DNA of 64,000 bases from Utricularia gibba. Taxonomy: Eukaryota > Streptophyta > Magnoliopsida > Lamiales > Lentibulariaceae. Position numbers and translations under genes: made by a program. Under the pieces are notes generated by a model. The model was not told the origin of the DNA and made no database searches. It worked only from the letters and a program-made list of their open reading frames with translations. Positions 1-64,000 of this stretch are shown here, one piece after another; the stretch's first letter is position 1; every line of letters starts with the position of its first letter. The DNA lies in assembly GCA_002189035.1 (NCBI GenBank), contig NEEC01000042.1:62001-126000 (forward strand). Reading direction: 5' to 3'.

Positions 1-1280
1 ATGCATTTGTTTAAATTACGATATCACGTGCACCCTACATGATTTTTTCAACAACTTACTTTATACTTTAGGAGGTGGTGTTCCGAGGCAACAGGAACGG
101 AAAAAGGTCAGCTTAGGTTTGGGCCGAAAGTAAGTTGTAGCCCGGCAAAGAAAGTGATGTATTTATTAACATTCAGTTTTCGGGGGCTGCCTACATGGTT
201 TTTCAAGGAACATATTCTCGTTTTTTGGCGGCTAGTCTCATTGGGAACTGGTCCTAGACCCCGATTCTGTATGGCTCATGGGGTCAACCGGATGCAAATC
301 GATGAATACAATGATGCATTTGTTTAAATTGCGATATCACGTGCACCCTACATCATTTTTTCAACAACGTACTTTATACTTGAGGAGGTGGTCTTGGGGG
401 GGAGAGGAACCGGACAAAGGTTAGCATAGGCTTTGGTCGAAAGTAAGTTGTAGCCCGGCAAAGAAAAGTGATATATGTATTTACGTTCGGTTTTCGGGGA
501 TGCTTACATGGTTTTTCAAGGAACAACTTCTCCTTTAGTGGCGGCCAGTCTCGCTAGGAACTTGGTCCGGGCCCCTGATTCTTTATGGCTCAAGAGGACA
601 AAAGGATGCAAATCGATGAATACAATGATGCATTTGTTTAAATTACGATATCACGTGCACCCTACATGATTTTTTCAACAACGTACTTTATACTTGAAGA
701 GGCGGTCTTGGGGTGCACCTAGAACGGGACAAAGGTCAGGTTGGGCTTTGCCAGAGAGTTAGTTGTAGCCCGGCAAAGAAAGTGATGTATTTATTAACGT
801 TCGGTTTTCGGGTTGCCTACATGGTTTTTCAAGGAAAAGCTTTTCGTTTTGTGGCGGCTGCTCTCGCTGGGAACTTTGTCCGGGCCCCCGATCCTATATG
901 GCTCATGAGGTCAACCAGATGCAAATCGATGAAGACAAGCATGCTTTTTTTTAAATTACGATATCACGTGCACCCCACATGATTTTTTCAACAACTTACT
1001 TTATACTTGAGAAGGCGGTCTTGGGTGCACCAAGAACGGGACAAAGGTAAGGTTTGGCTTGGGCCGAAAGTAAGTTGTAGTCTTGCAAATAAAGTGATGT
1101 ATTTATTAACGTTCGGTTTTCGGAAGCTGCCTAAATGCTTTTTGAAAGAACATCTTCTCGTTTTTTGGCGGCCAGTCTCGCTGGGAACTTGGTCCTTGAC
1201 CCCGGTTCTATATCGTTCATGGGGTCAATCGGATGTAAATCGATGAAAAAAAATGATGCATTTGTTTAAATTACGATATC
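1..1280 (+). repeat. Four-monomer block, copy 1 of a direct duplication
   Basis: Four consecutive monomers of different subtypes, including the unusual TTTAGGAGGTGGTGTTCC variant near 70 and a D-type monomer near 1137, recur in the same order at 3387-4657. The offset drifts only from 3386 to 3377 bp, so the two blocks are collinear with a few small indels. The second and third monomers also resemble the stretch around 1400-1900, about 1255 bp (four monomers) away. Confidence 0.8.
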
Positions 1281-1592
1281 ACGTGCACCCTACATGATTT
1301 TTTCAACAACTTACTTTATACTTGAGGAGGTGGTCTTGGGGGGCAAGAGGAACCGGACAAAGGTCAGCTTAGGCTTGGCCGAAAGTAAGTTGTAGCCCGG
1401 CAAAGAAAGTGATGTATTTATTAACATTCAGTTTTCGGGGCTGCCTACATGGTTTTTCAAGGAACATATTCTCGTTTTTTGGCGGCTAGTCTCATTGGGA
1501 ACCTGGTCCTAGACCCCGATTCTGTATGGCTCATGGGGTCAACCGGATGCAAATCGATGAATACAATGATGCATTTGTTTAAATTGCGATAT

Positions 1593-1905
1593 CACGTGCA
1601 CCCTACATCATTTTTTCAACAACGTACTTTATACTTGAGGAGGTGGTCTTGGGGGGAGAGGAACCGGACAAAGGTTAGCATAGGCTTTGGTCGAAAGTAA
1701 GTTGTAGCCCGGCAAAGAAAAGTGATATATGTATTTACGTTCGGTTTTCGGGGATGCTTACATGGTTTTTCAAGGAACAGCTTCTCCTTTAGTGGCGGCC
1801 AGTCTCGCTAGGAACTTGGTCCGGGCCCCTGATTCTTTATGGCTCATGAGGTCAAAAGGATGCAAATCGATGAATACAATGATGCATTTGTTTAAATTAC
1901 GATAT
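1593..1905 (+). repeat. Reference satellite monomer (313 bp)
   Basis: A typical monomer, measured from one CACGTG to the base before the next. In order it holds the CACGTG palindrome, a CATTTTTTCAACAAC stretch, a G-rich segment (GGTGGTCTTGGGGGG), a CGAAAGTAAGTTGTAG segment, the TTCGGTTTTCGG direct half-repeats, GCGGCCAGTCTCGCTAGG, GGTCCGGGCCCC (containing the palindrome GGGCCC), ATCGAT, and an AT-rich tail (ATGCATTTGTTTAAATTACG). The phase chosen here is arbitrary. Confidence 0.95.
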
Positions 1906-3160
1906 CACGTGCACTCCACATCATTTTTTCAACAACTTACTTATACTTGATGAGGTGGTCTTGGGAGGCAAGAGGAACCGGACAAAGGTCAGCTTAGGCT
2001 TGGGCCGAAAGTAAGTTATAGCCCGGCAAATAAAGTGAAGTATTTATTAACGTTCGGTTTTCGAGGTTGCCTACATGGTTTTTCAAGGAACAACTTCTCC
2101 TTTAGTGGCGGCTAGTCTCGCTAGGAACTTGGTCCGGGCCCCTGATTCTTTATGGCTAAAGAGGACAAAAGGATGCAAATCGATGAATACAATGATGCAT
2201 TTGTTTAAATTACGATATCACGTGCACCCCACATCATTTTTTCAACAACTTACTTTATACTTGAAGAGGCGGTCTTGGGGTGCACCTAGAACGGGACAAA
2301 GGTCAGGTTGGGCTTTGCCAGAGAGTTAGTTGTAGCCCGGCAAAGAAAGTGATGTATTTATTAACGTTCGGTTTTCGGGGTTGCCTACATGGTTTTTCAA
2401 CGAAAAGCTTCTCGTTTTGTGGCGGCCGCTCTCGCAGGGAACTTGGTCCGGGCCCCGATGCTATATGGCTCATGAGGTCAACCAGATGCAAATCGATGAA
2501 GACAAGCATGCTTTTTTTTTAGTTACGATATCACGTGCAGCCCACATGCTTTTTTCAACAATTTACTTTATACTTGAGGAGGCGGTCTTGGGGTGCACCT
2601 GGAACGGGATAAAGGTCAGCTTAGGCTTGGGCCGAAAGAAAGTTGTAGCCCGGCAAAGAAAGTGATGTATTTATTAAGGTTCGGTTTTCAGTGTTGCCAA
2701 CATGGTTTTTCAAGGAACAGCTTCTCGTTTTGTGGCGGCCAATATCGCAAGGAACTTGGTCCGGGCGCCTGATTCTTTATGGCTCATGAGGACAAAAGTA
2801 TGCAAATCGACGAAAAAAATGATGCATTTGTTTAAATTACGATATCACGTGCACCCTACATGATTTTTTCAACAACTTACTTTATACTTGAGAAGGCAGT
2901 CTTGGGGTGCACCAGGAACGGGACAAAGGTCAAGTTTGGCTTGCACCGAGAGTTAGTTGTAGCCCGGCAAATAAAGTGATGTATTTATTAACGTTCGATT
3001 TTCGGAAGCTGCCTAAATGCTTTTTGAAAGAACATCTTCTCGTTTTTTGGCGGCCAGTCTCGCTGGGAACTTGGTCCTTGACCCCGTTCTATATGGCTTA
3101 TGGGGTCAACCGGATGCAAATCGATGAAAAAAAATGATGTATTTGTTTAAATTATGATAT

Positions 3161-3410
3161 CACGTGCACCCTCCATGATTTTTTCAACAACTTACTTTAT
3201 GAGTGAGTTTTATCTCGGCAAAGAAAGTGATGTATTTATTAACGTTCGGTTTTCGGGGTTGCCTACATGGTTTTTAAAGGAACAGCTTCTCGTTTTGTGG
3301 CGGCCTGTATCGCAAGGAACTTCGTCCGGCCCCCTAATTTTTTATGGCTCATGAGGACAAAAGGATGCAAATCGATGAATACAATGATGCATTTGTTTAA
3401 ATTACGATAT
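3161..3410 (+). repeat. Satellite monomer with internal deletion (250 bp)
   Basis: The CACGTG anchors here are 250 bp apart instead of 313. The sequence passes from ACTTACTTTAT directly into GAGTGAGTTTTATCTCGGC (about 3190-3220), so the G-rich segment and the part before CCCGGCAAAG are largely missing. The rest of the monomer is normal. Confidence 0.85.
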
Positions 3411-4657
3411 CACGTGCACCCTACATGATTTTTTCAACAACTTACTTTATACTTTAGGAGGTGGTGTTCCGGGCAACAGGAACGGAAAAAGGTCAGCTTA
3501 GGTTTGGGCCGAAAGTAAGTTGTAGCCCGGCAAAGAAAGTGATGTATTTATTAACATTCAGTTTTCGGGGGCTGCCTACATGGTTTTTCAAGGAACATAT
3601 TCTCGTTTTTTGGCGGCTAGTCTCATTGGGAACCTGGTCCTAGACCCCGATTCTGTATGGCTCATGGGGTCAACCGGATGCAAATCGATGAATACAATGA
3701 TGCATTTGTTTAAATTGCGATATCACGTGCACCCTACATCATTTTTTCAACAACGTACTTTATACTTGAGGAGGTGGTCTTGGGGGGGGAGGAACCGGAC
3801 AAAGGTTAGCATAGGCTTTGGTCGAAAGTAAGTTGTAGCCCGGCAAAGAAAGTGATATATGTATTACGTTCGGTTTTCGGGGTGCTTACATGGTTTTTCA
3901 AGGAACAACTTCTCCTTTAGTGGCGGCCAGTCTCGCTAGGAACTTGGTCCGGGCCCCTGATTCTTTATGGCTCAAGAGGACAAAAGGATGCAAATCGATG
4001 AATACAATGATGCATTTGTTTAAATTACGATATCACGTGCACCCACATGATTTTTTCAACAACGTACTTTATACTTGAAGAGGCGGTCTTGGGGTGCACC
4101 TAGAACGGGACAAAGGTCAGGTTGGGCTTTGCCAGAGAGTTAGTTGTAGCCCGGCAAAGAAAGTGATGTATTTATTAACGTTCGGTTTTCGGGGTTGCCT
4201 ACATGGTTTTTCAAGGAAAAGCTTCTCGTTTTGTGGCGGCTGCTCTCGCTGGGAACTTGTCCGGGCCCCCGATCCTATATGGCTCATGAGGTCAACCAGA
4301 TGCAAATCGATGAAGACAAGCATGCTTTTTTTTAAATTACGATATCACGTGCACCCCACATGATTTTTTCAACAACTTACTTTATACTTGAGAAGGCGGT
4401 CTTGGGTGCACCAAGAACGGGACAAAGGTCAGGTTTGGCTTGGGCCGAAAGTAAGTTGTAGCCCGGCAAATAAAGTGATGTATTTATTAACGTTCGGTTT
4501 TCGGGCTGCCTAAATGCTTTTTGAAAGAACATCTTCTCGTTTTTTGGCGGCCAGTCTCGCTGGGAACTTGGTCCTTGACCCCGGTTCTATATCGTTCATG
4601 GGTCAATCGGATGTAAATCGATGAAAAAAATGATGCATTTGTTTAAATTACGATATC
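3387..4657 (+). repeat. Four-monomer block, copy 2 of a direct duplication
   Basis: Collinear with the block at the window start: anchors 25, 338, 652, 965 and 1280 correspond to 3411, 3724, 4034, 4346 and 4657. Past 4657 the two diverge, since the next monomer here carries an AGAACGGGACAAAGGTCAGG type of segment instead of the GAGGAACCGGACAAAGG type. Confidence 0.8.
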
Positions 4658-7600
4658 ACGTGCACCCCACATCATTTTTTCAACAACTTACTTTATACTT
4701 GAGAGGCGGTCTTGGGGGCAAGAACGGGACAAAGGTCAGGTTGGGCTTTGCCGAAAGTAGTTGTAGCCCGGCAAAGAAAGTGATGTATTTATTAACGTTC
4801 GGTTTTCGGGTTGCCTACATGGTTTTTCAAGGAAAAGCTTCTCGTTTTGTGGCGGCTGCTCTCGCTGGGAACTTGGTCCGGGCCCCGATTCTATATGGCT
4901 CATGAGGTCAACCAGATGCAAATCGATGAATACAATGATGCATTTGTTTAAATTACGATATCACGTGCACCCTACATCATTTTTTCAACAACTTACTTTA
5001 TACTTGAGAGGCGGTCTTGGGGTGCACCTAGAACGGGACAAAGGTCAGGTTGGGCTTTGCCAGAGAGTTAGTTGTAGCCCGGCAAAGAAAGTGATGTATT
5101 TATTAACGTTCGGTTTTCGGGGTTGCCTACATGGTTTTTCAAGAAAAGCTTCTCGTTTTGTGGCGGCTGCTCTCGGGGAACTTGGTCCGGGCCCCCGATT
5201 CTATATGGCTCATGAGGTCAACCAGATGCAAATCGATGAAACAAGCATGCTTTTTTTTTAATTACGATATCACGTGCACCCACATGATTTTTTCAACAAC
5301 TTACTTTATACTTGAGGAGGCGGTCTTGGGGTGCACCTGAACGGGATAAAGGTCAGGTTGGGCTTTGCCAGAGAGTTAGTTGTAGCCCGGCAAAGAAAGT
5401 GATGTATTTATTAACGTTCGGTTTTCGGGGTTGCCTACATGGTTTTTCAAGGAACAGCTTCTCGTTTTGTGGCGGCCAGTCTCGCTAGGAACTTGGTCCG
5501 GGCCCCGATTCTTTATGGCTCATGAGGACAAAAGGATGCAAATCGATGAATACAATGATGCATTTGTTTAAATTACGATATCACGTGCACCCCACATCAT
5601 TTTTTCAACAACGTACTTTATACTTGAAGAGGCGGTCTTGGGGTGCACCTAGAACGGGACAAAGGTCAGGTTGGGCTTTGCCAGAGAGTTAGTTGTAGCC
5701 CGGCAAAGAAAGTGATGTATTTATTAACGTTCGGTTTTCGGGGTTGCCTACATGGTTTTTCAACGAAAAGCTTCTCGTTTTGTGGCGGCTGCTCTCGCTG
5801 GGAACTTGGTCGGGCCCCCGATCCTATATGGCTCATGAGGTCAACCAGATGCAAATCGATGAAGACAAGCATGCTTTTTTTTAAATTACGATATCACGTG
5901 CACCCCACATGATTTTTTCAACAACTTACTTTATACTTGAGAAGGCGGTCTTGGGGTGCACCAAGAACGGGACAAAGGTCAGGTTTGGCTTGCACCGAGA
6001 GTTAGTTGTAGCCCGGCAAATAAAGTGATGTATTTATTAACGTTCGGTTTTCGGGCTGCCTAAATGCTTTTTGAAAGAACATCTTCTCGTTTTTTGGCGG
6101 CCAGTCTCGCTGGGAACTTGGTCCGACCCCGGTTCTGTATCGCTCATGGGGTCAATCGGATGTAAATCGATGAAAAAAAATGATGCATTTGTTTAAATTA
6201 CGATATCACGTGCACCCACATCATTTTTTCAACAACGTACTTATACTTGAGGAGGTGGTCTTGGGGGGAGGGGAACCGGACAAAGGTTTGCATAGGCTTG
6301 GGCCGAAAGTAAGTTGTAGCCCGGCAAAGAAAGTGAAGTATTTATTAACGTTCGGTTTTCGGATTGCCTACATGGTTTTTCAAGGAACAACTTCTCCTTT
6401 AGTGGCGGCCAGTCTCGCTAGGAACTTGGTCCGGGCCCCTGATTCTTTATGGCTCAAGAGGACAAAAGGATGCAAATCGATAAATACAATGATGCATTTG
6501 ATTAAATTACGATATCACGTGCACCCCACATCATTTTTTCAACAACTTACTTTATACTTGAAGAGGCGGTCTTGGGGTGCACCTAGAACGGGACAAAGGT
6601 CAGGTTGGGCTTTGCCAGAGAGTTTGTTGTAGCCCGGCAAAGAAAGTGATGTATTTATTAACGTTCGGTTTTCGGGGTTGCCTACATGGTTTTTCAACGA
6701 AAGCTTCTCGTTTTGTGGCGGCCGCTCTCGCAGGGAACTTGGTCCGGGCCCCCGATCTATATGGCTCATGAGGTCAACCAGATGCAAATCGATGAAGACA
6801 AGCATGCTTTTTTTTTTAATTACGATATCACGTGCAGCCCACATGATTTTTTCAACAACTTACTTTATACTTGAGGAGGCGGTCTTGGGTGCACCTGGAA
6901 CGGGATAAAGGTCAGGTTGGGTTTGCCAGAGAGTTAGTTGTAGCCCGCAAAGAAAGTGTTGTATTTATTAACGTTCGGTTTTCGGGGTTGCCTACATGGT
7001 TTTTCAAGAAAAGCTTCTCGTTTTGTGGCGGCCGCTCTCGCAGGGAACTTGGTCCGGGCCCCCGATTCTATGGCTCATGAGGTCAAAGATGCAAATCGAT
7101 GAAGACAAGATGCTTTTTTTTAATTACGATATCACGTGCACCCCACATCATTTTTTCAACAACGTACTTTATACTTGAAGAGGCGGTCTTGGGGTGCACC
7201 TAGAACGGGACAAAGGTCAGGTTGGGCTTTGCCAGAGAGTTAGTTGTAGCCCGGCAAAGAAAGTGATGTATTTATTAACGTTCGGTTTTCGGGGTTGCCT
7301 ACATGGTTTTTCAACGAAAAGCTTCTCGTTTTGTGGCGGCTGCTCTCGCTGGGAACTTGGTCCGGGCCCCCGATCCTATATGGCTCATGAGGTCAACCAG
7401 ATGCAAATCGATGAAGACAAGCATGCTTTTTTTTAAATTACGATATCACGTGCACCCCACATGATTTTTTCAACAACTTACTTTATACTTGAGAAGGCGG
7501 TCTTGGGTGCACCAAGAACGGGACAAAGGTAAGGTTTGGCTTGGGCCGAAAGTAAGTTGTAGCCCGCAAATAAAGTGATGTATTTATTAACGTTCGGTTT

Positions 7601-10600
7601 TCGGAAGCTGCCTAAATGCTTTTTGAAAGAACATCTTCTCGTTTTTTGGCGGCCAGTCTCGCTGGGAACTTGGTCCTTGACCCCGGTTCTATATCGGTGG
7701 GGTCAATCGGATGTAAATCGATGAAAAAAATGATGCATTTGTTTAAATTACGATATCACGTGCACCCTCATGATTTTTTCAACAACTTACTTATACTTGA
7801 GAGGTGGTCTTGGGGGAAGAGGAACGGGAAAAAGGTTAGCTTAGGCTTGGCCGAAAGTAAGTTGTAGCCCGCAAATAAAGTGATGTATTTATTAAGGTTC
7901 GGTTTTCGGGGTTGCCTACATGGTTTTTTAAGGAACATCTTCTCGTTTTGTGGCGGCCAGTCTCACTGGGAACTTGGTCGGACCCCGATTCTGTATGGCT
8001 CATGGGGTCAACCGGATGCAAATCGATGAAAAAAAATGATGCATTTGTTTAAATTACGATATCACGTGCACCCTACATGATTTTTTCAAAACGTACTTTA
8101 TACTTGAGGGGGTGGTCTTGGGGGGCAAGAGAACGGACAAAGGTCATCATAGGCTTTGGCCGAAAGTAAGTTGTAGCCCGGCAAAGAAAGTGATGTATTA
8201 TTAACGTTCGGTTTTCGGGGTTGCTTACATGGTTTTTCAAGGAACAACTTCTCCTTTAGTGGCGGCCAGTCTCGCTAGGAACTTGGTCCGGGCCCCTGAT
8301 CTTTATGGCTCATGAGGACAAAAGGATGCAAATCGATGAATACAATGATGCATTTGTTAAATTACGATATCACGTGCACCCTACATCATTTTTTCAACAA
8401 CTACTTTATACTTGAGGAGGTGGTCTTGGGGGGCAAGAGGAACCGGACAAAGGTCAGCTTAGGCTTGGGCCGAAAGTAAGTTGTAGCCCGGCAAAGAAAG
8501 TGATGTATTTATTAACGTTCGGTTTTCGGGGTTGCCGACATGGTTTTTCAAGGAACAGCTTCTCGTTTTGTGGCGGCCAGTCTCACTAGGAATTTGGTCC
8601 GGCCCCTGATTCTTTATGGCTCAAGAGGACAAAAGGATGCAAATCGATGAATACAATGATGCATTTGTTTAAATTACGATATCACGTGCACCCCACATCA
8701 TTTTTTCAACAACTTACTTTATACTTGAAGAGGCGGTCTTGGGGTGCACCTAGAACGGGACAAAGGTCAGGTTGGGCTTTGCCAGAGAGTTAGTTGTAGC
8801 CCGGCAAAGAAAGTGATGTATTTATTAACGTTCGGTTTTCGGGGTTGCCTACATGGTTTTTCAACGAAAAGCTTCTCGTTTTGTGGCGGCCGCTCTCGCA
8901 GGGAACTTGGTCCGGGCCCCCGATGCTATATGGCTCATGAGGTCAACCAGATGCAAATCGATGAAGACAAGCATGCTTTTTTTTTAGTTACGATATCACG
9001 TGCAGCCCACATGATTTTTCAACAACTTACTTTATACTTGAGAAGGCGGTCTTGGGTGCACCAAGAACGGGACAAAGGTCAGGTTTGGCTTGCCCGAGAG
9101 TTAGTTGTAGCCCGGCAAATAAAGTGATGTATTTATTAACGTTCGGTTTTCGGAAGCTGCCTAAATGCTTTTTGAAAGAACATCTTCTCGTTTTTGGCGG
9201 CCAGTCTCGCTGGGAACTTGGTCCTTGACCCCGGTTCTATATCGCTCATGGGGTCAATCGGATGTAAATCGATGAAAAAAAATGATGCATTTGTTTAAAT
9301 TACGATATCACGTGCACCCCCATGATTTTTTAAAACTTACTTTATACTTGAGAGGTGGTCTTGGGGGCAAGAGGAACCGGAAAAAGGTCAGCTTAGGCTT
9401 GGGACGAAGTAAGTTGTAGCCCGGCAAAGAAAGTGAAGTATTTATTAACGTTCGTTTTCGGGTTGCCTACATGGTTTTTCAAGGAACAACTTCTCCTTTA
9501 GTGGCGGCCAGTCTCACTAGGAACTTGGTCTGGGCCCCTGATTCTTTATGGCTCAAGAGGACAAAAGGATGCAAATCGATGAATACAATGATGCATTTGT
9601 TTTAATTACGATATCACGTGCACCCCACATCATTTTTTCAACAACGTACTTTATACTTGAGGAGGTGGTCTTGGGGGGGGGAAACGGACAAAGGTTTGCA
9701 TAGGCTTGGGCCGAAAGTAAGTTGTAGCCCGGCAAAGAAAGTGAAGTATTTATTAACGTTCGGTTTTCGGATTGCCTACATGGTTTTTCAAGGAACAACT
9801 TCTCCTTTAGTGGCGGCCAGTCTCGCTAGGAACTTGGTCCGGGCCCCTGATTCTTTATGGCTCAAGAGGACAAAAGGATGCAAATCGATGAATACAATAA
9901 TGCATTTGTTTAAATTACGATATCACGTGCACCCCACATCATTTTTTCAACAACTTACTTTATACTTGAGGGCGGTCTTGGGGTGCACCTAGAACGGGAC
10001 AAAGGTCAGGTTGGGCTTTGCCAGAGAGTTAGTTGTAGCCCGGCAAAGAAAGTGATGTATTTATTAACGTTCGGTTTTCCGGGTTGCCTACATGGTTTTT
10101 CAAGGAAAAGCTTCTCGTTTTGTGGCGGCTGCTCTCGCTGGGAACTTGGTCCGGGCCCCGATTCTATATGGCTCATGAGGTCAACCAGATGCAAATCGAT
10201 GAATAAATGATGCATTTGTTTAAATTACGATATCACGTGCACCCACATCATTTTTTCAACAACTTACTTTATACTTGAGCAGGTGGTCTTGGGGGGCAAG
10301 AGGAACCGGACAAAGGTCAGCATAGGCTTTGGCCGAAAGTAAGTTGTAGCCCGGCAAAGAAAGTGATGTATTATTAACGTTCGTTTTCGGGGTTGCTTAC
10401 ATGGTTTTTCAAGGAACAACTTCTCCTTTAGTGGCGGCCAGTCCCGCTAGGAACTTGGTCCGGGCCCCTGATTCTTTATGGCTCATGAGGACAAAAGGAT
10501 GCAAATCGATGAATACAATGATGCATTTGTTTAAATTACGATATCACGTGCACCCCACATCATTTTTTCAACAACTTACTTTATACTTGAAGAGGCGGTC

Positions 10601-13355
10601 TTGGGGTGCACCTAGAACGGGACAAAGGTCAGGTTGGGCTTTGCCAGAGAGTTAGTTGTAGCCCGGCAAAGAAAGTGATGTATTTATTAACGTTCGGTTT
10701 TCGGGGTTGCCTACATGGTTTTTCAACGAAAAGCTTCTCGTTTTGTGGCGGCCGCTCTCGCAGGGAACTTGGTCCGGGCCCCCGATGCTATATGGCTCAT
10801 GAGGTCAACCAGATGCAAATCGATGAAGACAAGCATGCTTTTTTTTTAATTACGATATCACGTGCAGCCCACATGATTTTTTCAACAACTTACTTTATAC
10901 TTGAGAAGGCGGTCTTGGGTGCACCAAGAACGGGACAAAGGTCAGGTTTGGCTTGCACCGAGAGTTAGTTGTAGCCCGGCAAATAAAGTGATGTATTTAT
11001 TAACGTTCGGTTTTCGGAAGCTGCCTAAATGGTTTTTGAAAGAACATCTTCTCGTTTTTTGGCGGCCAGTCTCGCTGGGAACTTGGTCCTTGACCCCGGT
11101 TCTATATCGCTCATGGGGTCAATCGGATGTAAATCGATGAAAAAAATGATGCATTTGTTTAAATTACGATATCACGTGCACCCACCATCATTTTTTCAAC
11201 AACGTACTTTATACTTGAGGAGGTGGTCTTGGGGGGGAGGGGAACCGGACAAAGGTTGCATAGGCTTGGGCCGAAAGTAAGTTGTAGCCCGGCAAAGAAA
11301 GTGAAGTATTTATTAACGTTCGGTTTTCGAGATTGCCTACATGGTTTTTCAAGGAACAACTTCTCCTTTAGTGGCGGCCAGTCTCGCTAGGAACTTGGTC
11401 CGGGCCCCTGATTCTTTATGGCTCAAGAGGACAAAAGGATGCAAATCGATAAATACAATGATGCATTTGATTAAATTACGATATCACGTGCACCCCACAT
11501 CATTTTTTCAACAACTTACTTTATACTTGAAGAGGCGGTCTTGGGGTGCACCTAGAACGGGACAAAGGTCAGGTTGGGCTTTGCCAGAGAGTTAGTTGTA
11601 GCCCGGCAAAGAAAGTGATGTATTTATTAACGTTCGGTTTTCGGGGTTGCCTACATGGTTTTTCAACGAAAAGCTTCTCGTTTTGTGGCGGCTGCTCTCG
11701 CTGGGAACTTGGTCCGGGCCGATTCTATATGGCTCATGAGGTCAACCAGATGCAAATCGATGAATATAATGATGCATTTGTTTAAATTACGATATCACGT
11801 GCACCCTACATCATTTTTTCAACAACTTACTTTATACTTGAGTAGGTGGTCTTGGGGGGCAAGAGGAACCGGACAAGGTCAGCTTAGGCTTGGGCTGAAA
11901 GTAAGTTGTAGCCCGGCAAAGAAAAGTGATGTATGTATTTACGTTCGGTTTTCGGGGATGCTTACATGGTTTTTCAAGGAACAACTTCTCCTTTAGTGGC
12001 GGCCAGTCCGCTAGGAACTTGGTCCGGGCCCTGATTCTTTATGGCTCATGAGGACAAAAGGATGCAAATCGATGAATACAATGATGCATTTGTTTAAATT
12101 ACGATATCACGTGCACCCCACATCATTTTTTCAACAACTTACTTTATACTTGAGGAGCGGTCTTGGGGGCACCTAGAACGGACAAAGGTCAGGTTGGCTT
12201 TGCCGAAAGTTAGTTGTAGCCCGGCAAAGAAAGTGATGTATTTATTAACGTTCGGTTTTCGGGGTTGCCTACATGGTTTTTCAACGAAAAGCTTCTCGTT
12301 TTGTGGCGGCCGCTCTCGCAGGGAACTTGGTCCGGGCCCCGATGCTATATGGCTCATGAGGTCAACCAGATGCAAATCGATGAAGACAAGCATGCTTTTT
12401 TTTTTAATTACGATATCACGTGCAGCCCACATGATTTTTTCAACAACTTACTTTATACTTGAGGAGGCGGTCTTGGGGTGCACCTGGAACGGGATAAAGG
12501 TCAGGTTGGGCTTTGCCAGAGAGTTAGTTGTAGCCCGGCAAAGAAAGTGTTGTATTTATTAACGTTCGGTTTTCGGGGTTGCCGACATGGTTTTTCAAGG
12601 AACAGCTTCTCGTTTTGTGGCGGCCAGTCTCGCTAGGAACTTGGTCCGGGCCCGGATCCTTTATGGCTCATGAGGACAAAAGGATGCAAATCGATGAATA
12701 CAATGATGCATTTGTTTAAATTACGATATCACGTGCACCCCACATCATTTTTTCAACAACGTACTTTATACTTGAAGAGGCGGTCTTGGGGTGCACCTAG
12801 AACGGGACAAAGGTCAGGTTGGGCTTTGCCAGAGAGTTAGTGTAGCCCGGCAAAGAAAGTGATGTATTTATTAACGTTCGGTTTTCGGGGTTGCCTACAT
12901 GGTTTTTCAACGAAAAGCTTCTCGTTTTGTGGCGGCTGCTCTCGCTGGGAACTTGGTCCGGGCCCCCGATCCTATATGGCTCATGAGGTCAACCAGATGC
13001 AAATCGATGAAGACAAGCATGCTTTTTTTTAAATTACGATATCACGTGCACCCCACATGATTTTTTCAACAACTTACTTTATACTTGAGAAGGCGGTCTT
13101 GGGTGCACCAAGAACGGGACAAAGGTCAGGTTTGGCTTGCACCGAAAGTTAGTTGTAGCCCGGCAAATAAAGTGATGTATTTATTAACGTTCGGTTTTCG
13201 GAAGCTGCCTAAATGCTTTTTGAAAGAACATCTTCTCGTTTTTTGGCGGCCAGTCTCGCTGGGAACTTGGTCTTGACCCCGGTTCTGTATCGTCATGGGG
13301 TCAATCGGATGTAAATCGATGAAAAAAAATGATGCATTTGTTTAAATTACGATAT
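4658..13355 (+). repeat. Satellite stretch with D-type monomer every 5-7 monomers
   Basis: D-type monomers (CCTAAATGC followed by TTTTTGAAAGAACATC, then TTGACCCCGG and GATGTAAATCGATG) sit near 4516, 6066, 7618, 9157, 11031 and 13215. Spacings are about 1550, 1552, 1539, 1874 and 2184 bp, i.e. 5, 5, 5, 6 and 7 monomers. Between them lie monomers with GTGCACCTAGAACGGGAC and GAAGACAAGCATGC segments alternating with monomers having CTTCTCCTTTAGTGG. Single-base length differences in homopolymers are frequent. Confidence 0.85.
11341..12460 (+). repeat. Recurrent ~1.1-kb satellite segment, copy A
   Basis: This multi-monomer segment is marked by ATCGATAAATACAATG with ATTTGATTAAATTAC, then a GAATATAATG monomer, then GAGTAGGTGGTCTTGG with GGGCTGAAAG, then a GCCGCTCTCGCAGGG monomer ending in GAAGACAAGCATGC. 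Similar segments in the same order lie 13.9 kb and 26.0 kb to the right. Confidence 0.65.
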
Positions 13356-13685
13356 CACGTGCACCCTCCATGATTTTTTAACAACTTACTTTATCTTGAT
13401 GAGGTGGTCTTGGGGGGAAGAGGAACGGAAAAAGGTTTGCTTAGGCTTGGGCCGAAAGTAAGTTGTAGCCCGGCAAAGAAAGTGAAGTATTTATTAAGGT
13501 TCGGTTTTCGAGGTTGCCTACATGGTTTTTCAAGGCAAACAACTTCTCTCTTTGCAGATGGTTGCTTGGCCAGTCTCGCTAGGAAAGAACTCTGGTCCGG
13601 CCCCTGATGTCTTGTATGGCATTCAGTGCAGGACAAAAGGATGCAAATCATGAATACAATGATGCATTTGTTTAAATTACGATAT
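13356..13685 (+). repeat. Aberrant satellite monomer with scattered insertions (330 bp)
   Basis: The anchor spacing is 330 bp. Between about 13535 and 13650 the monomer has several short extra runs, for example TTCAAGGCAAACAACTTC, TTTGCAGATGG, AGGAAAGAACTCTGG and GGCATTCAGTGCAGGAC, which I do not see at these places in other monomers. The flanking parts are normal. It could be a decayed monomer or a poorly resolved consensus. Confidence 0.75.
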
Positions 13686-14195
13686 CACGTGCACCCCACA
13701 TCATTTTTTCAACAACTTACTTTATACTTGAGGAGGCGGTCTTGGGGTGCACCTAGAACGGGACAAAGGTCAGGTTAGGCTTTGGGCAGAAAGTAGTTGT
13801 AGCCCGGCAAAGAAAGTGATGTATTTATTAACGTTCGGTTTTCGGGTTGCCTACATGGTTTTTCAAGGAAAAGCTTCTCGTTTTGTGGCGGCTGTCTCGC
13901 TGGAACTGGTCCGGGCCCCGATTCTATATGGCTCATGAGGTCAACAGATGCAAATCGATGAATACAATGATGCGATTCACGTTGTGGGAGGCGGTCTTGG
14001 GGTGCAGTCAGGTCACTAGGTTCGGTTTTCGGGGTTGCCTACATGGTTTTTCAAGGAACAGCTTCTCGTTTTGTGGCGGCCAGTCTCGCTAGGAACTTGG
14101 TCCGGGCCCTGATTCTTTATGGCTCATGAGGACAAAAGGATGCAAATCGATGAATACAATGATGCATTTGTTTAAATTACGATATCACGTGCACC
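13686..14195 (+). repeat. Two satellite monomers fused by a ~116-bp loss
   Basis: Two monomers should span about 626 bp, but the anchors are 510 bp apart. At about 13966-14020 the sequence goes from AATACAATGATGC through GATTCACGTTGTGGG into GGCGGTCTTGGGG, then GTCAGGTCACTAGG, then GTTCGGTTTTCGG. The AT-rich tail, the CACGTG box and part of the G-rich segment are missing or scrambled. Confidence 0.8.
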
Positions 14196-14814
14196 CCACA
14201 TCATTTTTTCAACAACGTACTTTATACTTGAAGAGGCGGTCTTGGGGTGCACCTAGAACGGGACAAAGGTCAGGTTGGGCTTTGCCAGAGAGTTAGTTGT
14301 AGCCCGGCAAAGAAAGTGATGTATTTATTAACGTTCGGTTTTCGGGGTTGCCTACATGGTTTTTCAACGAAAAGCTTCTCGTTTTGTGGCGGCTGCTCTC
14401 GCTGGGAACTTGGTTCGGGCCCCCGATCTATATGGCTCATGAGGTCAACCAGATGCAAATCGATGAAGACAAGCATGCTTTTTTTTTAAATTACGATATC
14501 ACGTGCACCCCCACATGATTTTTTCAACAACTTACTTTATACTTGAGAAGGCGGTCTTGGGGTGCACCAAGAACGGGACAAAGGTCAGGTTTGGCTTGCA
14601 CCGAGAGTTAGTTGTAGCCCGGCAAATAAAGTGATGTATTTATTAACGTTCGGTTTTCGGAAGCTGCCTAAATGCTTTTTGAAAGAACATCTTCTCGTTT
14701 TTTGGCGGCCAGTCTCGCTGGGAACTTGGTCCTTGACCCCGGTTCTTATCGCTCATGGGGTCAATCGGATGTAAATCGATGAAAAAAATGATGCATTTGT
14801 TTAAATTACGATAT

Positions 14815-15087
14815 CACGTGCACCCACATCATTTTTTCAACAACGTACTTATACTTGAGGAGGTGGTCTTGCCGGACAAAGGTTTGCATAGGCTTGGGCC
14901 GAAAGTAGTTGTAGCCGGCAAAGAAAGTGAAGTATTTATTAACGTTCGGTTTTCGAGTTGCCTACATGGTTTTTCAAGGAACAACTTCTCCTTTAGTGGC
15001 GGCCAGTCTCGCTAGGAAGGCCGGGGGCCGGATGAGGACAAAAGGATGCAAATCGATGACAATATGCATTTGATTAAATTACGATAT
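14815..15087 (+). repeat. Shortened satellite monomer (~273 bp)
   Basis: This monomer lacks parts of the GGAACCGGACAAAGG segment, reading TCTTGCCGGACAAAGG. It also has a replaced stretch AGGAAGGCCGGGGGCCGG where the GGTCCGGGCCCC and GCTCAAGAGG landmarks should be. The following box is damaged (GATATCGTGCACC, two bases short). The losses are spread over several places. Confidence 0.75.
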
Positions 15088-16625
15088 CGTGCACCCCACA
15101 TCATTTTTTCAACAACTTACTTTATACTTGAAGAGGCGGTCTTGGGGTGCACCTAGAACGGGACAAAGGTCAGGTTGGGCTTTGCCAGAGAGTTAGTTGT
15201 AGCCCGGCAAAGAAAGTGATGTATTATTAACGTTCGGTTTTCGGGTTGCCTACATGGTTTTTCAAGAAAAGCTTCTCGTTTTGTGGCGGCTGCTCTCGCT
15301 GGGAACTTGGTCCGGGCCCGATTCTATATGGCTCATGAGGTCAACCAGATGCAAATCGATGAATATAATGATGCATTTGTTTAAATTACGATATCACGTG
15401 CACCCTACATCATTTTTTCAACAACTTACTTTACTTGAGAGGTGGTCTTGGGGGCAAGAGGAACGGACAAGGTCAGCTTAGGCTTGGGCTGAAAGTAAGT
15501 TGTAGCCCGGCAAAGAAAGTGATGTATGTATTACGTTCGGTTTTCGGGTGCTTACATGGTTTTTCAAGGAACAACTTCTCCTTTAGTGGCGGCCAGTCCC
15601 GCTAGGAACTTGGTCCGGGCCCCTGATTCTTTATGGCTCATGAGGACAAAAGGATGCAAATCGATGAATACAATGATGCATTTGTTTAAATTACGATATC
15701 ACGTGCACCCCACATCATTTTTTCAACAACTACTTTATACTTGAAGAGGCGGTCTTGGGTGCACCTAGAACGGGACAAAGGTCAGGTTGGCTTTGCCAGA
15801 GAGTTAGTGTAGCCCGGCAAAGAAAGTGATGTATTTATTAACGTTCGGTTTTCGGGGTTGCCTACATGGTTTTTCAACGAAAAGCTTCTCGTTTTGTGGG
15901 CCGCTCTCGCAGGGAACTTGGTCCGGGCCCCGATGCTATATGGCTCATGAGGTCAACCAGATGCAAATCGATGAAGACAAGCATGCTTTTTTTTTTAATT
16001 ACGATATCACGTGCAGCCCACATGATTTTTTCAACAACTTACTTTATACTTGAGGAGGCGGTCTTGGGGTGCACCTGGAACGGATAAAGGTCAGGTTGGG
16101 CTTTGCAGAGAGTTAGTTGTAGCCCGGCAAAGAAAGTGTTGTATTTATTAACGTTCGGTTTTCGGGTTGCCGACATGGTTTTTCAAGGAACAGCTTCTCG
16201 TTTTTTGGCGGCCAGTCTCGCTAGGAACTTGGTCCGGGCCCCGATTCTTTATGGCTCATGAGGACAAAAGGATGCAAATCGATGAATACAATGATGCATT
16301 TGTTTAAATTACGATATCACGTGCACCCACATCATTTTTTCAACAACGTACTTTATACTTGAAGAGGCGGTCTTGGGGTGCACCTAGAACGGACAAAGGT
16401 CAGGTTGGGCTTTGCCAGAGAGTTAGTGTAGCCCGGCAAAGAAAGTGATGTATTTATTAACGTTCGGTTTTCGGGGTTGCCTACATGGTTTTTCAACGAA
16501 AAGCTTCTCGTTTTGTGGCGGCCGCTCTCGCTGGAACTTGGTCCGGGCCCCGATCTATATGGCTCATGAGGTCAACCAGATGCAAATCGATGAAGACAAG
16601 CATGCTTTTTTTTAAATTACGATAT

Positions 16626-17389
16626 CACGTGCACCCACATGATTTTTTCAACAACTTACTTTATACTTGAGAGGCGGTCTTGGGGTGCACCTGGAACGGG
16701 ATAAAGGTCAGGTTGGCTTGCAGAGAGTTAGTTGTAGCCCGGCAAAGAAAGTGATGTATTTATTAACGTTCGGTTTTCGGGGTTGCCTACATGGTTTTTC
16801 AAGAAAAGCTTCTCGTTTTGTGGCGGCTGCTCTCGCTGGGAACTTGGTCCGGCCCCCGATCCTATATGGCTCATGAGGTCAACCAGATGCAAATCGATGA
16901 AGACAAGCATGATGCACAAAGGTTAGGCTTGGGCCAAAGTAAGTTGTAGCTTGCAAAGAAAGTGAAGTATTTATTAACGTTCGGTTTTCGGATTGCCTAT
17001 GCTTTCAAGGAACAACTTCTCCTTTAGTGGCGGCCAGTCTCGCTAGGAACTTGGTCCGGGCCCCGATTCTTTACGTTGCAAATCGATAAATTGATGCATT
17101 TTAAATTACGATATCACGTGCACCCCACATATTTTTTCAACAACTTACTTTATACTTGAGAGTGGTCTTGGGGGCAGAACGGGACAAAGGTCAGGTTGGG
17201 CTTGCCGAGGTAGTTGTAGCCCGGCAAAGAAAGTGATGTATTATTAACGTTCGGTTTTCGGGTTGCCTACATGGTTTTCATTCTCTTTTGTGGCGCTGTC
17301 TCTTGGAACTTGGTCTTGATTCTATTGGCTCATGGGTCAACCGATGCAAATCGATGAATATAATGATGCATTTGTTTAAATTACGATAT
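16626..17389 (+). repeat. Degraded satellite tract with multiple deletions
   Basis: Anchors at 16626, 17115 and 17390 are 489 and 275 bp apart, against 313 expected. Near 16912 one monomer passes from GACAAGCATGATG straight into CACAAAGGTTAGGCTTGG, removing the box and poly-T part. Downstream many landmarks are shortened, for example GCCTATGCTTTCAAGG, TTCTTTACGTTGCAAATCG, TTTTCATTCTCTTTTGTGG and TCTTGATTCTATTGGC. Such dispersed losses within ~0.7 kb are not seen in the right block. Confidence 0.8.
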
Positions 17390-20210
17390 CACGTGCACCC
17401 ACATCATTTTTTCAACAACTTACTTTATACTTGAGTAGGTGTCTTGGGGCAAGAGGAACGGACAATGGTCAGCTTAGGCTTGTGAAAGTAAGTTGTAGCC
17501 CGGCAAAGAAAGTGATTATGTATTTACGTTCGGTTTTCGGGGATGCTTACATGGTTTTTCAAGGAACAACTTCTCCTTTAGTGGCGGCCAGTCTCGCTAG
17601 GAACTTGGTCCGGGCCCTGATTCTTTATGGCTCATGAGGACAAAAGGATGCAAATCGATGAATACAATGATGCATTTGTTTAAATTACGATATCACGTGC
17701 ACCCCACATCATTTTTTCAACAACTTACTTTACTTGAAGAGGCGGTCTTGGGGTGCACCTAGAACGGGACAAAGGTCAGGTTGGGCTTTGCCAGAGAGTT
17801 AGTTGTAGCCCGGCAAAGAAAGTGATGTATTTATTAACGTTCGGTTTTCGGGGTTGCCTACATGGTTTTTCAACGAAAGCTTCTCGTTTTGTGGCGGCCG
17901 CTCTCGCAGGGAACTTGGTCCGGGCCCCCGATGCTATATGGCTCATGAGGTCAACCAGATGCAAATCGATGAAGACAAGCATGCTTTTTTTTTAATTACG
18001 ATATCACGTGCACCCACATGATTTTTTCAACAACTTACTTTATACTTGAGGAGGCGGTCTTGGGTGCACCTGGAACGGGATAAAGGTCAGGTTGGGCTTG
18101 CCAGAGAGTTAGTTGTAGCCCGGCAAAGAAAGTGATGTATTTATTAACGTTCGGTTTTCGGGGTTGCCTACATGGTTTTTCAAGAAAAGCTTCTCGTTTT
18201 GTGGCGGCCGTCTCGCAGGGAACTTGGTCCGGGCCCCGATTCTTATGGCTCATGAGGTCAACCAGATGCAAATCGATGAAACAAGATGCTTTTTTTTAAA
18301 TTACGATATCACGTGCACCCCACATCATTTTTTCAACAACTACTTTATACTTGAGAGGCGGTCTTGGGGTGCACCTAGAACGGGACAAAGGTCAGGTTGG
18401 GCTTTGCCAGAGAGTTAGTTGTAGCCCGGCAAAGAAAGTGATGTATTTATTAACGTTCGGTTTTCGGGGTTGCCTACATGGTTTTTCAACGAAAAGCTTC
18501 TCGTTTTGTGGCGGCTGCTCTCGCTGGGAACTTGGTCGGGCCCCCGATCTATATGGCTCATGAGGTCAACCAGATGCAAATCGATGAAGACAAGCATGCT
18601 TTTTTTTAAATTACGATATCACGTGCACCCCACATGATTTTTTCAACAACTTACTTTATACTTGAGAGGCGGTCTTGGGGTGCACCAAGAACGGGACAAA
18701 GGTCAGGTTGGCTTGCCGAGAGTTAGTTGTAGCCCGGCAAATAAAGTGATGTATTTATTAACGTTCGGTTTTCGGGTGCCTACATGCTTTTTAACATCTT
18801 CTCGTTTTTTGGCGGCCAGTCTCGCTGGGAACTTGGTCCCCCGGTTCTGTATGCTCATGGGGTCAATCGGATGTAAATCGATGAAAAAAATGATGCATTT
18901 GTTTAAATTACGATATCACGTGCACCCACATCATTTTTTCAACAACGTACTTATACTTGAGGAGGTGGTCTTGGGGGGGAGGGGAACCGGACAAAGGTTT
19001 GCATAGGCTTGGCCGAAAGTAAGTTGTAGCCCGGCAAAGAAAGTGAAGTATTTATTAACGTTCGGTTTTCGGATTGCCTACATGGTTTTTCAAGGAACAA
19101 CTTCTCCTTTAGTGGCGGCCAGTCTCGCTAGGAACTTGGTCCGGGCCCTGATTCTTTATGGCTCAAGAGGACAAAAGGATGCAAATCGATGAATACAATG
19201 ATGCATTTGATTAAATTACGATATCACGTGCACCCCACATTTTTTTCAACAACTTACTTTATACTTGAAGAGGCGGTCTTGGGTGCACCTAGAACGGGAC
19301 AAAGGTCAGGTTGGGCTTTGCCAGAGAGTTAGTTGTAGCCCGGCAAAGAAAGTGATGTATTTATTAACGTTCGGTTTTCGGGGTTGCCTACATGGTTTTT
19401 CAACGAAAAGCTTCTCGTTTTGTGGCGGCTGCTCTCGCTGGGAACTTGGTCCGGGCCCTTGATTCTATATGGCTCATGAGGTCAACCAGATGCAAATCGA
19501 TGAATATAATGATGCATTTGTTTAAATTACGATATCACGTGCACCTACATCATTTTTTCAACAACTTACTTTATACTTGAGAGGTGGTCTTGGGGGCAAG
19601 AGGAACGGACAAAGGTCAGCTTAGGCTTGGGCTGAAAGTAAGTTGTAGCCCGGCAAAGAAAAGTGATGTATTATTACGTTCGGTTTTCGGGGATGCTTAC
19701 ATGGTTTTTCAAGGAACAACTTCTCGTTTAGTGGCGGCCAGTCGCTAGGAACTTGGTCCGGGCCCTGATTTTTATGGCTCATGAGGACAAAAGGATGCAA
19801 ATCGATGAATACATGATGCATTTGTTTAAATTACGATATCACGTGCACCCACATCATTTTTTCAACAACGTACTTTATACTTGAAGAGGCGGTCTTGGGG
19901 TGCACCTAGAACGGGACAAAGGTCAGGTTGGGCTTTGCCAGAGAGTTAGATGTAGCCCGGCAAAGAAAGTGATGTATTTATTAACGTTCGGTTTTCGGGT
20001 TGCCTACATGGTTTTTCAACGAAAAGCTTCTCGTTTTGTGGCGGCTGCTCTCGCTGGGAACTTGGTCGGCCCCCGATCCTATATGGCTCATGAGGTCAAC
20101 CAGATGCAAATCGATGAAGACAAGCATGCTTTTTTTTAAATTACGATATCACGTGCACCCCACATGATTTTTTCAACAACTTACTTTATACTTGAGAGGC
20201 GGTCTTGGGG
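17390..20210 (+). repeat. Satellite stretch, mixed subtypes
   Basis: About nine monomers of near-normal length follow the degraded tract, with one D-type monomer near 18786 (there missing the GAAAGA part). Single-base deletions are common, for example CACCCACATC for CACCCCACATC. I see nothing other than satellite. Confidence 0.85.
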
Positions 20211-21766
20211 TGCACCAAGAACGGGACAAAGGTCAGGTTTGGCTTGCACCGAGAGTTAGTTGTAGCCCGGCAAATAAAGTGATGTATTTATTAACGTTCG
20301 GTTTTCGAAGCTGCCTAAATGCTTTTTGAAAGAACATCTTCTCGTTTTTTGGCGGCCAGTCTCGCTGGGAACTTGGTCCTTGACCCCGGTTCTGTATCGC
20401 TCATGGGGTCAATCGGATGTAAATCGATGAAAAAAAATGATGCATTTGTTTAAATTACGATATCACGTGCACCCTCCATGATTTTTTTAACAACTTACTT
20501 TATACTTGAGAGGTGGTCTTGGGGGCAAGAGGAACGGAAAAAGGTCAGCTTAGGCTTGGGCCGAAAGTAAGTTGTAGCCCGGCAAATAAAGTGAAGTATT
20601 TATTAACGTTCGTTTTCGAGGTTGCCTACATGGTTTTTCAAGGAACAACTTCTCCTTTAGTGGCGGCCAGTCTCACTAGGAACTTGGTCCGGGCCCCTTA
20701 TTCTTTATGGCTCAAGAGGACAAAAGGATGCAAATCGATGAATACAATGATGCATTTGATTAAATTACGATATCACGTGCACCCACATCATTTTTTCAAC
20801 AACTTACTTTATACTTGAGAGGCGGTCTTGGGGTGCACCTAGAACGGGACAAAGGTCAGGTTGGGCTTTGCCAGAGAGTTAGTTGTAGCCCGGCAAAGAA
20901 AGTGATGTATTTATTAACGTTCGGTTTTCGGGTTGCCTACATGGTTTTTCAAGGAAAAGCTTCTCGTTTTGTGGCGGCTGCTCTCGCTGGGAACTTGGTC
21001 CGGGCCCCGATTCTATATGGCTCATGAGGTCAACAGATGCAAATCGATGAATGATGCTTTTTTTTTTAATTACGATATCACGTGCAGCCCACATGATTTT
21101 TTCAACAACTTACTTTATACTTGAGGAGGCGGTCTTGGGGTGCACCTGGAACGGGATAAAGGTCAGGTTGGGCTTTGCCAGAGAGTTAGTTGTAGCCCGG
21201 CAAAGAAAGTGTTGTATTTATTAACGTTCGGTTTCGGGGTTGCCTACATGGTTTTTCAAGGAACAGCTTCTCGTTTTGTGGCGGCCAGTCTCACTAGGAA
21301 CTTGGTCCGGGCCCTGATTCTTTATGGCTCATGAGGACAAAAGGATGCAAATCGATGAATACAATGATGCATTTGTTTAAATTACGATATCACGTGCACC
21401 CCACATCATTTTTTCAACAACGTACTTTATACTTGAAGAGGCGGTCTTGGGTGCACCTAGAACGGGACAAAGGTCAGGTTGGGCTTTGCCAAAGAGTTAG
21501 TTGTAGCCCGGCAAAGAAAGTGATGTATTTATTAACGTTCGGTTTTCGGGGTTGCCTACATGGTTTTTCAACGAAAAGCTTCTCATTTTGTGGCGGCTGC
21601 TCTCGCTGGGAACTTGGTTCGGGCCCCCGATCCTATATGGCTCATGAGGTCAACCAGATGCAAATCGATGAAGACAAGCATGCTTTTTTTTAAATTACGA
21701 TATCACGTGCACCCCACATGATTTTTTTCAACAACTTACTTTATACTTGAGAAGGCGGTCTTGGGG
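20211..21766 (+). repeat. Five-monomer higher-order repeat, copy 1
   Basis: Measured from TGCACCAAGAACGGGAC to its next occurrence, 1556 bp. The monomer order is: D-type; a monomer with CAAATAAAGTGAAGTA and CTTATTCTTTATGG; a GTGCACCTAGAACGGG monomer with GCGGCTGCTCTCG; a GTGCACCTGGAACGGGAT monomer with GTGTTGTATTTATT; and a GAAGACAAGCATGC monomer. The same order repeats twice more downstream. Confidence 0.85.
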
Positions 21767-23315
21767 TGCACCAAGAACGGGACAAAGGTCAGGTTTGGCT
21801 TGCACGAGAGTTAGTTGTAGCCCGGCAAATAAAGTGATGTATTTATTAACGTTCGGTTTTCGGGCTGCCTAAATGCTTTTTGAAAGAACATCTTCTCGTT
21901 TTTTGGCGGCCAGTCTCGCTGGGAACTTGGTCCTTGACCCCGGTTCTGTATCGCTCATGGGGTCAATCAGATGTAAATCGATGAAAAAAATGATGCATTT
22001 GTTTAAATTATGATATCACGTGCACCCCATGATTTTTTTAACAACTTACTTTATACTTGATGAGGTGGTCTTGGGGGCAGAGGAACGGAAAAGGTCAGCT
22101 TAGGCTTGGGCCGAAAGTAAGTTGTAGCCCGGCAAATAAAGTGAAGTATTTATTAACGTTCGTTTTCGAGGTTGCCTACATGGTTTTTCAAGGAACAACT
22201 TCTCCTTTAGTGGCGGCCAGTCTCACTAGGAACTTGGTCTGGGCCCCTTATTCTTTATGGCTCAAGAGGACAAAAGGATGCAAATCGATGAATACAATGA
22301 TGCATTTGATTAAATTACGATATCACGTGCACCCACATCATTTTTTCAACAACTTACTTTATACTTGAGAGGCGGTCTTGGGGTGCACCTAGAACGGGAC
22401 AAAGGTCAGGTTGGGCTTTGCCAGAGAGTTAGTTGTAGCCCGGCAAAGAAAGTGATGTATTTATTAACGTTCGGTTTTCGGGTTGCCTACATGGTTTTTC
22501 AAGGAAAAGCTTCTCGTTTTGTGGCGGCTGCTCTCGCTGGGAACTTGGTCCGGGCCCCCGATTCTATATGGCTCATGAGGTCAACAGATGCAAATCGATG
22601 AATATAATGATGCTTTTTTTTAATTACGATATCACGTGCAGCCCACATGATTTTTCAACAACTTACTTTATACTTGAGGAGGCGGTCTTGGGGTGCACCT
22701 GGAACGGGATAAAGGTCAGGTTGGGCTTTGCCAGAGAGTTAGTTGTAGCCCGGCAAAGAAAGTGTTGTATTTATTAACGTTCGGTTTCGGGGTTGCCTAC
22801 ATGGTTTTTCAAGGAACAGCTTCTCGTTTTGTGGCGGCCAGTCTCACTAGGAACTTGGTCCGGGCCCTGATTCTTTATGGCTCATGAGGACAAAAGGATG
22901 CAAATCGATGAATACAATGATGCATTTGTTTAAATTACGATATCACGTGCACCCCACATCATTTTTTCAACAACTACTTTATACTTGAAGAGGCGGTCTT
23001 GGGTGCACCTAGAACGGGACAAAGGTCAGGTTGGGCTTTGCCAAAGAGTTAGTTGTAGCCCGGCAAAGAAAGTGATGTATTTATTAACGTTCGGTTTTCG
23101 GGGTTGCCTACATGGTTTTTCAACGAAAAGCTTCTCGTTTTGTGGCGGCTGCTCTCGCTGGGAACTTGGTCCGGGCCCCCGATCTATATGGCTCATGAGG
23201 TCAACCAGATGCAAATCGATGAAGACAAGCATGCTTTTTTTTAAATTACGATATCACGTGCACCCACATGATTTTTTCAACAACTTACTTTATACTTGAG
23301 AAGGCGGTCTTGGGG
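21767..23315 (+). repeat. Five-monomer higher-order repeat, copy 2
   Basis: 1549 bp, with the same five subtypes in the same order as the copy on its left. It shares private marks with it, such as the TCGGTTTCGGGG variant one T short of the usual, and CTCACTAGGAAC. Confidence 0.85.
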
Positions 23316-24854
23316 TGCACCAAGAACGGGACAAAGGTCAGGTTTGGCTTGCACGAGAGTTAGTTGTAGCCCGGCAAAAAGTGATGTATTTATTAACGTT
23401 CGGTTTTTGGAAGCTGCCTATGCTTTTTGAAAGAACATCTTCTCGTTTTTGGCGGCCAGTCTCGCTGGGAACTTGGTCCTTGACCCGGTTCTGTATCGCT
23501 CATGGGTCAAAGATGTAAATCGATGAAAAAATGATGCATTTGTTTAAATTACGATATCACGTGCACCCCATGATTTTTTAACAACTTACTTTATACTTGA
23601 GAGGTGGTCTTGGGGGGCAAGAGGAACCGGAAAAAGGTCAGCTTAGGCTTGGGCCGAAAGTAAGTTGTAGCCCGGCAAATAAAGTGAAGTATTTATTAAC
23701 GTTCGTTTTCGAGGTTGCCTACATGGTTTTTCAAGGAACAACTTCTCTTTAGTGGCGGCCAGTCTCACTAGGAACTTGGTCCGGGCCCCTATTCTTTATG
23801 GCTCAAGAGGACAAAAGGATGCAAATCGATGAATACAATGATGCATTTGATTAAATTACGATATCACGTGCACCCACATCATTTTTTCAACAACTTACTT
23901 TTATACTTGTAGAGGCGGTCTTGGGTGCACCTAGAACGGGACAAAGGTCAGGTTGGGCTTTGCCAGAGAGTTAGTTGTAGCCCGGCAAAGAAAGTGATGT
24001 ATTTATTAACGTTCGGTTTTCGGGTTGCCTACATGGTTTTTCAAGGAAAAGCTTCTCGTTTTGTGGCGGCTGCTCTCGCTGGGAACTTGGTCCGGGCCCC
24101 CGATTCTATATGGCTCATGAGGTCAAAGATGCAAATCGATGAATATAATGATGCTTTTTTTTTTAATTACGATATCACGTGCAGCCCACATGATTTTTCA
24201 ACAACTTACTTTATACTTGAGGAGGCGGTCTTGGGGCACCTGGAACGGGATAAAGGTCAGGTTGGGCTTTGCCAGAGAGTTAGTTGTAGCCCGGCAAAGA
24301 AAGTGTGTATTTATTAACGTTCGGTTTCGGGGTTGCCTACATGGTTTTTCAAGGAACAGCTTCTCGTTTTGTGGCGGCCAGTCTCACTAGGAACTTGGTC
24401 CGGGCCCTGATTCTTTATGGCTCATGAGGACAAAAGGATGCAAATCGATGAATACAATGATGCATTTGTTTAAATTACGATATCACGTGCACCCCACATT
24501 TTTTCAACAACTACTTTATACTTGAAGAGGCGGTCTTGGGGTGCACCTAGAACGGGACAAAGGTCAGGTTGGGCTTTGCCAGAGAGTTAGTTGTAGCCCG
24601 GCAAAGAAAGTGATGTATTTATTAACGTTCGGTTTTCGGGGTTGCCTACATGGTTTTTCAACGAAAAGCTTCTCGTTTTTGTGGCGGCTGCTCTCGCTGG
24701 GAACTTGGTCGGGCCCCGATCCTATATGGCTCATGAGGTCAACCAGATGCAAATCGATGAAGACAAGCATGCTTTTTTTTAAATTACGATATCACGTGCA
24801 CCCCACATGATTTTTTCAACAACTTACTTTATACTTGAGAAGGCGGTCTTGGGG
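23316..24854 (+). repeat. Five-monomer higher-order repeat, copy 3
   Basis: 1539 bp, with the same subtype order. It carries more single-base losses than the two copies before it, for example GGCAAAAAGTG and TTGGGGCACCTGG. The array continues past it into another D-type monomer at about 24966, but the following monomer is of another subtype, so the regular series ends here. Confidence 0.8.
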
Positions 24855-25272
24855 TGCACCAAGAACGGGACAAAGGTCAGGTTTGGCTTGCACCGAGAGT
24901 TAGTTGTAGCCCGGCAAATAAAGTGATGTATTTATTAACGTTCGGTTTTCGGAAGCTGCCTAAATGCTTTTTGAAAGAACATCTTCTCGTTTTTGGCGGC
25001 CAGTCTCGCTGGGAACTTGGTCTTGACCCCGGTTCTGTATCGCTCATGGGGTCAATCGGATGTAAATCGATGAAAAAAAATGATGCATTTGTTTAAATTA
25101 CGATATCACGTGCACCCACATCATTTTTTCAACAACGTACATTATACTTGAGGAGGTGGTCTTGGGGGGAGGGGAACCGGACAAAGGTTTGCATAGGCTT
25201 GGCCGAAAGTAAGTTGTAGCCCGGCAAAGAAAGTGAAGTATTTATTAACGTTCGGTTTTCGAGATTGCCTAC

Positions 25273-26400
25273 ATGGTTTTTCAAGGAACAACTTCTCCTT
25301 TAGTGGCGGCCAGTCTCGCTAGGAACTTGGTCCGGGCCCCTGATTCTTTACGGCTCAAGAGGACAAAAGGATGCAAATCGATAAATACAATGATGCATTT
25401 GATTAAATTACGATATCACGTGCACCCCACATCATTTTTTCAACAACTTACTTTATACTTGAAGAGGCGGTCTTGGGGTGCACCTAGAACGGGACAAAGG
25501 TCAGGTTGGGCTTTGCCAGAGAGTTAGTTGTAGCCCGGCAAAGAAAGTGATGTATTTATTAACGTTCGGTTTTCGGGGTTGCCTACATGGTTTTTCAACG
25601 AAAAGCTTCTCGTTTTGTGGCGGCTGCTCTCGCTGGGAACTTGGTCCGGGCCCTGATTCTATATGGCTCATGAGGTCAACCAGATGCAAATCGATGAATA
25701 TAATGATGCATTTGTTTAAATTACGATATCACGTGCACCCTACATCATTTTTCAACAACTTACTTTATACTTGAGTAGGTGGTCTTGGGGGGCAAGAGGA
25801 ACCGGACAATGGTCAGCTTAGGCTTGGGCTGAAAGTAAGTTGTAGCCCGGCAAAGAAAAGTGATGTATGTATTTACGTTCGGTTTTCGGGATGCTTACAT
25901 GGTTTTTCAAGGAACAACTTCTCCTTTAGTGGCGGCCAGTCCCGCTAGGAACTTGGTCCGGGCCCCTGATTCTTTATGGCTCATGAGGACAAAAGGATGC
26001 AAATCGATGAATACAATGATGCATTTGTTTAAATTACGATATCACGTGCACCCCACATCATTTTTTCAACAACTTACTTTATACTTGAAGAGGCGGTCTT
26101 GGGGTGCACCTAGAACGGGACAAAGGTCAGGTTGGGCTTTGCCAGAGAGTTAGTTGTAGCCCGGCAAAGAAAGTGATGTATTTATTAACGTTCGGTTTTC
26201 GGGGTTGCCTACATGGTTTTTCAACGAAAAGCTTCTCGTTTTGTGGCGGCCGCTCTCGCAGGGAACTTGGTCCGGGCCCCCGATGCTATATGGCTCATGA
26301 GGTCAACCAGATGCAAATCGATGAAGACAAGCATGCTTTTTTTTAATTTACGATATCACGTGCAGCCCACATGATTTTTTCAACAACTTACTTTATACTT
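25273..26400 (+). repeat. Recurrent ~1.1-kb satellite segment, copy B
   Basis: Carries the same ordered marks as the segment at 11341. It has TTTACGGCTCAAGAGG in its first monomer and GACAATGGTCAGC in its third. Confidence 0.65.
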
Positions 26401-29400
26401 GAGGAGGCGGTCTTGGGGTGCACCTGGAACGGGATAAAGGTCAGGTTGGGCTTTGCCAGAGAGTTAGTTGTAGCCCGGCAAAGAAAGTGATGTATTTATT
26501 AACGTTCGGTTTTCGGGTTGCCACATGGTTTTTCAAGGAACAGCTTCTCGTTTTGTGGCGGCCAGTCTCGCTAGGAACTTGGTCCGGGCCCCGATTCTTT
26601 ATGGCTCATGAGGACAAAAGGATGCAAATCGATGAATACAATGATGCATTTGTTTAAATTACGATATCACGTGCACCCACATCATTTTTTCAACAACTAC
26701 TTTATACTTGAAGAGGCGGTCTTGGGGTGCACCTAGAACGGGACAAAGGTCAGGTTGGGCTTTGCCAGAGAGTTAGTTGTAGCCCGGCAAAGAAAGTGAT
26801 GTATTTATTAACGTTCGGTTTCGGGGTTGCCTACATGGTTTTTCAACGAAAAGCTTCTCGTTTTGTGGCGGCCGCTCTCGCAGGGAACTTGGTCCGGGCC
26901 CCGATGCTATATGGCTCATGAGGTCAACCAGATGCAAATCGATGAAGACAAGCATGCTTTTTTTTAATTACGATATCACGTGCACCCACATGATTTTTTC
27001 AACAACTTACTTTATACTTGAGGAGGCGGTCTTGGGGTGCACCTGGAACGGGACAAAGGTCAGGTTGGCTTGCCGAAGTTAGTTGTAGCCCGGCAAAGAA
27101 AGTGATGTATTTATTAACGTTCGGTTTTCGGGGTTGCCTACATGGTTTTTCAAGAAAAGCTTCTCGTTTTGTGGCGGCTGCTCTCGCTGGGAACTTGGTC
27201 GGGCCCCGATTCTATATGGCTCATGAGGTCAAAGATGCAAATCGATGAAGACAAGATGCTTTTTTTTTTAAATTACGATATCACGTGCACCCCACATGAT
27301 TTTTTCAACAACTTACTTTATACTTGATCTTGGGGCAAGAGAACGGGACAAAGGTCAGGTTTGGCTTGGCGAAGTAGTTGTAGCCCGGCAAAGAAAGTGA
27401 TGTATTTATTAACGTTCGGTTTTCGGGCTGCCTACATGGTTTTTGAAAGAACATCTTCTCGTTTTGGCGGCCAGTCTCGCTGGGAACTTGGTCCGACCCC
27501 GATTCTGTATGGCTCATGGGGTCAACGGATGCAAATCGATGAAAAAAAATGATGCATTTGTTTAAATTACGATATCACGTGCACCCTCCATGATTTTTTT
27601 AACAACTTACTTTATACTTGAGAGGTGGTCTTGGGGGCAAGAGAACGGAAAAAGGTCAGCTTAGGCTTGGGCCGAAAGTAAGTTGTAGCCCGGCAAAGAA
27701 AGTGATGTATTTATTAACGTTCGTTTTCGGGTTGCCTACATGGTTTTTCAAGGAACAACTTCTCCTTTAGTGGCGGCCAGTCTCAAGGAACTTGGTCCGG
27801 GCCCCTTATTCTTTATGGCTCATGAGGACAAAAGGATGCAAATCGATGAATACAATGATGCATTTGTTAAATTACGATATCACGTGCACCCCACATCATT
27901 TTTTCAACAACTTACTTTATACTTGAGAGGCGGTCTTGGGGTGCACCTAGAACGGGACAAAGGTCAGGTTGGGCTTTGCCAGAGAGTTAGTTGTAGCCCG
28001 GCAAAGAAAGTGATGTATTTATTAACGTTCGGTTTTCGGGTTGCCTACATGGTTTTTCAAGGAAAAGCTTCTCGTTTTGTGGCGGCTGCTCTCGCTGGAA
28101 ACTTGGTCCGGGCCCCCGATTCTATATGGCTCATGAGGTCAAAGATGCAAATCGATGAATACAATGATGCTTTTTTTTTTAATTACGATATCACGTGCAG
28201 CCCACATGATTTTTTCAACAACTTACTTTATACTTGAGGAGGCGGTCTTGGGGTGCACCTGGAACGGGATAAAAGGTCAGGTTGGGCTTTGCCAGAGAGT
28301 TAGTTGTAGCCCGGCAAAGAAAGTGATGTATTTATTAACGTTCGGTTTTCGGGGTTGCCTACATGGTTTTTCAAGGAACAGCTTCTCGTTTTGTGGCGGC
28401 CAGTCTCGCTAGGAACTTGGTCCGGGCCCTGATTCTTTATGGCTCATGAGGACAAAAGGATGCAAATCGATGAATACAATGATGCATTTGTTTAAATTAC
28501 GATATCACGTGCACCCCACATCATTTTTTCAACAACTTACTTTATACTTGAAGAGGCGGTCTTGGGGTGCACCTAGAACGGGACAAAGGTCAGGTTGGGC
28601 TTTGCCAAAGAGTTAGTTGTAGCCCGGCAAAGAAAGTGATGTATTTATTAACGTTCGGTTTTCGGGTTGCCTACATGGTTTTTCAACGAAAAGCTTCTCA
28701 TTTTGTGGCGGCTGCTCTCGCTGGGAACTTGGTCGGGCCCCCGATTCTATATGGCTCATGAGGTCAACCAGATGCAAATCGATGAAGACAAGCATGCTTT
28801 TTTTAAATTACGATATCACGTGCACCCACATGATTTTTTCAACAACTTACTTTATACTTGAGAAGGCGGTCTTGGGGTGCACCAAGAACGGGACAAAGGT
28901 CAGGTTTGGCTTGCGAGAGTTAGTTGTAGCCCGGCAAATAAAGTGATGTATTTATTAACGTTCGGTTTTCGGGGTGCCTACATGGTTTTTGAAAAACTTT
29001 CTCGTTTTTGGCGGCCAGTCTCGCTGGGAACTTGGTCCGACCCCGATGGCTCATGGGTCAAGGATGCAAATCGATGAAAAAAAATGATGCATTTGTTTAA
29101 ATTACGATATCACGTGCACCCCACATCATTTTTTCAACAACTACTTTATACTTGAGGAGGTGGTCTTGGGGGGGGGGAACCGGACAAAGGTGCTTAGGCT
29201 TGGGCCGAAAGTAAGTTGTAGCCCGGCAAAGAAAGTGATGTATTTATTAACGTTCGGTTTTCGAGATTGCCTACATGGTTTTTCAAGGAACAACTTCTCC
29301 TTTAGTGGCGGCCAGTCTCGCTAGGAACTTGGTCCGGGCCCCTGATTCTTTATGGCTCAAGAGGACAAAAGGATGCAAATCGATGAATACAATGATGCAT

Positions 29401-32400
29401 TTGTTTAAATTACGATATCACGTGCACCCCACATCATTTTTTCAACAACTTACTTTATACTTGAAGAGGCGGTCTTGGGGTGCACCTAGAACGGGACAAA
29501 GGTCAGGTTGGGCTTTGCCAGAGAGTTAGTTGTAGCCCGGCAAAGAAAGTGATGTATTTATTAACGTTCGGTTTTCGGGGTTGCCTACATGGTTTTTCAA
29601 CGAAAAGCTTCTCGTTTTGTGGCGGCTGCTCTCGCTGGGAACTTGGTCCGGGCCCCGATTCTATATGGCTCATGAGGTCAACCAGATGCAAATCGATGAA
29701 TACAATGATGCATTTGTTTAAATTACGATATCACGTGCACCCTACATCATTTTTTCAACAACTTACTTTATACTTGAGTAGGTGGTCTTGGGGGGCAAGA
29801 GGAACCGGACAAAGGTCAGCTTAGGCTTGGGCGAAAGTAAGTTGTAGCCCGGCAAAGAAAAGTGATGTATGTATTACGTTCGGTTTTCGGGGTGCTTACA
29901 TGGTTTTTCAAGGAACAACTTCTCCTTTAGTGGCGGCCAGTCCGCTAGGAACTTGGTCCGGGCCCCTGATTCTTTATGGCTCATGAGGACAAAAGGATGC
30001 AAATCGATGAATACAATGATGCATTTGTTTAAATTACGATATCACGTGCACCCACATCATTTTTTCAACAACTTACTTTATACTTGAAGAGGCGGTCTTG
30101 GGGTGCACCTAGAACGGGACAAAGGTCAGGTTGGGCTTTGCCAGAGAGTTAGTGTAGCCCGGCAAAGAAAGTGATGTATTTATTAACGTTCGGTTTTCGG
30201 GGTTGCCTACATGGTTTTTCAACGAAAAGCTTCTCGTTTTGTGGCGGCCGCTCTCGCAGGAACTTGGTCCGGGCCCCCGATGCTATATGGCTCATGAGGT
30301 CAACCAGATGCAAATCGATGAAGACAAGCATGCTTTTTTTTTAATTACGATATCACGTGCAGCCCACATGATTTTTTCAACAACTTACTTTATACTTGAG
30401 GAGGCGGTCTTGGGGTGCACCTGGAACGGGATAAAGGTCAGGTTGGGCTTTGCCGAGAGTTAGTTGTAGCCCGGCAAAGAAAGTGTTGTATTTATTAACG
30501 TTCGGTTTTCGGGGTTGCCTACATGGTTTTTCAAGGAACATCTTCTCGTTTTGTGGCGGCCAGTCTCGCTAGGAACTTGGTCCGGGCCCCGATTCTTTAT
30601 GGCTCATGAGGACAAAAGGATGCAAATCGATGAATACAATGATGCATTTGTTTAAATTACGATATCACGTGCACCCACATCATTTTTTCAACAACTACTT
30701 TATACTTGAGAGGCGGTCTTGGGGTGCACCTAGAACGGGACAAAGGTCAGGTTGGGCTTTGCCGAGAGTTAGTTGTAGCCCGGCAAAGAAAGTGATGTAT
30801 TTATTAACGTTCGGTTTTCGGGTTGCCTACATGGTTTTTCAAGAAAAGCTTCTCGTTTTGTGGCGGGCTCTCGCAGGGAACTTGGTCCGGGCCCCCGATG
30901 CTATATGGCTCATGAGGTCAACCAGATGCAAATCGATGAACAAGCATGCTTTTTTTTTAATTACGATATCACGTGCAGCCCACATGATTTTTTCAACAAC
31001 TTACTTTATACTTGAGGAGGCGGTCTTGGGGTGCACCTGGAACGGGACAAAGGTCAGGTTGGGCTTTGCCAGAGAGTTAGTTGTAGCCCGGCAAAGAAAG
31101 TGATGTATTTATTAACGTTCGGTTTTCGGGTTGCCTACATGGTTTCAAGAAAAGCTTCTCGTTTTGTGGCGGCTGCTCTCGCTGGAACTTGGTCCGGGCC
31201 CCCGATCCTATATGGCTCATGAGGTCAACCAGATGCAAATCGATGAAGACAAGATGCTTTTTTTAAATTACGATATCACGTGCACCCACATGATTTTTTC
31301 AACAACTTACTTTATACTTGAGAAGGCGGTCTTGGGTGCACCAAGAACGGGACAAAGGTCAGGTTTGGCTTGCCCGAGAGTTAGTTGTAGCCCGGCAAAG
31401 AAAGTGATGTATTTATTAACGTTCGGTTTTCGGGCTGCCTACATGGTTTTTCAAAGAACATCTTCTCGTTTTTGGGCGGCCAGTCTCGCTGGGAACTTGG
31501 TCCGACCCGGTTCTGTATGGCTCATGGGGTCAACGGATGCAAATCGATGAAAAAAAATGATGCATTTGTTTAAATTACGATATCACGTGCACCCCACATA
31601 TTTTTTCAACAACGTACTTATACTTGAGGAGGTGGTCTTGGGGGGGAGGGGAACCGGACAAAGGTCATAGGCTTGGCCGAAAGTAAGTTGTAGCCCGGCA
31701 AAGAAAGTGATATTTATTAACGTTCGGTTTTCGGGTTGCTACATGGTTTTTCAAGGAACAACTTCTCCTTTAGTGGCGGCCAGTCTCGCTAGGAACTTGG
31801 TCCGGGCCCCTGATTCTTTATGGCTCAAGAGGACAAAAGGATGCAAATCGATGAATACAATGATGCATTTGTTTAAATTACGATATCACGTGCACCCACA
31901 TCATTTTTTCAACAACTTACTTTATACTTGAAGAGGCGGTCTTGGGGTGCACCTAGAACGGGACAAAGGTCAGGTTGGGCTTTGCCAGAGAGTTAGTTGT
32001 AGCCCGGCAAAGAAAGTGATGTATTTATTAACGTTCGGTTTTCGGGGTTGCCTACATGGTTTTTCAACGAAAAGCTTCTCGTTTTGTGGCGGCCTCTCGC
32101 TGGGAACTTGGTCCGGGCCCCGATTCTATATGGCTCATGAGGTCAACCAGATGCAAATCGATGAATACAATGATGCATTTGTTTAAATTACGATATCACG
32201 TGCACCCTACATCATTTTTTCAACAACTTACTTTATACTTGAGGAGGTGGTCTTGGGGGGCAAGAGGAACCGGACAAAGGTCAGCTTAGGCTTGGGCCGA
32301 AAGTAAGTTGTAGCCCGGCAAAGAAAAGTGATGTATTATTAACGTTCGGTTTTCGGGGTGCCTACATGGTTTTTCAAGGAACAACTTCTCCTTTAGTGGC

Positions 32401-35400
32401 GGCCAGTCTCGCTAGGAACTTGGTCCGGGCCCCTGATTCTTTATGGCTCATGAGGACAAAAGGATGCAAATCGATGAATACAATGATGCATTTGTTTAAA
32501 TTACGATATCACGTGCACCCCACATCATTTTTTCAACAACTTACTTTATACTTGAGAGGCGGTCTTGGGGTGCACCTAGAACGGGACAAAGGTCAGGTTG
32601 GGCTTTGCCAGAGAGTTAGTTGTAGCCCGGCAAAGAAAGTGATGTATTTATTAACGTTCGGTTTTCGGGGTTGCCTACATGGTTTTTCAACGAAAAGCTT
32701 CTCGTTTTGTGGCGGCCGCTCTCGCAGGGAACTTGGTCCGGGCCCCCTATATGGCTCATGAGGTCAACCAGATGCAAATCGATGAAGACAAGCATGCTTT
32801 TTTTTTTTAATTACGATATCACGTGCACCCACATGATTTTTTCAACAACTTACTTTATACTTGAGGAGGCGGTCTTGGGGGCACCTGGAACGGGACAAAG
32901 GTCAGGTTGGGCTTGCCGAAGTTAGTTGTAGCCCGGCAAAGAAAGTGATGTATTTATTAACGTTCGGTTTTCGGGGTTGCCTACATGGTTTTTCAAGGAA
33001 CAGCTTCTCGTTTTGTGGCGGCCAGTCTCGCTAGGAACTTGGTCCGGGCCCCCGATTCTTTATGGCTCATGAGGACAAAGGATGCAAATCGATGAATACA
33101 ATGATGCATTTGTTTAAATTACGATATCACGTGCACCCACATCATTTTTTCAACAACTACTTTATACTTGAAGAGGCGGTCTTGGGGTGCACCTAGAACG
33201 GGACAAAGGTCAGGTTGGCTTTGCCAGAGAGTTAGTTAGCCCGGCAAAGAAAGTGATGTATTTATTAACGTTCGGTTTTCGGGTTGCCTACATGGTTTTT
33301 CAAGAAAAGCTTCTCGTTTTGTGGCGGCCGTCTCGCAGGGAACTTGGTCCGGGCCCCGATGCTATATGGCTCATGAGGTCAACCAGATGCAAATCGATGA
33401 AGACAAGCATGCTTTTTTTTTAATTACGATATCACGTGCACCCACATGATTTTTTCAACAACTTACTTTATACTTGAGGAGGCGGTCTTGGGTGCACCTG
33501 GAACGGGATAAAGGTCAGGTTGGGCTTTGCCAGAGAGTTAGTTGTAGCCCGGCAAAAAAGTGATGTATTTATTAACGTTCGGTTTTCGGGGTTGCCTACA
33601 TGGTTTTTCAAGAAAAGCTTCTCGTTTTGTGGCGGCCGCTCTCGCAGGGAACTTGGTCCGGGCCCCCGATGCTATATGGCTCATGAGGTCAACCAGATGC
33701 AAATCGATGAAGACAAGATGCTTTTTTTTTAATTACGATATCACGTGCACCCACATCATTTTTTCAACAACTTACTTTATACTTGAGGAGGCGGTCTTGG
33801 GGTGCACCTGGAACGGGACAAAGGTCAGGTTGGGCTTTGCCAGAGAGTTAGTTGTAGCCCGGCAAAGAAAGTGATGTATTTATTAACGTTCGGTTTTCGG
33901 GGTTGCCTACATGGTTTTTCAAGGAAAAGCTTCTCGTTTTGTGGCGGCCTCTCGCTGGAACTTGGTCCGGGCCCCCGATTCTATATGGCTCATGAGGTCA
34001 ACCAGATGCAAATCGATGAAGACAAGCATGCTTTTTTTTAAATTACGATATCACGTGCACCCCACATGATTTTTTCAACAACTTACTTTATACTTGAGGA
34101 GGCGGTCTTGGGGTGCACCAAGAACGGGACAAAGGTCAGGTTGGCTTGCCCGAGAGTTAGTTGTAGCCCGGCAAATAAAGTGATGTATTTATTAACGTTC
34201 GGTTTTCGGGCTGCCTAAATGGTTTTTCAAAGAACATCTTCTCGTTTTTGGCGGCCAGTCTCGCTGGGAACTTGGTCCGACCCCGTTCTTATGGCTCATG
34301 AGGTCAACGGATGCAAATCGATGAAAAAATGATGCATTTGTTTAAATTACGATATCACGTGCACCCCACATCATTTTTTCAACAACTTACTTATACTTGA
34401 GGAGGTGGTCTTGGGGGCAGGGGAACCGGACAAAGGTCATTAGGCTTGGGCCGAAAGTAAGTTGTAGCCCGGCAAAGAAAGTGATGTATTTATTAACGTT
34501 CGGTTTTCGGGTTGCCTACATGGTTTTTCAAGGAACAACTTCTCCTTTAGTGGCGGCCAGTCTCGCTAGGAACTTGGTCCGGGCCCTGATTCTTTATGGC
34601 TCATGAGGACAAAAGGATGCAAATCGATGAATACAATGATGCATTTGTTTAAATTACGATATCACGTGCACCCCACATCATTTTTTCAACAACTTACTTT
34701 ATACTTGAAGAGGCGGTCTTGGGGTGCACCTAGAACGGGACAAAGGTCAGGTTGGGCTTTGCCAGAGAGTTAGTTGTAGCCCGGCAAAGAAAGTGATGTA
34801 TTTATTAACGTTCGGTTTTCGGGGTTGCCTACATGGTTTTTCAACGAAAAGCTTCTCGTTTTGTGGCGGCTGCTCTCGCTGGGAACTTGGTCCGGGCCCT
34901 TGATTCTATATGGCTCATGAGGTCAACCAGATGCAAATCGATGAATATAATGATGCATTTGTTTAAATTACGATATCACGTGCACCCTACATCATTTTTT
35001 CAACAACTTACTTTATACTTGAGGAGGTGGTCTTGGGGGGCAAGAGGAACGGACAAAGGTCAGCTTAGGCTTGGGCTGAAAGTAAGTTGTAGCCCGGCAA
35101 AGAAAAGTGATGTATTATTAACGTTCGGTTTTCGGGGTGCTTACATGGTTTTTCAAGGAACAACTTCTCCTTTAGTGGCGGCCAGTCTCGCTAGGAACTT
35201 GGTCCGGGCCCCTGATTCTTTATGGCTCATGAGGACAAAAGGATGCAAATCGATGAATACAATGATGCATTTGTTTAAATTACGATATCACGTGCACCCC
35301 ACATCATTTTTTCAACAACTTACTTTATACTTGAAGAGGCGGTCTTGGGGTGCACCTAGAACGGGACAAAGGTCAGGTTGGGCTTTGCCAGAGAGTTAGT

Positions 35401-37328
35401 TGTAGCCCGGCAAAGAAAGTGATGTATTTATTAACGTTCGGTTTTCGGGTTGCCTACATGGTTTTTCAAGAAAAGCTTCTCGTTTTGTGGCGGCCGCTCT
35501 CGCAGGGAACTTGGTCCGGGCCCCGATCTATATGGCTCATGAGGTCAACCAGATGCAAATCGATGAAGACAAGCATGCTTTTTTTTTTAATTACGATATC
35601 ACGTGCAGCCCACATGATTTTTTCAACAACTTACTTTATACTTGAGGAGGCGGTCTTGGGGTGCACCTGGAACGGGATAAAGGTCAGGTTGGGCTTTGCC
35701 AGAGAGTTAGTTGTAGCCCGGCAAAGAAAGTGTGTATTTATTAACGTTCGGTTTTCGGGGTTGCCGACATGGTTTTTCAAGGAACAGCTTCTCGTTTTGT
35801 GGCGGCCAGTCTCGCTAGGAACTTGGTCCGGGCCCGCGATTCTTTATGGCTCATGAGGACAAAAGGATGCAAATCGATGAATACAATGATGCATTTGTTT
35901 AAATTACGATATCACGTGCACCCCACATCATTTTTTCAACAACGTACTTTATACTTGAAGAGGCGGTCTTGGGGTGCACCTAGAACGGGACAAAGGTCAG
36001 GTTGGGCTTTGCCAGAGAGTTAGTTGTAGCCCGGCAAAGAAAGTGATGTATTTATTAACGTTCGGTTTTCGGGGTTGCCTACATGGTTTTTCAACGAAAA
36101 GCTTCTCGTTTTGTGGCGGCCGCTCTCGCAGGGAACTTGGTCCGGGCCCCCGATGCTATATGGCTCATGAGGTCAACCAGATGCAAATCGATGAAGACAA
36201 GCATGCTTTTTTTTTTAATTACGATATCACGTGCAGCCCACATGATTTTTTCAACAACTTACTTTATACTTGAGGAGGCGGTCTTGGGTGCACCTGGAAC
36301 GGGATAAAGGTCAGGTTGGGCTTTGCCAGAGAGTTAGTTGTAGCCCGGCAAAGAAAGTGTTGTATTTATTAACGTTCGGTTTTCGGGGTTGCCTACATGG
36401 TTTTTCAACGAAAAGCTTCTCGTTTTGTGGCGGCCGCTCTCGCAGGAACTTGGTCCGGGCCCCCGATTCTATATGGCTCATGAGGTCAACCAGATGCAAA
36501 TCGATGAAGACAAGATGCATTTTTTTTTAATTACGATATCACGTGCACCCCACATCATTTTTTCAACAACTACTTTATACTTGAAGAGGCGGTCTTGGGG
36601 TGCACCTAGAACGGGACAAAGGTCAGGTTGGGCTTTGCCAGAGAGTTAGTTGTAGCCCGGCAAAGAAAGTGATGTATTTATTAACGTTCGGTTTTCGGGG
36701 TTGCCTACATGGTTTTTCAACGAAAAGCTTCTCGTTTTGTGGCGGCTGCTCTCGCTGGGAACTTGGTTCGGGCCCCCGATTCTATATGGCTCATGAGGTC
36801 AACCAGATGCAAATCGATGAAGACAAGATGCTTTTTTTTTAAATTACGATATCACGTGCACCCCACATGATTTTTTCAACAACTTACTTTATACTTGAGA
36901 AGGCGGTCTTGGGGTGCACCAAGAACGGGACAAAGGTCAGGTTTGGCTTGCACCGAGAGTTAGTTGTAGCCCGGCAAATAAAGTGATGTATTTATTAACG
37001 TTCGGTTTTCGGTGCCTAAATGCTTTTTGAAAGAACATCTTCTCGTTTTTTGGCGGCCAGTCTCGCTGGGAACTTGGTCCGACCCCGGTTCTGTATGCTC
37101 ATGGGGTCAATCGGATGTAAATCGATGAAAAAAAATGATGCATTTGTTTAAATTACGATATCACGTGCACCCCACATCATTTTTTCAACAACGTACTTAT
37201 ACTTGAGGAGGTGGTCTTGGGGGGAGGGGAACCGGACAAAGGTTTGCATAGGCTTGGGCCGAAAGTAAGTTGTAGCCCGGCAAAGAAAGTGAAGTATTTA
37301 TTAACGTTCGGTTTTCGAGATTGCCTAC

Positions 37329-38455
37329 ATGGTTTTTCAAGGAACAACTTCTCCTTTAGTGGCGGCCAGTCTCGCTAGGAACTTGGTCCGGGCCCCTGAT
37401 TCTTTACGGCTCAAGAGGACAAAAGGATGCAAATCGATAAATACAATGATGCATTTGATTAAATTACGATATCACGTGCACCCCACATCATTTTTTCAAC
37501 AACTTACTTTATACTTGAAGAGGCGGTCTTGGGGTGCACCTAGAACGGGACAAAGGTCAGGTTGGGCTTTGCCAGAGAGTTAGTTGTAGCCCGGCAAAGA
37601 AAGTGATGTATTTATTAACGTTCGGTTTTCGGGGTTGCCTACATGGTTTTTCAACGAAAAGCTTCTCGTTTTGTGGCGGCTGCTCTCGCTGGGAACTTGG
37701 TCCGGGCCCTTGATTCTATATGGCTCATGAGGTCAACCAGATGCAAATCGATGAATATAATGATGCATTTGTTTAAATTACGATATCACGTGCACCCACA
37801 TCATTTTTTCAACAACTTACTTTATACTTGAGTAGGTGGTCTTGGGGGCAAGAGGAACCGGACAAAGGTCAGCTTAGGCTTGGGCTGAAAGTAAGTTGTA
37901 GCCCGGCAAAGAAAGTGATGTATTATTACGTTCGGTTTTCGGGGTGCTTACATGGTTTTTCAAGGAACAACTTCTCGTTTTGTGGCGGCCAGTCTCGCTA
38001 GGAACTTGGTCCGGGCCCGCGATTCTTTATGGCTCATGAGGACAAAAGGATGCAAATCGATGAATACAATGATGCATTTGTTTAAATTACGATATCACGT
38101 GCACCCCACATCATTTTTTCAACAACGTACTTTATACTTGAAGAGGCGGTCTTGGGGTGCACCTAGAACGGGACAAAGGTCAGGTTGGGCTTTGCCAGAG
38201 AGTTAGATGTAGCCCGGCAAAGAAAGTGATGTATTTATTAACGTTCGGTTTTCGGGGTTGCCTACATGGTTTTTCAACGAAAAGCTTCTCGTTTTGTGGC
38301 GGCCGCTCTCGCAGGGAACTTGGTCCGGGCCCCCGATGCTATATGGCTCATGAGGTCAACCAGATGCAAATCGATGAAGACAAGCATGCTTTTTTTTAAT
38401 TACGATATCACGTGCAGCCCACATGATTTTTTCAACAACTTACTTTATACTTGAG
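37329..38455 (+). repeat. Recurrent ~1.1-kb satellite segment, copy C (mosaic)
   Basis: Lies 12056 bp right of copy B and shares TTTACGGCTCAAGAGG with it. Its third-to-fourth monomer is mosaic: it begins like the GGGCTGAAAG subtype but continues with CTTCTCGTTTTGTGG and GGGCCCGCGATTC, as in the monomer near 35830. Confidence 0.6.
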
Positions 38456-40684
38456 GAGGCGGTCTTGGGGTGCACCTGGAACGGGATAAAGGTCAGGTTG
38501 GGCTTTGCCAGAGAGTTAGTTGTAGCCCGGCAAAGAAAGTGATGTATTTATTAACGTTCGGTTTTCGGGGTTGCCTACATGGTTTTTCAACGAAAGCTTC
38601 TCGTTTTGTGGCGGCTGCTCTCGCTGGGAACTTGGTTCGGGCCCCGATTCTATATGGCTCATGAGGTCAACCAGATGCAAATCGATGAAGACAATGCTTT
38701 TTTTTAAATTACGATATCACGTGCACCCCACATGATTTTTTCAACAACTTACTTTATACTTGAGAAGGCGGTCTTGGGGTGCACCAAGAACGGGACAAAG
38801 GTCAGGTTTGGCTTGCACCGAGAGTTAGTTGTAGCCCGGCAAATAAAGTGATGTATTTATTAACGTTCGGTTTTTGGAAGCTGCCTAAATGCTTTTTGAA
38901 AGAACATCTTCTCGTTTTTTGGCGGCCAGTCTCGCTGGGAACTTGGTCCTTGACCCGTTCTGTATCGCTCATGGGGTCAATCAGATGTAAATCGATGAAA
39001 AAAAATGATGCATTTGTTTAAATTACGATATCACGTGCACCCTCCATGATTTTTTAACAACTTACTTTATACTTGATGAGGTGGTCTTGGGGGGCAAGAG
39101 GAATCGGAAAAAGGTCAGCTTAGGCTTGGGCCGAAAGTAAGTTGTAGCCCGGCAAATAAAGTGAAGTATTTATTAACGTTCGGTTTTCGAGGTTGCCTAC
39201 ATGGTTTTTCAAGGAACAACTTCTCCTTTAGTGGCGGCCAGTCTCACTAGGAACTTGGTCTGGGCCCCTTATTCTTTATGGCTCAAGAGGACAAAAGGAT
39301 GCAAATCGATGAATACAATGATGCATTTGATTAAATTACGATATCACGTGCACCCCACATCATTTTTTCAACAACTTACTTTATACTTGTAGAGGCGGTC
39401 TTGGGGTGCACCTAGAACGGGACAAAGGTCAGGTTGGGCTTTGCCAGAGAGTTAGTTGTAGCCCGGCAAAGAAAGTGATGTATTTATTAACGTTCGGTTT
39501 TCCGGGTTGCCTACATGGTTTTTCAAGGAAAAGCTTCTCGTTTTGTGGCGGCTGCTCTCGCTGGGAACTTGGTCCGGGCCCCCGATTCTATATGGCTCAT
39601 GAGGTCAACCAGATGCAAATCGATGAATATAATGATGCTTTTTTTTTTAATTACGATATCACGTGCAGCCCACATGATTTTTCAACAACTTACTTTATAC
39701 TTGAGGAGGCGGTCTTGGGGTGCACCTGGAACGGGATAAAGGTCAGGTTGGGCTTTGCCAGAGAGTTAGTTGTAGCCCGGCAAAGAAAGTGTTGTATTTA
39801 TTAACGTTCGGTTTTCGGGGTTGCCTACATGGTTTTTCAAGGAACAGCTTCTCGTTTTGTGGCGGCCAGTCTCACTAGGAACTTGGTCCGGGCCGCTGAT
39901 TCTTTATGGCTCATGAGGACAAAAGGATGCAAATCGATGAATACAATGATGCATTTGTTTAAATTACGATATCACGTGCACCCCACATCATTTTTTCAAC
40001 AACATACTTTATACTTGAAGAGGCGGTCTTGGGTGCACCTATAACGGGACAAAGGTCAGGTTGGGCTTTGCCAGAGAGTTAGTTGTAGCCCGGCAAAAAA
40101 AGTGATGTATTTATTAACGTTCGGTTTTCGGGGTTGCCTACATGGTTTTTCAAGGAAAAGCTTCTCGTTTTGTGGCGGCTGCTCTCGCTGGGAACTTGGT
40201 CCGGGCCCCCGATTCTATATGGCTCATGAGGTCAACCAGATGCAAATCGATGAATATAATGATGCATTTGTTTAAATTACGATATCACGTGCACCCTACA
40301 TCATTTTTTCAACAACTTACTTTATACTTGAGCAGGTGGTCTTGGGGGCAAGAGGAACAGGACAAAGGTCAGCATAGGCTTTGGCCGAAAGTAAGTTGTA
40401 GCCCGGCAAAGAAAGTGATGTATTATTAACGTTCGGTTTTCGGGGTTGCTTACATGGTTTTTCAAGGAACAGCTTCTCCTTTAGTGGCGGCCAGTCTCGC
40501 TAGGAACTTGGTCCGGGCCCCTGACTCTTTATGGCTCATGAGGAGAAAAGGATGCAAATCGATGAATACAATGATGCATTTGTTTAAAATTACGATATCA
40601 CGTGCACCCTACATCATTTTTTCAACAACGTACTTTATACTTGAGGAGGTGGTCTTGGGGGCAAGAGGAACCGGACAAAGGTCA

Positions 40685-41843
40685 GCTTAGGCTTGGGCCG
40701 AAAGTAAGTTGAAGCCCGGCAAAGAAAGTGATGTATTTATTAACGTTCGGTTTTCGGGGTTGCCTACATGGTTTTTCAAGGAACAGCTTCTCGTTTTGTG
40801 GTGGCCAGTCTCACTAGGAACTTGGTCCGGGCCGCTGATTCTTTATGGCTCATGAGGACAAAAGGATGCAAATCGATGAATACAATGATGCATTTGTTTA
40901 AATTACGATATCACGTGCACCCCACATCATTTTTTCAACAACGTACTTTATACTTGAAGAGGCGGTCTTGGGGTGCACCTAGAACGGGACAAAGGTCAGG
41001 TTGGGCTTTGCCAGAGAGTTAGTTGTAGCCCGGCAATGAAAGTGATGTATTTATTAACGTTTGGTTTTCGGGGTTGCCTACATGGTTTTTAAAGGAAAAG
41101 CTTCTCGTTTTGTGGCGGCTGCTCTCGCTGGGAACTTGGTCCGGGCCCCCGATTCTATATGGCTCATGAGGTCAACCAGATGCAAATCGATGAATATAAT
41201 GATGCATTTGTTTAAATTACGATATCACGTGCACCCTACATCATTTTTTCAACAACTTACTTTATACTTGAGCAGGTGGTCTTGGGGGCAAGAGGAACAG
41301 GACAAAGGTCAGCATAGGCTTTGGCCGAAAGTAAGTTGTAGCCCGGCAAAGAAAGTGATGTATGTATTAACGTTCGGTTTTCGGGTTGCTTACATGGTTT
41401 TTCAAGGAACAGCTTCTCCTTTAGTGGCGGCCAGTCTCGCTAGGAACTTGGTCCGGGCCCCTGACTCTTTATGGCTCATGAGGAGAAAAGGATGCAAATC
41501 CATGAATACAATGATGCATTTGTTTAAATTACGATATCACGTGCACCCTACATCATTTTTTCAACAACGTACTTTATACTTGAGGAGGTGGTCTTGGGGG
41601 CAAGAGGAACCGGACAAAGGTCAGCTTAGGCTTGGGCCGAAAGTAAGTTGTAGCCCGGCAAAGAAAGTGATGTATTTATTAACGTTCGGTTTTCGGAAGC
41701 TGCCTAAATGCTTTTTGAAAGAACATCTTCTCGTTTTATGGCGGCCAGTCTCGCTGGGAACTTGGTCCTTGACCCTGGTTCTGTATGGCTCATGGGGTGA
41801 TGAAAAAAAATGATGCATTTGTTTAAATTACGGTATCACGTGC
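40685..41843 (+). repeat. Satellite flank shared with the composite repeat units
   Basis: From about 40685 to the first retroelement fragment this sequence matches the satellite left of the second fragment (about 45071-46231) at an offset of ~4387 bp. Shared marks include TTTTGTGGTGGCCAGTC, GGGCCGCTGATTC, GGCAATGAAAGTG and GGTTTTTAAAGGAAAAGC. The last monomer reads CATGGGGTGATGAAAA, lacking 16 bp (the CAATCGGATGTAAATC segment of D-type monomers), and ends in TTACGGTATCACGTGC, with CGG where most monomers have CGA. The first duplication unit therefore begins left of the first fragment. Confidence 0.85.
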
Positions 41844-42578
41844 CCTGGTTATATTCATATTGTGCATTTTGGTGAGGAGAGCAGATTCACCATAAGTTTT
41901 CTCAACTTCATTACCATCTCTTAGTTCCAATCTCTTTTCTGTAGATTGCAACTCAATCATGAACTCTCTAAATGTTGGCTCTGGTGTAACAGGATATTCA
42001 GGATACAGCTGATGGAGCTTTCCTTCAATAATGTCAAGGATTTTTCTTTCTGTCTCAAGTGCACATAACTTTGGCTCGAATCTTGCAGGTAGGCTCATGA
42101 TTGCCTTGCTAATCACCTTTTGATCCTCAAGTTTTTCCCCCAATCCTCGAATCTCCTTCACAAGCTTCGCAGTACGTTCATAATAGACTTGTATGGTTTC
42201 ATTGTCTAACATTTTGTTCCTCTCAAAGTCCTCCAGCTTGTTTTTGCATAATATCTCTCTGAGTTTGGCATCGCCTTCATAATGGGATTTGAGAGTATCC
42301 CATATTTCTTTTGCTGATTGACACTCTGCAATATCATCAAATAGATGTTCAGAGATGGCTTGATACAAGGCATCCATTGCTTCATCTTTTCTCTGTTGAA
42401 GATACTCAGCTTCCTCTTGCTGTTCTGATGTGGATTTGCTTGTTATTGTAATAGCCGGAATCTCCCTTTCAACAACATCCCAAATCTTTCTGACCCGAAG
42501 GTAGCTGCGCATCTTTTTGACCCAGCTTCCATACTCTGAACCATCAAATATTGGAGGTCCTCTACCAGATGCCATCAT
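41823..42578 (-). CDS. gag: Truncated Ty1/copia Gag (DUF4219-UBN2), satellite-supplied stop
   Basis: Gag of copia elements forms the virus-like particle that packages element RNA. The frame encodes 251 residues. A DUF4219-like start lies at about residues 8-35 (F11, G13, Y16, W19). A UBN2 (copia gag-polypeptide) domain lies at about 65-190, with IWDTL at 92-96, a Leu/Lys/Glu-rich helical stretch and MSLPARFE at 161-168. The CCHC zinc knuckle expected further on is absent because the element is cut. Residues 246-251 (ARDTVI) and the TAA stop are satellite sequence, so the protein is a chimera. I chose the first ATG of an ATG-ATG pair; an in-frame GTG lies two codons upstream and a TAG further up. 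The LTR promoter lies upstream in the same orientation. Whether it is expressed is unknown; a pseudogene label would also be defensible. Confidence 0.85.
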   Translation of the reverse strand: MMASGRGPPIFDGSEYGSWVKKMRSYLRVRKIWDVVEREIPAITITSKSTSEQQEEAEYLQQRKDEAMDALYQAISEHLFDDIAECQSAKEIWDTLKSHYEGDAKLREILCKNKLEDFERNKMLDNETIQVYYERTAKLVKEIRGLGEKLEDQKVISKAIMSLPARFEPKLCALETERKILDIIEGKLHQLYPEYPVTPEPTFREFMIELQSTEKRLELRDGNEVEKTYGESALLTKMHNMNITRARDTVI

Positions 42579-42684
42579 AGCCACCGCTTGACAAGCTTTG
42601 GGTTGATACTTGGTAATCTACCAAGTAAAAAACGCTGAACGGTATATAAAATACTGAAACGAACACAGGTTTGAGAACCTTACT

Positions 42685-42696
42685 GCTCTGATACCA
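42685..42696 (-). other. Primer binding site, initiator-Met tRNA, copy 1
   Basis: The minus strand reads TGGTATCAGAGC directly after the LTR. This is the usual plant copia site, complementary to the 3' end of initiator-Met tRNA and used to prime minus-strand cDNA. It fixes the LTR boundary and the element's direction. Confidence 0.93.
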
Positions 42697-43019
42697 TGTT
42701 GTTGCAAGAAAAATAGTCTTGGGAAGTAACAAAAAGGTAATGCTTATGAGATCACCTTGGATGAAAAACGACTCATGAACAATAAGAATGACCGAAAACC
42801 TAATTGACACGCATTTCTAGTAGGGCTTATATATACCAAATACCTAGGTTACCCAACAGTGGGCCACAATCATTGAAAACACACAAAAAGCCCAACAACT
42901 CGAATCCAACACTTCCATGCTCGAACCCAACACCTTTTTTTATCTGAAATATGACATTATGACACAAGTTTAGTTCTTCCAATCACCTTCAAGCTTTGGA
43001 TTGAGGCTGATCTCCAACA
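42697..43019 (-). repeat. 5' LTR of copia fragment, copy 1 (323 bp)
   Basis: Read on the minus strand the LTR starts TGTTGGAGATC and ends GCAACAACA, giving the TG...CA ends of an LTR with a TGTTG/CAACA terminal inverted repeat. The primer binding site follows immediately with no spacer. Compared with the other copies it lacks two bases (ATAGTCTT against ATAGAGTCTT) near 42716. Confidence 0.92.
42827..42835 (-). promoter_or_regulatory. Putative LTR TATA box, copy 1
   Basis: The minus strand reads TATATATAAGCCC within the LTR, about 190 nt from its 5' end, a usual place for a copia LTR TATA box. Transcription would run through gag into the satellite towards lower coordinates. Activity is not shown. 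Confidence 0.65.
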
Positions 43020-46000
43020 CTTGGTCCGGGCCCCTGATTCTTTATGGCTCATGAGGACAAAAGGATGCAAATCGATGAATACAATGATGCAATTGTTTAA
43101 ATTACGATATCACGTGCACCCTGATTTTTTCAACAACTTACTTTATACTTGAGGAGGTGGTCTTGGGGGGCAAGAGGAACCGGACAAAGGTCAGCTTATG
43201 CTTGGGTCGAAAGAAAGTTGTAGCCTGACAAAGAAAGTGATCTATTTATTAACGTTCGGTTTTCGGGGCTACCTACATGGTTTTTCAAGGAACCGCTTCT
43301 CGTTTTGTGGCGGCCAGTCTCGCTGGGAACTTGGTCCTTTACCCCGATTCTGTATGGCTCATGAGGTCAACCGAATGCAAATCGATTAAAAAAAATGATG
43401 CATTTGTTTAAATTGCGATATGACGTGCACCCCACATGATTTTTTTCAACAACTTACTTTATACTTGGGAGGCGGTCTTGGGGTGCACCTGGAACGGGAC
43501 AAAGGTAAGGTTTGGCTAGCGCCGAGAGTTAGTTGTAGCCCGACAAATAAAGTGATATTTATTATCGTTTGGTTTTCGGGGCTGCCTACATGGTTTTTCA
43601 AGGAACCGCTTCTCGTTTTGTGCGGCCAGTCTCGCTGGGAACTTGGTCCTTGACCCCGATTCTGTATGGCTCATGAGGTCAACCGGATGCAAATCGATTA
43701 AAAAAATGATGCATTTGTTTAAATTGCGATATCACGTGCACCCCACATGATTTTTTCAACAACTTACTTTATACTTGAGGAGGCGGTCTTGGGGCAGCTG
43801 GAACGGGACAAAGGTAAGGTTTGGCTTGCGCCGAGAGTTAGTTGTAGCCCGACAAATAAAGTGATAAATTTATATCGTTCGGTTTTCGGGGCTTCCTACA
43901 TGGTTTTTCAAGGAACCGCTTCTCGTTTTGTGGCGGCCAGTCTCGCTGGGAACTTGGTCCTTGACCCCGATTCTGTATGGCTCATGAGGTCAACCGGATG
44001 CAAATCGATTAAAAAAAGTGATGCATTTGTTTAAATTGCGATATCACGTGCACCCCACATGATTTTTTCAACAACTTACTTTATACTTGAGGAGGCGATC
44101 TTAGGGTGCACCTCGAACAGGACAAAGGTAAGGTTTGGCTTGCGCCGAGAGTTAGTTGTAGCCCGACAAATAAAGTGATGTATTTATTATCGTTCGGTTT
44201 TCGGGGGCTGCCTACATGGTTTTTCAAGGAACCGCTTCTCGTTTTGTGGCGGCCAGTCTCGCTGGGAACTTGGTCCTTGACCCCGATTCTGTATGGCTCA
44301 TGGGTCAACCGGATGCAAATCGAAGAAAAAAAATGATGCATTTGTTTAAATTACGATATCACGTGCACCCTACATGATTTTTTCGACAACTTACTTTATA
44401 CATGGGGAGGCGGTCTTGGGGGTACCTGGAAGCGGAAAATGGTCAGCTTAGGCTTGGGCCGATAGTAAGTTGTAGCCCGGCAAAGAAAGTGATGTATTTA
44501 TTATCGTTCGGTTTTTGGGGCTGCCTACATGGTTTTTCAAGGAACATCTTCTCTTTTTGTGGCGGCCGCTCTCGCTGGGAACTTGGTCCGGGCCCCTGAT
44601 TCTCTTTGGCTCATGAGGACAAAAGGATGCAAATCGATGAAACAATGATGCATTTGTTTCAATTACGATATCACGTGCACCCCACATGATTTTTTCAACA
44701 ACTTACTTTATACTTGAGGAGGTGGTCTTGGGGGCAAGAGGAACCAGACAACGGTCATATTAGGCTTGGGCCGAAAGTAAGTTGTAGCCCGGCAAAGAAA
44801 GTGATGTATTTATTAACGTTCGGTTTTCAGGGTTCCCTACATGGTTTTCCAAGGAAAAGCTTTTCGTTTTGTGGCGGCCGCTCTCGCTGGGCACTTGGTC
44901 CGGGCCCCTAATTCTTTATGGCTCATGAGGACAAAAGGATGCAAATCGATGAAAATAATGATGCATTTGTTTAAATTACGATGTCGCGTGCACCCCAAAT
45001 GATTTTTTTAACAACATACTTTATACATGAGGAGGCGGTCTTGGGGGCACTTGGAACCGGAAAAAGATCAGCTTAGGCTTGGGCCGAAAGTAAGTTGTAG
45101 CCCGGCAAAGAAAGTGATGTATTTATTAACGTTCGGTTTTCGGGGTTGCCTACATGGTTTTTCAAGGAACAGCTTCTCGTTTTGTGGTGGCCAGTCTCAC
45201 TAGGAACTTGGTCCGGGCCGCTGATTCTTTATGGCTCATGAGGACAAAAGGATGCAAATCGATGAATACAATGATGCATTTGTTTAAATTACGATATCAC
45301 GTGCACCCCACATCATTTTTTCAACAACGTACTTTATACTTGAAGAGGCGGTCTTGGGGTGCACCTAGAACGGGACAAAGGTCAGGTTGGGCTTTGCCAG
45401 AGAGTTAGTTGTAGCCCGGCAATGAAAGTGATGTATTTATTAACGTTTGGTTTTCGGGGTTGCCTACATGGTTTTTAAAGGAAAAGCTTCTCGTTTTGTG
45501 GCGGCTGCTCTCGCTGGGAACTTGGTCCGGGCCCCCGATTCTATATGGCTCATGAGGTCAACCAGATGCAAATCGATGAATATAATGATGCATTTGTTTA
45601 AATTACGATATCACGTGCACCCTACATCATTTTTTCAACAACTTACTTTATACTTGAGCAGGTGGTCTTGGGGGCAAGAGGAACAGGACAAAGGTCAGCA
45701 TAGGCTTTGGCCGAAAGTAAGTTGTAGCCCGGCAAAGAAAGTGATGTATGTATTAACGTTCGGTTTTCGGGGTTGCTTACATGGTTTTTCAAGGAACAGC
45801 TTCTCCTTTAGTGGCGGCCAGTCTCGCTAGGAACTTGGTCCGGGCCCCTGACTCTTTATGGCTCATGAGGAGAAAAGGATGCAAATCCATGAATACAATG
45901 ATGCATTTGTTTAAATTACGATATCACGTGCACCCTACATCATTTTTTCAACAACGTACTTTATACTTGAGGAGGTGGTCTTGGGGGGCAAGAGGAACCG

Positions 46001-46231
46001 GACAAAGGTCAGCTTAGGCTTGGGCCGAAAGTAAGTTGTAGCCCGGCAAAGAAAGTGATGTATTTATTAACGTTCGGTTTTCGGAAGCTGCCTAAATGCT
46101 TTTTGAAAGAACATCTTCTCGTTTTATGGCGGCCAGTCTCGCTGGGAACTTGGTCCTTGACCCTGGTTCTGTATGGCTCATGGGGTGATGAAAAAAAATG
46201 ATGCATTTGTTTAAATTACGGTATCACGTGC
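43020..46231 (+). repeat. Satellite between fragments 1 and 2 (3212 bp)
   Basis: Begins mid-monomer at CTTGGTCC and holds about ten monomers. The first four full ones belong to a subfamily with GAACCGCTTCTCG, mostly CCCGACAAATAAAGTGAT, and GATTAAAAAAA. Some of their boxes are altered to GACGTG (near 43422) or TCGCGTG (near 44985). Then come CATGGGGAGG, CCAAGGAAAAGCTTTTCG and left-array subtypes. Anchors are 311-315 bp apart. Confidence 0.93.
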
Positions 46232-46966
46232 CCTGGTTATATTCATATTGTGCATTTTGGTGAGGAGAGCAGATTCACCATAAGTTTTCTCAACTTCATT
46301 ACCATCTCTTAGTTCCAATCTCTTTTCTGTAGATTGCAACTCAATCATGAACTCTCTAAATGTTGGCTCTGGTGTAACAGGATATTCAGGATACAGCTGA
46401 TGGAGCTTTCCTTCAATAATGTCAAGGATTTTTCTTTCTGTCTCAAGTGCACATAACTTTGGCTCGAATCTTGCAGGTAGGCTCATGATTGCCTTGCTAA
46501 TCACCTTTTGATCCTCAAGTTTTTCCCCCAATCCTCGAATCTCCTTCACAAGCTTCGCAGTACGTTCATAATAGACTTGTATGGTTTCATTGTCTAACAT
46601 TTTGTTCCTCTCAAAGTCCTCCAGCTTGTTTTTGCATAATATCTCTCTGAGTTTGGCATCGCCTTCATAATGGGATTTGAGAGTATCCCATATTTCTTTT
46701 GCTGATTGACACTCTGCAATATCATCAAATAGATGTTCAGAGATGGCTTGATACAAGGCATCCATTGCTTCATCTTTTCTCTGTTGAAGATACTCAGCTT
46801 CCTCTTGCTGTTCTGATGTGGATTTGCTTGTTATTGTAATAGCCGGAATCTCCCTTTCAACAACATCCCAAATCTTTCTGACCCGAAGGTAGCTGCGCAT
46901 CTTTTTGACCCAGCTTCCATACTCTGAACCATCAAATATTGGAGGTCCTCTACCAGATGCCATCAT
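46211..46966 (-). CDS. gag: Truncated copia Gag, copy 2
   Basis: The frame is uninterrupted and the predicted 251 residues are identical to those of copy 1, including the six satellite-encoded residues at the end. It starts at the same ATG-ATG pair. Confidence 0.85.
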   Translation of the reverse strand: MMASGRGPPIFDGSEYGSWVKKMRSYLRVRKIWDVVEREIPAITITSKSTSEQQEEAEYLQQRKDEAMDALYQAISEHLFDDIAECQSAKEIWDTLKSHYEGDAKLREILCKNKLEDFERNKMLDNETIQVYYERTAKLVKEIRGLGEKLEDQKVISKAIMSLPARFEPKLCALETERKILDIIEGKLHQLYPEYPVTPEPTFREFMIELQSTEKRLELRDGNEVEKTYGESALLTKMHNMNITRARDTVI

Positions 46967-47071
46967 AGCCACCGCTTGACAAGCTTTGGGTTGATACTTG
47001 GTAATCTACCAAGTAAAAAACGCTGAACGGTATAAAAATACTGAAACGAACACAGGTTTGAGAACCTTACT

Positions 47072-47083
47072 GCTCTGATACCA
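47072..47083 (-). other. Primer binding site, copy 2
   Basis: TGGTATCAGAGC on the minus strand, adjoining the LTR end. Confidence 0.92.
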
Positions 47084-47408
47084 TGTTGTTGCAAGAAAAA
47101 TAGAGTCTTGGGAAGTAACAAAAAGGTAATGCTTATGAGATCACCTTGGATGAAAAACGACTCATGAACAATAAGAATGACCGAAAACCTAATTGACACG
47201 CATTTCTAGTAGGGCTTATATATACCAAATACCTAGGTTACCCAACAGTGGGCCACAATCATTGAAAACACACAAAAAGCCCAACAACTCGAATCCAACA
47301 CTTCCATGCTCGAACCCAACACCTTTTTTTATCTGAAATATGACATTATGACACAAGTTTAGTTCTTCCAATCACCTTCAAGCTTTGGATTGAGGCTGAT
47401 CTCCAACA
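47084..47408 (-). repeat. 5' LTR of copia fragment, copy 2 (325 bp)
   Basis: Same TG...CA ends. It contains the two bases missing from copy 1. Confidence 0.92.
47216..47224 (-). promoter_or_regulatory. Putative LTR TATA box, copy 2
   Basis: TATATATAA on the minus strand in the same LTR position as in copy 1. Confidence 0.65.
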
Positions 47409-50400
47409 CTTGGTCCGGGCCCCTGATTCTTTATGGCTCATGAGGACAAAAGGATGCAAATCGATGAATACAATGATGCAATTGTTTAAATTACGATATC
47501 ACGTGCACCCTACATGATTTTTTCAACAACTTACTTTATACTTGAGGAGGTGGTCTTGGGGGCAAGAGGAACCGGACAAAGGTCAGCTTATGCTTGGGTC
47601 GAAAGTAAGTTTAGCCTGACAAAGAAAGTGATCTATTTATTAACGTTCGGTTTTCGGGGCTACCTACATGGTTTTTCAAGGAACCGCTTCTCGTTTTGTG
47701 GCGGCCAGTCTCGCTGGGAACTTGGTCCTTTACCCCGATTCTGTATGGCTCATGAGGTCAACCGAATGCAAATCGATTAAAAAAAATGATGCATTTGTTT
47801 AAATTGCGATATGACGTGCACCCCACATGATTTTTTTCAACAACTTACTTTATACTTGGGAGGCGGTCTTGGGGTGCACCTGGAACGGGACAAAGGTAAG
47901 GTTTGGCTAGCGCCGAGAGTTAGTTGTAGCCCGACAAATAAAGTGATAAATTTGATATCGTTCGGTTTTCAGGGGCTACCTACATGGTTTTTCAAGGAAC
48001 CGCTTCTCGTTTTGTGGCGGCCAGTCTCGCTGGGAACTTGGTCTTTGACCCCGATTCTGTATGGCTCATGAGGTCAACCGGATGCAAATCGATTAAAAAA
48101 AATGATGCATTTGTTTAAATTGCGGTATGACGTGCACCCCACATGATTTTTTTCAACAACTTACTTTATACTTCAGGAGGCGGTCTTGGGGTGCACCTGG
48201 AACGGGACAAAGGTCAGCTTAGGCTTGGGCAGAAAGTAAGTTGTAGCCCGCCAAAGAAAGTGATGTATTTATTATCGTTTGGTTTTCGGGGGCTGCCTAC
48301 ATGGTTTTTCAAGGAACCGCTTCTCGTTTTGTGGCGGCCAGTCTCGCTGGGAACTTGGTCCTTGACCCCGATTCTGTATGGCTCATGAGGTCAACCGGAT
48401 GCAAATCGATTAAAAAAATGATGCATTTGTTTAAATTGCGATATCACGTGCACCCCACCTGATTTTTTCAACAACTTACTTTATACTTGAGGAGGCGGTC
48501 TTGGGACAGCTGGAACGGACAAAGGTAAGGTTTGGCTTGCGCCGAGAGTTAGTTGTAGCCCGACAAATAAAGTGATAAATTTGATATCGTTCGGTTTTCG
48601 GGGGCTTCCTACATGGTTTTTCAAGGAACCGCTTCTCGTTTTGTGGCGGCCAGTCTCGCTGGGAACTTGGTCCTTGACCCCGATTCTGTATGGCTCATGA
48701 GGTCAACCGGATGCAAATCGATTAAAAAAAATGATGCATTTGTTTAAATTGCGATATGACGTGCACCCCACATGATTTTTTCAACAACTTACTTTATACT
48801 TCAGGAGGCGGTCTTGGGGCACCTGGAACGGGACAAAGGTCAGCTTAGGCTTGGGCAGAAAGTAAGTTGTAGCCCGCAAAGAAAGTGATGTATTTATTAT
48901 CGTTGGTTTTCGGGGGCTGCCTACATGGTTTTTCAAGGAACCGCTTCTCGTTTTGTGCGGCCAGTCTCGCTGGGAACTTGGTCCTTGACCCCGATTCTGT
49001 ATGGCTCATGAGGTCAACCGGATGCAAATCGATTAAAAAAAATGATGCATTTGTTTAAATTGCGATATCACGTGCACCCCACATGATTTTTTCAACAACT
49101 TACTTTATACTTGAGGAGGCGGTCTTGGGGTACAGCTGGAACGGACAAAGGTAAGGTTTGGCTTGCGCCGAGAGTTAGTTGTAGCCCGACAAATAAAGTG
49201 ATAAATTTATATCGTTCGGTTTTCGGGGGCTTCCTACATGGTTTTTCAAGGAACCGCTTCTCGTTTTGTGGCGGCCAGTCTCGCTGGGAACTTGGTCCTT
49301 GACCCCGATTCTGTATGGCTCATGAGGTCAACCGGATGCAAATCGATTAAAAAAATGATGCATTTGTTTAAATTGCGATATCACGTGCACCCCACATGAT
49401 TTTTTCAACAACTTACTTTATACTTGAGGAGGCGTCTTAGGGTGCACCTCGAACAGGACAAAGGTAAGGTTTGGCTTGCGCCGAGAGTTAGTTGTAGCCC
49501 GACAAATAAAGTGATGTATTTATTATCGTTCGGTTTTCGGGGGCTGCCTACATGGTTTTTCAAAGAACCGCTTCTCGTTTTGGCGGCCAGTCTCGCTGGG
49601 AACTTGGTCCTTGACCCCGATTCTGTATGGCTCATGGGTCAACCGGATGCAAATCGAAGAAAAAAAATGATGCATTTGTTTAAATTACGATATCACGTGC
49701 ACCCTACATGATTTTTTCGACAACTTACTTTATACATGGGGAGGCGGTCTTGGGGGTACCTGGAAGCGGAAAATGGTCAGCTTAGGCTTGGGCCGATAGT
49801 AAGTTGTAGCCCGGCAAGGAAAGTGATGTATTTATTATCGTTCGGTTTTTGGGGGCTGCCTACATGGTTTTTCAAGGAACATCTTCTCTTTTGTGGCGGC
49901 CGCTCTCGCTGGGAACTTGGTCCGGGCCCCTGATTCTCTTTGGCTCATGAGGACAAAAGGATGCAAATCGATGAATACAATGATGCATTTGTTTCAATTA
50001 CGATATCACGTGCACCCCACATGATTTTTTCAACAACTTACTTTATACTTGAGGAGGTGGTCTTGGGGGGCAAGAGGAACCAGACAACGGTCATATTAGG
50101 CTTGGGCCGAAAGTAAGTTGTAGCCCGGCAAAGAAAGTGATGTATTTATTAACGTTCGGTTTTCAGGGTTGCCTACATGGTTTTCCAAGGAAAAGCTTTT
50201 CGTTTTGTGGCGGCCGCTCTCGCTGGGCACTTGGTCCGGGCCCCTAATTCTTTATGGCTCATGAGGACAAAAGGATGCAAATCGATGAAAATAATGATGC
50301 ATTTGTTTAAATTACGATGTCGCGTGCACCCCAAATGATTTTTTAACAACATACTTTATACATGAGGAGGCGGTCTTGGGGGGCACTTGGAACCGGAAAA

Positions 50401-51565
50401 GATCAGCTTAGGCTTGGGCCGAAAGTAAGTTGTAGCCCGGCAAAGAAAGTGATGTATTTATTAACGTTCGGTTTTCGGGGTTGCCTACATGGTTTTTCAA
50501 GGAACAGCTTCTCGTTTTGTGGTGGCCAGTCTCACTAGGAACTTGGTCCGGGCCGCTGATTCTTTATGGCTCATGAGGACAAAAGGATGCAAATCGATGA
50601 ATACAATGATGCATTTGTTTAAATTACGATATCACGTGCACCCCACATCATTTTTTCAACAACGTACTTTATACTTGAAGAGGCGGTCTTGGGGTGCACC
50701 TAGAACGGGACAAAGGTCAGGTTGGGCTTTGCCAGAGAGTTAGTTGTAGCCCGGCAATGAAAGTGATGTATTTATTAACGTTTGGTTTTCGGGGTTGCCT
50801 ACATGGTTTTTCAAGGAAAAGCTTCTCGTTTTGTGGCGGCTGCTCTCGCTGGGAACTTGGTCCGGGCCCCCGATTCTATATGGCTCATGAGGTCAACCAG
50901 ATGCAAATCGATGAATATAATGATGCATTTGTTTAAATTACGATATCACGTGCACCCTACATCATTTTTTCAACAACTTACTTTATACTTGAGCAGGTGG
51001 TCTTGGGGGGCAAGAGGAACAGGACAAAGGTCAGCATAGGCTTTGGCCGAAAGTAAGTTGTAGCCCGGCAAAGAAAGTGATGTATGTATTAACGTTCGGT
51101 TTTCGGGGTTGCTTACATGGTTTTTCAAGGAACAGCTTCTCCTTTAGTGGCGGCCAGTCTCGCTAGGAACTTGGTCCGGGCCCCTGACTCTTTATGGCTC
51201 ATGAGGAGAAAAGGATGCAAATCCATGAATACAATGATGCATTTGTTTAAATTACGATATCACGTGCACCCTACATGATTTTTTCGACAACTTACTTTAT
51301 ACATGGGGAGGCGGTCTTGGGGGTACCTGGAACCGGAAAATGGTCAGCGTAGGCTTGGGCCGATAGTAAGTTGTAGCCCGCAAATAAAGTAATGTATTTA
51401 TTATCGTTCGGTTTTCGGAAGCTGCCTAAATGCTTTTTGAAAGAACATCTTCTCGTTTTATGGCGGCCAGTCTCGCTGGGAACTTGGTCCTTGACCCTGG
51501 TTCTGTATGGCTCATGGGGTGATGAAAAAAAATGATGCATTTGTTTAAATTACGGTATCACGTGC
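47409..51565 (+). repeat. Satellite between fragments 2 and 3 (4157 bp)
   Basis: About thirteen monomers. The first part has more monomers of the CCGCTTCTCG subfamily than the stretch after fragment 1, including a pair of GGGCAGAAAG monomers (about 48230 and 48855). The second part, from about 50400 to 51240, repeats the left-flank series that also precedes fragments 1 and 2. Confidence 0.92.
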
Positions 51566-52300
51566 CCTGGTTATATTCATATTGTGCATTTTGGTGAGGA
51601 GAGCAGATTCACCATAAGTTTTCTCAACTTCATTACCATCTCTTAGTTCCAATCTCTTTTCTGTAGATTGCAACTCAATCATGAACTCTCTAAATGTTGG
51701 CTCTGGTGTAACAGGATATTCAGGATACAGCTGATGGAGCTTTCCTTCAATAATGTCAAGGATTTTTCTTTCTGTCTCAAGTGCACATAACTTTGGCTCG
51801 AATCTTGCAGGTAGGCTCATGATTGCCTTGCTAATCACCTTTTGATCCTCAAGTTTTTCCCCCAATCCTCGAATCTCCTTCACAAGCTTCGCAGTACGTT
51901 CATAATAGACTTGTATGGTTTCATTGTCTAACATTTTGTTCCTCTCAAAGTCCTCCAGCTTGTTTTTGCATAATATCTCTCTGAGTTTGGCATCGCCTTC
52001 ATAATGGGATTTGAGAGTATCCCATATTTCTTTTGCTGATTGACACTCTGCAATATCATCAAATAGATGTTCAGAGATGGCTTGATACAAGGCATCCATT
52101 GCTTCATCTTTTCTCTGTTGAAGATACTCAGCTTCCTCTTGCTGTTCTGATGTGGATTTGCTTGTTATTGTAATAGCCGGAATCTCCCTTTCAACAACAT
52201 CCCAAATCTTTCTGACCCGAAGGTAGCTGCGCATCTTTTTGACCCAGCTTCCATACTCTGAACCATCAAATATTGGAGGTCCTCTACCAGATGCCATCAT
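51545..52300 (-). CDS. gag: Truncated copia Gag, copy 3
   Basis: Uninterrupted frame with a predicted protein identical to copy 1. Confidence 0.85.
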   Translation of the reverse strand: MMASGRGPPIFDGSEYGSWVKKMRSYLRVRKIWDVVEREIPAITITSKSTSEQQEEAEYLQQRKDEAMDALYQAISEHLFDDIAECQSAKEIWDTLKSHYEGDAKLREILCKNKLEDFERNKMLDNETIQVYYERTAKLVKEIRGLGEKLEDQKVISKAIMSLPARFEPKLCALETERKILDIIEGKLHQLYPEYPVTPEPTFREFMIELQSTEKRLELRDGNEVEKTYGESALLTKMHNMNITRARDTVI

Positions 52301-52406
52301 AGCCACCGCTTGACAAGCTTTGGGTTGATACTTGGTAATCTACCAAGTAAAAAACGCTGAACGGTATATAAAATACTGAAACGAACACAGGTTTGAGAAC
52401 CTTACT

Positions 52407-52418
52407 GCTCTGATACCA
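52407..52418 (-). other. Primer binding site, copy 3
   Basis: TGGTATCAGAGC on the minus strand, adjoining the LTR end. Confidence 0.92.
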
Positions 52419-52743
52419 TGTTGTTGCAAGAAAAATAGAGTCTTGGGAAGTAACAAAAAGGTAATGCTTATGAGATCACCTTGGATGAAAAACGACTCAT
52501 GAACAATAAGAATGACCGAAAACCTAATTGACACGCATTTCTAGTAGGGCTTATATATACCAAATACCTAGGTTACCCAACAGTGGGCCACAATCATTGA
52601 AAACACACAAAAAGCCCAACAACTCGAATCCAACACTTCCATGCTCGAACCCAACACCTTTTTTTATCTGAAATATGACATTATGACACAAGTTTAGTTC
52701 TTCCAATCACCTTCAAGCTTTGGATTGAGGCTGATCTCCAACA
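52419..52743 (-). repeat. 5' LTR of copia fragment, copy 3 (325 bp)
   Basis: The same ends and length as in copy 2. Confidence 0.92.
52551..52559 (-). promoter_or_regulatory. Putative LTR TATA box, copy 3
   Basis: TATATATAA on the minus strand inside the LTR. Confidence 0.65.
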
Positions 52744-55338
52744 CTTGGTCCGGGCCCCTGATTCTTTATGGCTCATGAGGACAAAAGGATGCAAATCGAT
52801 GAATACAATGATGCAATTGTTTAAATTACGATATCACGTGCACCCTACATGATTTTTTCAACAACTTACTTTATACTTGAGGAGGTGGTCTTGGGGGCAA
52901 GAGGAACCGGACAAAGGTCAGCTTATGCTTGGGTCGAAAGTAAGTTGTAGCCTGACAAAGAAAGTGATCTATTTATTAACGTTCGGTTTTCGGGGCTACC
53001 TACATGGTTTTTCAAGGAACCGCTTCTCGTTTTGTGGCGGCCAGTCTCGCTGGGAACTTGGTCCTTTACCCCGATTCTGTATGGCTCATGAGGTCAACCG
53101 AATGCAAATCGATTAAAAAAAATGATGCATTTGTTTAAATTGCGATATGACGTGCACCCCACATGATTTTTTTCAACAACTTACTTTATACTTGGGGAGG
53201 CGGTCTTGGGGTGCACCTGGGACAAAGGTAAGGTTTGGCTAGCGCCGAGAGTTAGTTGTAGCCCGACAAATAAAGTGATAAATTTGATATCGTTCGGTTT
53301 TCAGGGGCTACCTACATGGTTTTTCAAGGAACCGCTTCTCGTTTTGTGGCGGCCAGTCTCGCTGGGAACTTGGTCTTTGACCCCGATTCTGTATGGCTCA
53401 TGAGGTCAACCGGATGCAAATCGATTAAAAAAAATGATGCATTTGTTTAAATTGCGGTATGACGTGCACCCCACATGATTTTTTCAACAACTTACTTTAT
53501 ACTTCAGGAGGCGGTCTTGGGGTGCACCTGGAACGGGACAAAGGTCAGCTTAGGCTTGGGCAGAAAGTAAGTTGTAGCCCGCCAAAGAAAGTGATGTATT
53601 TATTATCGTTTGGTTTTCGGGGGCTGCCTACATGGTTTTTCAAGGAACCGCTTCTCGTTTTGTGGCGGCCAGTCTCGCTGGGAACTTGGTCCTTGACCCC
53701 GATTCTGTATGGCTCATGAGGTCAACCGGATGCAAATCGATTAAAAAAAGTGATGCATTTGTTTAAATTGCGATATCACGTGCACCCCACATGATTTTTT
53801 CAACAACTTACTTTATACTTGAGGAGGCGATCTTAGGGTGCACCTCGAACAGGACAAAGGTAAGGTTTGGCTTGCGCCGAGAGTTAGTTGTAGCCCGACA
53901 AATAAAGTGATGTATTTATTATCGTTCGGTTTTCGGGGCTGCCTACATGGTTTTTCAAGGAACCGCTTCTCGTTTTGTGGCGGCCAGTCTCGCTGGGAAC
54001 TTGGTCCTTGACCCCGATTCTGTATGGCTCATGGGGTCAACCGGATGCAAATCGAAGAAAAAAAATGATGCATTTGTTTAAATTACGATATCACGTGCAC
54101 CCTACATGATTTTTTCGACAACTTACTTTATACATGGGAGGCGGTCTTGGGGGTACCTGGAAGCGGAAAATGGTCAGCTTAGGCTTGGGCCGATAGTAAG
54201 TTGTAGCCCGGCAAAGAAAGTGATGTATTTATTAACGTTCGGTTTTCGGGGTTGCCTACATGGTTTTCCAAGGAAAAGCTTTTCGTTTTGTGGTGGCTAG
54301 TCTCGCTGGGAACTTTGTCCTGGACCTCGATTCATTATGTCTTATGAGGTCAACCGGATGCAAATCGATGAAAAAAATTGATGCATTTGTTTAAATTACG
54401 ATATCACGTGCACCCTACATGATTTTTTCAACAACTTACTTTATACTTGAGGAGGTGGTCTTGGGGGGCAAGAGGAACCAGACAACGGTCATATTAGGCT
54501 TGGGCCGAAAGTAAGTTGTAGCCCGGCAAAGAAAGTGATGTATTTATTAACGTTCGGTTTTCAGGGTTGCCTACATGGTTTTCCAAGGAAAAGCTTTTCG
54601 TTTTGTGGCGGCCGCTCTCGCTGGGCACTTGGTCCGGGCCCCTAATTCTTTATGGCTCATGAGGACAAAAGGATGCAAATCGATGAAAATAATGATGCAT
54701 TTGTTTAAATTACGATGTCGCGTGCACCCCAAATGATTTTTTTAACAACATACTTTATACATGAGGAGGCGGTCTTGGGGGCACTTGGAACCGGAAAAAG
54801 ATCAGCTTAGGCTTGGGCCGAAAGTAAGTTGTAGCCCGGCAAAGAAAGTGATGTATTTATTATCGTTCGGTTTTTGGGGTTGCCTACATGGTTTTTCAAG
54901 GAACATCTTCTCGTTTTGTGGTGGCTAGTCTCGCTGGGAACTTGGTCCTTGACCCCGATTCTGTATGGCTCATGGGGTCAACCGGATGCAAATCGAAGAA
55001 AAAAAATGATGCATTTGTTTAAATTACGATATCACGTGCACCCTACATGATTTTTTCGACAACTTACTTTATACATGGGGAGGCGGTCTTGGGGGGTACC
55101 TGGAACCGGAAAATGGTCAGCGTAGGCTTGGGCCGATAGTAAGTTGTAGCCCGACAAATAAAGTAATGTATTTATTATCGTTCGGTTTTCGGAAGCTGCC
55201 TAAATGCTTTTTGAAAGAACATCTTCTCGTTTTATGGCGGCCAGTCTCGCTGGGAACTTGGTCCTTGACCCTGGTTCTGTATGGCTCATGGGTGATGAAA
55301 AAAAATGATGCATTTGTTTAAATTACGGTATCACGTGC
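52744..55338 (+). repeat. Satellite between fragments 3 and 4 (2595 bp)
   Basis: Eight monomers plus a ~100-bp partial one. The order runs CCGCTTCTCG subfamily, GGTGGCTAGTC with GTCTTATGAGG, CCAAGGAAAAGC, CACTTGGAACCGG, then the hybrid monomer at the fragment junction. The left-array series present before fragments 2 and 3 is absent here. Confidence 0.93.
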
Positions 55339-56073
55339 CCTGGTTATATTCATATTGTGCATTTTGGTGAGGAGAGCAGATTCACCATAAGTTTTCTCAA
55401 CTTCATTACCATCTCTTAGTTCCAATCTCTTTTCTGTAGATTGCAACTCAATCATGAACTCTCTAAATGTTGGCTCTGGTGTAACAGGATATTCAGGATA
55501 CAGCTGATGGAGCTTTCCTTCAATAATGTCAAGGATTTTTCTTTCTGTCTCAAGTGCACATAACTTTGGCTCGAATCTTGCAGGTAGGCTCATGATTGCC
55601 TTGCTAATCACCTTTTGATCCTCAAGTTTTTCCCCCAATCCTCGAATCTCCTTCACAAGCTTCGCAGTACGTTCATAATAGACTTGTATGGTTTCATTGT
55701 CTAACATTTTGTTCCTCTCAAAGTCCTCCAGCTTGTTTTTGCATAATATCTCTCTGAGTTTGGCATCGCCTTCATAATGGGATTTGAGAGTATCCCATAT
55801 TTCTTTTGCTGATTGACACTCTGCAATATCATCAAATAGATGTTCAGAGATGGCTTGATACAAGGCATCCATTGCTTCATCTTTTCTCTGTTGAAGATAC
55901 TCAGCTTCCTCTTGCTGTTCTGATGTGGATTTGCTTGTTATTGTAATAGCCGGAATCTCCCTTTCAACAACATCCCAAATCTTTCTGACCCGAAGGTAGC
56001 TGCGCATCTTTTTGACCCAGCTTCCATACTCTGAACCATCAAATATTGGAGGTCCTCTACCAGATGCCATCAT
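55318..56073 (-). CDS. gag: Truncated copia Gag, copy 4
   Basis: Uninterrupted frame with a predicted protein identical to copy 1. Confidence 0.85.
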   Translation of the reverse strand: MMASGRGPPIFDGSEYGSWVKKMRSYLRVRKIWDVVEREIPAITITSKSTSEQQEEAEYLQQRKDEAMDALYQAISEHLFDDIAECQSAKEIWDTLKSHYEGDAKLREILCKNKLEDFERNKMLDNETIQVYYERTAKLVKEIRGLGEKLEDQKVISKAIMSLPARFEPKLCALETERKILDIIEGKLHQLYPEYPVTPEPTFREFMIELQSTEKRLELRDGNEVEKTYGESALLTKMHNMNITRARDTVI

Positions 56074-56179
56074 AGCCACCGCTTGACAAGCTTTGGGTTG
56101 ATACTTGGTAATCTACCAAGTAAAAAACGCTGAACGGTATATAAAATACTGAAACGAACACAGGTTTGAGAACCTTACT

Positions 56180-56191
56180 GCTCTGATACCA
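56180..56191 (-). other. Primer binding site, copy 4
   Basis: TGGTATCAGAGC on the minus strand, adjoining the LTR end. Confidence 0.92.
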
Positions 56192-56516
56192 TGTTGTTGC
56201 AAGAAAAATAGAGTCTTGGGAAGTAACAAAAAGGTAATGCTTATGAGATCACCTTGGATGAAAAACGACTCATGAACAATAAGAATGACCGAAAACCTAA
56301 TTGACACGCATTTCTAGTAGGGCTTATATATACCAAATACCTAGGTTACCCAACAGTGGGCCACAATCATTGAAAACACACAAAAAGCCCAACAACTCGA
56401 ATCCAACACTTCCATGCTCGAACCCAACACCTTTTTTTATCTGAAATATGACATTATGACACAAGTTTAGTTCTTCCAATCACCTTCAAGCTTTGGATTG
56501 AGGCTGATCTCCAACA
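56192..56516 (-). repeat. 5' LTR of copia fragment, copy 4 (325 bp)
   Basis: The same ends and length as in copies 2 and 3. Confidence 0.92.
56324..56332 (-). promoter_or_regulatory. Putative LTR TATA box, copy 4
   Basis: TATATATAA on the minus strand inside the LTR. Confidence 0.65.
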
Positions 56517-59111
56517 CTTGGTCCGGGCCCCTGATTCTTTATGGCTCATGAGGACAAAAGGATGCAAATCGATGAATACAATGATGCAATTGTTTAAATT
56601 ACGATATCACGTGCACCCTACATGATTTTTTCAACAACTTACTTTATACTTGAGGAGGTGGTCTTGGGGGGCAAGAGGAACCGGACAAAGGTCAGCTTAT
56701 GCTTGGGTCGAAAGTAAGTTGTAGCCTGACAAAGAAAGTGATCTATTTATTAACGTTCGGTTTTCGGGGCTACCTACATGGTTTTTCAAGGAACCGCTTC
56801 TCGTTTTGTGGCGGCCAGTCTCGCTGGGAACTTGGTCCTTTACCCCGATTCTGTATGGCTCATGAGGTCAACCGAATGCAAATCGATTAAAAAAAATGAT
56901 GCATTTGTTTAAATTGCGATATGACGTGCACCCCACATGATTTTTTTCAACAACTTACTTTATACTTGGGAGGCGGTCTTGGGGTGCACCTGGAACGGGA
57001 CAAAGGTAAGGTTTGGCTAGCGCCGAGAGTTAGTTGTAGCCCGACAAATAAAGTGATAAATTTGATATCGTTCGGTTTTCAGGGGCTACCTACATGGTTT
57101 TTCAAGGAACCGCTTCTCGTTTTGTGGCGGCCAGTCTCGCTGGGAACTTGGTCTTTGACCCCGATTCTGTATGGCTCATGAGGTCAACCGGATGCAAATC
57201 GATTAAAAAAAATGATGCATTTGTTTAAATTGCGGTATGACGTGCACCCCACATGATTTTTTTCAACAACTTACTTTATACTTCAGGAGGCGGTCTTGGG
57301 GTGCACCTGGAACGGGACAAAGGTCAGCTTAGGCTTGGGCAGAAAGTAAGTTGTAGCCCGCCAAAGAAAGTGATGTATTTATTATCGTTTGGTTTTCGGG
57401 GGCTGCCTACATGGTTTTTCAAGGAACCGCTTCTCGTTTTGTGGCGGCCAGTCTCGCTGGGAACTTGGTCCTTGACCCCGATTCTGTATGGCTCATGAGG
57501 TCAACCGGATGCAAATCGATTAAAAAAATGATGCATTTGTTTAAATTGCGATATCACGTGCACCCCACATGATTTTTTCAACAACTTACTTTATACTTGA
57601 GGAGGCGATCTTAGGGTGCACCTCGAACAGGACAAAGGTAAGGTTTGGCTTGCGCCGAGAGTTAGTTGTAGCCCGACAAATAAAGTGATGTATTTATTAT
57701 CGTTCGGTTTTCGGGGGCTGCCTACATGGTTTTTCAAGGAACCGCTTCTCGTTTTGTGGCGGCCAGTCTCGCTGGGAACTTGGTCCTTGACCCCGATTCT
57801 GTATGGCTCATGGGGTCAACCGGATGCAAATCGAAGAAAAAAATGATGCATTTGTTTAAATTACGATATCACGTGCACCCTACATGATTTTTTCGACAAC
57901 TTACTTTATACATGGGGAGGCGGTCTTGGGGGGTACCTGGAAGCGGAAAATGGTCAGCTTAGGCTTGGGCCGATAGTAAGTTGTAGCCCGGCAAAGAAAG
58001 TGATGTATTTATTAACGTTCGGTTTTCGGGGTTGCCTACATGGTTTTCAAGGAAAAGCTTTTCGTTTTGTGGTGGCAGTCTCGCTGGGAACTTTGTCCTG
58101 GACCCGATTCTTATGTCTTATGAGGTCAACCGGATGCAAATCGATGAAAAAAATGATGCATTTGTTTAAATTACGATATCACGTGCACCCTACATGATTT
58201 TTTCAACAACTTACTTTATACTTGAGGAGGTGGTCTTGGGGGCAAGAGGAACCAGACAAGGTCATATTAGGCTTGGGCCGAAAGTAAGTTGTAGCCCGGC
58301 AAAGAAAGTGATGTATTTATTAACGTTCGGTTTTCAGGGTTGCCTACATGGTTTTCCAAGGAAAAGCTTTTCGTTTTGTGGCGGCCGCTCTCGCTGGGCA
58401 CTTGGTCCGGGCCCCTAATTCTTTATGGCTCATGAGGACAAAAGGATGCAAATCGATGAAAATAATGATGCATTTGTTTAAATTACGATGTCGCGTGCAC
58501 CCCAAATGATTTTTTAACAACATACTTTATACATGAGGAGGCGGTCTTGGGGGGCACTTGGAACCGGAAAAAGATCAGCTTAGGCTTGGGCCGAAAGTAA
58601 GTTGTAGCCCGGCAAAGAAAGTGATGTATTTATTATCGTTCGGTTTTTGGGGTTGCCTACATGGTTTTTCAAGGAACATCTTCTCGTTTTGTGGTGGCTA
58701 GTCTCGCTGGGAACTTGGTCCTTGACCCCGATTCTGTATGGCTCATGGGGTCAACCGGATGCAAATCGAAGAAAAAAAATGATGCATTTGTTTAAATTAC
58801 GATATCACGTGCACCCTACATGATTTTTTCGACAACTTACTTTATACATGGGGAGGCGGTCTTGGGGGTACCTGGAACCGGAAAATGGTCAGCGTAGGCT
58901 TGGGCCGATAGTAAGTTGTAGCCCGACAAATAAAGTAATGTATTTATTATCGTTCGGTTTTCGGAAGCTGCCTAAATGCTTTTTGAAAGAACATCTTCTC
59001 GTTTTATGGCGGCCAGTCTCGCTGGGAACTTGGTCCTTGACCCTGGTTCTGTATGGCTCATGGGGTGATGAAAAAAAATGATGCATTTGTTTAAATTACG
59101 GTATCACGTGC
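56517..59111 (+). repeat. Satellite between fragments 4 and 5 (2595 bp)
   Basis: Collinear with the stretch after fragment 3 and of equal length, with compensating small indels (for example GGTGGCAGTC near 58070 for GGTGGCTAGTC). Confidence 0.93.
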
Positions 59112-59846
59112 CCTGGTTATATTCATATTGTGCATTTTGGTGAGGAGAGCAGATTCACCATAAGTTTTCTCAACTTCATTACCATCTCTTAGTTCCAATC
59201 TCTTTTCTGTAGATTGCAACTCAATCATGAACTCTCTAAATGTTGGCTCTGGTGTAACAGGATATTCAGGATACAGCTGATGGAGCTTTCCTTCAATAAT
59301 GTCAAGGATTTTTCTTTCTGTCTCAAGTGCACATAACTTTGGCTCGAATCTTGCAGGTAGGCTCATGATTGCCTTGCTAATCACCTTTTGATCCTCAAGT
59401 TTTTCCCCCAATCCTCGAATCTCCTTCACAAGCTTCGCAGTACGTTCATAATAGACTTGTATGGTTTCATTGTCTAACATTTTGTTCCTCTCAAAGTCCT
59501 CCAGCTTGTTTTTGCATAATATCTCTCTGAGTTTGGCATCGCCTTCATAATGGGATTTGAGAGTATCCCATATTTCTTTTGCTGATTGACACTCTGCAAT
59601 ATCATCAAATAGATGTTCAGAGATGGCTTGATACAAGGCATCCATTGCTTCATCTTTTCTCTGTTGAAGATACTCAGCTTCCTCTTGCTGTTCTGATGTG
59701 GATTTGCTTGTTATTGTAATAGCCGGAATCTCCCTTTCAACAACATCCCAAATCTTTCTGACCCGAAGGTAGCTGCGCATCTTTTTGACCCAGCTTCCAT
59801 ACTCTGAACCATCAAATATTGGAGGTCCTCTACCAGATGCCATCAT
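59091..59846 (-). CDS. gag: Truncated copia Gag, copy 5
   Basis: Uninterrupted frame with a predicted protein identical to copy 1. Confidence 0.85.
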   Translation of the reverse strand: MMASGRGPPIFDGSEYGSWVKKMRSYLRVRKIWDVVEREIPAITITSKSTSEQQEEAEYLQQRKDEAMDALYQAISEHLFDDIAECQSAKEIWDTLKSHYEGDAKLREILCKNKLEDFERNKMLDNETIQVYYERTAKLVKEIRGLGEKLEDQKVISKAIMSLPARFEPKLCALETERKILDIIEGKLHQLYPEYPVTPEPTFREFMIELQSTEKRLELRDGNEVEKTYGESALLTKMHNMNITRARDTVI

Positions 59847-59952
59847 AGCCACCGCTTGACAAGCTTTGGGTTGATACTTGGTAATCTACCAAGTAAAAAA
59901 CGCTGAACGGTATATAAAATACTGAAACGAACACAGGTTTGAGAACCTTACT

Positions 59953-59964
59953 GCTCTGATACCA
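59953..59964 (-). other. Primer binding site, copy 5
   Basis: TGGTATCAGAGC on the minus strand, adjoining the LTR end. Confidence 0.92.
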
Positions 59965-60289
59965 TGTTGTTGCAAGAAAAATAGAGTCTTGGGAAGTAAC
60001 AAAAAGGTAATGCTTATGAGATCACCTTGGATGAAAAACGACTCATGAACAATAAGAATGACCGAAAACCTAATTGACACGCATTTCTAGTAGGGCTTAT
60101 ATATACCAAATACCTAGGTTACCCAACAGTGGGCCACAATCATTGAAAACACACAAAAAGCCCAACAACTCGAATCCAACACTTCCATGCTCGAACCCAA
60201 CACCTTTTTTTATCTGAAATATGACATTATGACACAAGTTTAGTTCTTCCAATCACCTTCAAGCTTTGGATTGAGGCTGATCTCCAACA
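59965..60289 (-). repeat. 5' LTR of copia fragment, copy 5 (325 bp)
   Basis: The same ends and length as in copies 2-4. Confidence 0.92.
60097..60105 (-). promoter_or_regulatory. Putative LTR TATA box, copy 5
   Basis: TATATATAA on the minus strand inside the LTR. Confidence 0.65.
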
Positions 60290-62890
60290 CTTGGTCCGGG
60301 CCCCTGATTCTTTATGGCTCATGAGGACAAAAGGATGCAAATCGATGAATACAATGATGCAATTGTTTAAATTACGATATCACGTGCACCCTACATGATT
60401 TTTTCAACAACTTACTTTATACTTGAGGAGGTGGTCTTGGGGGGCAAGAGGAACCGGACAAAGGTCAGCTTATGCTTGGGTCGAAAGTAAGTTGTAGCCT
60501 GACAAAGAAAGTGATCTATTTATTAACGTTCGGTTTTCGGGGCTACCTACATGGTTTTTCAAGGAACCGCTTCTCGTTTTGTGGCGGCCAGTCTCGCTGG
60601 GAACTTGGTCCTTTACCCCGATTCTGTATGGCTCATGAGGTCAACCGAATGCAAATCGATTAAAAAAAATGATGCATTTGTTTAAATTGCGATATGACGT
60701 GCACCCCACATGATTTTTTTCAACAACTTACTTTATACTTGGGGAGGCGGTCTTGGGGTGCACCTGGAACGGGACAAAGGTAAGGTTTGGCTAGCGCCGA
60801 GAGTTAGTTGTAGCCCGACAAATAAAGTGATAAATTTGATATCGTTCGGTTTTCAGGGGCTACCTACATGGTTTTTCAAGGAACCGCTTCTCGTTTTGTG
60901 GCGGCCAGTCTCGCTGGGAACTTGGTCTTTGACCCCGATTCTGTATGGCTCATGAGGTCAACCGGATGCAAATCGATTAAAAAAAATGATGCATTTGTTT
61001 AAATTGCGGTATGACGTGCACCCCACATGATTTTTTTCAACAACTTACTTTATACTTCAGGAGGCGGTCTTGGGGTGCACCTGGAACGGGACAAAGGTCA
61101 GCTTAGGCTTGGGCAGAAAGTAAGTTGTAGCCCGCCAAAGAAAGTGATGTATTTATTATCGTTTGGTTTTCGGGGGCTGCCTACATGGTTTTTCAAGGAA
61201 CCGCTTCTCGTTTTGTGGCGGCCAGTCTCGCTGGGAACTTGGTCCTTGACCCCGATTCTGTATGGCTCATGAGGTCAACCGGATGCAAATCGATTAAAAA
61301 AAGTGATGCATTTGTTTAAATTGCGATATCACGTGCACCCCACATGATTTTTTCAACAACTTACTTTATACTTGAGGAGGCGATCTTAGGGTGCACCTCG
61401 AACAGGACAAAGGTAAGGTTTGGCTTGCGCCGAGAGTTAGTTGTAGCCCGACAAATAAAGTGATGTATTTATTATCGTTCGGTTTTCGGGGGCTGCCTAC
61501 ATGGTTTTTCAAGGAACCGCTTCTCGTTTTGTGGCGGCCAGTCTCGCTGGGAACTTGGTCCTTGACCCCGATTCTGTATGGCTCATGGGGTCAACCGGAT
61601 GCAAATCGAAAAAAAAAATGATGCATTTGTTTAAATTACGATATCACGTGCACCCTACATGATTTTTTCGACAACTTACTTTATACATGGGGAGGCGGTC
61701 TTGGGGGGTACCTGGAAGCGGAAAATGGTCAGCTTAGGCTTGGGCCGATAGTAAGTTGTAGCCCGGCAAAGAAAGTGATGTATTTATTAACGTTCGGTTT
61801 TCGGGGTTGCCTACATGGTTTTCAAGGAAAAGCTTTTCGTTTTGTGGTGGCTAGTCTCGCTGGGAACTTTGTCCTGGACCTCGATTCTTATGTCTTATGA
61901 GGTCAACCGGATGCAAATCGATGAAAAAAATTGATGCATTTGTTTAAATTACGATATCACGTGCACCCTACATGATTTTTTCAACAACTTACTTTATACT
62001 TGAGGAGGTGGTCTTGGGGGCAAGAGGAACCAGACAACGGTCATATTAGGCTTGGGCCGAAAGTAAGTTGTAGCCCGGCAAAGAAAGTGATGTATTTATT
62101 AACGTTCGGTTTTCAGGGTTGCCTACATGGTTTTCCAAGGAAAAGCTTTTCGTTTTGTGGCGGCCGCTCTCGCTGGGCACTTGGTCCGGGCCCCTGATTC
62201 TTTATGGCTCATGAGGACAAAAGGATGCAAATCGATGAAAATAATGATGCATTTGTTTAAATTACGATGTCGCGTGCACCCCAAATGATTTTTTTAACAA
62301 CATACTTTATACATGAGGAGGCGGTCTTGGGGGCACTTGGAACCGGAAAAAGATCAGCTTAGGCTTGGGCCGAAAGTAAGTTGTAGCCCGGCAAAGAAAG
62401 TGATGTATTTATTATCGTTCGGTTTTTGGGGTTGCCTACATGGTTTTTCAAGGAACATCTTCTCGTTTTGTGGTGGCTAGTCTCGCTGGGAACTTGGTCC
62501 TTGACCCCGATTCTGTATGGCTCATGGGGTCAACCGGATGCAAATCGAAGAAAAAAAATGATGCATTTGTTTAAATTACGATATCACGTGCACCCTACAT
62601 GATTTTTTCGACAACTTACTTTATACATGGGGAGGCGGTCTTGGGGGTACCTGGAACCGGAAAATGGTCAGCGTAGGCTTGGGCCGATAGTAAGTTGTAG
62701 CCCGACAAATAAAGTAATGTATTTATTATCGTTCGGTTTTCGGAAGCTGCCTAAATGCTTTTTGAAAGAACATCTTCTCGTTTTATGGCGGCCAGTCTCG
62801 CTGGGAACTTGGTCCTTGACCCTGGTTCTGTATGGCTCATGGGGTGATGAAAAAAAATGATGCATTTGTTTAAATTACGGTATCACGTGC
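60290..62890 (+). repeat. Satellite between fragments 5 and 6 (2601 bp)
   Basis: Collinear with the two preceding satellite stretches, with eight monomers plus a partial one and a net 6 bp more. Confidence 0.93.
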
Positions 62891-63625
62891 CCTGGTTATA
62901 TTCATATTGTGCATTTTGGTGAGGAGAGCAGATTCACCATAAGTTTTCTCAACTTCATTACCATCTCTTAGTTCCAATCTCTTTTCTGTAGATTGCAACT
63001 CAATCATGAACTCTCTAAATGTTGGCTCTGGTGTAACAGGATATTCAGGATACAGCTGATGGAGCTTTCCTTCAATAATGTCAAGGATTTTTCTTTCTGT
63101 CTCAAGTGCACATAACTTTGGCTCGAATCTTGCAGGTAGGCTCATGATTGCCTTGCTAATCACCTTTTGATCCTCAAGTTTTTCCCCCAATCCTCGAATC
63201 TCCTTCACAAGCTTCGCAGTACGTTCATAATAGACTTGTATGGTTTCATTGTCTAACATTTTGTTCCTCTCAAAGTCCTCCAGCTTGTTTTTGCATAATA
63301 TCTCTCTGAGTTTGGCATCGCCTTCATAATGGGATTTGAGAGTATCCCATATTTCTTTTGCTGATTGACACTCTGCAATATCATCAAATAGATGTTCAGA
63401 GATGGCTTGATACAAGGCATCCATTGCTTCATCTTTTCTCTGTTGAAGATACTCAGCTTCCTCTTGCTGTTCTGATGTGGATTTGCTTGTTATTGTAATA
63501 GCCGGAATCTCCCTTTCAACAACATCCCAAATCTTTCTGACCCGAAGGTAGCTGCGCATCTTTTTGACCCAGCTTCCATACTCTGAACCATCAAATATTG
63601 GAGGTCCTCTACCAGATGCCATCAT
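62870..63625 (-). CDS. gag: Truncated copia Gag, copy 6
   Basis: Uninterrupted frame with a predicted protein identical to copy 1. The whole frame is inside the window although the LTR is cut. Confidence 0.85.
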   Translation of the reverse strand: MMASGRGPPIFDGSEYGSWVKKMRSYLRVRKIWDVVEREIPAITITSKSTSEQQEEAEYLQQRKDEAMDALYQAISEHLFDDIAECQSAKEIWDTLKSHYEGDAKLREILCKNKLEDFERNKMLDNETIQVYYERTAKLVKEIRGLGEKLEDQKVISKAIMSLPARFEPKLCALETERKILDIIEGKLHQLYPEYPVTPEPTFREFMIELQSTEKRLELRDGNEVEKTYGESALLTKMHNMNITRARDTVI

Positions 63626-63731
63626 AGCCACCGCTTGACAAGCTTTGGGTTGATACTTGGTAATCTACCAAGTAAAAAACGCTGAACGGTATATAAAATA
63701 CTGAAACGAACACAGGTTTGAGAACCTTACT

Positions 63732-63743
63732 GCTCTGATACCA
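63732..63743 (-). other. Primer binding site, copy 6
   Basis: TGGTATCAGAGC on the minus strand, adjoining the LTR end. Confidence 0.92.
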
Positions 63744-64000
63744 TGTTGTTGCAAGAAAAATAGAGTCTTGGGAAGTAACAAAAAGGTAATGCTTATGAGA
63801 TCACCTTGGATGAAAAACGACTCATGAACAATAAGAATGACCGAAAACCTAATTGACACGCATTTCTAGTAGGGCTTATATATACCAAATACCTAGGTTA
63901 CCCAACAGTGGGCCACAATCATTGAAAACACACAAAAAGCCCAACAACTCGAATCCAACACTTCCATGCTCGAACCCAACACCTTTTTTTATCTGAAATA
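63744..64000 (-). repeat. 5' LTR of copia fragment, copy 6 (partial)
   Basis: 257 bp of the LTR are visible, ending in GCAACAACA next to the primer binding site. The start of the LTR lies beyond the window. Confidence 0.9.
63876..63884 (-). promoter_or_regulatory. Putative LTR TATA box, copy 6
   Basis: TATATATAA on the minus strand inside the partial LTR. Confidence 0.65.

Follow-up and report, generated by a model that had tools for sequence, protein, structure and literature searches.

The satellite array and its interruptions

The window analysed, a stretch of 64,000 bp, corresponds to C477:62001-126000 in the 100-Mb assembly of Utricularia gibba. A satellite repeat of ~312/313 bp filled the whole window, and its sole interruptions were six copies of one fragment. 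The fragments lay on the minus strand and were 99.7-100% identical. Five were complete and the sixth was cut by the window end, its right junction lying past the window at C477:126056-126076. The left junction (CACGTGCCCTGG) occurred six times, on one strand only, with zero occurrences expected from shuffled sequence. Fragments started at positions 41843, 46231, 51565, 55338, 59111 and 62890, giving start-to-start unit lengths of 4388, 5334, 3773, 3773 and 3779 bp. The initial annotation had described six fragments with the same junctions, orientation and truncation, in units of 3.8-5.3 kb, and both descriptions were borne out (measured range 3773-5334 bp). The features, in window coordinates, were the following.

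1..41843, plus strand: plain 312/313-bp satellite array upstream of fragment copy 1, 131 full monomers
41761..41843, plus strand: partial left monomer, model positions 1-101, with an internal deletion of ~15 bp and the private variant ATTACGGTATCACGTG
41843..43019, minus strand: fragment copy 1, with the satellite/gag junction at 41843-41847, the gag part, the PBS and the 5′ LTR (end 43019)
41826..42578, minus strand: truncated gag frame, 251 codons, the final codons from satellite DNA (NITRARDTVI, stop)
42685..42696, minus strand: PBS TGGTATCAGAGC, immediately after the LTR, read from sequence
42697..43019, minus strand: 5′ LTR of copy 1, 323 bp, TGTTG...CAACA, with TATATATAAG box, matching both LTRs of the family copy on C510
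43020..46230, plus strand: satellite part of unit 1, 10 full monomers and a partial one (unit 4388 bp)
46231..47408, minus strand: fragment copy 2
47409..51564, plus strand: satellite part of unit 2, 13 full monomers and a partial one (unit 5334 bp)
51565..52743, minus strand: fragment copy 3
52744..55337, plus strand: satellite part of unit 3, 8 full monomers and a partial one (unit 3773 bp)
55338..56516, minus strand: fragment copy 4
56517..59110, plus strand: satellite part of unit 4, 8 full monomers and a partial one (unit 3773 bp)
59111..60289, minus strand: fragment copy 5
60290..62889, plus strand: satellite part of unit 5, 8 full monomers and a partial one (unit 3779 bp)
62890..64000, minus strand: fragment copy 6, incomplete at the window end and running on to C477:126068

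On a 312-bp monomer model, the satellite ended at position 101 and restarted at position 1 in every copy, so that 211 bp of phase were absent. A gap of ~212 bp had been proposed earlier; the gap itself was present throughout, and its size is corrected here to 211 bp. The satellite was abundant, a single 23-mer having 2253 exact matches in the assembly, and the literature yielded nothing relevant on a 313-bp centromere satellite of plants. The plain array at 1..41843 carried a weak 5-mer higher-order repeat (lag-5 identity 0.911 vs a mean of 0.888). Outside the window, 43 kb of plain, fragment-free satellite (C477:129832-173082, 139 full monomers) parted the two clusters of composite units. Near the start of C477 (C477:1-3000, from ~887) the satellite was broken by a Ty3/gypsy-like element with a minus-strand frame of 313 codons, whose sequence was of integrase type as judged by eye.

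The copia source and the single origin of the copies

Read on the minus strand, the fragment consisted of a 323-bp 5′ LTR, a PBS and the N-terminal part of gag, and it stopped ~1.17 kb from the element start, thus representing ~22% of a 5.3-kb Ty1/copia element. TG..CA LTR ends and a PBS, as expected of a Ty1/copia LTR retrotransposon source, were both present. The gag frame of copy 3 (window:51548-52300) matched Pfam Retrotran_gag_2 (E 2.2e-27). Family copies outside the composites were 95-99% identical to the fragment across its length. One of them, on C510, was ~5.3 kb long with matching LTRs and, when searched in pieces, contained gag, rve and then RVT_2 (E 1.1e-82), an order with integrase before RVT_2 that is typical of copia. 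Judged from its copia-type gag and this domain order, the source is a Ty1/copia LTR retrotransposon. A complete element would have two LTRs and a target-site duplication where it entered the satellite; the composite insert did not have this set and is therefore a truncated fragment. No 3′ LTR/satellite junction was found genome-wide with up to three mismatches allowed, and no full-length precursor insertion at the capture site was found in the genome.

The C510 family copy (C510:89146-94457) had identical LTRs, yet its flanks were without a 5-bp target-site duplication. Both flanks resembled one other element, which suggests a deletion or recombination at the insertion. Elsewhere, family copies were clustered at C4:1.98-2.05 Mb, C2:2.82-2.92 Mb, C3:4.63-4.71 Mb and C460:185-218 kb, and several lone LTR matches were also found. 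The satellite was absent from the stretches sampled in these four copia-rich regions.

Searching the whole assembly for exact junction sequences returned 26 left-junction and 23 right-junction matches, all forward. All 23 right-junction matches lay within contigs that hold fragment copies. A left-junction match on C411 was rejected as a chance hit, as the DNA around it was single-copy, with a gene-like reading frame close by. In total there were 25 fragment copies, 24 of them complete: 13 on C477, four each on C39 and C513, three on C15 and one, cut by the contig end, on C21. The complete copy at C477:191271, near a contig end, was not matched by the right-junction pattern; it aligned over its full length with several small indels. 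The initial annotation had proposed a genome-wide junction count and had held that other breakpoints or satellite phases within the cluster would refute one insertion followed by tandem amplification. The count gave 25 real copies on five satellite contigs, and no other breakpoint, phase or orientation was present among them.

Composite units were located at or near an end of all five contigs. Since the composite clusters reach contig ends, the count of 25 is a lower bound and the true number is probably larger; it also refers to assembled copies and not to loci on one chromosome, since some contigs may be alternative haplotypes, and copy number inside the assembled clusters depends on the assembler. 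Copies near contig ends, including those on C39, C513 and C15, carried few substitutions and at least one short indel, in some cases several. These scattered indels are likely to be consensus errors, as in a weakly polished consensus. The 251-codon gag frame was open in 13 of the 24 complete copies and had 250 codons in one further copy, counts that are unreliable for the end copies on C39, C513 and C15 because of the likely errors. The breaks were due to such short indels, hence the frame can be called neither decayed nor conserved. In 23 of the 24, the LTR was present with its TATATATAAG box.

The concentration of units at contig ends and the extra indels there would also be expected if the assembler had duplicated one unit. 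We consider such an artefact extremely unlikely, as the units, spread over five contigs, were set apart by their number of whole monomers, by monomer variants of their own and by two substitutions in the fragment, and an assembler would not invent such differences.

The junction sequences of the family copies (AATTGCACCTGAGGTTATATT), the satellite (GTGCACCCTACATG) and the composite (GTGC-CCT-GGTTATATT) were compared. By this comparison the composite sequence reads as an end-joining scar of a few ambiguous bases. The partial left monomer carried the private variant ATTACGGTATCACGTG at 25/25 junctions, and this variant was found nowhere else in the examined satellite of these contigs. A tree built from 17 family copies and the 24 complete composites grouped all composites in a single clade (support 0.93), to which the copies on C510 and C1 were nearest. 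Six bases were fixed in the composites and absent from all 17 family copies. With the same double junction, monophyly and derived bases, all copies trace back to a single insertion event.

Independent copia insertions at a preferred satellite site, each truncated later, could be entertained on the grounds that family copies do cluster in places, such as the six in a 70-kb stretch of C4. However, the four sampled regions of clustered family copies held no satellite, and the base-exact 3′ breakpoint, the loss of 211 bp of phase, the private left monomer, the derived bases and the matched flanks were shared by all copies. We give this scenario practically no credence, and the earlier argument that the six fragments cannot represent six insertions is upheld on the same evidence.

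Composite units and their amplification

Flanking satellite monomers corresponded by position across units. Same-position monomers had a mean identity of 0.940 vs 0.882 after shuffling (sd 0.002, maximum 0.888, 200 shuffles), and fragment and satellite were therefore amplified together. The monomer at +1 was 0.990-0.992 identical in all comparisons, and identity dropped with distance from the fragment. Two unit types were present, an 8-monomer unit of 3.77 kb in the window cluster and a 6-monomer unit of 3.14 kb outside the window. Identity in the window cluster peaked at lags 8 (0.937) and 16 (0.924), and in the second cluster (C477:173-193 kb) at lags 6, 12 and 18 (0.947, 0.943 and 0.927), vs ~0.86-0.90 at lags that were not multiples. 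Both clusters thus behaved as higher-order repeats. The units were arranged in tandem: four 8-mer units were consecutive, and 6-mer units occurred in C477, C39 and C513. Taken with the shared junctions and monophyly, the position-matched flanks place the co-amplification within the satellite array.

Spread of the fragment by gene conversion into many monomers, with the flanks not duplicated, would agree with the greater similarity among fragments than among the satellite parts that accompany them, and with one second-cluster copy that has window-type bases. Conversion may homogenise copies but it does not create positional order, and monomers several places off were still position-matched, with clear 8-mer and 6-mer periodicity. 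It is thus a very unlikely origin of the units.

Between the two unit types, the +1 monomer was 0.990 identical, the next monomer 0.902 and the full left neighbour 0.920. High identity was therefore limited to the fragment and its immediate surroundings, namely the partial monomer on the left and roughly one monomer on the right. Two fragment substitutions, 210 G to A and 1059 T to A, largely tracked the division between unit types. The exceptions were two copies with the first change only, and the copy at C477:188145, which lies in the second cluster and has window-type bases at both positions. The bases of this last copy indicate that exchange or conversion between unit types has probably also acted. 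Two unit lengths from the same capture mean that the composite underwent two or more rounds of amplification, and the two types probably exchanged some sequence. The initial annotation had envisaged one capture followed by tandem amplification of fragment plus satellite. Its capture and co-amplification stand on the double junction, monophyly, ATTACGGTATCACGTG and the position-matched monomers, and a single amplification of one unit does not, given the two unit types.

Satellite parts were more variable than fragments. In the four 8-mer units the fragments had no differences and the satellite parts differed at 0.65% of sites, mostly in one unit; in the eight 6-mer units the values were 0.17% and 1.05%. 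The fragment lacks diverse exchange partners in the array, and comparing it with its flanks therefore splits monomer exchange from point mutation. Differences in the satellite parts were concentrated in certain monomers (e.g. U10.3 and U10.4), as expected from exchange among diverse monomers. Plain co-duplication does not account for satellite parts that differ by 0.6-1.0% vs 0-0.2% for fragments, and later exchange among monomers is needed. The near-identity of the fragments points to an array that may be young or strongly homogenised.

We consider one capture with co-amplification in at least two rounds to be very probably the correct explanation. One Ty1/copia element would have entered a satellite monomer in reverse orientation at GGGAA^CTTGG. 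Everything in the element past its first ~1.17 kb, and with it ~211 bp of satellite phase, would then have disappeared, leaving the end-joining scar GTGC-CCT-GGTTATA. The earlier order of insertion and then truncation is kept here as the presumed one; insertion by one end of an already truncated copy would leave the same structure. The resulting composite (partial monomer, gag/PBS/5′ LTR and next monomer) would have been multiplied in tandem with its satellite neighbours, in at least two rounds with different exchange points, to give the 8-monomer unit in the window and the 6-monomer unit elsewhere.

The copying step was most likely unequal crossing-over or sister-chromatid exchange. Unit lengths differed by whole monomers, which is a prediction of unequal exchange. 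Rolling-circle replication of an excised circle with reinsertion, which departs from the preferred explanation in the copying step only, is conceivable at a lower probability. Runs of near-identical units (3773, 3773, 3779, 3764; 3149, 3149) are expected from a circle. However, units of 10, 13, 14 and 18 full monomers with internal local repeats adjoined the uniform ones, as unequal exchange predicts; the uniform runs themselves may still have come from a circle.

Under capture and co-amplification, the composite is most simply read as a passive by-product of satellite turnover, for which no function is needed. The LTR with its TATATATAAG box would in principle be able to start transcripts into the satellite. 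It is very unlikely that the captured 5′ LTR is still a promoter, with a putative transcript from each composite unit running through the truncated gag into the satellite minus strand, and that the fragment has been kept or amplified for driving satellite transcription, small-RNA production or centromere chromatin.

Relation to known satellite and retrotransposon systems

Insertion of transposable elements into satellite arrays is established (reviewed in PMC12628747). CRM elements in Brachypodium centromere arrays were duplicated after integration (PMC10910784), and the same is reported there for ATHILA in Arabidopsis centromere arrays (Naish 2021 and Wlodzimierz 2023, as cited in PMC10910784). 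As in the present case, an LTR element inserted into a satellite array, and its copies then multiplied through duplication inside the array. Unlike CRM and ATHILA, which are Ty3/gypsy, the insert here is a truncated Ty1/copia 5′ fragment that forms a regular part of two unit types. The centromeres of Solanum verrucosum have LTR-derived, kilobase-scale tandem arrays (PMC13232507), with units of 1.7-4.1 kb that contain LTR-retrotransposon sequence, one with a GAG domain. Those units derive from LTR elements (CRM or Tekay, where an assignment was made) and are described as having no higher-order topology, whereas more than 60% of the unit described here is ordinary 312-bp satellite. Lathyrus satellites arose from tandem repeats inside Ogre elements (PMC7004042) and are likewise tandemly repeated retrotransposon sequence. 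In Lathyrus, however, the repeat unit comes from the element, while here a pre-existing satellite absorbed one. CentP of Pennisetum provides higher-order repeats of a plant centromere satellite (PMC12933667), with multi-monomer units and position-specific identity as here. Unlike CentP, the present higher-order unit carries a non-satellite insert and is hence directly countable. Comparable co-amplification of transposable elements is thus already documented, and the present case is a clear and well-resolved further example. It shows a copia 5′ end taken into higher-order units, vs the better-known gypsy elements CRM and ATHILA.

The insert tags one satellite lineage, and exchange events in an otherwise featureless array become countable and can be ordered, here as one capture, two unit types and later gain and loss of monomers. 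It also gives a marker, for cytology and for PCR, of one region of the satellite.
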